A stretch of 48,405 nucleotides of DNA, from the IMG/VR virus record IMGVR_UViG_3300032177_000018, positions 1 to 48,405 of that record. One strand, written 5' to 3'. Positions 1-48,405 of the stretch are shown one piece after another; the stretch's first letter is position 1; every line of letters starts with the position of its first letter. The translations under genes were made by a program, and so were the position numbers. A model generated the notes under the pieces. That model was given only the letters and a program-made list of their open reading frames with translations, made no database searches and was not told the DNA's origin. This DNA comes from a virus.

Positions 1-3000
1 TAGTCCTGACCTCACCCCAGTACGTCCCCACGGCGATCATCGGCGGAGGGATCACCACCGTAGTTTCTGGATCCAACACTGTAACTGTCTCTACTCCAGC
101 CGGGTCTCCTTACGTTCCCCAAGCCATACTAGGCGACAACTTTATCACCGTGGTCTCGGGATCTAACTTCGTTAAACTCCAGACTGATCCTATAGTAGGA
201 GCAGGCACCGTAACTGTTACTTCCGGTACGAACATCACCATTAGCTCACCCCAGTACGTCCCCACGGCGATCATCGGCGGCGGAGGCACTGCTGTAGTTT
301 CTGGATCCAATACTATTACTGTCTCCTCTGCATCCTTAGATGGTTATATGCGAAGAGATAGGGTTGAAGATGTATCGGCTGTTCATAAGCATTGGGCTAC
401 TATAAGTGGAGTGAGCACAACCAATACGGTTATACCCGTTCAACTAACGGCCTCGGGGGCTGGAAATCGCCCGGGAATAGAAGTTCTCTCTACTCTCCTA
501 AACCCTATAATTAAAGTTCCTAATACAGGGTTGACGGGTGGACATGTTCTAGTTAAAATGAATCCTGGTACTATATCTGTATTAGAGTTTAGTATGGATG
601 GTTCTACGGTATCTGCACTAAAGGTTGTAGACAGTTCAACTAATTATCTGGTTTTGGGACACACTGTCGGCACCAGCCTAGTTCAGAGTTCCTATCCAGT
701 AATGGAGGTATCTACTTTAGTTGGTGGTGGGCCAGGCGTAGCCATGACCCTCTCCGGGAGTAATACAAATACTAGGGGTATCTCCTTTACCGAAAGAATT
801 ATGCCTCCGTCCATTGTTACTTACTCCGGTACTTATTCTACCAGTTTAACACTCTCTGGTTCCCCAGTCTTGACAAGTGCTTCTTTTATTTCTTCTTCTA
901 CTCCACCTTACGTGCCCATCACAAATCTGGGTACGGCTAATCAAATTACCGTTACCTCTGGTTCTAATAACGTAACCTTTTCTACACCGTCTACCTTCAT
1001 TGCCCCGGGCTCTATACAAGCTACTACAACTTTGGATGCTACTAAGGTAACTATCTCTGGAGCCACAACTGGTCCCTTTGTTTTCACCGCCGCTTCAGGA
1101 ACTTCCACTCCTTTTATGGTCATAACTCCAAAAGGAAACGTAGGTATAGGAACTACGGCCCCGCTAGTAGGAACCGTTCTACACACCGTTGGTACTACTA
1201 GGCTCGGGGGTTCGGTCTCTGTACTGTCAGGACTTACGGTGTCTTCTGGCATTACCAATACTTTAGGTACTTATAAAGGTGGAACAGGGGGTATTGATCT
1301 AACTTTCAGTCCTTTCGATGACGTAACTGTTACCGACTACGTAGAAAGAATGCGTATTGAGCGGGATACTGGAAATGTTGGTATAGGTACATCTGCCCCA
1401 TCAGCACTTCTAGCCGTTGCCGGGACTATCTCTGGAACTGGTCCGTTAACTATTTCTGGATCTTCTACTCTAACATCCTTAACTGTAAATAACCTTACTC
1501 AGAATAGAGGGAAAACAGAGTTCTGGGCAGGGGTTAGCGGTATTAGTATGAATAGCCAAGCTATTCCTATACAACTAACTGCTTCGGGGGCTGGAGAGCG
1601 CCCGGGAATAGAAGTTCTTTCTACACTTATAAATCCAGTTATTAAGTTGGCTAATCACGGGGCAGCGTATACAACCCTAGCTTCTATGGACATTAGTGCT
1701 TTTGGTCTTATAGACATAGGTCTTGGCGGAATGGGAGTATCTATATTTACGCTTAAGGACGGGTACCCGGCACCAAATACTTTAAAGACCACCCTCACAA
1801 TAAGTTCCGCAACAGTTGAGGCATCGGCTCCCATACTTGTGCTAGCGGCCAGCGGTATTGGCGTGGCCACCCTTAACGGACACGCCTCAGTTAAAGGTAT
1901 AGATGTTGCGGGGCATATTTCCGCGACTACTGGGATTACCTCTTCTGGTTCCTCGGTTCTAACAACCGCCTCTACGCTTCCGGTTACTCTTCCCCAAGCC
2001 ATACTAGGCGCAGGCACCGTAACCGTTACTTCGGGTACGAGCACAATCACCATTAGCTCACCCCAGTACGTCCCTGTAGCAATAGTTCCAGGAACCAACA
2101 TCACTTCTGTTGTTTCTGGTTCTAATACTGTGACTATAAACGCCGCCTCTGTTGGAGCCTCAAACTACGTACCCATAGCGAATATGGGCACGGCCGATCA
2201 AATCACAGTTACTTCTGGGTCTAACCAAGTAGTATTCTCCTTACCTAACCCCGTAATAACCCCTGGAGCGTTTAAATCTCCTAAGATAACCGTCTCTGGT
2301 TCTACCACAGACGCCTTTCTGTTCGCCGTGGGGTCTGGAACGTCAACTCCCGGGATGGTAGTTACTTCTCTAGGAAGAGTTGGTATAGGAAATACAGCAC
2401 CCACCTCACTATTACACGTGACAGGAACTACTAGGCTTGCAGGAGCAGTTAATGCACAGTCTACCCTAACTGTATCTTCTGGAATTACTAATGCATTAGG
2501 TCTTGTTAGAGTGTCAGACCCTAATGATTATAGTTTAACGATCTTCGATGTAGATACAGCCGGTGATTTCGTAGAAAGATTACGCATCCTTCATGCTTCA
2601 GGAAATGCTGGTTTTGGTACTTCTGCTCCTGGAGAGAAATTATCTGTTGTAGGAACTATCTCCGGTTCGGGTAATCTTGCTATTTCTGGTTCTTCTACTC
2701 TAACTTCTTTACGAGTAAATGACCTTACTCAGAATAGAGGGAAAACAGAGTTCTGGGCAGGGGTTAGCGGTATTAGTATGAATAGCCAAGCTATTCCTAT
2801 ACAACTAACGGCCTCGGGGGCTGGAAATCGCGCGGGGATAGAAACGCTGTCTACTAGTATTAATCCAATTATTAAGATAGCCAATAACGGAGCAGTGGCT
2901 ACAACCCTGGCAGCCATGGACACCGGTTCATTTGGTATTATAGATATAGGACTTGGTGGAAATGTAGTAGCACAGTTTAAACTTAGGGACGGGTCCACGG

Positions 3001-3563
3001 TCCCAAATACTCTAATTTCTAGTCTAACCGGGGCCGCCGCAACTATAGCTGCGTCACCCCCCTTGTATTCAATACAAGCCAGCGGTATTAACGTAGTTGA
3101 TATTAGCGGCCACGCCTCTGTTAAGGGTATGGATATTACAGGTAGGCTTACCGTATCCTCCGGTGTGGATGTTACAGGAAATATTCGTACTTCTGGTGGC
3201 GTAACTGCCTCGGGTGTTCCCGTTTACACCACCCTATCTGGTATGGTGGATGAAGGGTACCAGTTTGTAGCTGGAAATATTATGGGTAAAACAACTATCG
3301 CTCTTTCTCCCTATGTGTTTAGTAAACAAAATATAACAGACGTGTTTGTTCAGACATTAGCCGGAACTGCTTCTGGAACAGTCACTAAGAATGGTGTGGA
3401 TGTTATTGGTCTAAACAATAAAATATTCACTGTATCCTCTACGATAATACAACCAACCAGTACCCTTGTTCTGAATACGGGCGATAATCTTAAACTTAAT
3501 GTCTCCGGAACTTGTACCGCTTCTGGTCTACAAATAGCCTGGAAGAGAGTAAGGAATCTATAA
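1..3563 (+). CDS. Repeat-rich fibre-like structural protein (5' end outside window)
   Basis: The frame is open from base 3, so the true start lies upstream; the GTG at 150 is only an internal codon. The visible 1187 residues are rich in Ser, Thr, Gly and Val and carry many short beta-type repeats of the form VVSGSNTVTVS. They also carry three copies of the NVGIGTxAP motif, common in trimeric phage fibres and adhesin-like virion proteins. A longer module containing NRGKTEFWAGVSG occurs twice, partly identical at the DNA level. The C-terminal 100 residues are non-repetitive and may form the tip or a trimerisation cap. No peptidase or glycosidase motif was seen. The role in receptor binding or tail decoration is inferred from composition and the neighbouring virion genes. 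The next gene overlaps the stop as TAATG. Confidence 0.8.
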   Translation, partial: VLTSPQYVPTAIIGGGITTVVSGSNTVTVSTPAGSPYVPQAILGDNFITVVSGSNFVKLQTDPIVGAGTVTVTSGTNITISSPQYVPTAIIGGGGTAVVSGSNTITVSSASLDGYMRRDRVEDVSAVHKHWATISGVSTTNTVIPVQLTASGAGNRPGIEVLSTLLNPIIKVPNTGLTGGHVLVKMNPGTISVLEFSMDGSTVSALKVVDSSTNYLVLGHTVGTSLVQSSYPVMEVSTLVGGGPGVAMTLSGSNTNTRGISFTERIMPPSIVTYSGTYSTSLTLSGSPVLTSASFISSSTPPYVPITNLGTANQITVTSGSNNVTFSTPSTFIAPGSIQATTTLDATKVTISGATTGPFVFTAASGTSTPFMVITPKGNVGIGTTAPLVGTVLHTVGTTRLGGSVSVLSGLTVSSGITNTLGTYKGGTGGIDLTFSPFDDVTVTDYVERMRIERDTGNVGIGTSAPSALLAVAGTISGTGPLTISGSSTLTSLTVNNLTQNRGKTEFWAGVSGISMNSQAIPIQLTASGAGERPGIEVLSTLINPVIKLANHGAAYTTLASMDISAFGLIDIGLGGMGVSIFTLKDGYPAPNTLKTTLTISSATVEASAPILVLAASGIGVATLNGHASVKGIDVAGHISATTGITSSGSSVLTTASTLPVTLPQAILGAGTVTVTSGTSTITISSPQYVPVAIVPGTNITSVVSGSNTVTINAASVGASNYVPIANMGTADQITVTSGSNQVVFSLPNPVITPGAFKSPKITVSGSTTDAFLFAVGSGTSTPGMVVTSLGRVGIGNTAPTSLLHVTGTTRLAGAVNAQSTLTVSSGITNALGLVRVSDPNDYSLTIFDVDTAGDFVERLRILHASGNAGFGTSAPGEKLSVVGTISGSGNLAISGSSTLTSLRVNDLTQNRGKTEFWAGVSGISMNSQAIPIQLTASGAGNRAGIETLSTSINPIIKIANNGAVATTLAAMDTGSFGIIDIGLGGNVVAQFKLRDGSTVPNTLISSLTGAAATIAASPPLYSIQASGINVVDISGHASVKGMDITGRLTVSSGVDVTGNIRTSGGVTASGVPVYTTLSGMVDEGYQFVAGNIMGKTTIALSPYVFSKQNITDVFVQTLAGTASGTVTKNGVDVIGLNNKIFTVSSTIIQPTSTLVLNTGDNLKLNVSGTCTASGLQIAWKRVRNL
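1492..1579 (+). repeat. Direct repeat copy A inside fibre gene
   Basis: These 88 bases recur without a mismatch at 2722-2809, 1230 bases downstream and in the same reading frame. The surrounding module is diverged, so the identical patch suggests recent gene conversion or selection on sequence. Confidence 0.9.
2722..2809 (+). repeat. Direct repeat copy B inside fibre gene
   Basis: This is the second copy of the 88-base perfect repeat at 1492-1579. The bases just after it (CTCGGGGGCTGGAAATCGC) also match a stretch near 450-470, so three modules share parts. Confidence 0.9.
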
Positions 3564-3913
3564 TGGCAAATATAGCACATAAGGGTGGTTTACCTGGGTT
3601 AATCTCAGAAATAGGCTTTGATGTAGTAAAATATTTTGAAGGTACTATTACAGGCACTGCGTTTACTTTGAGTATAGATCCCCCGGCTAAACGAGTTATC
3701 ATTAGAAATACAGATACGACTACCCCAGTTTACTTAAATGTTAATGGCGGTATAGCCGTGGCTTCGGCCTCGCTAACACCCGATGATAACGTTAAGATTC
3801 CGGCAGATGCTGTGTTTACTATGGACTTTGACTCTGTGTCTCAACTCTCGTTAATAACCTCCGGCCCCCCTGTTTTTATAGAAGGTACGCTGGGTTGGAA
3901 GGGCAGGACATAG
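3563..3913 (+). CDS. Small beta-rich virion-type protein
   Basis: The start is the ATG overlapping the stop of the fibre gene (TAATG), which implies translational coupling; longer in-frame starts would lie deep inside the fibre gene. The 116 residues are mostly predicted beta strand, with segments such as RVIIRNTD and PVYLNVNGG. This resembles small jelly-roll or receptor-adjacent proteins of phages. There are no Cys, membrane or catalytic motifs. A fibre accessory or decoration role is inferred from coupling only. Confidence 0.7.
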   Translation: MANIAHKGGLPGLISEIGFDVVKYFEGTITGTAFTLSIDPPAKRVIIRNTDTTTPVYLNVNGGIAVASASLTPDDNVKIPADAVFTMDFDSVSQLSLITSGPPVFIEGTLGWKGRT

Positions 3914-3966
3914 TCCTTGAGTTTTTAACACGGATATCTTATTATTTAATTAGTTGAGGATAATAG

Positions 3967-4608
3967 ATGAGCGCACTCAATGACGGAACTTTAGTACTAA
4001 ATAGAAGTTGGGTGGCTGTACAGATTTGTTCTGTAAAGCGAGCCATCTCCTTATTGTTTCAAGGTCACGCTAAGGTGGTAGACGATAACTATAAAGTCTA
4101 CGACTTCAACGACTGGCACGAAGTGTCTCAACAGATGGTTCAGGTGTCTGACGACGAATTTATAGCCTCCCCCTCTATTAGGATTAGAATACCGCGAGTA
4201 ATAGTATTACTACTGTATGATAAGTTGCCTAAACGAGCCGTGGCTTTTTCTCGAAAGAACATCCTTGAACGAGACGAGTATACTTGTCAGTACTGCGGAG
4301 TAAAACCTCCGCGGGCCAGAAAAGATGCCTTAGACTGGTTAGAGAAAAACTCCTTGAGTCTTGATCACGTTTCTCCTAGAGTCCAAGGTGGAAAGACAAT
4401 ATGGGAAAACATTGTAACCTGCTGTTTCAAGTGTAACTCAAAGAAAGGGAGTAAGACACTAGAGGAACTAGGTTGGAAACTTAAAAAGTCTCCTAAGAAA
4501 CCCAAATGGCATCCTACTCTGCAATTACCTATGCGCTTTATCCAACATAAGGAATGGGTAAACTTTATAGATGTTGCCTATTGGAATACTGAGCTCGAGC
4601 ATGATTGA
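3967..4608 (+). CDS. HNH endonuclease
   Basis: This 213-residue protein has a classic zinc-bound HNH domain. C107-x2-C110 is the first zinc pair, a D-H dyad at about residues 133-134 (LDHV) forms the catalytic beta-alpha-metal centre, and GGKTIWENIV leads to CCFKCNSKKG with the second zinc pair. It belongs to the McrA-like HNH group and should cut DNA using a divalent metal. The N-terminal 100 residues match no domain I can name. It is preceded by an AT-rich 53-base gap and overlaps the next gene by 8 bases. It may be a free-standing homing endonuclease or a packaging-associated nuclease; it is not next to the terminase, which favours the former. Confidence 0.88.
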   Translation: MSALNDGTLVLNRSWVAVQICSVKRAISLLFQGHAKVVDDNYKVYDFNDWHEVSQQMVQVSDDEFIASPSIRIRIPRVIVLLLYDKLPKRAVAFSRKNILERDEYTCQYCGVKPPRARKDALDWLEKNSLSLDHVSPRVQGGKTIWENIVTCCFKCNSKKGSKTLEELGWKLKKSPKKPKWHPTLQLPMRFIQHKEWVNFIDVAYWNTELEHD

Positions 4609-4948
4609 TTCTGCCGCTGTCTTTAATTTCGTTCGGGGCGCCGTAAGAAGCGCCTGGCGATTAGAAGATTTGAGGGATAAAAAGTTCCTCATTATAGGTT
4701 CTTGTCCAGATTTGGTTGAGCTTTTTGCCGTAGGTGGAAGTACGGTGTACTCAACTGGGGAAGACTTGTGTGCTTATACGAACGCGATTGGAGTTTGCCC
4801 TAATCTTCTTTCTTACGAAGGGCAAGAAGTAGATATTATAATCGACATTCTTAATCAATACCTCTCTATAAAAGGTAAGGGTTTTTCTATCGGGGATATT
4901 GGAAAAGATCCTTATAATCAGGGCATAGCCGAGTACTATCCTATCTAA
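4601..4948 (+). CDS. Hypothetical protein, Rossmann-like N-terminus
   Basis: The ATG at 4601 is chosen because it overlaps the HNH stop by 8 bases with a short GAG ribosome site; an in-frame ATG at 4571 lies deeper in the HNH gene with no ribosome site. The 115 residues include KKFLIIGSCPDLVELFA, which resembles the first strand and loop of a Rossmann-type fold. A following segment, VDIIIDILNQY, is also strand-like. No glycine-rich nucleotide loop is complete, so no enzyme activity is assigned. Confidence 0.65.
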   Translation: MIDSAAVFNFVRGAVRSAWRLEDLRDKKFLIIGSCPDLVELFAVGGSTVYSTGEDLCAYTNAIGVCPNLLSYEGQEVDIIIDILNQYLSIKGKGFSIGDIGKDPYNQGIAEYYPI

Positions 4949-4969
4949 AACGGGGAAACAGGGGGCTTT

Positions 4970-5245
4970 TTGGTAGTGCCAGATCCTGTTTTTATCTTAC
5001 AACAACGCGCTGACTTTTTAAATAGTATTATGTATGTAGCCGGCTTATGTAATTGGCCTAAAAAAAGAGTAGAAGAGCTACAAGCGTATGTGTTGGAAGA
5101 ATTAATTAGAATAGACAATGGATTATATGATGCTTTTGAACTTCCAGATAATCATCTCGCAGCGTATGCTCTGTGGGAAAGAGAAATGGAAAAGTTTCGT
5201 CGGTGGCTGGAATTAGTTTTAGGTGTTAAGATAAAATACGTCTGA
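4970..5245 (+). CDS. Hypothetical acidic helical protein, TTG start
   Basis: A run of five G sits four bases before the TTG. This is the same spacing as the GGGGG-to-ATG sites of later genes here, so TTG is preferred over the GTG two codons later. The 91 residues are largely helical and rich in Leu, Glu and Arg, with a central segment of the type KKRVEELQAYVLEELIRIDNG. No family is recognised. The stop codon lies inside a small hairpin. Confidence 0.65.
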   Translation: MVVPDPVFILQQRADFLNSIMYVAGLCNWPKKRVEELQAYVLEELIRIDNGLYDAFELPDNHLAAYALWEREMEKFRRWLELVLGVKIKYV

Positions 5246-5252
5246 AAAGACG
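5239..5252 (+). terminator. Small GNRA hairpin over stop codon
   Basis: CGTCT (5239-5243) pairs with AGACG (5248-5252) across a GAAA tetraloop. The stop codon of the 91-residue gene lies within it. No U-tract follows, so it may be a processing or stability element rather than an intrinsic terminator. Confidence 0.4.
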
Positions 5253-5371
5253 GGTATGTATATGTCTGGGGCGCCGCACATTAAAATAGGCGGCAAATAA
5301 ATTCCCCGATAACAAAACGTTGCTTAAGAATCGCCGGTTGTGCAGCGCCCGGTATAAAGGTGGAGGAGATC
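5253..5371 (+). promoter_or_regulatory. Structured 5' leader with GCGCCCGGTAT element
   Basis: GGGCGC at 5269-5274 plus GCAC at 5276-5279 can pair with GTGC at 5340-5343 plus GCGCCC at 5345-5350, with one mismatch. This would enclose about 60 bases. The 3' arm lies in CAGCGCCCGGTAT (5343-5355), which recurs at 31103-31115 upstream of the major tail gene, again as the 3' arm of a hairpin. A GGAGGAG ribosome site follows at 5362. The element could be a leader structure, a terminator or a phage-specific promoter. Confidence 0.4.
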
Positions 5372-6169
5372 ATGATGTATGAGAAAAAGTTCGTCTTGAG
5401 TATTTTACATGGCGGACAACCAGTAAGAGAGATTAATAATACTGTTCATTTACCGTATAACAGTGAATATAAGATTAGATTGAAGAATAAACACGGCGTA
5501 CGCGCCAAGGTTAAAGTTTGGATAGACGGCCGTCAAGTTTCTAATTTAGGAGACTTTATTCTTAATGCCGGAGCGACGTTAGATTTAGAAAGATTTTTAG
5601 ATGCGTCTATGTCCACAGGCAATCGCTTTCAGTTTGTTCCTTTATCCGACAAGCGTGTTAACGACCCAACCGATGCAGAAAATGGGATTATTAAAGTAGA
5701 ATTCTATAAAGAACTAACAGTTCTTCCTATTTACAAATGGAATACTACAACCATCGTTCCTATGATAAAAGGTGGAGGAACCGGCGGACCCGTATGGCCC
5801 GAGCAATGCGGTTCGGTGACATATACGTCCGGCGGTGTAGACTGTAATAGTAGCTCTCGTGGTACTTCTGTAGGAAGTATATCATCCAATTATATGAATG
5901 TTTGTGCCCCGCCTGCTGGGGCCGGAGCTACAGTAGAAGGAAGTATTTCTGGACAAACCTTTTCATATGGGTCTGATTTTAGCACAGAGGTCCTTCCTAT
6001 AATTTTAACCCTAAAAATAAGAGGGCTTGAAAGTATAAAACACGAATCGGCCATGGACGGTGTAGTGTCAGGTTCAACTTTTGTGCGTTTCTGTCATAGT
6101 TGTGGGGCACGCCGCAGAAAGAAGGCAGATAGGTTTTGTGGACGGTGTGGTGTTAAATACGTAGAATAG
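5372..6169 (+). CDS. Beta-rich protein with C-terminal zinc ribbon
   Basis: The start follows GGAGGAG (5362-5368); ATG codons at 5372 and 5375 are both possible, and a GTG at 5360 lies before the ribosome site and is rejected. Residues 1-130 look like a beta sandwich for which I know only unnamed phage relatives. A Gly- and Ser-rich middle follows. The last 35 residues hold two CxxC pairs, FCHSCGARR and FCGRCGVKY, a double-knuckle zinc ribbon as in many nucleic-acid or subunit-binding proteins. Length is 265 residues. A virion or assembly role is inferred from the structural neighbourhood; function is unknown. Confidence 0.72.
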   Translation: MMYEKKFVLSILHGGQPVREINNTVHLPYNSEYKIRLKNKHGVRAKVKVWIDGRQVSNLGDFILNAGATLDLERFLDASMSTGNRFQFVPLSDKRVNDPTDAENGIIKVEFYKELTVLPIYKWNTTTIVPMIKGGGTGGPVWPEQCGSVTYTSGGVDCNSSSRGTSVGSISSNYMNVCAPPAGAGATVEGSISGQTFSYGSDFSTEVLPIILTLKIRGLESIKHESAMDGVVSGSTFVRFCHSCGARRRKKADRFCGRCGVKYVE

Positions 6170-6174
6170 TTATA

Positions 6175-6199
6175 GGGTGTCCGGATTATTCCGGCACCC
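6175..6199 (+). terminator. Hairpin after zinc-ribbon gene
   Basis: GGGTG (6175-6179) and CCGG (6181-6184) pair with CCGG (6191-6194) and CACCC (6195-6199). The stem has nine pairs, one bulged T and a six-base loop. No U-run follows. It separates two genes and ends just before the next ribosome site. Confidence 0.5.
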
Positions 6200-6214
6200 A
6201 CAAGGGGTTTCTTT

Positions 6215-6472
6215 ATGACAGAGCCGTGGAAAACCATTTTATGTGATTCCCCAGCGTGTCGGGCACATATACTATCTTCAGAAAACCCCGAGTCAGGTAC
6301 AAGTAAGCTTGATCAGGATGCTCTGGAGAAATATAAGATTCTTCCTGACATAGATAATGAAACATTCACACAGTTTACTTGTCCCCGATGCGGCACAATA
6401 ACTACATGGGGCATTACACGTCGGGCAGCAGCAAAAGCGCTTTACGAACATTTTGAAGGAGGTGTGTTATGA
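6215..6472 (+). CDS. Small zinc-ribbon protein
   Basis: AGGGG four bases further up precedes this ATG. The 85 residues contain CDSPAC near the N-terminus and FTCPRCGTITTWG near residue 62, a likely four-Cys zinc site joined by a charged linker. It overlaps the next gene by an ATGA-type junction. Small zinc ribbons like this often bind nucleic acid or a partner protein; no specific role is seen. Confidence 0.72.
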   Translation: MTEPWKTILCDSPACRAHILSSENPESGTSKLDQDALEKYKILPDIDNETFTQFTCPRCGTITTWGITRRAAAKALYEHFEGGVL

Positions 6473-6702
6473 TGGGCGCGATAGGTGGATTAGGATGTAT
6501 ATTCCTAACACCTGAACAATTTAAAGCATTGTTAGACAATAAGATCGTCCCTGGGGTGGGAATGAAAGCAGTTCAAAAAGACATGTGGTGTCCTGCTTGT
6601 CAAAAAGGTTTATTGGTATATGATTCTCGTGTAGACGACGGTGGGATTTTATACTACTGTAATAACTGTTTTAAGTTTAATAAGGATTACTCTGCTTCTT
6701 AG
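6469..6702 (+). CDS. Small zinc-finger protein
   Basis: The start overlaps the previous stop (TTATGATG), and GAAGGAGGTG lies at the right distance; two adjacent ATG codons are possible. The 77 residues have CPAC and CNNC pairs about 26 apart, a zinc-ribbon arrangement. It forms a coupled pair with the preceding zinc-ribbon gene. Confidence 0.7.
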   Translation: MMGAIGGLGCIFLTPEQFKALLDNKIVPGVGMKAVQKDMWCPACQKGLLVYDSRVDDGGILYYCNNCFKFNKDYSAS

Positions 6703-6710
6703 GGGGTTTT

Positions 6711-6893
6711 ATGGTGCGCGTAAAAAAAGAAAATATTTATGTCGCAATGCAAATGTACAGTGATCGCCTTCAGCAATTGGCTGAGACTATGACGCGTATA
6801 ACGGCACAGTTTGAAAAGAAAGTAGGACAGATTCAGGATGAGGTTGACAGTATTAGAGAGGCTTCTGCTATTCTAGAAGCTTTGAATAAATAA
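6711..6893 (+). CDS. Short coiled-coil protein
   Basis: The 60 residues are almost entirely helical with regular hydrophobic spacing (LQQLAETMTRITAQF) and no Cys. AGGGGG precedes the ATG by four bases. Such proteins often oligomerise or act as adaptors; nothing more specific can be said. Confidence 0.65.
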   Translation: MVRVKKENIYVAMQMYSDRLQQLAETMTRITAQFEKKVGQIQDEVDSIREASAILEALNK

Positions 6894-6919
6894 ACGATCT
6901 TAAAATTTGAGGAGTGATT

Positions 6920-7153
6920 ATGAGTAAACATTTTGATCCCACAGCCGGCTGGATCGTAACCTGTGACTGGCCTGACTGTGGAAAACAGTATATTATAGGA
7001 CTTAACGGGGCGAAGTATGATGATTTTCATTTTCAGTGTGGTAGTCATCACGGTATAATTCCCCAAAAGGATAAACCGGAATTTCAACTTCCAGAAGATG
7101 TAGAAGTAAAAGAAGATGTTGTTGTGGGGACGGGGGATAAAACAAATGAATGA
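6920..7153 (+). CDS. Small Cys/His protein
   Basis: The ATG at 6920 is used because GAGGAG sits five bases upstream; the GTG two codons earlier is too close to it. The 77 residues hold CDWPDCGKQY near residue 17 and FQCGSHHG near residue 41, a possible Cys3His or Cys4 metal site. The tail is acidic. It overlaps the next gene by 8 bases. Confidence 0.65.
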   Translation: MSKHFDPTAGWIVTCDWPDCGKQYIIGLNGAKYDDFHFQCGSHHGIIPQKDKPEFQLPEDVEVKEDVVVGTGDKTNE

Positions 7154-7394
7154 CGCCACCTTTAAAACTGGGAAGTATACAGTAAAACTATCTTCTGGGG
7201 CAGCACAACTTTATCGTACAGACGAAGAGGGTGCAGAAAGTTGGATTGGCTCGGCGGCCGACTTAGAGTTAGCCACCACAATTATTGAGGGTTTAATTTT
7301 AGTAGAAACAAAACGTTTCTACTATCCTGAATCCACTCCTTCTTTTAAACCAGAAAGCATGGGTCGAAGTTTACCCTATCTAGCTAAAGGATAA
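7146..7394 (+). CDS. Hypothetical protein
   Basis: The ATG at 7146 follows a GGGG run and overlaps the preceding stop; earlier in-frame starts would lie inside the previous gene. The 83 residues begin with a short beta hairpin (KTGKYTVKLSSGAAQLY) and end in a basic tail. No motif is recognised. Its place in the string of small genes suggests one co-translated unit. Confidence 0.6.
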   Translation: MNDATFKTGKYTVKLSSGAAQLYRTDEEGAESWIGSAADLELATTIIEGLILVETKRFYYPESTPSFKPESMGRSLPYLAKG

Positions 7395-7399
7395 TACCT

Positions 7400-7819
7400 T
7401 TGAAACTCCGGGAAGCTGAACTTCAGAGAGAGCACCTAAAGTCGATTCTAAGCCGCCTAGAAGAGCGTGTAACACGCGATAGTGCCGTGGGAGCACCCCT
7501 GAACACGGTCCTCACTGAACTGCTCTCTGTGGCCCAAAAAATAAGAGATTTAGACGTGTCTATCTCGTGGACTAAAAACATTATTAAGTTGACCGACCAG
7601 AATCTTTCGTCCTTTATAGTAAAACGAGATTCCGCTATAGAACTGGCTATTCTTTTTGAATCATTGGGCCATGCCGAGTTATATGCCCGCGCAGAAGAGT
7701 TACGGGAGTCGGCTTATAACCTAAATTTAACTATTGACAAGATTAGTTGGGAAATAGATTTACAGGTGCCAAACTTTTTGGCGCCGACGGTGGGCCCAGA
7801 GCCCAAGGAGGGCACGTAA
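7400..7819 (+). CDS. Coiled-coil protein, TTG start
   Basis: AAAGGA precedes the TTG at 7400, and the reading frame is helical from its first residues. The 139 residues form two long amphipathic helices around residues 3-65 and 70-125, with a Pro-rich end. This resembles small scaffold or adaptor helices. The stop overlaps the next ATG as TAATG, implying coupling. Confidence 0.65.
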   Translation: MKLREAELQREHLKSILSRLEERVTRDSAVGAPLNTVLTELLSVAQKIRDLDVSISWTKNIIKLTDQNLSSFIVKRDSAIELAILFESLGHAELYARAEELRESAYNLNLTIDKISWEIDLQVPNFLAPTVGPEPKEGT

Positions 7820-8091
7820 TGCCTGGTTACATGATAAGACCTAAGTCATCTACAAAGAAGAGTGCTACAGGAATGACTTACGTAGAAGAAATTGTACCTG
7901 TAGCTACTGAGGACAATCTTTTTACAGACGGGACCAATGTAACACCCCAGAATAGGAAACCCGCGGGAAATGCTATTGAGGCTCCCCCTGGATATCCTTC
8001 TTCTCCGGCGAATCGTGGTCCGGTTTCTAAAAACGTACCGAGTGGTTTTGGCCGAGGGACTCGCGCAGGAAATCGCTCTGGAAAGAGGTAA
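7819..8091 (+). CDS. Low-complexity Pro/Gly/Arg protein
   Basis: The ATG overlaps the previous stop (TAATG), and AAGGAGG lies 9 bases upstream, so it is preferred over in-frame starts at 7747 and beyond. The 90 residues are rich in Pro, Gly, Asn and Arg with a basic C-terminus and probably lack a fixed fold. A possible role is binding DNA or filling a capsid contact. No family is known to me. Confidence 0.6.
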   Translation: MPGYMIRPKSSTKKSATGMTYVEEIVPVATEDNLFTDGTNVTPQNRKPAGNAIEAPPGYPSSPANRGPVSKNVPSGFGRGTRAGNRSGKR

Positions 8092-8094
8092 TTT

Positions 8095-8364
8095 ATGTCT
8101 GATTGGCGTGTTGTACAATGTTTTGGAACTTTAGTCCGGCCAGGTAAGCCGGCGCGTCCTTGCAGAGCACAGTTCATGTGGATTGCTGCAGGGACGCACG
8201 GTAACTTTGGTCGTAAGGGCGCGCGAGCTTGCCCACATTGTGGAAATCTTCCTAATCTGGCTCACCCCATTAACCAAAGACTGGTGGGTGATATTACAGA
8301 CGAAGAGTTTAATATCCTTATTGAAGACTGGAATCCAGATGGAACTAAAAAAGAAAAGTTATAA
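8095..8364 (+). CDS. Small zinc-binding protein
   Basis: The 89 residues contain CFGTLVRPGKPARPC near the start and ACPHCGN near residue 43, enough for one zinc site. The acidic C-terminus overlaps the next start by one base. It is the fourth Cys-pair protein in a three-kilobase stretch. Confidence 0.65.
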   Translation: MSDWRVVQCFGTLVRPGKPARPCRAQFMWIAAGTHGNFGRKGARACPHCGNLPNLAHPINQRLVGDITDEEFNILIEDWNPDGTKKEKL

Positions 8365-8894
8365 TGTATACAGCGAATGAAGATATAGACGAAGAAATAG
8401 ACGAAGAGTACCTTTTATTCAAAATTAGAGAGTTTGATAAGAATAGAAAAAAACTTAAAAAGTTTGTTAAAAGAAATATTAAAGAAAAGCGTGCGGAAGA
8501 AACGCTTGTGCTTTACGAAAACCCCCCTCTCTGGTTAGCAAACTTTGCAGAGAAACAGGTTATTAATAAAAATGCGGCGGAGTTAAGGATTAAAGACGTA
8601 CTAGATAAACACCATATTATTTTTGAGTATCAAAAACCTATAGGAAGGTTTATCCCTGACTTTTATTTACCAAAATATAAAATTGTTTTAGAGGTAGATG
8701 GTCTTTATCACACAATGAGGCGGGGCAAGGATAGGGCGCGAGACAGGTGGTTTAAAAAACATGGTATGCGGACAGTCAGACTTCCCACACAAGATGTTGC
8801 TATAGTAGAAAAACTATCTAAACAGGTTTTTCTAACCTGTTTAGTAAAACGTTCTTCTCCTGGTAGACTTTTTGCTGTTCCTAGAGTTCTATAA
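8364..8894 (+). CDS. PD-(D/E)XK endonuclease, Vsr/DUF559-like
   Basis: Residues 1-60 are a very charged helix. The catalytic part runs from about residue 73 to 155. It has the family order: a helix with AELRIKDVL, then IGRFIPDFYLP with the catalytic Asp, then KIVLEVDGLYH with the Glu and a conserved His, then RDRWFKKHGMRTVRL. This is the core seen in DUF559 and very-short-patch type nucleases, which cut DNA with a metal ion. The last 25 residues are not conserved in that fold. It closes the small-gene cluster and is followed by a promoter. Nicking, repair or homing roles are all possible. Confidence 0.8.
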   Translation: MYTANEDIDEEIDEEYLLFKIREFDKNRKKLKKFVKRNIKEKRAEETLVLYENPPLWLANFAEKQVINKNAAELRIKDVLDKHHIIFEYQKPIGRFIPDFYLPKYKIVLEVDGLYHTMRRGKDRARDRWFKKHGMRTVRLPTQDVAIVEKLSKQVFLTCLVKRSSPGRLFAVPRVL

Positions 8895-8912
8895 AAATAT
8901 TTAAAATAAAAC

Positions 8913-8941
8913 TTGACAAGGCTTTATTTTTATCGTATCCT
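8913..8941 (+). promoter_or_regulatory. Sigma70-type promoter
   Basis: A perfect TTGACA (8913-8918) is followed after 17 bases by TATCCT (8936-8941). AT-rich sequence lies upstream as an UP-type element. It opens a 234-base gene-free stretch and faces the dNMP kinase and NusG cluster. It is the only clear host-type promoter I found in the window. Confidence 0.7.
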
Positions 8942-8949
8942 AAGACTCT

Positions 8950-8978
8950 TAAGAAAGGAATAGTATAAGAAAGGAATA
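8950..8978 (+). repeat. Tandem 13-mer downstream of promoter
   Basis: TAAGAAAGGAATA occurs at 8950-8962 and again at 8966-8978, 16 bases apart. It sits around the expected transcription start, so it is a candidate operator for a phage or host regulator, or an early-transcript element. Confidence 0.55.
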
Positions 8979-9025
8979 AGAGTATTTATAGAGTTTAGTA
9001 TTCTTAGTTCTTTTTATTATTTATA

Positions 9026-9054
9026 GTCTCGTCTCGGCCCTTCGGGCACGAGAC
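9026..9054 (+). terminator. Bulged GC-rich hairpin in leader
   Basis: GTCTCGT (9026-9032) pairs with ACGAGAC (9048-9054), and an inner GCCC/GGGC helix closes a three-base loop after a CTCG bulge. It lies between the promoter and the first coding sequence. It may be an attenuator, a 5' stabiliser or a terminator; no U-tract follows. Confidence 0.5.
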
Positions 9055-9073
9055 ATTTCCAAAAGGATTTATA

Positions 9074-9097
9074 ATGAATTTAGGAGCACAGCTATGA
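9074..9097 (+). CDS. Possible 7-residue leader peptide
   Basis: An ATG after AAAAGGA encodes MNLGAQL, and its stop overlaps the next ATG as ATGA. It contains the ribosome site of the second micro-ORF. Translation is inferred from this arrangement only. Confidence 0.25.
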   Translation: MNLGAQL

Positions 9098-9132
9098 TTT
9101 GCCTTTTCATAGGGAATAACTTACTCTTATGA
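9094..9132 (+). CDS. Possible 12-residue hydrophobic leader peptide
   Basis: An ATG with TAGGAG eight bases upstream encodes MICLFIGNNLLL. Its stop overlaps the ATG of the 103-residue gene as ATGA, so it could couple that gene's translation, which has no ribosome site of its own. Confidence 0.35.
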   Translation: MICLFIGNNLLL

Positions 9133-9440
9133 TAGAGAACGTTGAGCAGCTACACAGTTTGGTTTGTATCGAAGAGGGTGTCGTAACGTGCTTCTGTAAA
9201 TTATCAGACTGGAAGAGCAAGCAGTACAAGTGTAGGGTCATCTACAATTGTCCCGAAGCCCTCTTGGATGTGAAGGTTTTGCCCTTTACTCGTCCCAGCG
9301 ACGAGATAAAAGCTAGCGTTAATACGGCTATTAAGAGTATTACCAAGTCTACTGCCGCTTTTGGCGCCGCGCCTAACAAGATAAAACAGGGTATCGTTGG
9401 TTTAGAAAAAGCGATTGAAAAACTTAAGTTTAGAATTTAG
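9129..9440 (+). CDS. Hypothetical protein, first gene after promoter
   Basis: The 103 residues start with an acidic, Cys-containing beta-like half (CIEEGVVTCFCKLSDW) and end in a basic helix of about 45 residues. No known fold is recognised. It appears to depend on coupling from the short peptide that overlaps its start. Confidence 0.65.
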   Translation: MIENVEQLHSLVCIEEGVVTCFCKLSDWKSKQYKCRVIYNCPEALLDVKVLPFTRPSDEIKASVNTAIKSITKSTAAFGAAPNKIKQGIVGLEKAIEKLKFRI

Positions 9441-9450
9441 GAGTTTTACC

Positions 9451-10032
9451 ATGGAAATTATTGGACTGGGAACTACTGCTCAGGTGGGCAAAGATACAAT
9501 TGCTGCATATTTAGAGAAGAAGTACCCGGGAAAGGTAAAGCGAGTTGGCTTCGCCGATAAACTTAAGAAAATAGCGATGGAGTTATTTGGTCTTTCTTAC
9601 GAACAGTGCTATGGCACTAACGAAGAAAAAGAAGCAATAGACTCTCGCTATGGTAAAAGCTCTCGTCAAATTATGCAAGAGTTAGGTCAGAAGATGCGGG
9701 AGATACATGAGAGTATCTGGGTAGACACGGTCTTCTATGTAACTGTTCCAGTACTGAAGAAAGAAGGATTCACGACTTTTGTAGTGTCAGATGTTCGGTA
9801 TCCGAATGAGGGGGAGAGTTTACATCTACGGGGTGGCGTTGTTGTTAAGATTATACGTCCCGGCCCAGGAATTTCTGTGGGGGCCACACACGACAGTGAA
9901 ACTTCGATGAACAACTACACTGGATTTGATTACTATATCCACAATGATGGCACCCTTGAGCAGTTATACGCGAAGGTTGATGCCCTCATGGAGGAGATAA
10001 ATGGTAGAGCACAGGGAGGGTACCAGCACTGA
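9451..10032 (+). CDS. Deoxynucleoside monophosphate kinase
   Basis: The ATG at 9451 follows AGGAG; an in-frame start at 9415 lies inside the previous gene and is rejected. The 193 residues open with a P-loop, GLGTTAQVGKDT (G13, K14), which binds ATP phosphate. A helix with GKSSRQIMQELGQKMRE, where substrate binds in T4 gp1-like kinases, and a VVSDVRYPNE strand follow. The enzyme phosphorylates dNMPs to dNDPs in the cytoplasm to feed phage DNA synthesis. It overlaps the next gene by 32 bases. Confidence 0.88.
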   Translation: MEIIGLGTTAQVGKDTIAAYLEKKYPGKVKRVGFADKLKKIAMELFGLSYEQCYGTNEEKEAIDSRYGKSSRQIMQELGQKMREIHESIWVDTVFYVTVPVLKKEGFTTFVVSDVRYPNEGESLHLRGGVVVKIIRPGPGISVGATHDSETSMNNYTGFDYYIHNDGTLEQLYAKVDALMEEINGRAQGGYQH

Positions 10033-10825
10033 AGGCCGCGGTCTCGGCTCCTCTTTTGCCGCGGATAACGTTGACCGCGGAAGTCCAGGTGCCCGTTTTA
10101 TTAAGCGAAGACCTACGTACCCTTGGGGTGATAACCCCAGAGGAAGAGAAATTAACTGGGTGCTTCAAGATAATGAAACCTTCCGTGCCTATCGAGGTTT
10201 AGTTCCGATTGAAGGTCAGAAGTACGACGACCCTCAACGTTTTATTCGGATTGGAAATACCCGTGAGCTTCGTCCAAATCTACCTAATAGAGAACCAGAC
10301 TTCGTTGCCTTGGATCTGTATAAAGGACAGGAGAGAGAACAACTAAAGCAGAGTGATTTCCAGATTTTATTTCCTAGATGTACAATCACCTCTCCTGCTC
10401 CAGGTGCTACGTTTTCTCCTGGTAATAGAATCACTGTTACTGCCGATGCTGCAGACTTCAGAGGTCTTCATTCAGCAATCCTAATTGTAGACAATCAGCC
10501 TGTAGATCGGCACGTGTTTGATCGCAGAGATCAAGAAGTTATTAAGCAGTTTACTTTTACGTTCTTCTATGATATTCCAGCAAATCACATCTTAGGGAGT
10601 TTAGCGATTACCGTGGCCGTATTCAACATTGCTGTGGCCGCACGGGGGATTATTGCTTCGGCAGCCCTAACAACTACTCCCGGGCGTGATAAGGCGCGGG
10701 GAACGGATAATCCCATTATAGTGGGGCAGTTCGGGTCTACCCAGCAGACCGCTCCCCAGCTAGAGCAGACCGGGTTCCTCAGAACGCCAGAAGGCACCTC
10801 AAGTATTACTATAAATTTAGTGTAA
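10001..10825 (+). CDS. Ig-like domain virion-type protein
   Basis: GAGGAG precedes the ATG, which lies inside the end of the kinase gene. The N-terminal 125 residues are Arg- and Pro-rich without a fold I know. Residues about 128-225 look like a bacterial Ig or cadherin-like beta sandwich: ITSPAPGATFSPGNRITVT is a typical first-strand motif. The last 40 residues are flexible. Such domains often decorate capsids or tails and bind cell surface sugars. This role is inferred; an origin as an accessory adhesin is equally open. Confidence 0.68.
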   Translation: MVEHREGTSTEGRGLGSSFAADNVDRGSPGARFIKRRPTYPWGDNPRGREINWVLQDNETFRAYRGLVPIEGQKYDDPQRFIRIGNTRELRPNLPNREPDFVALDLYKGQEREQLKQSDFQILFPRCTITSPAPGATFSPGNRITVTADAADFRGLHSAILIVDNQPVDRHVFDRRDQEVIKQFTFTFFYDIPANHILGSLAITVAVFNIAVAARGIIASAALTTTPGRDKARGTDNPIIVGQFGSTQQTAPQLEQTGFLRTPEGTSSITINLV

Positions 10826-10833
10826 GGAAGACT

Positions 10834-11280
10834 ATGGTAAAGAAAACAAGATCCCCTAGAACTACCGTGAACGTTGCCGCCGTGAAGCGAGAAGTTACCC
10901 GTATGGCCAAAGAGACCGTACAGGCAACGCCCCTCAGCCAGAGTATGGCAGAACTCCCTGCGGGAGCGGTGCAGCGCCAATCCCCTTTGGAACAAGAGAT
11001 GGGTACGGCCAAGTATCGGGGGATGATCCACGATCATAATACAAAGAAAGAACACATTCTGGATAAGCTCCCCTTTACTTTTCCTAAGAAAAGTAAAATA
11101 AAGACTAAAGTAAATACACCTATTTTGTGCCCAGAGTGTAAAGAAACTTGCTTTATTGGTAATTTTACCTTATCTATTATATGTGGGCGATGCGGTAAGT
11201 TGTTCTCGGCGAATGAGGGTGCGTTTAAGCCAAATGTAGGGGCATTTAATCGCGCCGCCGACTTGCTAAAAGATGATTAA
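10834..11280 (+). CDS. Zinc-ribbon protein with basic N-terminus
   Basis: The 148 residues have a Lys/Arg-rich, probably disordered first half. A zinc ribbon follows at about residues 98-125: ILCPECKETCFIG then IICGRCGKLFSANEG. This spacing is that of transcription-factor or nucleic-acid-binding ribbons. It lies directly before nusG, which would fit a transcription-linked role, but nothing proves it. Confidence 0.68.
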   Translation: MVKKTRSPRTTVNVAAVKREVTRMAKETVQATPLSQSMAELPAGAVQRQSPLEQEMGTAKYRGMIHDHNTKKEHILDKLPFTFPKKSKIKTKVNTPILCPECKETCFIGNFTLSIICGRCGKLFSANEGAFKPNVGAFNRAADLLKDD

Positions 11281-11298
11281 TACCTTTATTAGCGGGGG

Positions 11299-11838
11299 AT
11301 GGTCGTGGAAGAAGATAAACATTGGCGAGTTTGGGTCATAAAGCGTAACCGTTTTGATTATGTCATAGAATATATTAAAGAATCTGTGCCAGAAGTGGAT
11401 AAGTTCTTTTATCCTTTTATTAAAAAAGAGATACGCACCAGAAGTAGTTCTCGTATTATAGATCGCCCCCTATACGAGGGTTATTTATTTTTACACTATA
11501 ATAATTCCCCAGAAGTATATCACAAACTTCGCGCAAACCCATTTATAATGACATATGCTGGAATGGCTTCCGAGGACGAAATGCTTAGGATGGAGGAGGC
11601 ACAGGGTAAACTTATAAGTGAAGTTAAGGCTAGCCGCTTCGCTATTGGAGATGTTGTTCGTCCCCTCTCGGGTCCTTTTAAAGGGTTCGACGGGAGTATA
11701 GCGGGCATCGAAGGTGGCGCACTTAGTATAGTGATCGCCTTAAAGATACTTGGTCGTGAAAAGCTAGAAATGGTTTTTAGTGAGGATCAGGTAGAAAAGG
11801 TAAATAAATTAGAAAATGCGCGAGTTCAAAATATTTGA
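11299..11838 (+). CDS. nusG: NusG-family transcription elongation factor
   Basis: The protein has an N-terminal NGN-type domain (HWRVWVIKRNRFDYVIEYI, then PLYEGYLFLHY, corresponding to the PGYvfV strand of NusG). A C-terminal KOW domain runs from about residue 115: FAIGDVVRPLSGPFKGFDG followed by the strand ending in VEKVNK. NusG binds the beta' clamp helices and controls pausing and termination, and its KOW domain contacts partners. GGGGG ends directly at the ATG; the GTG two codons later has better spacing and may be the true start. The phage could use it as an antiterminator on host polymerase or with its own polymerase. Confidence 0.85.
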   Translation: MVVEEDKHWRVWVIKRNRFDYVIEYIKESVPEVDKFFYPFIKKEIRTRSSSRIIDRPLYEGYLFLHYNNSPEVYHKLRANPFIMTYAGMASEDEMLRMEEAQGKLISEVKASRFAIGDVVRPLSGPFKGFDGSIAGIEGGALSIVIALKILGREKLEMVFSEDQVEKVNKLENARVQNI

Positions 11839-11852
11839 TTTAGAGGGATAAA

Positions 11853-12257
11853 ATGGTAAGCGGTAGAACGGCGGGTTTTAAACACTCAGCAGAGACGATA
11901 GAGAAGATGAGGCATTCCCATCGGGGAAAAATACATAGTCCTGAAACTCGGACTAGGATAAGTCAGACGAACAGTTATCGTCTCGGTCAGTTGTGTAATC
12001 TCCGTTTTATCGAGTTAGTTCATACATACCCACAGTACGAAGCGTTTTTTGAAAGCCGTAAGGAAGAATTCCTTAATGCTTTACAAGACATAAAATCAGA
12101 ACGAGAGCTGGATTACATCCGGTTGCACAAGGAAAATACGGATATAGGGCGTGCCCAAAATTTGAGTTATTCGTATAGTTCCTCGTCAATATACGCACAC
12201 GAAGATCTGTTGATTGAATTTATCGACAGATGTAGTTATTTACAAAAATTACACTAA
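11853..12257 (+). CDS. NUMOD3 DNA-binding protein, homing-endonuclease remnant
   Basis: Residues 7-40 show the NUMOD3 pattern: GFKHSAETIEKMRHSHRGK followed by HSPETRTRIS. This helix-turn module gives DNA specificity to GIY-YIG and HNH homing enzymes. No nuclease motif follows in the 134 residues; the rest is helical with a Ser/Tyr patch. It may be a stand-alone regulator or a homing enzyme that has lost its nuclease. It lies between nusG and the terminase genes. Confidence 0.7.
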   Translation: MVSGRTAGFKHSAETIEKMRHSHRGKIHSPETRTRISQTNSYRLGQLCNLRFIELVHTYPQYEAFFESRKEEFLNALQDIKSERELDYIRLHKENTDIGRAQNLSYSYSSSSIYAHEDLLIEFIDRCSYLQKLH

Positions 12258-12336
12258 TAGTTCTATTTTAATTAACCTGACTATAGTATGAGGGGAGACT
12301 TGTCTCTTCCTTATTCTTATTAGGGGAAGACATTGG

Positions 12337-13002
12337 ATGAAAGTTGATAAAAAAGTACCAGGTGCCCGTAAAAAAGCGCCTAAAGACGCAACTACTCCTG
12401 CTAAGTCCAAAAAGTATAACTCTAAAAGTCTAGATAATCTAAGACAGTTTCAAGAAACAGATGAGATTCTTATTCCCGAGATCTTGCCTACTACCGACCT
12501 TGATGGTCGCGGAGAGGCAGAGGAAATAACTCGAGGTAAGAAGTTAAGCCCCGAGCTAGTGATGCGTTTAATTCCAAGTAAGGGTGTCTTTAACACCGTG
12601 GAGATGAAACGCTTTGTGGGAATAGTAACCCAGTATCTAGCCGATTTTAAAGAAGAAGAACCCACCGCCTCCGACGTAGACGACATTTTTGAGATAGCCA
12701 AAAGCGATGTTTTAGAGATGCGTATTTTGAGTGCTACTCGAAATGATCCCGCCGCCCTATTAACTGCTAGCCAGTTTCTAGAAAAAAACAATAAAAGAAA
12801 ACAAGTAGCAAAAGAAAATCTTTCCGCACGTCGTTCTGATCGAAAGGATCCGAAGGCCGTACAGGGAATAACAATTGTTGATCTGGTCGTAGCTTACGAT
12901 GGCGAGAAGAAGCGTTCAGATCAAGAGCGCGTTGACTCGCTTATGGCCCAGGAAATAGAAACCGTACAGGCATTACTTGCCGAAATAGAAAAGGATGGGT
13001 AG
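12337..13002 (+). CDS. Probable terminase small subunit
   Basis: The 221 residues start with a basic, Lys-rich arm. A helical body follows, from about residue 75 to 150, with LSPELVMRLIPSKGVFNTVEM and DDIFEIAKSDVLEMRIL, and then a charged tail. The assignment rests on position directly before the large terminase and on this DNA-binding-arm-plus-helix layout. No clear helix-turn-helix was seen, so certainty is moderate. The 79-base leader upstream has a small GAGA/TCTC hairpin and AGGGGA before the start. Confidence 0.6.
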   Translation: MKVDKKVPGARKKAPKDATTPAKSKKYNSKSLDNLRQFQETDEILIPEILPTTDLDGRGEAEEITRGKKLSPELVMRLIPSKGVFNTVEMKRFVGIVTQYLADFKEEEPTASDVDDIFEIAKSDVLEMRILSATRNDPAALLTASQFLEKNNKRKQVAKENLSARRSDRKDPKAVQGITIVDLVVAYDGEKKRSDQERVDSLMAQEIETVQALLAEIEKDG

Positions 13003-13005
13003 TTC

Positions 13006-14820
13006 TTGCAAGCAGAGTCTCCTGAATTTCTCAAACAGGCCGACGGTCTGGTTGAGTTTTATCGACAATATCCAGAAATAGCAGCAAAAGACCTTTTAAA
13101 TGTAAAGCTGTCAGATGTTCAGAAGGTTATTCTCCGCGCCATGTGGTTCAAGAAATACGTCATGGCCATTATGAGTCGCGGATCTGGTAAAACTTTTTTG
13201 AATGCGGTAGTTGCCACATTGAAGGCTATGCTTTATCCTGGGTATAGGGTTGGTCTTTTGGCCCCCACCTTTCGTCAGGCCAAGTATATGTTTGATGAGT
13301 GTCATCGACTTTGGCAACTTTCTCCTATTTTACAGGCGGCTACAGAGAAAAAACCAACGGCCGCATCAGATAACTGTTATATTCGCTTTAATACTTCTGG
13401 CGGTAGACCCGGTTCTATTATTCAAGCAATCCCTTTAGGAGACGGTAGTAAGATCAGAGGTTCCCGTTTCTTTACTATTATCTGCGACGAGTTTCCCCAC
13501 ATACCTTCTGATATTTTCAATAGGGTTATTCGTCCTATGGCAGCTACGGTCGCCGATCCGATGGAGAACGTGGAAAGAATTCAGCGCCAAGAAGAGCTGG
13601 TAAAGGCGGGTGTTCTAAAGGAAGAAGAAATAAGCGATGAGAGTGCCAACCAGATCCTTATAACCTCATCCGGATATTTTACCTTCAATCACATTTACCC
13701 CTTGTACTGTATCTACAGAGACCACATGCTGCAGGGGCGAGACGATTACGCTGCCTTTAGAGTTCCATACACCCTACTCCCTAAAGGTTTTTTAGACACC
13801 AAGAACGTAGAGGGTTCTAGACAGGAAATGTCGAGTTTAGAATTCAGAATGGAGTACGGAGCAGAATTCATTCCAGATACAGAGGGCTTCTATAAAGCCT
13901 CCTTATTGGAGAGTTGTAAAAGTAGTACGTTCTCAGTTCAGCTTGCGGGAGACCCTGATAAATCTTATATATTAGGTATTGACCCTGCCCGAACCGAGGA
14001 TGCTTTTGCCATCTGTGTGATTGAACTTGGTAAGCCTTGCCGCATAGTAAACGCGCTAGAGTTCTACAGACAAACCTTTCCGGACATGGCGCGCAAGATA
14101 GAAACACTGTGTATGAACTATAATGTTCAGACAATCTATATGGACTCCCAGGGCGGTGGTCTTTCTATAAAAGATATTTTGGCTGAGAATAATAACAAGC
14201 TTCCTAATGGTCCTATTTTAGATTGCGAAGATGCACTTCATTTACAGAAGAAGGGTAGACACATCCTTAAGCTTTGTAATTTCACACCCGAATGGATTGC
14301 GGATTCTAATTTTGGAGCACTCAGGCTATTAGAAAACAAAGAACTTCTTTTTCCAGAGGTACCCTTTGAAGAGGCAAATGAGCGTTTAGCCCTTGCTTGG
14401 GAAACAGTTAATGCCATGAAAAGCCAGATGCAACTCATTATAGTAAGTGAGACGCCTACGGGTAAGGTTCATTTTGACGTTCCGAAGGGCGGCGGCCATG
14501 GAAAGCAAAAGAAGGACTTATATACCGCCTTTCTAATAGCCTGTCGTGGTGCCTATGACACCCTGTGGGCCGAAGAGGTACCAGTAAACGTTCTTCATCA
14601 CAGCGGCCTTCTTATTCCTAGAGAAGATCGAGGTGTGGGATACACGTTTTCCAATCAGGGCCCTACAGACGAAATGCTTCCGGGTTCTTTACAAGAAAAG
14701 ATGATGCTCATACAGAATCCGGAACAGTATAAAGTTGACTTGCTAAGAAGTATGGCCGGCAGGAGACAGGTTCTAACTAGTCCGTCCGCGGTTCTGAAAC
14801 CTAGGATTAAAGGGAAATAA
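13006..14820 (+). CDS. terL: Terminase large subunit (TTG start)
   Basis: This motor ATPase and nuclease pumps and cuts concatemeric phage DNA at the portal. The 604 residues show Walker A SRGSGKT (K62) and Walker B FFTIICDE (D161, E162). The RNase H-like nuclease carries Asp ligands in GIDPARTEDA (D326), YMDSQGG (D380) and KKDLYTAF (D504). The start is TTG at 13006, three bases after the previous stop, with GGATGGG at ribosome-site distance; the next Met is just before Walker A, too late for a complete ATPase. The portal follows 10 bases after its stop. Confidence 0.95.
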   Translation: MQAESPEFLKQADGLVEFYRQYPEIAAKDLLNVKLSDVQKVILRAMWFKKYVMAIMSRGSGKTFLNAVVATLKAMLYPGYRVGLLAPTFRQAKYMFDECHRLWQLSPILQAATEKKPTAASDNCYIRFNTSGGRPGSIIQAIPLGDGSKIRGSRFFTIICDEFPHIPSDIFNRVIRPMAATVADPMENVERIQRQEELVKAGVLKEEEISDESANQILITSSGYFTFNHIYPLYCIYRDHMLQGRDDYAAFRVPYTLLPKGFLDTKNVEGSRQEMSSLEFRMEYGAEFIPDTEGFYKASLLESCKSSTFSVQLAGDPDKSYILGIDPARTEDAFAICVIELGKPCRIVNALEFYRQTFPDMARKIETLCMNYNVQTIYMDSQGGGLSIKDILAENNNKLPNGPILDCEDALHLQKKGRHILKLCNFTPEWIADSNFGALRLLENKELLFPEVPFEEANERLALAWETVNAMKSQMQLIIVSETPTGKVHFDVPKGGGHGKQKKDLYTAFLIACRGAYDTLWAEEVPVNVLHHSGLLIPREDRGVGYTFSNQGPTDEMLPGSLQEKMMLIQNPEQYKVDLLRSMAGRRQVLTSPSAVLKPRIKGK

Positions 14821-14830
14821 GGGGAATTAG

Positions 14831-16708
14831 ATGACCGAAGATGTTAAAGACACCCTTAATAAAAACTTAAAGAACGCTAAAGTTCTCTCTCATAAAGAAG
14901 TTTCTCCCGGCACACATGAGTTAGAACTTGAGGTCGGTCCCAAAGGCGTACCCGCTAAAGATTTTATGGAAAGTATGCCGAAACAGGAGTTGGCTTATCT
15001 CACAGGTCGCGATGGAGAGTCTTCCCCACTTAAATATCATGAGGGTGGAAGAATAATTTATCGCGACTTTCTACGTAGAGTAGACTTAGACCTTGCGGAG
15101 CCCAGTGTACTTAGAGAGAGGCACGACCGTCTATATCAGCGAGCTCTTGACTACTATAAGACTAAAGGTGCGTATGGTACTATTATTGATACGTTGACCA
15201 ATTTTGCATCTAAAGGTTTTAAGAACGACGTAGACGACGCCGACATTAAACTCTTCTTTGATACGTGGACGGATGACATTGGGTTTCATAGAACCGTAGA
15301 GAATATTTTCTTTGACTTTTTTAGAGTGGGTATGGTTCGTACTCTTAAGATTGTGGGCAAGTTTGACCCTAAGTTAAGACCATCTAGTCTCGCAGCCCCC
15401 GGCTCCTATAAGGCAAAGAGTGGCAACGTTCGCCATATCTTGCAAAGACAAGAGTTCGCGGCGGCTAAAAAAACCTGGTCTAAAACTCATATTCCTCTTC
15501 AGTACACTGTTCTCAACCCGACCCTTATAATTCTAAAAGGGCCGCTTATGTTCGATAAGACGGAGGTCTATCTTCGTCCAGAAGCGTTCTCGGAAATAAA
15601 AGCTCTTTTAAGGCCGGATGCTGAAGTCTCTCCGGAACAGCGGCGGCTACTAAAAGAGCTTCCTGGGCACATGCTTGATGATATCAAGAAAAATCGTCCC
15701 GTTAGACTGCCCCCTGAACTTGTAGGAAAGTGCGACTATCGAAAGCAAGATTACGAGCGTTACCCCATGCCTCGGGTAGTTCGTGCGTTCGACGCCATGG
15801 ATTATAAGGAAGAGTTACAGAAGGCCGACTACTCTACGTTAGACGGCATCACTAACTACATTCTTAAGATCACTATTGGTAATGACGAGCACCCCGTAAC
15901 TAGTCAGGCAGAGTTAGAGGCAATCGCGCGTCTATTCGACGCCACTAGTAAAAGCTTTGATATTATTTGGAATCACACCCTAAAGGTTGAAAAGATTACT
16001 TTTCCAGAGATCAGTCAAATTTTAGGGCAAGACAAGTTTAAGCAGGTTAATGAAGACCTTAGTATGTCCTTCGGTATTCAGCGCGCGTTATTAGACGGAG
16101 AGGGTGGGGGAAATGCCAAGGCTACTGAAATAGGAAGCAAGGCCTTCATCGAAGAAATAAATTATGCGCGCCGCTGTGTATTGGAATGGATTTATAATGA
16201 GTACGAAGAAGTAGCTCTAGGTATGGGATTTGATCGATATCCTACGGTTCGATTCGATGATATGGCCCTTAAGGATGAGATCATGCTTATGTCCATCGTT
16301 CAGGGAATGATGGATCGTCGGGTTATTTCCTATAGAACGGGTATTGAAAAGTTGGGCTTCGATTACGAAACCGAACTTGCTAATATGCAGGCCGAGAAGC
16401 CGCTGGTTGAGTCGGGAGATATTGGTATCATCGGTTCTCCGTACAATCCTAAAGCAATGCCTGCAGCACAAGAGCCTAAGAAGTTGCCTACTACACCAGA
16501 CGGACAGTACGTTGTTGTTACTAAAGACGACCTTACTGACTTCTTAAAGAATAAGTCGATACCAACCAATACTAATGTTCAACCAGTTCAGCGAACACCC
16601 GTTGGGACGCCCAGTGAAGGGCGCCCACGAAAGGGCGGCGGTAAGTCCAGAAAGAAGTCGACTAAACCCGTTTTGCCCGAGCCTCGTAAGCCTAAAACAG
16701 GCATCTAG
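14831..16708 (+). CDS. Portal protein
   Basis: Position after terL, length of 625 residues and the sequence pattern fit the dodecameric portal that forms the DNA channel. An early helical region contains YYKTKGAYGTIIDTLTNF. A wing or stem contains DYKEELQKADYSTLDGITNYI, a stem-type motif followed by the crown-like stretch LRDALLDGEGG-type (here GIQRALLDGEGGGNAKA). The C-terminal 80 residues are Pro- and Lys-rich and probably flexible. The ribosome site GGGGA lies close to the ATG. The next gene encodes a head protein typical of this position. Confidence 0.85.
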   Translation: MTEDVKDTLNKNLKNAKVLSHKEVSPGTHELELEVGPKGVPAKDFMESMPKQELAYLTGRDGESSPLKYHEGGRIIYRDFLRRVDLDLAEPSVLRERHDRLYQRALDYYKTKGAYGTIIDTLTNFASKGFKNDVDDADIKLFFDTWTDDIGFHRTVENIFFDFFRVGMVRTLKIVGKFDPKLRPSSLAAPGSYKAKSGNVRHILQRQEFAAAKKTWSKTHIPLQYTVLNPTLIILKGPLMFDKTEVYLRPEAFSEIKALLRPDAEVSPEQRRLLKELPGHMLDDIKKNRPVRLPPELVGKCDYRKQDYERYPMPRVVRAFDAMDYKEELQKADYSTLDGITNYILKITIGNDEHPVTSQAELEAIARLFDATSKSFDIIWNHTLKVEKITFPEISQILGQDKFKQVNEDLSMSFGIQRALLDGEGGGNAKATEIGSKAFIEEINYARRCVLEWIYNEYEEVALGMGFDRYPTVRFDDMALKDEIMLMSIVQGMMDRRVISYRTGIEKLGFDYETELANMQAEKPLVESGDIGIIGSPYNPKAMPAAQEPKKLPTTPDGQYVVVTKDDLTDFLKNKSIPTNTNVQPVQRTPVGTPSEGRPRKGGGKSRKKSTKPVLPEPRKPKTGI

Positions 16709-16735
16709 AACTACCAACAGGGAGGATAGATCATA

Positions 16736-19414
16736 ATGGTTAATAAAACTGATAAGAAGGGTGGGTCCGAAGACCTATCGGAGAAGACAAAGGCTGCGAC
16801 GCTTGCTTCTGATTTTAAATCTTTCAATAAAGCGCTTAAGGACTTTGCCATAACCGTCGGCGAGCCTTGTCCCGAGGGGCATCGAAAAGATCCACGCAGC
16901 GGAGCGTGTCTTCCGATAGGTGGTCAGGACCACACGGCGTTTACCAGAAGTGTTAATAATGATTACGGCCCAGAGTGGAGAGGAGAGGTTACGAAACCAA
17001 ACCTAACTTTTGATAGTCAGAATAAAGCGGCCACTAAAGAAGTGGCTCTAGACGCGGACCTCATGGATGATCGCGATAGTTGTACGGAAGGAAATACTTT
17101 CTCTTTCTTAAAGCGTATTTGTGTAAGTATGGAAGAGGCAGAAGCAGAAGACAACGACCAATATGAGTATAGCGAAGAAGCGGATACCTTAACCCCCTCG
17201 GAAGAGCCGCGAATGAAACAGCCGGAAGGACGTAGAGATACGCCCAACCACGAGTGTCCTCCGGACCATGTGTTTGACTATAAGCGAAGAAAGTGTATCC
17301 CGCTCAACAAAGACACAGTGCTTAAGGATGGAAATACTACCCCTGATACCATGGGCGACGCGGTCATGTGTGGTAAGGAAGAGCGTATCGCAGCAATAGC
17401 ACATATGAACGGAGTTGCCAAGACCGGAAGAGATCCTCTTGACGGGCATGTTCACTTCGTGACTGTAGATGGAGAGGGTAATGGTACGACAGCCGTTGCC
17501 GATGGTTATTGTGGTGGGAAGTCTTACCCGCACAGCCACCCTGTAAAAGGTTATGAAGTGCAGGAGTGGGAAAGTGAGGACGGTGATTGTATCTCTCGTC
17601 ATTTCGGAATGATTAATCCTCAGGATATGGAAGATGACGATGACGATGAGGAGACGGAACTATCTATAGCCAACCCTCAAGAAAATGTATTAAATGACTC
17701 TGGCGTGCCCGATCCCATGGGAGACGGTTGCCATGGAAATCCTCAAGGGGATATGGGTCCCGGAACGTACGATGAGTATGACCGCTTTACGGTAATGACC
17801 CAGCCCGATAACTATATAGACTCATACCCTGTTTTTGGCGGCGTCGTGCAGGCCAAACAACAGGAATATACGGAGCGAGCCGGTCTAAAGGCGAATGACT
17901 TCGGAGTACCCGGGAAGAGAAAGTTTCCGCTTCACGACGCCAACCATGTAATGAACGCTATGGCCAGATTTACGCAGGCCGATGACCTCTCTCCCGAAGA
18001 GACTAGTATTCTGAAGAAAAAGATTATTTCTCGGGCCAAGGCTTGTGATATAAAGGTCTCTAAGTTTGCCCAGGCGGAACTTCCATCTGAATACGCAGAA
18101 GTAGCGGTTGAGATGTTTCAGATTCTAGCCAATTTAGAACAGGCGGCTAAGATAAAGACTAGCCAAAGAAACGCCCTGCCTAATAGCGCGTTTGGTGTTC
18201 CAGGAAAGAGAAAGTTCCCACTGGACACGTGTGGTAGAGTTCGTAATGCCATGGCCAGATTTAATCAGGCTAAAGGCCTAAGTTCAACAGAAAAAGCAAC
18301 GCTTAGGAGAAAGATTTTAGCGCGTGCGCACGCATGCGGCATCGAAGTAAAAAAGTTTGGTAAAGCCTCTACGGATATGGAATTCGCAGAGGTACTTAAG
18401 GAGCTCATAGCAATGGAAGCACCAAAGATCAGTGAAAGAAATATCGTAGAGGATTACGCTGCTGAGACTAAGAAGAAGGGCCCGTGCCCTCCAGGAATGG
18501 AGTGGGATCCCAAGGCTAAGAAGTGCGGCAAGATGATGGGCTTCTTTAAGCACGTTACTCAGGCTGATGCTCTTAAGACCTCTGAAGAGCCCCGCATGTT
18601 ACAGCCGGAAGGAAGGAGAGACACTGTTAATCACGCGTGCCCTCCCAACCACCTATTTGATTATAAGCGCAGAAAGTGCATTCCGCTCAACAAAGACACA
18701 GTACTAAAGGGTACCGATACCGCGCCTGATACTATGGGTGACGCGGTGATGAAGGGTTCCACTGAAGAAGGACAGCAAAGAGTTCTTACTCCTAGCCCAA
18801 AGGGTAAACCAGACAAGATTTCTCAGGACTGCCCAAAGGGAACTATCTGGCAACAGTGGACGCAGAAGTGCATCCCTCTAGACCCACGGAAGAAAATAGC
18901 CAGTGAGGAGGCTGATTTCGACGCCAAGAATAGAGAAGGTTTAGTAGACGCACCTGCGGGTAAGGTTAAGACCCCGTACGATTGTCCGGCAGGAACGATG
19001 TGGGATGGTAAACTTAAAGTTTGCAAGCCCCTAGATCCCGCGGATAAGATTCGCGACGGCGGAAAGGACCTAGACCCTAAGGATTTTGCTGGCTTCTCTG
19101 TAAACAAAGTAATCTCTGAGTTGGATAAGGTTATCACTTCGGAAAATATGAAGGCTTCCGGAAGTACGGTAGTTGCTAAGGATCTTCCTAATGCAGCTTT
19201 CCCACCTTCCTTAGTGAGTTCAACTAAGAGAAGCCTAATGCATCACACGGCCGAAGCTACAGATCCCTATGATACTACGTCGGTAGACATCGTGCGTTTG
19301 CGCAATGCCTTAGCGCGTATTTCTACGGTAGAAGAATTTTCTTCTAAGGCCGTAGAAGATGCGCTTGAGCATTTGCTCTTCCATGCACGAGAGGTGCTTA
19401 ACGTAAAAAAATAG
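16736..19414 (+). CDS. Large modular Cys-rich minor head protein
   Basis: The 892 residues are a mosaic of short domains joined by acidic linkers. At least six Cys modules follow the form CPxGxxWDxxxxxCxPLD. A His-rich segment near residues 235-275 (DGHVHFVTVD, YPHSHPVKGY) looks metal-binding. Two copies of a DUF6582-like domain starting FGVPGKRKFPL lie near residues 388 and 485. A 55-residue block with EPRMxQPEGRRDT and FDYKRRKCIPLN is duplicated near residues 155 and 615. Such domains are often attached to head proteins next to the portal. The frame ends at A_AAA_AAA-TAG and may continue by frameshift into Dps. Confidence 0.7.
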   Translation: MVNKTDKKGGSEDLSEKTKAATLASDFKSFNKALKDFAITVGEPCPEGHRKDPRSGACLPIGGQDHTAFTRSVNNDYGPEWRGEVTKPNLTFDSQNKAATKEVALDADLMDDRDSCTEGNTFSFLKRICVSMEEAEAEDNDQYEYSEEADTLTPSEEPRMKQPEGRRDTPNHECPPDHVFDYKRRKCIPLNKDTVLKDGNTTPDTMGDAVMCGKEERIAAIAHMNGVAKTGRDPLDGHVHFVTVDGEGNGTTAVADGYCGGKSYPHSHPVKGYEVQEWESEDGDCISRHFGMINPQDMEDDDDDEETELSIANPQENVLNDSGVPDPMGDGCHGNPQGDMGPGTYDEYDRFTVMTQPDNYIDSYPVFGGVVQAKQQEYTERAGLKANDFGVPGKRKFPLHDANHVMNAMARFTQADDLSPEETSILKKKIISRAKACDIKVSKFAQAELPSEYAEVAVEMFQILANLEQAAKIKTSQRNALPNSAFGVPGKRKFPLDTCGRVRNAMARFNQAKGLSSTEKATLRRKILARAHACGIEVKKFGKASTDMEFAEVLKELIAMEAPKISERNIVEDYAAETKKKGPCPPGMEWDPKAKKCGKMMGFFKHVTQADALKTSEEPRMLQPEGRRDTVNHACPPNHLFDYKRRKCIPLNKDTVLKGTDTAPDTMGDAVMKGSTEEGQQRVLTPSPKGKPDKISQDCPKGTIWQQWTQKCIPLDPRKKIASEEADFDAKNREGLVDAPAGKVKTPYDCPAGTMWDGKLKVCKPLDPADKIRDGGKDLDPKDFAGFSVNKVISELDKVITSENMKASGSTVVAKDLPNAAFPPSLVSSTKRSLMHHTAEATDPYDTTSVDIVRLRNALARISTVEEFSSKAVEDALEHLLFHAREVLNVKK
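19405..19411 (+). other. Candidate -1 frameshift heptamer A_AAA_AAA
   Basis: Frame-0 codons are GTA AAA AAA TAG, so the seven A are in exact slippery phase with the stop next. Slipping -1 opens a frame of 249 codons from 19411 to the Dps stop at 20160. The first part of that frame encodes a Cys module like those upstream (HPNCRPEEEFDPKSGACVP, then FQCLPGFVP, then LCVPESP). No stimulatory structure was proven. Confidence 0.6.
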
Positions 19415-19647
19415 GTAACCCTCTACGAGGCGCGGAAGGTGACGGGGTTGTTGACCCTAAGGAGTTTCACCCCAATTGTCGACCGGAAGAGGAGTTTGAC
19501 CCTAAATCCGGAGCGTGCGTCCCTCGTAAGGGTACCCCTATAGGGACTTTTCAATGTTTGCCCGGATTTGTTCCCGCCCCAAATAAAGAGTGGCTTTGTG
19601 TGCCGGAGAGTCCGATGAGTCAGGCGCATATAAAAGGAGAGGCAGTC
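19415..19647 (+). other. Protein-like -1 frame between head protein and Dps
   Basis: This 233-base stretch has no gene in the usual sense. In the -1 frame it continues the Cys-rich style of the preceding protein without a stop and runs straight into Dps. A TTG at 19558 and an ATG at 19615 are in that frame but lack ribosome sites. It is either translated after frameshifting or is a decayed end of the head gene. Confidence 0.55.
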
Positions 19648-20160
19648 ATGATAGATTCTACTAACAAAGATAAGGCTTTTTTTCTTCCGGATGAAGATAG
19701 AGATGCTCTCGCCGTTGAGCTTTCCGGGCTGATGGGTGATCTTTTTGTTTTTACTACTAAGATGTATAACTTCCATTGGAACGTTACTGGAAATACTTTC
19801 CAGATGCTGCATGCCATGTTTCAGGCAAACTACGAGGGCTCCCGAGACTTACTTGACGACGTAGCAGAGCGTGTTCGTGCTCTTGGTTATTCTACGCCAA
19901 CTACTAGTTCTCAGCTTGTTTCTTTGGCTTCTCTTAAAGAGCAGCCCGGACTATTAGACTGGAGAGCCATGGTGCAGGAAACCGTTGCCGACCACGAAGC
20001 CTCTGCAAAGAGAATGAACAGCCTTACTATTTTGGCAGACAAACTAGGCGATCAGGCTACGGTTGATCTTTTAGGGGCCGCGGCGCTTCATGAAGATAAA
20101 AGAGCATGGTTGTTTAGAAGTATTCTTCTTTCTGGGCCGCAAGCGGCAGTAAGTGCTTAG
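19648..20160 (+). CDS. dps: Dps-family ferritin-like protein
   Basis: Dps proteins form 12-subunit shells that bind DNA, oxidise Fe(II) with peroxide and store iron. The 170-residue length is normal. Residues 38-80 hold the ferroxidase signature: FHWNVTG (H43), MLH (H55), then DDVAERVRALG (D70, E74). These match E. coli H51, H63, D78 and E82 in spacing. The position of E. coli D67 is Q59 here, a changed iron ligand. AGGAGAG lies six bases before the ATG at 19648, so free Dps should be made, but the frame also joins the head protein's -1 frame. It could protect packaged DNA or be a virion component. Confidence 0.88.
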   Translation: MIDSTNKDKAFFLPDEDRDALAVELSGLMGDLFVFTTKMYNFHWNVTGNTFQMLHAMFQANYEGSRDLLDDVAERVRALGYSTPTTSSQLVSLASLKEQPGLLDWRAMVQETVADHEASAKRMNSLTILADKLGDQATVDLLGAAALHEDKRAWLFRSILLSGPQAAVSA

Positions 20161-20187
20161 TATGACTATTGGGAGATACTACAAACT

Positions 20188-20532
20188 ATGTGGTCTGTTA
20201 TACAGGAGATACTACAACACTACGATTTGATTGGGCTCTTGGTTTTTATAGAGGCGGCTATTATTTTTTGGCTTTATAAAAAGGGTGATACTAAAGAGAA
20301 TGAGTGTACTAAATGTAGAATAGAGTTTCAAGAGACTCTGACTAAGCTTGGTGAAAAGAGATTAGAAGACGCAAATAAGAGATTAGAAGATAGTATAGAA
20401 GATCGAGAGCGGTACGAAGATTTAGCTAAAGAGTTAACCTCTAATATAAGTATTCTTATAGCCTCTCTTATTAAGAAAGATAATGAGCTTCTTATGAGTA
20501 CACTACGTAAGAAAGAAAATAAAGATTCTTAG
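20188..20532 (+). CDS. Membrane-anchored coiled-coil protein, possibly holin-like
   Basis: One strong membrane helix spans residues 13-30 (DLIGLLVFIEAAIIFWLY). A Lys flank, two Cys and a long charged coiled coil to residue 95 follow. This layout occurs in UviB/BhlA-type holins and in spanin or tail-anchor proteins; no lysin gene is in the window to decide. GGAGATACTACAA occurs before the start and again 33 bases downstream inside the gene, each a possible ribosome site. Confidence 0.65.
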   Translation: MWSVIQEILQHYDLIGLLVFIEAAIIFWLYKKGDTKENECTKCRIEFQETLTKLGEKRLEDANKRLEDSIEDRERYEDLAKELTSNISILIASLIKKDNELLMSTLRKKENKDS

Positions 20533-20544
20533 GAGGATCTACTT

Positions 20545-20763
20545 ATGCCTGTACTTTCTAAAAAATCCGCTACTGCATCAAGGGTAGAGGAGGGAATTAG
20601 ATTTAATGAGATAGAGGATGAAGTTAGAGCTATCGAGGGCAAAGTAGAGGAAGAGAGAGATAAGGTGCGTCAGCGCCGTCAGACTTCTAAAGCAAAGTTA
20701 GAAGAACTTAAACAAGTTCTTTTCGAACAAACGCAAAAGGAGGCTCCAGAAAATGGCCGATAA
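20545..20763 (+). CDS. Short coiled-coil protein
   Basis: AGGAGGA precedes the ATG. The 72 residues are one charged helix with heptad spacing (IEDEVRAIEGKVEEERDKV). The end overlaps the protease start by 11 bases and contains its AAGGAGG ribosome site. It may assist prohead assembly; no family is recognised. Confidence 0.62.
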   Translation: MPVLSKKSATASRVEEGIRFNEIEDEVRAIEGKVEEERDKVRQRRQTSKAKLEELKQVLFEQTQKEAPENGR

Positions 20764-22144
20764 CAATAGGATTTTTGTAGAGGCACCCATAATTGTTGTA
20801 GAGCGTGTCTCTAGTGGGGCCCAAGAGAAAGCCTCCATTCTTGCCTTTCCTGATGAGAAGCAACAGGACCTTCAGTATATTCGTTCTATTTTGGTTTCGG
20901 CGGGGACTAATAAAAATGGGGCACACTTCCTACCCTCCGAGATGCTTAAGGCTCACAATACGGTAGTGAATAAGGCCATAGACATAGAGCATGAAGAGTC
21001 TAAAGTTATCGGGCACATTTACGAATGCGCCTTTCTGCATAAGAACGGGGACTCCTTTGATCCGATGGCCATTATAAAAGAATACGAGGCTGCCGGAAGA
21101 AACCTTGATGAAAATTTAGATACGGATATCGCAGTCGCTGGAGTTATTCATAAGATGCGGTTCCCCGAGATAGCTGATGAAATTTCTGCTGGGGAATGGA
21201 AAGTTAGTATGGAATGCTACTTTCGTGACTTTGATATCAGAATTGGTAATTCTATAATTAGTAGAAATGAAGCAATGGCCCTAGGGTATGATCCCGACCT
21301 GCTTGTACGAGGTTTTGTAAAGTTGAAAGCCGGTAGTAAGGAACTGGGCATGCATCACGTCGCCAGAGTATTAAGAGACATCACTTTCAGTGGCATGGGT
21401 ATAGTTAAAAACCCAGCCAACCCCCACTCTATAATTTTGGAAACAGCCGCGCATAAAGAGGCGATGGAAAAGAATACCATCGAGGTTGATTTAGAAAGGA
21501 TAGATAACTTGCGTGGGCATAAACTAGAAATTTCTAGCAAAGGAGAAACCCAGGTTGTGGAAAACGAAGAAAAATCGGATAATTTAGTAAAGGCCACTCC
21601 CTTCTCTGGAGATGCTTGCGCCGATGCCCTCTATATAGAGGTAGATAAAGAAACCGGCGGTATCAAGAGAATTCTCTCCTCTAACAAAGAAGAAGGTGCT
21701 ATTCGCTTCTCTGGTCCAGGCGTAAAGGGTCCCGGAACAATGAGTAGCTGGCCCGACGATATATGTAAGAGTTTCAAGAAACGGCATACTAAGTTCAATG
21801 CCCTCGATCAGTCCGAGGCTCAGGTTCTTCACGAGCACTGGTGCGCCCTTTTTGAAGAGGGCTGCCCTGTTATTGGCGCGTCTGCTAAGGCGCCGGAGTG
21901 TTTGAGAAATACCAAGAATCAGGTGACTCGCGACCCTGTGGATACAACAATTACGAAGACGGTTAGAGAGCATCTTGAGGGTCCAGGTAATACTAACGTT
22001 ACTACTTTACAGGTTCCGTTACTTACACACACTGCTAAAGTACAAGAGCGTAAAGATGAGATTACCCGACTTAAGAGTTCGGCTGTAGATCTTCGAAGTT
22101 CTTTAAGAGACTACGTAGCCGTTGAAAAAAAAACTTCAAAATAG
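20753..22144 (+). CDS. Prohead maturation protease
   Basis: This serine protease should cleave scaffold and capsid proteins inside the prohead. The catalytic His lies in IDIEHEESKVIGHI (H80), and the Ser in WKVSMECYF (S152). The 72-residue spacing and SME context match HK97-type and herpesvirus-like prohead proteases. FSGMGIVKNPANP follows near residue 222, as is usual. At 463 residues it is about twice the usual size. The extra C-terminal half (residues 240-463) carries a small Cys domain (SWPDDICKSFKKRH, then HEHWCALFEEGCP) and a charged end. It stops just after A9 and may be extended by a -1 frameshift. Confidence 0.85.
   Translation: MADNNRIFVEAPIIVVERVSSGAQEKASILAFPDEKQQDLQYIRSILVSAGTNKNGAHFLPSEMLKAHNTVVNKAIDIEHEESKVIGHIYECAFLHKNGDSFDPMAIIKEYEAAGRNLDENLDTDIAVAGVIHKMRFPEIADEISAGEWKVSMECYFRDFDIRIGNSIISRNEAMALGYDPDLLVRGFVKLKAGSKELGMHHVARVLRDITFSGMGIVKNPANPHSIILETAAHKEAMEKNTIEVDLERIDNLRGHKLEISSKGETQVVENEEKSDNLVKATPFSGDACADALYIEVDKETGGIKRILSSNKEEGAIRFSGPGVKGPGTMSSWPDDICKSFKKRHTKFNALDQSEAQVLHEHWCALFEEGCPVIGASAKAPECLRNTKNQVTRDPVDTTITKTVREHLEGPGNTNVTTLQVPLLTHTAKVQERKDEITRLKSSAVDLRSSLRDYVAVEKKTSK
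22125..22133 (+). other. Candidate -1 frameshift run of nine A
   Basis: Frame-0 codons are GAA AAA AAA ACT TCA AAA TAG. The in-phase heptamer A_AAA_AAA (22126-22132) lies three codons before the stop. Slipping -1 gives a frame of about 113 residues ending at 22473. It is the second such arrangement in under 3 kb. Confidence 0.5.
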
Positions 22145-22239
22145 TTAGTTGGCCGACCGAGTCCGTTTCCGTACTTATTTCGGAAGGTGGAAAAGAACGG
22201 CTGGTAAAAAGATTTAAGAGTAAGATAGAAGCCTTTGCG

Positions 22240-22473
22240 GTGGCAAAAGAACTACAGCCCACCGCAGAGCGAGAAAAAGAAGAAGGTTTTATTCTTCTTG
22301 TGGGCCCTCTCCCTCAGATTATCGAAGGAGTAGGCGATCGGGACAGGGCAATGAAGACTGCAGTAAAAATCCTCGAGGAAAATGACACTGTGGTTTTTGT
22401 TTCTAAGGTGCTATCCCGGATAGGTAATGCACGTGTACTAAAAAATCAATTGATTTTTGCCAGAAAGAATTAA
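22240..22473 (+). CDS. Hypothetical basic protein or protease extension
   Basis: The first usable start is GTG 22240, which has no ribosome site. The frame is open and protein-like upstream to 22124, just before the A-run, including SVSVLISEGGKERLVKRF. It ends with the well-formed segment EEGFILLVGPLPQIIEGVG. It therefore looks more like the -1 extension of the protease than a separate gene, or a gene with a non-standard start. The 77-residue form is given as the minimum. No family is recognised. Confidence 0.5.
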   Translation: MAKELQPTAEREKEEGFILLVGPLPQIIEGVGDRDRAMKTAVKILEENDTVVFVSKVLSRIGNARVLKNQLIFARKN

Positions 22474-22497
22474 TCCAGAAGGAGGAAAATAACTATT

Positions 22498-22698
22498 ATG
22501 GCTAAGCCAGATCTAGAGAAAATGTTTGTAACGCCCAGTGGACAGGCTATGCGAGATGACGGCATGGGTTCCCTCATGTTGGCTTTTAAGAATTTACCGC
22601 GTTATAGCAATTCCACAACGGCCGCGGCTGGCGGAGTTCCGGTTGGTGGTTTATATGTAATAACCACCACTAGCGGGCTAGCAATGCGCCTGGTCTAA
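22498..22698 (+). CDS. Small virion-type protein, paralogue 1 of 3
   Basis: The 66 residues share MAKPDLE, a TxSGQAMRDDGMGS block and a VPVGGLYVITTTS end with the next two genes. The VGGLY ending is common in short phage structural proteins and fibre N-termini. AAGGAGGAAAA precedes the ATG. Position between protease and scaffold suggests a minor capsid or head-decoration part; paralogy suggests mixed oligomers. Confidence 0.7.
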   Translation: MAKPDLEKMFVTPSGQAMRDDGMGSLMLAFKNLPRYSNSTTAAAGGVPVGGLYVITTTSGLAMRLV

Positions 22699-22707
22699 AT
22701 TTTTTCA

Positions 22708-22734
22708 GGTAGTAACGGGAACTCCGTTATTACC
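22708..22734 (+). terminator. Hairpin after paralogue 1
   Basis: GGTAGTAACGG (22708-22718) pairs with CCGTTATTACC (22724-22734) over a five-base loop, with one G.T pair. Six T precede it. A near copy follows paralogue 3 at 23219-23246. It may be a terminator, an RNase site or part of the unit that was duplicated. Confidence 0.6.
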
Positions 22735-22763
22735 ACAACTTTTAGAAGGAGGAAAAAGTAACT

Positions 22764-22964
22764 GTGGCGAAACCAGACCTAGAGAGAGTGTATGTCACTG
22801 CCAGTGGGCAGGCTATGCGAGACGATGGTATGGGTTCTCTTTCACTAGCTTTTTCTAATTTACCGCTCTGCGCCGACGATACGGCCGCGGCAATTCTAGG
22901 TATACCTGTTGGTGGTATTTATGTACTAACGAGTACCGCCGCCATAACACGGCGTATAATTTAA
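22764..22964 (+). CDS. Small virion-type protein, paralogue 2 of 3
   Basis: A GTG start follows AAGGAGGAAAA; all 66 residues align to paralogue 1 without gaps, with most changes in the middle. The stop is followed by paralogue 3 after one base. Like its neighbours it ends in VGGIYVLTSTA. Confidence 0.68.
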   Translation: MAKPDLERVYVTASGQAMRDDGMGSLSLAFSNLPLCADDTAAAILGIPVGGIYVLTSTAAITRRII

Positions 22965-22965
22965 A

Positions 22966-23187
22966 ATGGCTAAATCAGACATAGAGAGAATGTATGTCAC
23001 AACCAGTGGGCAAGTTATGCACGAATATGGCATTGGCCCATTCGTAATGGCTTTTGCTAACTTGCCGGTCTGTGCTAACGACGCGGCTGCGGAAGCGGTC
23101 GGAGTGGCTATCGGTGGTCTTTATATATTAGAGAGCACTGCTGCCCTAACAAGGCGCCCGGGTGGCGGTCTTGTTCCGCCAATATAA
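22966..23187 (+). CDS. Small virion-type protein, paralogue 3 of 3
   Basis: The 73 residues align to the two preceding genes but add a Gly/Pro tail (PGGGLVPPI). It has no ribosome site of its own and depends on coupling to paralogue 2. The D-D-G block is changed to HEYGIGP, so it is the most diverged copy. Confidence 0.65.
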   Translation: MAKSDIERMYVTTSGQVMHEYGIGPFVMAFANLPVCANDAAAEAVGVAIGGLYILESTAALTRRPGGGLVPPI

Positions 23188-23218
23188 ATAAAAATATAGG
23201 GCGCATAGAGTGTTTGCA

Positions 23219-23246
23219 GGTAATAACGGGAGTAACCTTTATTACC
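23219..23246 (+). terminator. Hairpin after paralogue 3
   Basis: GGTAATAACGG (23219-23229) pairs with CCTTTATTACC (23236-23246), ten pairs and one mismatch, loop six. It closely resembles the hairpin at 22708-22734, including the flanking CAGG and CCACAA. Confidence 0.6.
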
Positions 23247-23250
23247 ACAA

Positions 23251-23266
23251 TCGGTCTGAAGACCGA
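23251..23266 (+). terminator. TGAA tetraloop hairpin
   Basis: TCGGTC (23251-23256) pairs perfectly with GACCGA (23261-23266). It directly follows the previous hairpin in the 218-base gap before the scaffold gene. Confidence 0.5.
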
Positions 23267-23405
23267 ATATAATTACGGATTGGTTACGTTATAAACCAGG
23301 ACGGGATAAGGTGTAAATGAAAGGCAGTGTGACACAAAGAGCACACACGCTTATAGGCCTATCGGGGGATATGCTTGTAAGTAATCAATCCTATTAAGGA
23401 GGACA
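23267..23405 (+). other. Leader before scaffold gene, possible 26-residue ORF
   Basis: The gap upstream of the scaffold and capsid genes has no clear sigma70 promoter. An ATG at 23317 after AAGG opens a 26-residue frame ending at 23397. It is too short to judge. Strong AAGGAGG at 23396-23402 serves the scaffold. Confidence 0.3.
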
Positions 23406-24311
23406 ATGATGAACCAAGTTCTAACCTTCAATAAAGACGAGTTCGATGCAGCAGTTAGAGCTAAGGTTGAGGAGGCGCTTTCTGATAAGGAAGCGAACGA
23501 AGCTCAGCGAGTTGCCACAGAAGCACTAGCTGAGGCTAAGGCCACCTTCGAACAGCTAAAAGCGTCGTTAGAGGCAAAAGACGCCAAGCTAGCTGAATAC
23601 GAAGAGATGTTTGCTGGCCTTGAAACCTCCCCGTCCGCAGCAGAAGTTGCGGCCAACGAAAAAATAGTAGCTCTCGAGCTAGAAGTTGAAAAACTTTATC
23701 GTCGTTCTGAAGTAGCGGAAGCTGCCCTAGAGACGATCGCTCGTGAAGAGACTGCCGCCACGCGCATGTCTGAACTTGAAGAGGTAGGGATAGCCCTTGA
23801 CGACGAAGCCGCAGAAACCCAGTATTCTAAGGTTCGTGGTATGTCGGACGAGGAATTTGCTTCTTACATAAGCGAACTCTCTGCTCTCAAGTCTAAGTAT
23901 GCCACCACTTCCGCAGAAGAGGAAACCGAAGAGGTAGAAACAGCGGAACTTTCCGCCGAGGAAATCTCTTTAATTGCTCAGAGTCTTGGTTGTAAGCCAG
24001 AAGAATCTGACTGCATCGCTCTTGTTCAGGAGGTCGCTGTCAAAATGGCAGAGATTTCTAAGTCCAAGTCGAAGAAGGGTAAGTTTCCTTTCTTCTTCAT
24101 GAAGAAAGACGAAAAGAAGGGCGGTAAAGAAGCTGATTGCGAGAAGTCTTCTGAAGAGACGAAAGAAGTCGCTTCTGAAAGAAAACTTTCTCTAGGCGAG
24201 GCCATTTCTAAGGCCACCGATCAGGAAATTAGGGTCAGTAAGGGCCTTAAAGAGCAGCTTTCTCAAGCATGGGAAGAGCGTATAGAATCTAAACGAAGTG
24301 AAAAAAAGTAA
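23406..24311 (+). CDS. Scaffolding protein
   Basis: The 301 residues are Glu- and Lys-rich and largely coiled coil. One long helix covers about residues 10-130. A second acidic helix runs to residue 215, then a Lys-rich linker, then a C-terminal basic helix of the kind that binds capsid subunits. There are Cys pairs near residues 200 and 245. Position between protease and major capsid protein and this composition define an internal scaffold, removed by the protease during maturation. Two adjacent ATG codons are possible starts after AAGGAGG. It ends in A_AAA_AAG-TAA, but the -1 frame stops after six codons. Confidence 0.82.
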   Translation: MMNQVLTFNKDEFDAAVRAKVEEALSDKEANEAQRVATEALAEAKATFEQLKASLEAKDAKLAEYEEMFAGLETSPSAAEVAANEKIVALELEVEKLYRRSEVAEAALETIAREETAATRMSELEEVGIALDDEAAETQYSKVRGMSDEEFASYISELSALKSKYATTSAEEETEEVETAELSAEEISLIAQSLGCKPEESDCIALVQEVAVKMAEISKSKSKKGKFPFFFMKKDEKKGGKEADCEKSSEETKEVASERKLSLGEAISKATDQEIRVSKGLKEQLSQAWEERIESKRSEKK

Positions 24312-24334
24312 ATCCGATAAGGAGGTAATCTACT

Positions 24335-24835
24335 ATGGTGTTTATACCCCGAGCCCCCGTAGTTCAGAATCAGTTTCTTACTCATGATTCGACTAAGGGC
24401 TCTACCGCTACTGCCGGTGCTGTTGTTTCTCTTTCCGGCGATGAGCTTGTTCAAGTAGTTAGTGGTACCAACACATTACCTTATGGGTTCCTTATGCAGA
24501 ACGTTAAGGCAGAATCCTCTGCTCACCCGACCGGTTTCCGGCTTCCGGGCGACTTAGGCTCTTCCGATGCGTTCACTGGTGACCCTGTAGGTGTTGCACA
24601 TCTTGGTATCTACGACACTACAAATTACAATACTTCAACTACGTTTGCCGCTGGCGATAAGCTTGGCGTTATGGCTACTGGAAAGCTAACTGTTCTTGGT
24701 GTAAATAGTCTTGACTATGATTCCAAGAACGGTGTAGACTCTGCAGAAGCTAACGTTGTTGCTATTGCACAGAATACCCTAGACGCGACTGCCGTTGCCG
24801 CTGGGGCGAAGCTTAGAATTAAGCTTCTCATATAG
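24335..24835 (+). CDS. Capsid decoration or stabilisation protein
   Basis: The 166 residues start with a flexible arm (PRAPVVQNQFLTHDSTKG). A beta-barrel-like body follows, with GAVVSLSGDELVQVVSG, YGFLMQNVKAESS and DKLGVMATGKLTVLGV. It matches the style and position of lambda gpD-like and other capsid decoration proteins immediately before the major capsid gene. AAGGAGG precedes the ATG. Trimer or dimer placement on the shell is inferred. Confidence 0.75.
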   Translation: MVFIPRAPVVQNQFLTHDSTKGSTATAGAVVSLSGDELVQVVSGTNTLPYGFLMQNVKAESSAHPTGFRLPGDLGSSDAFTGDPVGVAHLGIYDTTNYNTSTTFAAGDKLGVMATGKLTVLGVNSLDYDSKNGVDSAEANVVAIAQNTLDATAVAAGAKLRIKLLI

Positions 24836-24872
24836 CCTAGCAAAGGCCAATCTAAAAGGAGGATCTATTAAT

Positions 24873-25937
24873 ATGGATAGAACGAAGCTTGCGGAACTGT
24901 TCAGGGCAACAGCCGCAATCGATACTCCTGAAGGTATGGAAGCATACAAAGCCTTTGCACAGGCTTTGACTATTCCTATCCTACAGGAAATCCGCGATGC
25001 GTCTATTATGCGTCAGTTGTTCTCTGTTGAACGACTAGCGCCGGGTGCACAGGCGGTTTACCCCGTAGCCGATGACTTCGAAGTGCCGGTTTTCGTACTT
25101 CCTGGTCTTGGTTACATTGCTCAGAATTTCGTCGAAGGCGTTGGCGAAGAAGTATATGTTCCTACCTTCTCTATCAGCGTTTCCGCCGATTGGAAAGTGA
25201 CTTACGCAAGAGATTCTCGTATCGACATCCCGGAGCGTGCTGCTAGAAATGCGGCTCGTGCCATTGCCGAATACGAGGAAGAGTCTGGATGGAGAGTTAT
25301 TGTTCCTGGTGCTACCACGAACTTCTCTGGCCAGGGTCTGCTCGGCGCGCGAAATGCCCCTGTATATCAGGTTGCTGCTGGTTCTACTGGCGAGAAATTC
25401 CTTTCTAAGGAACTTCTAAACCTTATGCTCGTTGGCTTTAAGCATCTTCGCCGATCCTTGACCGATCTTTATATCTCTCCGGAAGACGCTGCCGATATTC
25501 GTGAATGGACTGAGACTCAGATCGACCCAATTACTCGTCGCGAGATTTTCCAAGCGGCAGGTCTTGGTAAGGTTTGGGGTATTAACATTCATGAGGTTTA
25601 TCAGCTAGGCGCCACTGGTAGATTCAACATCAACCAGTCCGGTGCTGCTTACGGTGTGTTCCAGGTTAGCGGTGGATCATTTAATAACTACACCCCAACT
25701 CACGTTAACAACGTTAACGCGAACGGTGCGGTTACACAGGCCGGCGAAACCCAGATTTACGGTTTCGACCTATCTGTTAATGACTCTCTCGTTATGCCAG
25801 TCCGTAAGGAATTCGAAGCACACGATGACCCGACTCTTCTCCGACAGCAGAAGCAAGGCTTCTTCGGTTGGGAGGAAGTTGGTTTCGCGTTGCTCGACTC
25901 TCGTATGGTTGGTATGGGCGTCATTGACCGATTCTAA
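24873..25937 (+). CDS. Major capsid protein (HK97 fold)
   Basis: AAGGAGGA lies before the ATG at 24873; the in-frame GTG or other start at 24795 would overlap the decoration gene without a ribosome site and is rejected. The 354 residues fit an HK97-type subunit. An N-arm (RTKLAELFRATAA) leads to the early E-loop-like region and a long spine-type helix near residues 120-140 (PERAARNAARAIAEYEEE). The A- and P-domain strands end in EVGFALLDSRMVGMGVIDRF. Codon use is less AT-rich, as expected for the most highly made protein. A hairpin follows the stop. Confidence 0.9.
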   Translation: MDRTKLAELFRATAAIDTPEGMEAYKAFAQALTIPILQEIRDASIMRQLFSVERLAPGAQAVYPVADDFEVPVFVLPGLGYIAQNFVEGVGEEVYVPTFSISVSADWKVTYARDSRIDIPERAARNAARAIAEYEEESGWRVIVPGATTNFSGQGLLGARNAPVYQVAAGSTGEKFLSKELLNLMLVGFKHLRRSLTDLYISPEDAADIREWTETQIDPITRREIFQAAGLGKVWGINIHEVYQLGATGRFNINQSGAAYGVFQVSGGSFNNYTPTHVNNVNANGAVTQAGETQIYGFDLSVNDSLVMPVRKEFEAHDDPTLLRQQKQGFFGWEEVGFALLDSRMVGMGVIDRF

Positions 25938-25973
25938 GAACATTCTGTTTTCGATATAATGTATTAAATCCTT

Positions 25974-26000
25974 TGGGAGGAGGACCAAGTGTTCTCCTCC
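25974..26000 (+). terminator. Strong hairpin after major capsid gene
   Basis: GGGAGGAGGAC (25974-25984) pairs with GTTCTCCTCCC (25990-26000), 11 pairs including one G.T, five-base loop. No U-tract follows. The stem hides an AGGAGG, so it could also mask a false ribosome site. A TATAAT at 25954-25959 lacks a good -35 box. Confidence 0.65.
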
Positions 26001-26025
26001 CTTAGGAGCAAGAAGGGGGTAAAAA

Positions 26026-26316
26026 ATGGGCCACTCAAACACAGGCACGTTATACGACAATAGAGACAATTACTTACATATTACGGCGGCTGGAACTACG
26101 ACTATCCGAACAAAGGAAACTTTGTTTAGAAGGGTAGTGGTTAATTCTGGTGCTGCCGGAGCGGGTATAAAGATTCATAATGGTGGTCCGGGTGGGGCGA
26201 TCGTAGCCAATATACTCGCAACCGCAGCCGTAGAAGCAAACTATGGGGTAGTTCTTTCTGGCGGGCTAACAGTAGTTACTGTTGGTAATCCAGATGTTAC
26301 TGTAATTTACAAGTAA
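26026..26316 (+). CDS. Small beta-rich head-associated protein
   Basis: The 96 residues are strand-rich with Gly turns (GAAGAGIKIHNGGPGGAIVANI), typical of small capsid or head-completion beta proteins. GGGGG precedes the ATG. It stands alone between two strong hairpins, as a separate expression unit after the capsid gene. No family name is recognised. Confidence 0.68.
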   Translation: MGHSNTGTLYDNRDNYLHITAAGTTTIRTKETLFRRVVVNSGAAGAGIKIHNGGPGGAIVANILATAAVEANYGVVLSGGLTVVTVGNPDVTVIYK

Positions 26317-26321
26317 ATAAC

Positions 26322-26384
26322 GCTAAGGCTTGGCTCAATCCTAGGCAAAGAAGTTAGTCTCCCCGCTAACTGCCAAGCCTTAGC
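26322..26384 (+). terminator. 13-bp stem with inner hairpin, followed by ACCA
   Basis: GCTAAGGCTTGGC (26322-26334) is perfectly complementary to GCCAAGCCTTAGC (26372-26384). Inside, AGTTAG (26352-26357) pairs with CTAACT (26366-26371). The outer helix is followed by ACCA, like a tRNA acceptor end, but there is no anticodon or T loop. It is best read as a terminator or structured RNA element. Confidence 0.6.
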
Positions 26385-26401
26385 ACCAGAGAGAGGCGAG
26401 A

Positions 26402-26740
26402 ATGTTATCTTTTCTAATGGCGATAGTTCTTGTAGAAGCGTTAACAGAGTTAGTAATAAAGTCGGTGCTCTTTAAACCGCTCCGAACTTTTCTAGGCAGC
26501 AAGTCTGTCTGGTTAAAAGAATTATTTTCTTGCGGATATTGTTTTTCAGTATGGGGGGCCGCAGCGGTTGTACTTGTGTTGGGACTGCCTTATACTTTAA
26601 CCGGTAACTGGTTCATAGACTTTGGAGTTACCTTTTTAGTAGTGCATAGGTTGTCTAATTACTTACATAACTTTGTCGATTGTTGGTTAGATAAATACTA
26701 TAATGTTTCACGCGTTAGCAGTGCGAAACTAGATGAGTAA
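26402..26740 (+). CDS. DUF1360-like membrane protein
   Basis: The 112 residues have hydrophobic segments at about 3-22, 43-62 and 70-88. The motif KELFSCGYCFSVWGAA matches the conserved CxxC-x-W segment of DUF1360 membrane proteins, found in phages and Bacillus. Function of the family is not known; superinfection exclusion or envelope change are possible. It overlaps the next gene by 8 bases. Confidence 0.72.
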   Translation: MLSFLMAIVLVEALTELVIKSVLFKPLRTFLGSKSVWLKELFSCGYCFSVWGAAAVVLVLGLPYTLTGNWFIDFGVTFLVVHRLSNYLHNFVDCWLDKYYNVSRVSSAKLDE

Positions 26741-27419
26741 GACTTTACAGTTAAGGGGTAAGAAGTTTGGGCGTCTGGCAATAGTAGATGTTTTTCCTCC
26801 TAATAAATCAGAACGCACTAAATGCTTATGTATGTGCACTTGTGGTAAAAGTAAGATAGTGATTGCCAACAACCTTATTAGAGGGCTTACTAAAAGCTGC
26901 GGTTGTTTACATAGAGAAAAGTTTAGAGACTTACGTCTAATTAAGATAGACAGGTGTCGTAAGTTTGGTAGACTGCGTGTAATTAGTGCCCCTATAAAAA
27001 TAGGAAGTAGAACTTTTTACGATTGTCTGTGTGATTGCGGTAATATTAAACGTATAGTTTCTTATAGTTTAAGAAAGGGATTAACGCAAAGTTGTGGATG
27101 TTTACGACAGGATAAAATGACCACTCACGGCCTTTCTCAGACCGCCGATTACAAGAGAGCGAAATGTGCGGAGCGCAGAACGTGGTTGGAGGTTGGTGAA
27201 AATTATACAGTTCAAGATATACTAGATTTGAAACAAGATCAGAATAATTTGTGTTTTTATTGTAAATTAGGATTAGATAAAGGTTACCACGTTGATCATA
27301 AGACGCCCCTGTGTAGGGGCGGCAACAATACAAAAAGTAATATTTGTATAAGTTGTAAGCACTGTAACCTTAGAAAGAATCGTAAAACTGTAGAAGAATT
27401 CTTTGCAGTTTTAAATTAG
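26733..27419 (+). CDS. HNH homing-type endonuclease with duplicated Cys modules
   Basis: The 228 residues contain two repeats of a zinc module: KFGRLAIVDVFP to CMCTCGK to GLTKSCGCL (about 10-60), and KFGRLRVIS to CLCDCGN to GLTQSCGCL (about 75-125). These modules accompany phage homing enzymes and give DNA recognition. An HNH nuclease follows from about 170: LCFYCKLG, then HVDHKTPLCRGGNN, then ICISCKHCN. It sits in a run of connector genes and is AT-richer than they are, which suggests insertion by homing. It cuts DNA with a divalent metal. Confidence 0.88.
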   Translation: MSKTLQLRGKKFGRLAIVDVFPPNKSERTKCLCMCTCGKSKIVIANNLIRGLTKSCGCLHREKFRDLRLIKIDRCRKFGRLRVISAPIKIGSRTFYDCLCDCGNIKRIVSYSLRKGLTQSCGCLRQDKMTTHGLSQTADYKRAKCAERRTWLEVGENYTVQDILDLKQDQNNLCFYCKLGLDKGYHVDHKTPLCRGGNNTKSNICISCKHCNLRKNRKTVEEFFAVLN

Positions 27420-27443
27420 GAAAAGTAAAGGGGGCAAAGGATT

Positions 27444-27920
27444 ATGAAAGGTTTTATAAAGAACGAGGGAGAGGAAGTTGCGTTTAAACTTCAGAAACAT
27501 ATAATTCAAGGCGGAGTAGTAGATTTAGACTACGCGTACAAACTGGTTGGAGCTGTTTCGGGGCATAAGCAAGACGTTAGTTTTGTAAAGTGGCTGCGAG
27601 ATACTTATTTTCCAGAATCCTTCTGGGGTTTTTATAAGGAGGACGGTACCGCAATACCCTTGGGTAAGAGAAAAGAGGCCGCAGTAGTTACTGCCGGTAA
27701 AGGCGCAGGTACTATTTTTAAGCGTACTAACTATGACGCAAAGGGAGAAGTAATAACCGCCGACCTCATAATAAGTAAGCCTATCGCTCAGGCCAAAGTT
27801 CTAATTGAGAAGTGTAAGGAGCGGGCTGTGCTTAGAAAAGCCCTAACTCTGAGTAGGCACTTCTCTGGGAAAGAAGAATATATGCGTGCTATACTTAAGA
27901 GAATCGATCAGGTGTACTAA
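27444..27920 (+). CDS. Hypothetical protein before connector genes
   Basis: The 158 residues combine an N-terminal helical half with a beta-like middle (GTIFKRTNYDAKGEVITADL) and a basic helical end. A stretch SFVKWLRDTYFPESFWGFY is aromatic-rich. No known fold is recognised. Its place between capsid and neck genes suggests a virion or assembly part. Confidence 0.62.
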   Translation: MKGFIKNEGEEVAFKLQKHIIQGGVVDLDYAYKLVGAVSGHKQDVSFVKWLRDTYFPESFWGFYKEDGTAIPLGKRKEAAVVTAGKGAGTIFKRTNYDAKGEVITADLIISKPIAQAKVLIEKCKERAVLRKALTLSRHFSGKEEYMRAILKRIDQVY

Positions 27921-27937
27921 GGAGGGTCTACTAATAG

Positions 27938-28903
27938 ATGTCTGTCCTACAGCCTAAGATACCATCTCTTATAAACGGCACTATAACAGTTTCTATAGAT
28001 GATATAGTAGCAGTACAATCTGTTTTTGATCAGCTTCTGCTGTGGCGCTCCGTTTCGCACTCTAGTGGTCCCTTTTCTAATATTGCTACTGTAGCACTAG
28101 ACGGGGCTGGTTCTTATACTTTCCAGGATCTTACTTCTTCTCCCATATACTATTATAAAGCGCAGTTCTATAATTCTGGTTCGATGATTAGCAGTACATT
28201 CTCTGAGTTAGCGCAGGATACGGCCACGTATACAGAGTACTCTTTACCTGTAAGCAGTGCGACTTACCCGCCTGAGATAGCGTTGTCTGGGTCAGACAGA
28301 GAAATTGTAGAAGCTATTCGTATCACCGTAGGGGATTTAGGTTTCATAGAGAATGATTATTATGATTCTCGTAATAAGACCAAGGCATATGCTTGTGCTG
28401 ATCAAATCTCTGCAGATCAGAAAACATGGGAGCTTATAAATTTTAAAGGTTGGCCACAAAGAGTCACCCTCAACGGTGTGGATAAGACCAGTCTTATGGA
28501 CCCACTTGTTTTAGGTTATCGTTACTTAACTTTTTCTGGGGCGGCTGCAGTTGTAACGGGGACTCTTAACATTTATTATAACCATTTCCGTTTCTCTGAT
28601 AGAGAAGTTTTACTGGTTTATGATCGAGCTAATAACCTACTAGTTTCATGTGGATTACCTAAACAAAGTATAACGCGAGAAATGTTAATAATGCAGGCTG
28701 CTATTCTACTTCTAGAAGGTGAAATTAGAGAAGATATTCAGAGTGCCGTTAAAGTTAGGGACGGTGACACAGAATACGATAATACAGGTATTATTAAAGC
28801 TAGAACAGAAGACATGAACGACCTTAAGCGTAAGATGAAGGAACTACTGGACTGTGCACGTGCCTATTTGTCCCTTTCTCTACCAGGCGTGAGATTAGAA
28901 TAA
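27938..28903 (+). CDS. Head-tail connector/adaptor with N-terminal beta domain
   Basis: AAGGAGGG precedes the ATG. Residues 1-95 resemble a fibronectin-III or Ig-like domain (SFDQLLLWRSVSHSSG-type strands and SSPIYYYKAQFYN). From about residue 120 the helical pattern REIVEAIRITVGDLGF starts the adaptor-like part. It ends in long helices such as TREMLIMQAAILLLEGE and EDMNDLKRKMKELLD. Adaptor proteins form a 12-fold ring under the portal. The assignment is from position and this pattern and is moderate. Confidence 0.62.
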   Translation: MSVLQPKIPSLINGTITVSIDDIVAVQSVFDQLLLWRSVSHSSGPFSNIATVALDGAGSYTFQDLTSSPIYYYKAQFYNSGSMISSTFSELAQDTATYTEYSLPVSSATYPPEIALSGSDREIVEAIRITVGDLGFIENDYYDSRNKTKAYACADQISADQKTWELINFKGWPQRVTLNGVDKTSLMDPLVLGYRYLTFSGAAAVVTGTLNIYYNHFRFSDREVLLVYDRANNLLVSCGLPKQSITREMLIMQAAILLLEGEIREDIQSAVKVRDGDTEYDNTGIIKARTEDMNDLKRKMKELLDCARAYLSLSLPGVRLE

Positions 28904-28904
28904 C

Positions 28905-29582
28905 ATGCCCAGGAAACTTGTAACAAAGAAAATACAGCGGGACTATAAACAAATTATACAACAGGTCATAAAGGATATGTCTCAGCCACTGGTGGTTGTA
29001 CAAGAAGATCCTATATTTGTTGTTTGTCCCAACTGTGTATTTGATTCTATCAATAAGAAATCTTCCAATGTTTTTGATGCCTCCTTTACTTCTCCGGTTA
29101 CTATTTTTCAAGGTACCGACCAGGAAAGAACCCTTACACCTACCACCTTTTCTCTGGGACGGTGCCCCGTGTGTATTGGCGAGGGACAATTATTTACAGC
29201 TACAGAACTGTGCATCCCTGCGCTTGTTAACTATCGTGTTTTGTCCAGCGATAAAGAGAAGGGTTATTTGGATTATCCGGCAGGTAAAGAAGGTGAAAGT
29301 GCTATTCAAATAAAAACACTTTATTGTTTTTATGAGATTCTTAGAGCCAATTCTGTTTTTGTAGTGTACGGTAACGTTAAGACTGAAAAAATAATGCCGC
29401 CCTTAGTTAGAGGATTAGGAAGTGACCAGGCCGTTTGTGAAATGTGGTTGCAGACCACCGAGGTAGGTGAATCGGCAACTGGGGATATTAATACTCACGA
29501 GGGTCGGAATATCGATCCAAGAAGAAGAATTAAAGGCCCGTCCGATCTTCAGATTCTCAGAGGCCTGGTAAAGGGCAAGTAG
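28905..29582 (+). CDS. Neck protein with two CxxC pairs
   Basis: The 225 residues contain VCPNCVFD near residue 41 and RCPVCIGEG near residue 86, a likely zinc site that staples two beta segments. The later half is strand-rich. It occupies the head-closure or stopper position between adaptor and tail-completion genes. Zinc-stapled closure proteins exist in several phages, but this family is not recognised. Confidence 0.6.
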   Translation: MPRKLVTKKIQRDYKQIIQQVIKDMSQPLVVVQEDPIFVVCPNCVFDSINKKSSNVFDASFTSPVTIFQGTDQERTLTPTTFSLGRCPVCIGEGQLFTATELCIPALVNYRVLSSDKEKGYLDYPAGKEGESAIQIKTLYCFYEILRANSVFVVYGNVKTEKIMPPLVRGLGSDQAVCEMWLQTTEVGESATGDINTHEGRNIDPRRRIKGPSDLQILRGLVKGK

Positions 29583-29583
29583 T

Positions 29584-30234
29584 ATGGGTGTAAAAGTAAA
29601 GATTAAATTAGATGGCGCGGGGCTGAAAAAAGTAATTGAAAAAAAACAGGCGTTGATACGGGCTAACATTAAACAGGCTTTTTTGACTAATGCTATACCC
29701 CACCTCATAGATCTGATAATGGTAGGTTTTGATAGACTGGGAGAACGTGCGGAGTTATTACCTGACGATCCCACTAACCCCTCTAATTGGAGAGAAGACT
29801 TTCTTCTTAGACTTCAAGATGACGTGTATGATAATATAGAGATTTTATCCGAAGGAAACAAACTTTATATTCGGGTTAGGATGGGGGATAAAAAGTTTTT
29901 GGGATACGACCAGGGTATCGAGGAAAGAAATTCTTCTCAGCCCTTACTCTGGTTGGTTTACTATCTAGAAGGGCTAGCAGGGGAATGGGGATTCGTCACT
30001 ACCGAGATGTCTGGTAAAGAGTATGGTAGGTTTGGGCAGGGGTTCATGATAAGTCGCGAAGCCTATGAGAAAGAGAAGTGGCAAGCGCGTACCGGTATAT
30101 CTTTTAATCAGATACGGCATCCTTTTTCTGAATACTCTCCAGTAGATATCTTTAGAGAGGCTTTAGCTGAATTCAATCTTAGACCGTTCATTAAGCAAGC
30201 CATAGATGCTGCAGTTCGCGGAACGGAGCTATAA
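29584..30234 (+). CDS. Tail-completion / HK97 gp10-like protein
   Basis: The 216 residues begin VKVKIKLDGAGLKKVIEKKQALIRANIKQAFLTNAIPHLIDLIM. This matches the first strand and long helix of gp10-like neck proteins. A variable loop and a helical end follow. Its stop overlaps the next ATG (TAATG). Position supports a ring protein of the neck. Confidence 0.65.
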   Translation: MGVKVKIKLDGAGLKKVIEKKQALIRANIKQAFLTNAIPHLIDLIMVGFDRLGERAELLPDDPTNPSNWREDFLLRLQDDVYDNIEILSEGNKLYIRVRMGDKKFLGYDQGIEERNSSQPLLWLVYYLEGLAGEWGFVTTEMSGKEYGRFGQGFMISREAYEKEKWQARTGISFNQIRHPFSEYSPVDIFREALAEFNLRPFIKQAIDAAVRGTEL

Positions 30235-31085
30235 TGACAACAATGTCCTTGGCCAGATTAGAAGACATGAGTTTACAACACTGGCTCAAGGGTGCTCTTC
30301 TCCCTTTGCAGTGGGTAGAAAAGGTTACTAACGTTCCTTTAGTATACAACTCTGAGAAGGCGAGATTTGAGGCTCAAATTGTCTGGTTACCCAACTTCTT
30401 ATCCGAAGGGCGTGGGTGGGTTTATTTCGATCCGGTAGGGTCTAATAGCTGCGTAGCTACTTCAGTTCCAAATACGGAACAAACAACTAGAATTACTGTA
30501 TATAATGAAACGGGTTCTGTTATCGGTGCCTCTAACTACATTGTTAACTATTTAGAGGGGGCTATCGTTACTTCCGGAACAAACCCAACTACTACAATCT
30601 CAGGCGTTCCGACTACTATAGATTTTACGCAACACTACGTATCCGTGTTGGACGCTTGGCCAGGAACACAACCCCCCACACTTCCAATTGTGGCTATAGA
30701 AACAGGAATGCACAAAAAGCTTCCTTATCAGATTGGCCCCGGAAGAAAAGCAGTACGGAGTTGTACAGCACATATATTTGCCACATCTAGTGCAGAGCGG
30801 GACGATCTAACGGCGTTTATTTTTGATGCGCTTTATTTACGGCACATTCCTGTTATTGATTTTAGACAAGGTGAGCCCTTGAATTATGATGGGACTTACA
30901 ACAAGAGTTTTACCGGAGACTTGCTTATTCTTAATAATAATGATGACTCTGTGTTATATTTCGATAACTTACGCGCTGAAGAAATTAACAAGCGTGCTAA
31001 TTTTACAGACATAAATAGATGGCGATCTACAGTAACGTTCGATATGTTTACTTATAGAGATGGACTTGATTTTAATATTTTATAG
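30234..31085 (+). CDS. Probable tail terminator or neck protein
   Basis: The 283 residues are mixed alpha and beta. Segments include LLPLQWVEKVTNVPLVY near the start and SCTAHIFATSSAERDDLTAFIFDALY near residue 180, then a strand-rich end. Gene order, directly before the major tail gene, is that of a tail terminator. No conserved motif confirms it. A 136-base gap with hairpins follows. Confidence 0.55.
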   Translation: MTTMSLARLEDMSLQHWLKGALLPLQWVEKVTNVPLVYNSEKARFEAQIVWLPNFLSEGRGWVYFDPVGSNSCVATSVPNTEQTTRITVYNETGSVIGASNYIVNYLEGAIVTSGTNPTTTISGVPTTIDFTQHYVSVLDAWPGTQPPTLPIVAIETGMHKKLPYQIGPGRKAVRSCTAHIFATSSAERDDLTAFIFDALYLRHIPVIDFRQGEPLNYDGTYNKSFTGDLLILNNNDDSVLYFDNLRAEEINKRANFTDINRWRSTVTFDMFTYRDGLDFNIL

Positions 31086-31094
31086 TATTTAAGG

Positions 31095-31110
31095 GGGCGC
31101 AACAGCGCCC
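31095..31110 (+). terminator. GGGCGC-AACA-GCGCCC hairpin
   Basis: A six-pair GC stem with tetraloop starts 10 bases after the neck gene. Its 3' arm lies in CAGCGCCCGGTAT (31103-31115), also found at 5343-5355. A second possible stem, CCAAAG (31131-31136) with CTTTGG (31151-31156), follows before the major tail gene. Confidence 0.6.
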
Positions 31111-31221
31111 GGTATGGAATAGGAAATCCTCCAAAGGAAGAAAGCCTCGACTTTGGCGGTTTTGGTCACACATCCCCCAATACGTGACTGATTATCAAAT
31201 ATACAAGGAGGAAAACCTGAT

Positions 31222-33096
31222 ATGGCAAGAAGAAACCGTATAATTTACCCGAGCCAAAGTGTTTGGGCAAACGGTAACGTCCTTTACCGCGTTCAGACGT
31301 TTGGTTCTACAACCACGTTTAACACTACGGACGTATTCGAGCTTGGCCAGCTCAACCTCGTCGACGTTGTCGACGACTCTCCGACAGTCGCCGTGACGAT
31401 TGAGACCAACGAATTTGGGTCTCTTTCTAACATGTACGCTCTTGCAAACCTAGAGTTTGACGATGTAGCAAATCATTCCGCTACCTCGGTTAGCGGGCAT
31501 TTGACAGTAGTCAGCGGCACGGGTGGAGCGGCTGTGAATTTATCGTATTATCACGGTATCACCTTATCCGACTTCGGTATATCGGGTTGCGAAACGGGAT
31601 CTAGCGTTGAGATTTGGGCTCCAGTACAGACCGAGTGCTCTCTTGGAACGGACAATGACATCATTGACCAGTCTATGTTCCTGCCTCGTGTCTTTATTAA
31701 CTCCATAGCTTGGAGTTATAGTTCTGGTGCTAACGCCACTGAGAATTACGGTGGAGAAACAGATGCTAAGTTCTGGTTCGTAAACTCTGGCCGATACATT
31801 TCTAATGAAGAGTTTGTGTTTGGTGCCGTAGGTAGCGGAAGTAACAATATAGGTATCACAGGTGGAACAGGTTTAAACATCGATGTTGGTGCTACCTTTG
31901 TTAACTTAGGTCTTGACGAGGGGGCCGCTGTCCCAGAGCTTATTGCAACACGCTCTACCGGACAAATAGCCGCGCTTCGTTTCGACCCGGCTGGTAATCC
32001 AGCTGTTCGGTATTTCAACGCCTCTCTAAAGAGTTCCGTTGATATTAAGGTACAGACAGGTACCGCCGCAACCGTAGGCGCCTTTGTTTATAACTCCATC
32101 ACCAATAGGTTGCATTTTCCGACAGACCTGACCACTAACGTGGAGTTCGGGGTTACGGAGGGTATTGGAAACGGAGACATTCTGTTTGTTCTGTATGCAG
32201 CTAACGCTTATGCGCACGCTTATGCGGGTCTAAGCGCGCCTGCGCAGGCAACCAGAGGCGGCTCTGTCGCGGCTTCGAAAATGGCTACACGAAGAGACGC
32301 GGAGTATTTTGCTCCGATCACCGTTGATTCGGCAGCTAAGCCGGAAGAGTTAGGCGCTGTTCGACAAGGTCAGACTGAAATTTATCTGATCGATAAGAAC
32401 AACCTAGCTCCGAACGCGTCGATTGATGCGCAGATAGCCTTGAGAGTTACTTCGGTAACTATCACCTCTGATTTGACGCGTACGCCTTTGTTCGAACTTT
32501 CGCATTTACGGCCTTACGATCGTGCACTTACGTTCCCGATTCCGTTTACTGTGAAGGTTGAAACGACTGCAAGCGACATGACAGAGTATGCAACATTTGC
32601 TTCTAAGAGAGCTGGTTTTCAGGCTGGCACAACCGGTGACGTTTCTATTTATGACTTACTGGCTGCCAAGAAGAGACTTGATCTTGTTGTGTTTATTTAC
32701 CAGCAAACCGACCAGGTTGCTGGTGGTATTGGTACCAACCGACGTGTCGTTACGCGCGAAATGGTTGGGGACGAGTACTATCAGAGAGGTGTGCGTTACC
32801 TGTATTACGACAACACCGCCTCTGATCCGGATACGCTTACCAACTATGGTTCAGCTATTCCGGCCTCGCCTTCCAAGACGAATACACACAGAGAGCGACC
32901 TCTAAAGACTGTTATAGCCAAGAATCTTAGAATTACAGATGAGGCATATAGTCTAGCTATGGGTTCTAATGCTACCCAGTCTTATGGTTTCCGAGGCACT
33001 AACGAAATCTTCGCCGTTCTTGGTGAAGTTCCGGTAGCTGACTTGGTTGCTAATCCGGGTATTCAAGTTAACCCAACTGCACATAGAATTTTCTAA
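31222..33096 (+). CDS. Major tail (tube) protein, two-domain
   Basis: AAGGAGGA precedes the ATG, and codon use is capsid-like, as for a protein made in many copies. At 624 residues it is much longer than single-domain tube proteins. Two similar-looking tube-type segments are visible, near residues 35-80 (ELGQLNLVDVVDDSPTVAV) and 408-460 (VTSVTITSDLTRTPLFELS). This suggests a fused pair of tube folds. Such fusion is known in Thermus phage P74-26, where three subunits build a pseudo-hexameric ring of a very long tail. A middle Ser/Gly/Asn-rich part may be surface-exposed. Confidence 0.82.
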   Translation: MARRNRIIYPSQSVWANGNVLYRVQTFGSTTTFNTTDVFELGQLNLVDVVDDSPTVAVTIETNEFGSLSNMYALANLEFDDVANHSATSVSGHLTVVSGTGGAAVNLSYYHGITLSDFGISGCETGSSVEIWAPVQTECSLGTDNDIIDQSMFLPRVFINSIAWSYSSGANATENYGGETDAKFWFVNSGRYISNEEFVFGAVGSGSNNIGITGGTGLNIDVGATFVNLGLDEGAAVPELIATRSTGQIAALRFDPAGNPAVRYFNASLKSSVDIKVQTGTAATVGAFVYNSITNRLHFPTDLTTNVEFGVTEGIGNGDILFVLYAANAYAHAYAGLSAPAQATRGGSVAASKMATRRDAEYFAPITVDSAAKPEELGAVRQGQTEIYLIDKNNLAPNASIDAQIALRVTSVTITSDLTRTPLFELSHLRPYDRALTFPIPFTVKVETTASDMTEYATFASKRAGFQAGTTGDVSIYDLLAAKKRLDLVVFIYQQTDQVAGGIGTNRRVVTREMVGDEYYQRGVRYLYYDNTASDPDTLTNYGSAIPASPSKTNTHRERPLKTVIAKNLRITDEAYSLAMGSNATQSYGFRGTNEIFAVLGEVPVADLVANPGIQVNPTAHRIF

Positions 33097-33102
33097 TTAG
33101 TA

Positions 33103-33131
33103 TTCCTACCGTCACTCCGTGGCGGTAGGAA
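33103..33131 (+). terminator. Strong hairpin after major tail gene
   Basis: TTCCTACCGTCAC (33103-33115) pairs with GTGGCGGTAGGAA (33119-33131), 13 pairs including one T.G, three-base loop. A weak T-run is nearby. It should stabilise or end the abundant tail transcript. Confidence 0.7.
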
Positions 33132-33142
33132 ACAAGTTCTTT

Positions 33143-33171
33143 TCTCCGGTGGTGTTTAGGAGCATCGGAGA
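33143..33171 (+). terminator. Second hairpin in the same gap
   Basis: TCTCCG (33143-33148) pairs with CGGAGA (33166-33171), loop 17 bases; CTTTT and AAAAG just outside can extend it. It lies between the strong hairpin and the next ribosome site. Confidence 0.45.
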
Positions 33172-33201
33172 TTAAAAGAAGTAAAGGAAAGGAGAGGAAA
33201 C

Positions 33202-33507
33202 ATGGATGTAAAAGATCCGAATTCGGATAGAAATAGAGTACACGCGCAGAGAGATATGGAAAAGTTAAAAAGGGATATAGAGCGTACGGTCTTAGGTTCT
33301 TTAGATCATATTTTAGATATAGCAGAAGTTGCTATCGGGGATGCTCAGCGCTATAAACCTTTCAGAGCCAAAGTATTGAGGGCTGGAAACGATGCTATAC
33401 GGGATGTTAAAAAGCAGTTGGATTTAAACTATAAGGTTGTTTATATTCCTAACAGGGAAGATATAGTTCAGCCGCAGGCCCCCGTAGTAATCGCTAAAAA
33501 TAACTAA
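33202..33507 (+). CDS. Small helical protein after major tail gene
   Basis: The 101 residues are charged and helical (MEKLKRDIERTVLGSLDHILDIAEV), ending in a Pro-rich flexible tail. AAAGGAGAGG precedes the ATG. Position between tube and chaperone genes suggests a tail assembly part; no family is recognised. Confidence 0.62.
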   Translation: MDVKDPNSDRNRVHAQRDMEKLKRDIERTVLGSLDHILDIAEVAIGDAQRYKPFRAKVLRAGNDAIRDVKKQLDLNYKVVYIPNREDIVQPQAPVVIAKNN

Positions 33508-33527
33508 TTAAGGAAAAGGATAACTAT

Positions 33528-34394
33528 ATGACTACAGCAGAAGATGTGAAGAAAGTTTTAGATGGAAGACGTGAGTTTACTTTCGAGATACCGGGGCAAG
33601 AGCCCATAGTGGCATACATTGCTTCTCCTACGGGTGAAGATCTTAGAAAAGCGGATTGGCAGTATGCAAAAATTTATAACCAGGCTATCGTAGATGGTTT
33701 TCTTACACAGTCGCAGATGGCAGGTTTTCTTAAGGATAAAGGTATAGTTGACGACGCTTATTCTTCCGAGGTGGAAGGTGTGCGGATGCAACTTGCAACT
33801 AAACTTTATACGTTAGAAAGTTCTCTTATGGACGGGAGTGAGCAGGATAAAGAGGCACTGGCCTTAGAAATTTCTCGCCTGCGAGATGACCTATTCAGAC
33901 TTAATCAGAAGGTTAATGGGCCAATGGGAAATACCTGCGAGAACATAGCAGAAGATACACGCGTGGAGTTTTTAACTAGCCGTATCATTCAGAAGAAAGA
34001 CCGAACCCCGCTTTGGAAGAGTTACGAGGATTATCAGAAGGATGACAATGTCGCGCTTGCGGTTAAGGCACGGTTCGAGGTTATGTTGTGGATGCAGGGT
34101 TTGGAAAGTAACTTCTTAGAGAATACCCCAGAGCAAGTAGCTCTTCGTCAAATAGCTCAGGCACGTTTAGACCGCATAGTTGCTGAGCAGAAAAAAGAAA
34201 ATGAAGAAGTAGAGGCTCTAGAAGAAGCTAAGAAAACTAAGACTTCCTCGAAGGGTAAGAAGGTTGAGGCGGTTGGAGAGGTTGAAGAAGCGCTCCCCGT
34301 TGTTGCTCCTGTAGAGTCAGAGCCGGCGGATAAAAAGACAACTGTAGTTAAAGTTAAGAAAGCGGGTAGACCTAAGAAAGACCTTAGCGCTTAA
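33528..34394 (+). CDS. Probable tail assembly chaperone 1
   Basis: Residues 1-75 (FEIPGQEPIVAYIASPTGEDLRK type) match the small N-terminal domain of tail chaperones that bind the tape measure protein. A helical middle follows to about residue 225. The last 60 residues are Lys/Glu/Val-rich with an AT-hook-like AGRPKK. It lies two genes before the tape measure, the usual chaperone place. At the stop there is no slippery site like that of lambda G-GT. Confidence 0.6.
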   Translation: MTTAEDVKKVLDGRREFTFEIPGQEPIVAYIASPTGEDLRKADWQYAKIYNQAIVDGFLTQSQMAGFLKDKGIVDDAYSSEVEGVRMQLATKLYTLESSLMDGSEQDKEALALEISRLRDDLFRLNQKVNGPMGNTCENIAEDTRVEFLTSRIIQKKDRTPLWKSYEDYQKDDNVALAVKARFEVMLWMQGLESNFLENTPEQVALRQIAQARLDRIVAEQKKENEEVEALEEAKKTKTSSKGKKVEAVGEVEEALPVVAPVESEPADKKTTVVKVKKAGRPKKDLSA

Positions 34395-34399
34395 CACGT

Positions 34400-35458
34400 A
34401 TGTCTACGTCTGAACTGTCTTACCAGGAAGTGGAAGAACTTCTAGACTCCATCACGCATAATAAGTATCTTCAACATAGTGTAGTTGCGGATAAAGATAG
34501 CTTTGTAATCTTTTCTTTTCCTGCCGCTCAGGAAGTTATAGAGGGACGTTACTTATATAAGAAAACGCTTGTCGAAGCAAAGAAAGAGGGCTTACCCTCC
34601 ATACAAGATATAGATACAATGCTACTGGGTAAGGGTGTTATTCCAGACGAGGAAAGAGAGAAACTTGCTTTTGCCGAGGGTAAACTTGTAGCGCAGAGAA
34701 AACTTCTGGAAATTACTAAGATTCCGGGAAGACGCGCCCCAATAGAAGAAGTAATAAAGCGATATGAGAAGGACGTTTTTGAGATAAAATCGCAACGAGA
34801 GACCTATTATTATATGTCCTGCGAGCGTAAGGCGGATGAAGAAATACTACTTTACCTAACCTGGGCCGGAACTTATAGACCTGATGCCGCCGAACGTTAT
34901 TGGAAAACCTATCATGCTTTTCAAGAAGATACTGACTTATTTCTAAGAAATGAAATTATTAAGTCCTTTTCTAAATTTAATCGAGGATTACCTGTAGCGA
35001 CGCTGCGTTTTTTAGCTAGACACAACTTGTGGAGAATTAGATATGTTTCTGCTAGTAAGTTGGGAGGCCCTTTATTTTGTAGGGGATTAGATGACTTAAC
35101 GCCAGACCAACTATCTTTATTGTACTGGAGTAATTTTTATCAATCTATTTATGAAATGATGCCCGATGATCAACCAGATGACAGTGTAATTAAGGATGAT
35201 GAGGCTCTTGACTCCCACATGGAGTTATATTTCAAAAAGAGGGAAGAGGAAAGGAAAGATTCCAAGAGTTCTAAACGAGGGGTTGGTTCTCAATCCAAAC
35301 TAGATGCTTGGGACAGAGGTGATGAGTTAATTATAACTCCCGCACATCCAGCGTACCATGACTTGCAGTATTCAGAGGAACGTCTGAAAGACACAGTCAC
35401 AGAGAGCTCGGATGTGGTTATTCGAACACAATCTAGTAACGTGCTTAAGGTAGTTTAA
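34400..35458 (+). CDS. Probable tail assembly chaperone 2
   Basis: The 352 residues are helical; visible features include VIFSFPAAQEVIEGRYLY near residue 33, an aromatic stretch ETYYYMSCERK near 134, and a charged C-terminus with KKREEERKDSK. Size and position directly before the tape measure suit the second chaperone (lambda T-like), but here as a separate gene. A six-base gap after chaperone 1 fits coupling. Confidence 0.55.
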   Translation: MSTSELSYQEVEELLDSITHNKYLQHSVVADKDSFVIFSFPAAQEVIEGRYLYKKTLVEAKKEGLPSIQDIDTMLLGKGVIPDEEREKLAFAEGKLVAQRKLLEITKIPGRRAPIEEVIKRYEKDVFEIKSQRETYYYMSCERKADEEILLYLTWAGTYRPDAAERYWKTYHAFQEDTDLFLRNEIIKSFSKFNRGLPVATLRFLARHNLWRIRYVSASKLGGPLFCRGLDDLTPDQLSLLYWSNFYQSIYEMMPDDQPDDSVIKDDEALDSHMELYFKKREEERKDSKSSKRGVGSQSKLDAWDRGDELIITPAHPAYHDLQYSEERLKDTVTESSDVVIRTQSSNVLKVV

Positions 35459-35482
35459 GAATAAAGGTGGAGGTAAAGGAAG

Positions 35483-38400
35483 TTGATAGACGAGTCCTTC
35501 AAGGTTGGGATTAGTCTCGAAGTCGAGCAATCTAGCCTTGAAAGTATTACCACACAGTTTAAGCAGGCATTAAATACTGCTTTAGCACAAGCTGCCAGCG
35601 GGATTAAGCCGTCTCGCCAGGCTTTAACACAGGCATTGCCTTCTCCAGCCACGGTGCGCAGCGCATCGGTGGCTACAGGTGTTTCTGGGAACGAGGTTGC
35701 TAAAGCAGTTGCGGCCGCGCTGAAGGCAGAACTGTCCCCTCTTGCGCAGGCAATTCAAAAATTAGCAGCGGCGGTAGATAAGAATAGTTCTAAAGCCGCG
35801 GAGACTGCCAAAGTAGTGAAAGCTGCCGCCCCTGTGCAGGCGGCTGCACCTATAAAATCATTTTATAATTTACCTACACTTGCAGATTTTCGTGCTAGAC
35901 AAGCTGGTGCTGCGGTACCTGTTACTTCTAGACCTGCACCTCCTGTTGCGGCTACGCCGCCTCTTTCTCCTCCTGTTAAGAGAGAAACTTCTAAGGAGAA
36001 GAATGTTAGGGAGATGCGTGAGAAAGCAGCTGAAGCAGAGCTTAAAGTAGCGCGTAATAGGATAGCTGCTGCAGAAGCTGAGCAAGCGGTCATAAAGAGT
36101 ACACTTTCCAAACCCGCTCCCGCGGTTATTGCTCCCGCACCCAAAGCCGTAGTTCCTCCTAAGCCTGCTGCACCCAGGTATCCTTCTCCCCAATACGACG
36201 TCGCTAACCAATCGACTCAGGTTTATAAGTATCCTACCGAAGTTCAGGATCCTGCGGGATATGCTGAGACTAGGAAGATGCTTGCAGATAGGGCCAAAGG
36301 CATACGTACTAGGCAACCTCAAAGATATGCCCCCAACGAACAACGAGATGTAGTTTATAATTATGAGAACGAGATTAAACGTAAGTCATCTAGTTCCACC
36401 ACCTCTTCGATGGCACAGGCTATTAAAAACTTAAATGTTTCGCAGGGACGCGGAGCAGCTATTCCTCCTATTCCCAGTTCTCTTCCTCCGGGAGGTAGGC
36501 TTCCTCCTTCTCTTGGAGCTAGCCACACGGAGATTGCTGGTACTATAGAGGCTATAAAAACAGCACTTAAGACGGCTCTTGGTTCTACTGTTAGTGGTAA
36601 GGGTATTTATAATAAACTTAACTTGCCGGCTATCTCCGAAGACCCAGGACTTAGAGGGGCTCCCGGTATTTCTTCCGGTGCAGGTATCGTACGGGTGGTC
36701 ACCAGAGATATTGAAGTTTTTGGAGGAAAGGTTGTTAAAGTAGCTAATAAACTGGAGGGTATACTTACTGAGCTAAACAGAGTTAAACCCGGAAAAGATG
36801 AGCGTAGTGTTCTGCAGCGTGCCGCTGAAGGAGGTGTATTCCGTCCAGCACAGGCAGTTTCTCAATTACAGAAAGTAATAAATACTGTAGTTGCAGAGTT
36901 ACCTGCGCATGAAGAAAACAAGGGTATGGCTTCTACAGAGAAAAGTGGAGAAGCAACGGTTCATTTTAAACCTACTGAAGAGCAGTTTGAGCATCTTAAA
37001 AAATTAGAAGAAGAACGTCTACAAATTATTCAGGTGGTCAGATGGCTAGGAGAACTTAATTCAAAGTTAAAAGAGTTGGGGGTAGAAACGGCTACTCTCG
37101 TAGGACTATCTGAGGGTTCTGTAGGTAAGGCAAAGTTTCCTAAAATAACTGATGAGATGAAGGCTAGTGAGTATAAGGCGGAACTGCCTGTTCAGACTAT
37201 ACCGTTTGCAGGCGCAGGGCATCTTGGATCTGGGGCTATAAATCCCGCAAGATCTTTTCAACCAACACAGGTAAGGGAAATGCTCGAGGGAACAGCCCCT
37301 AGAGTCATGGGTACTCGAGAGCGTTCTCTAATGGAGTCTGGAAATATAAGTTCTAAGCAAGGAAGAGAATTACGTACGGCCTTTGTAGATATGCCGGATG
37401 TTACAGAAGATATGATTTTGATATTAAAGTCTGCGGCTAAGAATATGAGTATTTTAAAGACAGAGACACTGGTCTTAAAAGAGGTTACTGAGGGTGTTGT
37501 CGAAGGTATGACCCTTACGCATAAGCAGTTTATGGGTAAGGGTTTTAAGGACGAGGACGTTGCCTTTGATTTAAAGGGTACCGCAGCCAAAGTAAAAAGT
37601 ATTTCTAAGCGTATCGAGGATGGGATAGACGTCTTAGCGGTTACCGTGGAACAGACTATGCCAATGACTACGGGCAGTAAAGTTAATACGCGGGGAGGTA
37701 TTAAGGGTGTAGTACGTTTAGAAGAGAATCTGGGTAAAGACAAAAGGGGTAGGCCTATAGAAGCAGTGCTGGGGCAGCGGGGGGCGATGAAGCGGCAGAG
37801 TATACGAGATTTTAGTGAGGCTATGACTAATGAAATGGCTGATGCGGCTAAAGTTTCTTCTGCTAAAGTAGCTGAGATGATGGAACACGCTATGGTAAAG
37901 GCAGGTATGAGCCTTAGTCAAGCAATAGAGAGTGTATCTAAGGAACTAGGACTTAAAGGTTTTACGGGGATGTCTACAGTTAAAGGCGGAGTATTAGGTA
38001 GGGGAGCCCCCGAGGGTCGAAGTATAATGGTTGGCGGGGTGCATATCGGCTCTCTTGGTGAGGGTAAGGAAAAGGGAATGCTGATGCAAGAGAAGAGGTT
38101 TATATCCTCCTCGGATCGTGCTTCCCTAGTAACTGCTTATGGCGCAGAATCGGCTATGGCTAGGCAACTAGATACACAGCACAAGAAATTAATTGCGACG
38201 TATTCTGATTTAATTACAGAGTTACGAGCTTTAGACGGAAGTTTAGATGTAACTAAAGAAGGGTTAAAAGAAGTTCTGCCCGGGGAAATAGCCCCTCTTC
38301 CTCACGGTACCCAGCCTCCAGAAGCCTACGCTGGTACACTTTTAGATGCTGAAAAGTATAAGAAGGCTTTTACAATGCCACTTAGAAGTCCAACGGGTAC

Positions 38401-41400
38401 CACTGAGCAATTTAGGGTCCCGGCTATAGGGACACCTGGGGGTAGAGACAAGTTTGAAAAAGATACTACCGGGGCTATAGGGGTTGGGAAACTTACACGC
38501 GAACTGGAACACCTTAGAGTTGCGGCGGCTCACCTATCTTTAACGTTAGATGGGTTAGATACAACTAGTAAGGAGAGTTTAGATGAGGCCACTCATCAGA
38601 TAAACCAAGCCGTTAACGCGCAGGTTGCCAGTATTAGAAAGCTAGCACAAACAAATCCCACAGAGGCAGGTACACAAGCGAAAGTATTTAATGAAAAGAT
38701 GATGTCCTTAGTACACGGTGAGGGGTCTACAGCCTCTTTGCAATACAAGTTTAAGGGAAAAGTTACAAACTATCCGGAGAAGACGGCAGAATCTTATATA
38801 AATAAAAACGAAGACCCTATGCATCGGATGCTTCGTTTGCGGGATGTTCTCGTTAAGCGTCCTGGGCAGGACAAACCTATTGGTGGCTATCAAGCTCTGG
38901 CTTCTACTGGTCAACTTTTTGATCCAGAGACGCCAAATAGAGTAGCACGGCTTCAAAAAGCATTAAAACTATTTGGTGTTGAATTATCCGGGGATACAGA
39001 GAAGATTGCTGCTGCTTATAAAGCACAACAAGCAGCGCGTGAGAGTTATATTAAGAAGCTTCTTCAAACAGCTGTAGAAGGACCGGGTACGGGTAATGCT
39101 AGAAGTCTTTCGGCAGCTAAGCAGGGTTCTACTTCTATTTCCCCTTACGGCAGTGTTGTAAGTTATCCTGCGGAAAGAATGGAAGGCCTGGCCGCGGCAG
39201 AAACAGAGTTAAAAAAATTAGGTGCTGCCGGGCAAGACGTGGGGGAATCTTTATCTCTTATAGGAGAAGCTCGGGCTATACAGCCTGAAAAAACAATGAA
39301 GCGGGGTGAGATCGGGATGCACACGGGGGATGTGCGTTCCTGGGCGACGTCGGTGTCTAAAGAAACAGGGAGGGGGGTAGCGGAAGAGATGAAGCGTCTT
39401 CTTACCGAAGATGTTTCTACTCATAGGTATCCTACTACGGGGTCTGCTAGTTTCGTTTCTGCCAGAATAAAGACTACCGAGGATGAGAGTCTACGTGGTA
39501 AATTTGCTGTACCTACGGTACCCACGCTTCTTTCTAAAGAGAAAGAGGAGAAGATGCGTGCACCTCTGGAAGCAGAAAAAGCAAGACTTTTGAACCAGGT
39601 TCGCGGAGCAGGGGGAGCGTCATCTCCGGAGGTTCGTAAGAATATACGTGATTTAGAAGTAGCATTAGATGGTCTTCGTTCGAACTTTGCGCACGCATCT
39701 CAGAATCTAGATTTGGATGGGGATGCTATAGTTTTGCACGCGGGGCTAACTAAAGAAGTATCTGCCGAGATGTCTAATCTTAGACGAGTACTACAACAAG
39801 ATTCTTATAGCATTGGGGGAATTTTAGGAAGACTTAGAGATAAATTAGAAGAGTCTATTGTTTCTATAAGTCCTAAAGAGTTAGATGTACGGATGAAGGA
39901 AGTTGCTGGGGCTAAAGGAAGAAAGTACGCGGCAGGAGAATTGGGTACTACGTTGCGTCCGAGTCAGGGCCCAGCAGAAGCCGAAGCTTCCCAAAAACTG
40001 ATTTCTCCTAAACTATCTACGGGGTTAGCTACCTCTAGTTATGTTCAGCTCGAGACATTGACTGCCAAAACTCTGAGAGGGAGTGAGCATTTTGCGTCTG
40101 GTCTAACCCATATAATGCTTAATATAAACCAGGCGCTAGCTACAAAGCATGGTGGAGCTGATATAAAACTTTCGGATATGCCTGCTTTTAAATTTCTTGA
40201 GCATCTCGGTAAGATGGGGGGTGTAGAAACTATTATTAAAGGTATGGGTAAAGGTGGAGAATTTGAGAAGTTAGGAAAGGAAAATGATGCATTAATGTCT
40301 AAGCGCCGAGAATTTTATGAGTCTATGGATCCGGCAAAGTTATCTAAAGTTGTGGGTAAGCCAATTACTACAGGGAAAGGAGGAAATTGGAAAGCCGAGA
40401 TAGAGAAGCAAGTTCAGAAGGAGTCTTTTCCTACTTTTCTACATAAAATACAGGAAGTATTAATTCAAGAATCAATAAAAGCCCTACAGCGGGGCAAAAG
40501 TATGTCGCAGACAGACGCTGAAAAAGAAGTTAGGCGACAGATGTCGGGGCCAAGGGGCTTAAATTTAAATGCGGCAGAGTCTATTCTACACCCAGATGTA
40601 TATGCTACAAGGAAACGTGGGGTTAGGGCTTCAGAAGCGCTACCGTTAGAGGCACGCCTTAGAAAGACCGTAGAACGATTACCTAACGATACTTTTCAGT
40701 TCTCAGATGAGGGTGGAGATGCCGCTGCTAGTAAAATAGCTAAGAGTTTACACGCCGGTCTGACTAAATATATAAATTCTTTTAAAGACAAAATACGAGT
40801 ACATACTCTGGCAGACTTTGAGGCGCAGTTTCCCCAGATGGCTGGGCAGGGTCCGGCCCCACTGGGTATAACTAAAAAAACTAAACAGGGCGGTGCTATT
40901 TCTTTGTCGGCGGAAGGCATACTGGCACCGATAGAGAAGGTTTTTGCTCAATTAGAGCAAATGGGACGGGGAGAATTAGCAGCAACACCTGAATTACTTA
41001 ATGAGATGTCTGCGGCTATTATGAAGCTTACCGGAACACTTACGCACGAGAATCTTCATGCTTTGATGAACAAGGGTGCCATTGAGCCTCTCGAGGAACT
41101 TAAATTAATTTTGAGAGATAGTTCTACGCCGGGTGTAAGGGAGTTACGCTCTAGGTTAGATGAGAAACGTATTGTTAAAGCAAAGGCCGCGGGGGTCGGG
41201 CTAATGCGTGATGCCCTGCAGGCCGGGGAAGAAACGGTTGCGCTTACACCGGGGAGTAAGGCCAAAACTAAGGTTTCTGCTAAAGCTCTAAAGAAATTGA
41301 ATGACATCTATATAGATAGTATGGCACAGGAGGCTTTAGCTCCTGCAGCACAAAAGCCACAGCTTGATAAGTTGTTAAAAGGTTTACCTGATGCACTTCA

Positions 41401-44400
41401 AGATGCTATACGCCGGATGGGGACCGAGCTTCTAGGTCTTCTTCCGGAAGCGGAAAAGGAAATTTATAATTTTGGTACCCAACTAAGTTCTTCTGTTCTT
41501 CAAGGTTTGACCGCCTCTGTGGGGGCTTCACCGGCCGCGGCCAGAAAAGCTGCACAGACCAGGGTCGCTGCACGGATGGTTCATGCTATTCCTCCGCAAT
41601 ACCCAGGTAAAGAGCGTTTGGATGAGATTTTAGAGCGTGGAAACACTATGGAAAGGGCGGTGACGCTGGGTAGAGAAGAACACCGGCTGACTCGTGGACG
41701 TGAACTTAAAGGAGGGAAACTCGGTACGGAAGAACCCCAACTTGTGCGGGGCGCAGATAGGGGTGATCAGATGCTCGCCCTTTTGAAACAAGCACAAGGG
41801 GCTGTGCCCGGTAAGAGTCCGTACGGTAGTCCTAGAACGTATTCTGCATTTAAAGAGCAAGTGACAAAAGAGCGACGCGTTTATAGTGCGGCTCTCGAGC
41901 AGCTTCCAAAATCGCAGGGCGTGAGTCCTTATCTAGAATTAGCTAAACTAGATAAAGAGTTTCAGGCCGCCAGATTAACATACTTATTGAATGAGCGAAG
42001 GGTGTTGGTTAAAGCCATACAGACGTTACAGTCAGAAGGAAAGACTGGTTCAACGGAGTTCCAGGTTGCTATTAATGAATTAGAAGCTAAAACTGATCAA
42101 ATAATTTCAGAAGCTTCTTCCACTTTAGCTAGGTCTGGTAAGGGTACGGGAAGAATAAATTCTATTATCGCCTCTAATAAAGGTATTCCAAATGTTGAGG
42201 CACGGGCGGCTGGAGTACAACCCAGACCGGGGTCGGCTTCGGCCATTATTAGTGAAGTTGGTGGGCGTGGGGCGGAAGGCGCACAGTTTAAGGGCATGGC
42301 GGGTATGCTCGAGAAAGTTGTAAATGAAGTGGTTGCCGGAAAAGACGCCACGGCCCAGTGGGGAATTATCCTGGCTGAATTAGAAAAACACCCAGAACAG
42401 TTTGCAACCCATTTAGCAAAAGTACTGGTAATCATGCGTAAACTTACGGGGCTCGCAGAAACTTTAGATGGTGAGGCCTCGGGAACTGCTGTAGGTTTTA
42501 AGAACATTGCCGACTCCGCTGCGGTTCTAGGGCGACAGCTTCCTAAGTTCGGTGCGGTTACGTCCACAGCAGATATAGCGGCATTAAAAGCAAGTACTAA
42601 GTCTACTAGGGCAGTTTCTGCTAAAACAGTTGAGGACCCGATAGCTGCGTTTAGAGAACAAAGCCGGGCTTTTGAAGCAAGAGCAAAAGAGGCGGCTATA
42701 GAGCGAACACAGGTTCATAAGGCTACGGGGCAAACTAAATTCGAACCCATCTCCGGTCAGATTATCAGTCCTAAGACAGGTGAGACTCTACAGAAACTAC
42801 AGGCCGCTTTTAAGTTTGATAGGGCCTCCGGTGCTTTTGTGGCGCATATGACCCAGGCCGGAATAGCTACTGATAATTTTGGTAATAAACTTAAAAATGC
42901 TCTAATGCGTGTAGGTCAGTGGGGTATGGCTACGGGTATAGTTTACGGAGCAGTTAGAGTTTTCCAGAATTTAGTCACAACCATAACTGAAGTACAGACG
43001 GGAATGTTTGAACTCAAGAAGGTTATGGATACTACTATAACTAACTTTGATAAGATGCAAGATGCCGCTGTTGGGATGGCTAAAGAATTTGGGGCACCTA
43101 TAACCGAAGTCATTAAGGGTATGGAAGTCTATGCGCAACAGGGGCTTAAATCTATTGAGATTATGGACAGAACTCGCGCTACGATGTTAGCTGTAAACGT
43201 TACCACACTTACATCTGAAGAAGCTACCAATGCTTTAACTGCTGCCACCAAACAGTTCGGTGATGAGATAGAGAGTAGCGAAACTTTCGTAGATTCATGG
43301 GGGTCCGTGGCTGCTAAACACGCGGTTACAGCGAAGGACTTAGCTCAGGCCGTGAGTCGCACCGGTATGGCTGCCAAATCTGCAGGTGTCGGTTTTAATG
43401 ATTTTATGGGCATGGTTACAGCTATTGGATCAGTTACACGAAAGACTGGTACAGAAGTGGGTACAGCCATGCGTTTCATGTTTAAACAGTTCGGTAGCGT
43501 TAAGGCCCAAAAGGCGCTGGGTGCCCAAGGTGTAAGTACTCAGGATATGGTTGGAAATATACGCCCAGCTATGGACGTGCTCGCTGAGTTGGCGGGTAGT
43601 TGGGATACATTAAATCGCTCAGAACAGTTAGCTATTGCGCAAGCTATGGCGGGCACTAGACATTATAATGATTTTATTGTTCTTATGAAAAACTTTTCTG
43701 AAGTTACTGAGGCGTCTGCAGATTCACAAAATGCTCAAGGTTTTGCTGCGAAGAAGAATGCCCTAGCAATGCAAACTGCGGCTAAGCAGATAGAGGTGTT
43801 AAAGCAAACTTTTGCGGGGCTGGGATTAGCCGTGGGTAAATCGATGTTGCCCGCCGGTACCGCGGTTATAAAGACTATATCCGGGATAGCTAACGCGGTT
43901 AGTTCCCTTCCAGAGATATTCTTACAGGTATTAGCGGTAGGTGGGACAGCTTTCATAGGAATAAATAAACTTGGCTGGATAGCCATGAATACTTTTAGGG
44001 ATATTGGGGGAGTTGCTTCTGAGGCAGGGCCCAAGCTTGGTAAATTCAGTTCTATGTTGAAAAGTGTTGCTATGGCCCCAGTTAGTGCAGGTAGGGGATT
44101 ATTTGGAGGTCTAAGTAAGGTAGGGGACGTTGGTGCGGGGTTACAGGGGGCGGGTCTTCTAACACAGGTATTGGATAAGCCAGCAAAAAGTATTCGTACG
44201 TTCATGGCGGATGTTCAGGGGGCCGCAGCGGTCAATGCGAAGTTTGGAAACAGTTTGACAGGGATGGCGCGTGGACTAGAGGTTGCTAGTGCAGCTTGGA
44301 TGGCTTTTGGTAAGACTATAATGATCACTACGGGTATAGGCGTAGTGGTCGCGGCTCTAGGTTTATTGATTCATGCATATAATAAACTTAATATAACAGG

Positions 44401-47400
44401 TAAAGAAGTTGAGGCTGGTTCTGAGGATCAAGTTGGTCAAAGTTTAGATTTGGCTAGTCAGTATGCTTCCCAGGCATCTAAGGTAAACACACTAGCGGCC
44501 TCGTATGATAGATATAAAAAGTCAGTTTCCAATTTAGCGTCTGGCACTAATCTAAGGGAGCAGTTAGAATCTGGAACTTATGTAGGACCCGCTAAGGCGG
44601 GGCAAGACTATCAAAAAACTTACCAAAAAATTGCTGAGGCTACGGCGGTATTTGATCCTAGCAGTATCGAAGGTCTTTCTGAGACCGGTGATTATATTAT
44701 GCACATAGATGAAGGATTTAAGAACGTAGCTAATTCTGCTGCGGACGCACAACGTTCTATCGCTGCGGCGTTGCAAATAAAAACAATAACCGCGTATTCT
44801 AATGAGTTAACTAAGGCAAAAGGGGCTTGGAATATTTTTAAGAGTTTACCGTCTAAGGTACTAGGCATTGGTAAGGAATACTCGCTGGCCGGTGATCTAA
44901 AAGCATCGCAAGATAGATTGAGAGCGATAGGAGAAGCTAGAAAGAAGTTGGCGGATAGCGGCCAGTCTTCTCTGGGGCTTCAGATGCAGAGTAACGAGGC
45001 GGTAGCGGAGGAAGTCCAGCTGCGTGGGGAGGCTTTAGCTATTGGTCTTCAGATGAAGCGGGTACTTGAAGAAATGCCAGTATTAAAGGATACTTCGGCG
45101 CAGGCGGCCCTTCTTAGTAATCCGGAGTTGACCACCGGTATAGGGGCGGGGGCGGCCACAGGGGCTTTTGGTAAGGGGGCCACCTTAGGATCGGTAGAGT
45201 TTAAAGAAATGGCTAAGTCTTATGGACTAGGGGGTACTGTTGATTATACCACGGGCACCAACCCGGCTCTTGTTAGTAATGCTATGATCGCAAAAGGGGT
45301 ATTGCCCGAAAGTCCGAAGACGGCCGGTCCTCTTAAATCTGGAGATATTGGAATACTTACAAATAAAGCAGCGGCTTCTCTTTTAGGCCTGTCTAAAGAA
45401 ATGGAAACTTTTGAGAAACAGCCTCGGGAAATGCAAGAGAGTATTCGTTCTGCCAGAAATGGTTTTATGGAGTTAGATAAGGAAACCGGAGCATTAACAT
45501 TTAGATTCTTTAACTCTGTTACTAAATCTTGGCAAGAAGCATCTGCGGACGCCGGATCTGCTGTCAGCGACGGTCTTATGGCTATTTTTCCGAAAGAAAA
45601 AATTATAGAAGAATCTGAGAAGACCAAGAAATTACTTACTACTCAATTTACAGGGGTATTAGCAGGGTTCCATATTCCTCAGGCCGCAGTTAATATAGGT
45701 CCTGCTAGAATGCGCGACGTAGCTCCAGAACAAAGAATGCTTACAGACCCCGGTATATCGGCACAGGTAGAAAGACTTTCTAGAGTGCAGGCGGAGTGGG
45801 CCGAAGCTGCTAAGAAATTTAATGAAGATTTAGATGATTCAAACCCTGCCGAGGCCATGGCCGGCTTTGGAAAAGGCAGTCAACAGTTAACTATTATGTT
45901 AGATGCTGATAGAGAAAGCATGGTTAAACTTATGAAAGAAGGCTTTCAACTATCTTATATAGCGCATCTTACGCAAGCGATGTACGAATTGCAGACTGTT
46001 ATGGAAAAGACATCGGATGCCGTCAAGGACGCCGCTTTAGAAGAGGAGGTTCGCTTTAAGACTCTTACCCATACGAGCGGGGCTTTATCCGGGTTGTCAC
46101 AGATGCCCAACGTAACCTTGGGCAAGTCTGAAAAAGAACTTACTGGCATGGAGCGGTTACAGAAGGCTCTAGGTCCTAAGTTTTCTCAAGGGGTGAGCAA
46201 CCTAGCTGTTAGGGAGAAGCAGCGGGAGATTCAAAGTACAGGGCTTGTAGATTTAGAAAAAACAAAACGTTCTATAACCGAGATGGTAAGGGATCTTTCC
46301 AAAGGAAATGAAAGACTTAATAAAGAAACGGCGAGCATTCAGGCCGGAAAGGGGATGCTATCTAAGGAGCAACAGACTTTAGTTAAGGCCATAGAAGATT
46401 CCGCTAAGATGCCTCTTGAGGAAATGCAGAAGCAAACGTCTGTGCAAGACAATATATTAGCAGAGTTAGGTTTGATTAAAGAAGTATTGGCTGCCAAATC
46501 TCCGGAAGAAAAAAAAGCTATTGTCGAGGGTGGTCTTGCTAAGAAAAGTGGTTCGGAACTTATGTCTGCATTAGGAAAAGCAGAAGGTCCGAAAAATCTT
46601 GAGAGTACGTTGCAAAGTTTGTTTGGAATAACCAGTGAGAAAAAGGAAGGGGGTTGGGGTCAGAACGACTATCTTAAATTTAGTGCGCCAACTTCGGTAG
46701 CCACACCTGGTGTTCCGGAAGCAGAACAAAAAACTATTGATAGACTTAAGAAAGAGTTGGCTGCGGTGCAAAGCCAGCTGTCCCTAGAGGCTAGCAGTAC
46801 GTTACCTGGAAGCAGTTCGATGATAGCATCGGGTCGAGCTATGCTACAACCAAAAGAATTAGCTATTCAACAAGAACTGCTTGGACAACCTTCTATAGCG
46901 GCCGCTGCCAGAAAAGAGGTGGCCACAAAGGTTTCTACTCCTGAATTTGCAAAAAATAAAAAAGATACAGAGCAAGAAACTGCGGTAGAAAATGCTAAGA
47001 TAGCTAAGGAGCAGGGTATAAAGATTTTGAAAGCATACCTTGACGCTCACAAAGAGTTGACGGGTGGTATGCAAGAAGGTACCGCGGAGATGACGCGAGT
47101 AGCAGAATCTTTGCGATTAGGGGCGGCTATACAGGAGTTCTCAACTAAGATTCAAGAGACTATTGATGCTTTTAAACAGGCACAGGAACTAGATCCTAAC
47201 ACATTAAAAGAGAGTATTTTAAAGGCCGGCGAACATTTCTCTGATTTAGAAGGTCCGTTCGCGCGTGTAGGTCAGCCTGGTTTTAGAACCCAATTCGAAA
47301 ATAAGCGTTTAGATCTCGATAAAGAATATGATACGGGTCGTCCACATTCTAAAGCTGATATGGATGCCCACGAGAAAGCCAAAAAGCAGATAGACTTTGA

Positions 47401-48405
47401 TGAAGAAGAAGCTAAGATAACAGAAAAGCAAGCTATACAAACTTCTAAGTTAAAGGACCAACAGGGGCAAGCTGAACAACTGAGAAGTATGATGAAAGAT
47501 ATGCTTGCTAGCGGGAATCTGGGGGCAGGAACAGACGAGGCAAAATTAGCAAAAGACTTTGCTGAAACTCTGGGTAATCAGCTGGTTACGTCTGAAAAAG
47601 CGACTAACGTTGGGGGAGAACTTAAGTTCCAAGGAATTCCGGCTTTAGAGGACGCTCAGCGACTAGCTACTAAATTGAAAGGTATTGCTGAGGAAAAAGC
47701 TAGTAAAGTTGAGACAACTAAAGCTAGAGATAACCTGGTTAACCCCCTAGTTGCTGGTATTGGTGGGGTTTTGAATAGTGTCGGGGATGTTACTAACGAT
47801 TGGCTATCACAGATTTCTACTAATACAGCCGCATCTGCGGCATCCGCAGCCTCTGCCGCAGCTGCCGCAGGACCTGCAGGTCCTGGGTCCTCAAGCCAGG
47901 GGGGCATCGGTACGGAGACAGGTAGTATTTTAGGTACTAGTCGAATGGTACGGGGCGTTGACGCGAACGGTAATCCTACCTTTAGCGACCGGGGGCCTTC
48001 TACCTCAGCGATCTCTACCCCCACGCCTTCTCCAACTACCTCTACTCCGCTTACCCGCGCTCAACTAGACGCCATATCTTCCGGGTTTGGTAAGACTCCT
48101 CCTAATATGACCGCTATGCCTTCTGCTCCCAACATGGAAGATATGCAAATTTGGAAACCTCAAACGGCAAGTAGAACTAACATGAACCTGGCTAAGGAAG
48201 CGGAGGCTAGAGCTACTTTTGGAAACGCAACAGCTTCTCCCTCGTCCATTGTAACTACAAAGGATGCTGGTGGGCAACTAAATGCCGCGGGGTCTACCAG
48301 ACAGGCCGATGCAACTTTGAATGCGCCTACAACCACTCCGACGGCCGTAGCCCCAGATACTCAAGCGTTAACGCAGGCCCTGGCACAGATAAGTGGTTTG
48401 CTATC
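35483..48405 (+). CDS. Giant tape measure protein with RNA-polymerase-like N-terminal half (runs off window)
   Basis: The start is TTG at 35483, nine bases after GGTGGAGG; an in-frame TAA three codons earlier excludes an upstream start. No in-frame stop occurs to the last base, so at least 4307 residues are encoded. Residues 1-400 are Ala/Pro-rich. Residues about 630-1430 carry RNA polymerase two-barrel motifs. HENLH at 1855-1859 resembles a zincin site. Residues 2475-2800 match the TP901 tape measure core, followed by a hydrophobic segment near 2945-2966. Long coiled coils and an Ala/Ser-rich, Gly/Pro part near 4115-4140 follow. The protein would set tail length and be ejected with DNA. Confidence 0.93.
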   Translation, partial: MIDESFKVGISLEVEQSSLESITTQFKQALNTALAQAASGIKPSRQALTQALPSPATVRSASVATGVSGNEVAKAVAAALKAELSPLAQAIQKLAAAVDKNSSKAAETAKVVKAAAPVQAAAPIKSFYNLPTLADFRARQAGAAVPVTSRPAPPVAATPPLSPPVKRETSKEKNVREMREKAAEAELKVARNRIAAAEAEQAVIKSTLSKPAPAVIAPAPKAVVPPKPAAPRYPSPQYDVANQSTQVYKYPTEVQDPAGYAETRKMLADRAKGIRTRQPQRYAPNEQRDVVYNYENEIKRKSSSSTTSSMAQAIKNLNVSQGRGAAIPPIPSSLPPGGRLPPSLGASHTEIAGTIEAIKTALKTALGSTVSGKGIYNKLNLPAISEDPGLRGAPGISSGAGIVRVVTRDIEVFGGKVVKVANKLEGILTELNRVKPGKDERSVLQRAAEGGVFRPAQAVSQLQKVINTVVAELPAHEENKGMASTEKSGEATVHFKPTEEQFEHLKKLEEERLQIIQVVRWLGELNSKLKELGVETATLVGLSEGSVGKAKFPKITDEMKASEYKAELPVQTIPFAGAGHLGSGAINPARSFQPTQVREMLEGTAPRVMGTRERSLMESGNISSKQGRELRTAFVDMPDVTEDMILILKSAAKNMSILKTETLVLKEVTEGVVEGMTLTHKQFMGKGFKDEDVAFDLKGTAAKVKSISKRIEDGIDVLAVTVEQTMPMTTGSKVNTRGGIKGVVRLEENLGKDKRGRPIEAVLGQRGAMKRQSIRDFSEAMTNEMADAAKVSSAKVAEMMEHAMVKAGMSLSQAIESVSKELGLKGFTGMSTVKGGVLGRGAPEGRSIMVGGVHIGSLGEGKEKGMLMQEKRFISSSDRASLVTAYGAESAMARQLDTQHKKLIATYSDLITELRALDGSLDVTKEGLKEVLPGEIAPLPHGTQPPEAYAGTLLDAEKYKKAFTMPLRSPTGTTEQFRVPAIGTPGGRDKFEKDTTGAIGVGKLTRELEHLRVAAAHLSLTLDGLDTTSKESLDEATHQINQAVNAQVASIRKLAQTNPTEAGTQAKVFNEKMMSLVHGEGSTASLQYKFKGKVTNYPEKTAESYINKNEDPMHRMLRLRDVLVKRPGQDKPIGGYQALASTGQLFDPETPNRVARLQKALKLFGVELSGDTEKIAAAYKAQQAARESYIKKLLQTAVEGPGTGNARSLSAAKQGSTSISPYGSVVSYPAERMEGLAAAETELKKLGAAGQDVGESLSLIGEARAIQPEKTMKRGEIGMHTGDVRSWATSVSKETGRGVAEEMKRLLTEDVSTHRYPTTGSASFVSARIKTTEDESLRGKFAVPTVPTLLSKEKEEKMRAPLEAEKARLLNQVRGAGGASSPEVRKNIRDLEVALDGLRSNFAHASQNLDLDGDAIVLHAGLTKEVSAEMSNLRRVLQQDSYSIGGILGRLRDKLEESIVSISPKELDVRMKEVAGAKGRKYAAGELGTTLRPSQGPAEAEASQKLISPKLSTGLATSSYVQLETLTAKTLRGSEHFASGLTHIMLNINQALATKHGGADIKLSDMPAFKFLEHLGKMGGVETIIKGMGKGGEFEKLGKENDALMSKRREFYESMDPAKLSKVVGKPITTGKGGNWKAEIEKQVQKESFPTFLHKIQEVLIQESIKALQRGKSMSQTDAEKEVRRQMSGPRGLNLNAAESILHPDVYATRKRGVRASEALPLEARLRKTVERLPNDTFQFSDEGGDAAASKIAKSLHAGLTKYINSFKDKIRVHTLADFEAQFPQMAGQGPAPLGITKKTKQGGAISLSAEGILAPIEKVFAQLEQMGRGELAATPELLNEMSAAIMKLTGTLTHENLHALMNKGAIEPLEELKLILRDSSTPGVRELRSRLDEKRIVKAKAAGVGLMRDALQAGEETVALTPGSKAKTKVSAKALKKLNDIYIDSMAQEALAPAAQKPQLDKLLKGLPDALQDAIRRMGTELLGLLPEAEKEIYNFGTQLSSSVLQGLTASVGASPAAARKAAQTRVAARMVHAIPPQYPGKERLDEILERGNTMERAVTLGREEHRLTRGRELKGGKLGTEEPQLVRGADRGDQMLALLKQAQGAVPGKSPYGSPRTYSAFKEQVTKERRVYSAALEQLPKSQGVSPYLELAKLDKEFQAARLTYLLNERRVLVKAIQTLQSEGKTGSTEFQVAINELEAKTDQIISEASSTLARSGKGTGRINSIIASNKGIPNVEARAAGVQPRPGSASAIISEVGGRGAEGAQFKGMAGMLEKVVNEVVAGKDATAQWGIILAELEKHPEQFATHLAKVLVIMRKLTGLAETLDGEASGTAVGFKNIADSAAVLGRQLPKFGAVTSTADIAALKASTKSTRAVSAKTVEDPIAAFREQSRAFEARAKEAAIERTQVHKATGQTKFEPISGQIISPKTGETLQKLQAAFKFDRASGAFVAHMTQAGIATDNFGNKLKNALMRVGQWGMATGIVYGAVRVFQNLVTTITEVQTGMFELKKVMDTTITNFDKMQDAAVGMAKEFGAPITEVIKGMEVYAQQGLKSIEIMDRTRATMLAVNVTTLTSEEATNALTAATKQFGDEIESSETFVDSWGSVAAKHAVTAKDLAQAVSRTGMAAKSAGVGFNDFMGMVTAIGSVTRKTGTEVGTAMRFMFKQFGSVKAQKALGAQGVSTQDMVGNIRPAMDVLAELAGSWDTLNRSEQLAIAQAMAGTRHYNDFIVLMKNFSEVTEASADSQNAQGFAAKKNALAMQTAAKQIEVLKQTFAGLGLAVGKSMLPAGTAVIKTISGIANAVSSLPEIFLQVLAVGGTAFIGINKLGWIAMNTFRDIGGVASEAGPKLGKFSSMLKSVAMAPVSAGRGLFGGLSKVGDVGAGLQGAGLLTQVLDKPAKSIRTFMADVQGAAAVNAKFGNSLTGMARGLEVASAAWMAFGKTIMITTGIGVVVAALGLLIHAYNKLNITGKEVEAGSEDQVGQSLDLASQYASQASKVNTLAASYDRYKKSVSNLASGTNLREQLESGTYVGPAKAGQDYQKTYQKIAEATAVFDPSSIEGLSETGDYIMHIDEGFKNVANSAADAQRSIAAALQIKTITAYSNELTKAKGAWNIFKSLPSKVLGIGKEYSLAGDLKASQDRLRAIGEARKKLADSGQSSLGLQMQSNEAVAEEVQLRGEALAIGLQMKRVLEEMPVLKDTSAQAALLSNPELTTGIGAGAATGAFGKGATLGSVEFKEMAKSYGLGGTVDYTTGTNPALVSNAMIAKGVLPESPKTAGPLKSGDIGILTNKAAASLLGLSKEMETFEKQPREMQESIRSARNGFMELDKETGALTFRFFNSVTKSWQEASADAGSAVSDGLMAIFPKEKIIEESEKTKKLLTTQFTGVLAGFHIPQAAVNIGPARMRDVAPEQRMLTDPGISAQVERLSRVQAEWAEAAKKFNEDLDDSNPAEAMAGFGKGSQQLTIMLDADRESMVKLMKEGFQLSYIAHLTQAMYELQTVMEKTSDAVKDAALEEEVRFKTLTHTSGALSGLSQMPNVTLGKSEKELTGMERLQKALGPKFSQGVSNLAVREKQREIQSTGLVDLEKTKRSITEMVRDLSKGNERLNKETASIQAGKGMLSKEQQTLVKAIEDSAKMPLEEMQKQTSVQDNILAELGLIKEVLAAKSPEEKKAIVEGGLAKKSGSELMSALGKAEGPKNLESTLQSLFGITSEKKEGGWGQNDYLKFSAPTSVATPGVPEAEQKTIDRLKKELAAVQSQLSLEASSTLPGSSSMIASGRAMLQPKELAIQQELLGQPSIAAAARKEVATKVSTPEFAKNKKDTEQETAVENAKIAKEQGIKILKAYLDAHKELTGGMQEGTAEMTRVAESLRLGAAIQEFSTKIQETIDAFKQAQELDPNTLKESILKAGEHFSDLEGPFARVGQPGFRTQFENKRLDLDKEYDTGRPHSKADMDAHEKAKKQIDFDEEEAKITEKQAIQTSKLKDQQGQAEQLRSMMKDMLASGNLGAGTDEAKLAKDFAETLGNQLVTSEKATNVGGELKFQGIPALEDAQRLATKLKGIAEEKASKVETTKARDNLVNPLVAGIGGVLNSVGDVTNDWLSQISTNTAASAASAASAAAAAGPAGPGSSSQGGIGTETGSILGTSRMVRGVDANGNPTFSDRGPSTSAISTPTPSPTTSTPLTRAQLDAISSGFGKTPPNMTAMPSAPNMEDMQIWKPQTASRTNMNLAKEAEARATFGNATASPSSIVTTKDAGGQLNAAGSTRQADATLNAPTTTPTAVAPDTQALTQALAQISGLL
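37379..37810 (+). other. Beta-subunit-like RNA polymerase barrel motif in tape measure
   Basis: Near residue 633 the text AFVDMPDVTEDMILI resembles AFMPWNGYNFEDSI of bacterial beta. Residues 731-745 read GSKVNTRGGIKGVVR, against GDKMAGRHGNKGV in E. coli beta. The two catalytic lysines keep spacing eight (K733, K741). A further block RGRPIEAVLGQRGAMKR (755-771) parallels NGTPVDIVLNPLGVPSR. Confidence 0.78.
39422..39770 (+). other. Beta'-subunit-like RNA polymerase catalytic motif in tape measure
   Basis: Residues 1408-1429 read NLDLDGD, then H1419, LT at 1422-1423 and E1425, matching NADFDGD-x4-H-x2-LT-x-E of bacterial beta'. D1410, D1412 and D1414 would bind the catalytic Mg. R1315-x-P-T (RYPT) upstream parallels the RAPT motif, with a longer linker of about 93 residues instead of about 33. 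Confidence 0.82.
42902..43860 (+). other. TP901-type tape measure core domain
   Basis: Residues about 2474-2793 have the conserved pattern of this core. It runs through MQDAAVGMAKEFGAP, an ATMLAVNVTTLTSEEATNAL-like block, KDLAQAVSRTGMAAKSAG, then TGTEVGTAMRFMFKQFG and AMAGTRHYNDF. This is the best marker that the giant frame is a tape measure protein. Confidence 0.85.

Follow-up and report, generated by a model that had tools for sequence, protein, structure and literature searches.

Frameshift extension of capsid and tail proteins is established in phages, and some of the extended forms are components of the virion (PMC5009743, PMC7881722). Examples include 10A/10B of T7, T3, Lactobacillus phage A2, the Listeria phages PSA, A118 and A500, phiEco32, SU10 and Privateer. 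The known extensions of phage structural proteins are mostly Ig-like or unnamed domains. Cassettes of the dnaX type combine an A_AAA_AAN heptamer with an adjacent 0-frame stop, an upstream Shine-Dalgarno-like element and a downstream stem. Dps-family proteins have been detected by mass spectrometry in purified virions of SU10 (PMC4281155) and of Privateer (PMC7881722). For the free Dps of 'Gratiaviridae' and of Lactobacillus phages, a role in iron handling and against oxidative stress has been proposed (PMC8008677); unlike the case reported here, the available part of that account describes no fusion of these proteins to a large protein.

The locus described here lies in a linear virus record of 48,405 bases, which was analysed over its whole length (the window). 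It resembles the frameshift-extended capsid and tail proteins in that the gene probably belongs to a structural module, the shift site lies near its end, and a major short and a minor long product are predicted. Unlike in those systems, the gene is adjacent to the portal gene and encodes neither a major capsid nor a tail protein, and a conserved -1 site is also present in the gene that follows. The extension comprises a Cys module followed by a KMERC/AICR domain or by Dps, and not an Ig-like domain. The heptamer, the adjacent stop, the Shine-Dalgarno-like element that the window has about 10 nt upstream and a stem in relatives are shared with the dnaX-type cassette, although the Shine-Dalgarno-like element is not significant here. 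Whereas the Dps of SU10 and Privateer was reported as the product of a separate gene, the Dps described here shares a frame with a larger phage protein, to which a predicted frameshift joins it in two lineages and an in-frame insertion in a third. An earlier interpretation of the same DNA (the sequence-only reading) knew of no Dps attached to a virion in this way. Since free virion Dps is known from SU10 and Privateer, the novelty narrows to covalent, frameshift-set attachment; a literature search of incomplete coverage turned up no account of a Dps that is linked, through frameshifting or in any other way, to a large phage protein.

The 892-aa protein and its shift site

In the window, the terminase and portal genes are followed by the 892-aa ORF and Dps. 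Next come a small ORF, a conserved gene at the place usual for the protease, and the genes for a scaffold-like and the major capsid protein (Table 1). A gene for a NusG/RfaH-like transcription factor lies 5' of the terminase gene (11299-11838). In relatives, too, the 892-aa gene comes after the portal gene and before the protease-slot, scaffold-like and major capsid genes. Its product is composed of CBM_14-like Cys modules, two DUF6582 domains and a DGHxH/HSH region, and ends in a conserved helical domain. The predicted model is poor (pLDDT 51, pTM 0.23) and resembles beads on a string. Apart from the DUF6582 and CBM_14-like modules there was no family match, and none to a virion protein; a profile of the protein found no credible relative in the PDB, no relatives were found among annotated phages, and a literature search found no paper on DUF6582. 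The sequence-only reading had spoken of a head protein lying next to packaged DNA. Both descriptions derive from gene order and are not retained as stated; by its position, the protein is probably structural and part of the head module, and may be located in the virion.

Table 1. Features of the head-module region in the window (positions in the 48,405-base record).
Feature	Position	Strand	Remark
Terminase large subunit	13006..14820	+	Head module
Portal protein	14831..16708	+	phrog_2739; upstream neighbour of the 892-aa ORF
0-frame product, 892 aa	16736..19411	+	Beads-on-a-string protein
Shine-Dalgarno-like GAGAGG	19389..19394	+	10 nt upstream of heptamer; possible dnaX-type stimulator
Slippery heptamer A_AAA_AAA	19405..19411	+	In phase for -1 tandem slip
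0-frame stop TAG	19412..19414	+	Directly 3' of heptamer
-1 extension, Cys module	19411..19647	+	79 codons before Dps ATG
Dps ribosome-binding site AAAGGAGA	19633..19640	+	Seven nt upstream of ATG 19648
Dps domain/gene, 170 aa	19648..20160	+	In frame with -1 extension
Small ORF, membrane-like start	20188-20532		Between Dps and protease-slot gene
Conserved head-module gene, usual protease slot	20753..22144	+	Ends in second -1 site
Second slippery heptamer A_AAA_AAA	22126..22132	+	3 codons before 0-frame stop
Second -1 extension	22132..22473	+	113 aa plus stop
Major capsid protein	24795..25937	+	Head module

The ORF at 16736-19414 (892 codons) ends GTA AAA AAA TAG. From 19411 the -1 frame runs open through 249 codons to the stop ending at 20160, and encodes a Cys module (HPNCRPEEEFDPKSGACVP...C...C) and then Dps. 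The first ATG, GTG or TTG of this frame is the TTG at 19558, and the Cys module starts 5' of it. The slippery phase of the A7 run, the stop-free -1 frame, its in-frame entry into Dps at ATG 19648 and the ribosome-binding site and ATG of Dps itself had all been described in the sequence-only reading and were confirmed. The proposed likeness of the Cys module to those upstream is, in the window, one of pattern (E 0.03); the corresponding module of locus L012 scores above the Pfam cut-off for CBM_14, a family that the main protein matches too.

Conservation of the site in relatives

The extension and the C-terminal domain of the 892-aa protein served as queries in scans of viral and genome contigs, which yielded 22 homologous loci besides the window; a few are near-copies and about 20 are distinct. 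The only match from the genome contigs was L065 (WJJK01000045.1), a contig labelled as a Candidatus Altiarchaeales MAG that carries the full head module of the phage group. Conservation of phase in relatives had been named as a check in the sequence-only reading, and it was found throughout: in 23/23 loci (22 relatives and the window) 0-1 codon separates the end of a canonical in-phase heptamer from the 0-frame stop, and a Cys-module extension occupies the -1 frame in 22/22 loci that reach far enough. The heptamers used are A_AAA_AAA, G_GGA_AAA, A_AAA_AAT or A_AAA_AAG, and in L025, L026 and L065 G_GGA_AAA overlaps with A_AAA_AAT or A_AAA_AAG. In the ORFs of these loci, the background frequency of such heptamers averages 0.27% per codon. 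The Lys codon of the shift site is AAA, yet nearly all of these genes favour AAG; the gene of L027 has no further AAA Lys codon in about 800 codons. The extension evolves under purifying selection, with dN/dS of about 0.09-0.29 among the pairs listed.

Many relatives possess a 9-11-bp stem that starts about 6 nt after the heptamer. Against dinucleotide shuffles, its z-score is -3.5 in L026, -3.6 in L039 and -5.7 in L065, and the stem of L043 is strong too (z -3.3); in the window, downstream folding is not significant (z +0.7). Compared with shuffles preserving the protein of the -1 frame, downstream folding has a mean z of -1.5 over 19 loci, with -2.7 for G_GGA_AAA sites versus -0.7 for A_AAA_AAA sites. 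The p value (0.0006) is only indicative because the loci are related. Stronger folding behind G_GGA_AAA is what would be expected if less slippery sites depended on stronger stimulators. Pairing in the downstream stem amounts to 86-88%, and to 29-54% when the stem is slid. Covariation in the stem is weak and shuffles often reach the same scores, so the support for the stem is thermodynamic and not covariational. The GAGAGG of the window did not stand out significantly from synonymous shuffles (fraction 0.11), and a Shine-Dalgarno stimulator was rejected as a family-wide feature, as it was not significant across the locus set.

On the strength of the conserved heptamer, phase and -1 product, the codon choice and the downstream stems of relatives, the frameshift proposed in the sequence-only reading is strongly supported, and the site is, by its sequence pattern, a conserved programmed -1 frameshift at which slippage is predicted. 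Three other origins of the -1 product were weighed. One ORF could have been split by an error in the homopolymer or by a recent indel, and homopolymers are error-prone; the same frame break nevertheless recurs, in many samples, in all other loci that reach the site, where the heptamers differ and the adjacent stops are conserved. Chance and read error are excluded by the constancy of heptamer position, phase and -1 product throughout the loci, and hardly any credence is left for this explanation. Separate translation of the extension, through reinitiation or a non-standard start after the 0-frame stop, is very improbable. The stop and the extension do adjoin, but in most loci no ATG, GTG or TTG precedes the Cys module in its frame, for which reason its separate initiation was rejected for those loci, and codon choice conserves the heptamer. 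Polymerase slippage can be caused by an A7 run, so that transcription rather than the ribosome might produce the -1 form, and the window is without a clear downstream stem. This too appears improbable, given that many relatives use G_GGA_AAA, several of them with A runs of only four or five, and that the downstream RNA stems are stronger at those sites.

Dps and its attachment

The window protein is Dps by sequence and by fold match (Pfam Ferritin, 1.4e-18; PDB Dps profile, 2.4e-44; Foldseek, 2.7e-10), and its assembly into a dodecamer and its oxidation of iron are predicted. The inter-subunit ferroxidase ligands of Dps have a canonical H, H, D, E spacing, and the corresponding positions H43, H55, D70 and E74 (numbered in the alignment from ATG 19648) do not vary among the first five domains to be aligned, which include both of L014. 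The extension would be a complete enzyme-cage subunit with its iron-binding residues kept. Its own ribosome-binding site and ATG suggest that free Dps can be made in the window too, and the fusion there may be incidental.

In most relatives, the extension consists of the Cys module and a KMERC...SAIAICRSRL domain, which is probably the ancestral arrangement; in L031, L035 and L039 it ends at or soon after the Cys module. The KMERC/AICR domain is missing from the window and from L027, where the -1 frame runs on into Dps. A single-sequence scan with the Dps extension of the window gave no relatives. Stops in the relatives' -1 frame had been named in the sequence-only reading as evidence against the fusion: the frame is conserved in all loci that reach it, but in most the extension ends before any Dps, which makes the Dps part lineage-specific. 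What is conserved across the group is the frameshift with the Cys module, not the Dps fusion. The fusion itself draws support from the frame of the window, from a second case in L027 and from an in-frame pair of Dps domains in L014; relatives in general do not fuse Dps.

In L027, no start codon occurs from the middle of the Cys module to the inside of the first Dps helix, so Dps would hardly be made there except as a frameshift fusion; the linker before it is lysine-rich. In the portal tree the window and L027 belong to different branches, both well supported, which implies either two gains of Dps or one gain and several losses, and the L027 fusion is apparently independent of that in the window. 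A free Dps gene lies directly downstream in L002, L003, L026 and L065, and L002, the nearest relative, combines a separate Dps with an intact extension terminus. In L014 (4196-6109, on a contig that ends inside the gene), two tandem Dps domains are in frame inside the portal-adjacent 0-frame protein, where they follow an upstream Cys module and apparently replace the DGHxH/HSH region. Across 13 records searched, Dps was either at the locus of the 892-aa protein or absent; records with Dps, among them a 296-kb contig, have it in a single place each.

The explanation that we favour, with a probability of about 0.7, is a programmed -1 shift that yields a minor Dps-bearing form and thereby a tethered Dps dodecamer. 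Most ribosomes would stop at TAG 19412 to give the 892-aa protein, and some, probably a minority, would slip back one base on A_AAA_AAA to give a minor form of 1141 aa, made up in the window lineage of the 892 aa, the Cys module and Dps. A few fusion subunits may then co-assemble with free subunits into a mixed Dps dodecamer, which the fused subunits would tether to the structure of the 892-aa protein, probably in the head or portal region. Dps anchored in this way could keep iron and peroxide off the packaged DNA. A bolder version is held tentatively, at somewhat less than an even chance: the frameshift would fix a small number of Dps-bearing portal-adjacent virion proteins that anchor Dps cages beside the packaged DNA, and lineages would have recruited Dps independently into a virion-borne antioxidant and DNA-protection module.

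It is also conceivable, though unlikely, that the shift is real but serves the Cys module only, the stop of the window's extension having been lost by deletion while Dps is free and cytoplasmic. The good ribosome-binding site and ATG of the window's Dps are in keeping with this, as are the separate Dps of L002 behind an intact terminus and the three loci whose extension closes at or soon after the end of the Cys module. It accounts poorly for the same fusion on a separate branch without a start for free Dps (L027), for Dps in frame inside the protein of L014, and for the confinement of Dps to this one locus in the records searched. That Dps has repeatedly become joined to the same protein speaks most strongly for a joint function. 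If the fusion is present in the virion, the particle would contain covalently anchored Dps at a copy number set by frameshifting, and the reason for which phages carry Dps becomes open to direct test.

The neighbouring gene and the phage group

The protease-slot gene at 20753-22144 ends GAA AAA AAA ACT TCA AAA TAG. Every relative that reaches this point has A_AAA_AAA 2-3 codons before the stop, and the -1 extensions that follow are about 105-117 aa long and 41-61% identical to that of the window. In most loci no start codon lies near the beginning of this second extension, for which no significant Pfam or PHROG match was found. By sequence, then, two neighbouring head-module genes in this group have universal -1 sites. 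Gene callers miss conserved coding sequence here, as both extensions mostly lack a start of their own.

Further observations concern the remainder of the record and the group. After the second extension, three similar short ORFs stand in a row (22498-23186; starts AKPDLE... / AKSDIE...); read by eye, they resemble tandem duplicates, each about 55-70 aa long. Two relatives, L025 and L040, lie in contigs of 295,848 and 297,725 bases, so that this uncultivated group probably consists of jumbo phages; Dps is at the locus of the 892-aa protein in one of the two, and none was found anywhere in the contig of the other. The ORF at 35483-48403 is open for 4307 codons and runs off the end of the window; it contains a TP901-type tape-measure domain (TIGR01760, 8.9e-40), which implies a very long tail.
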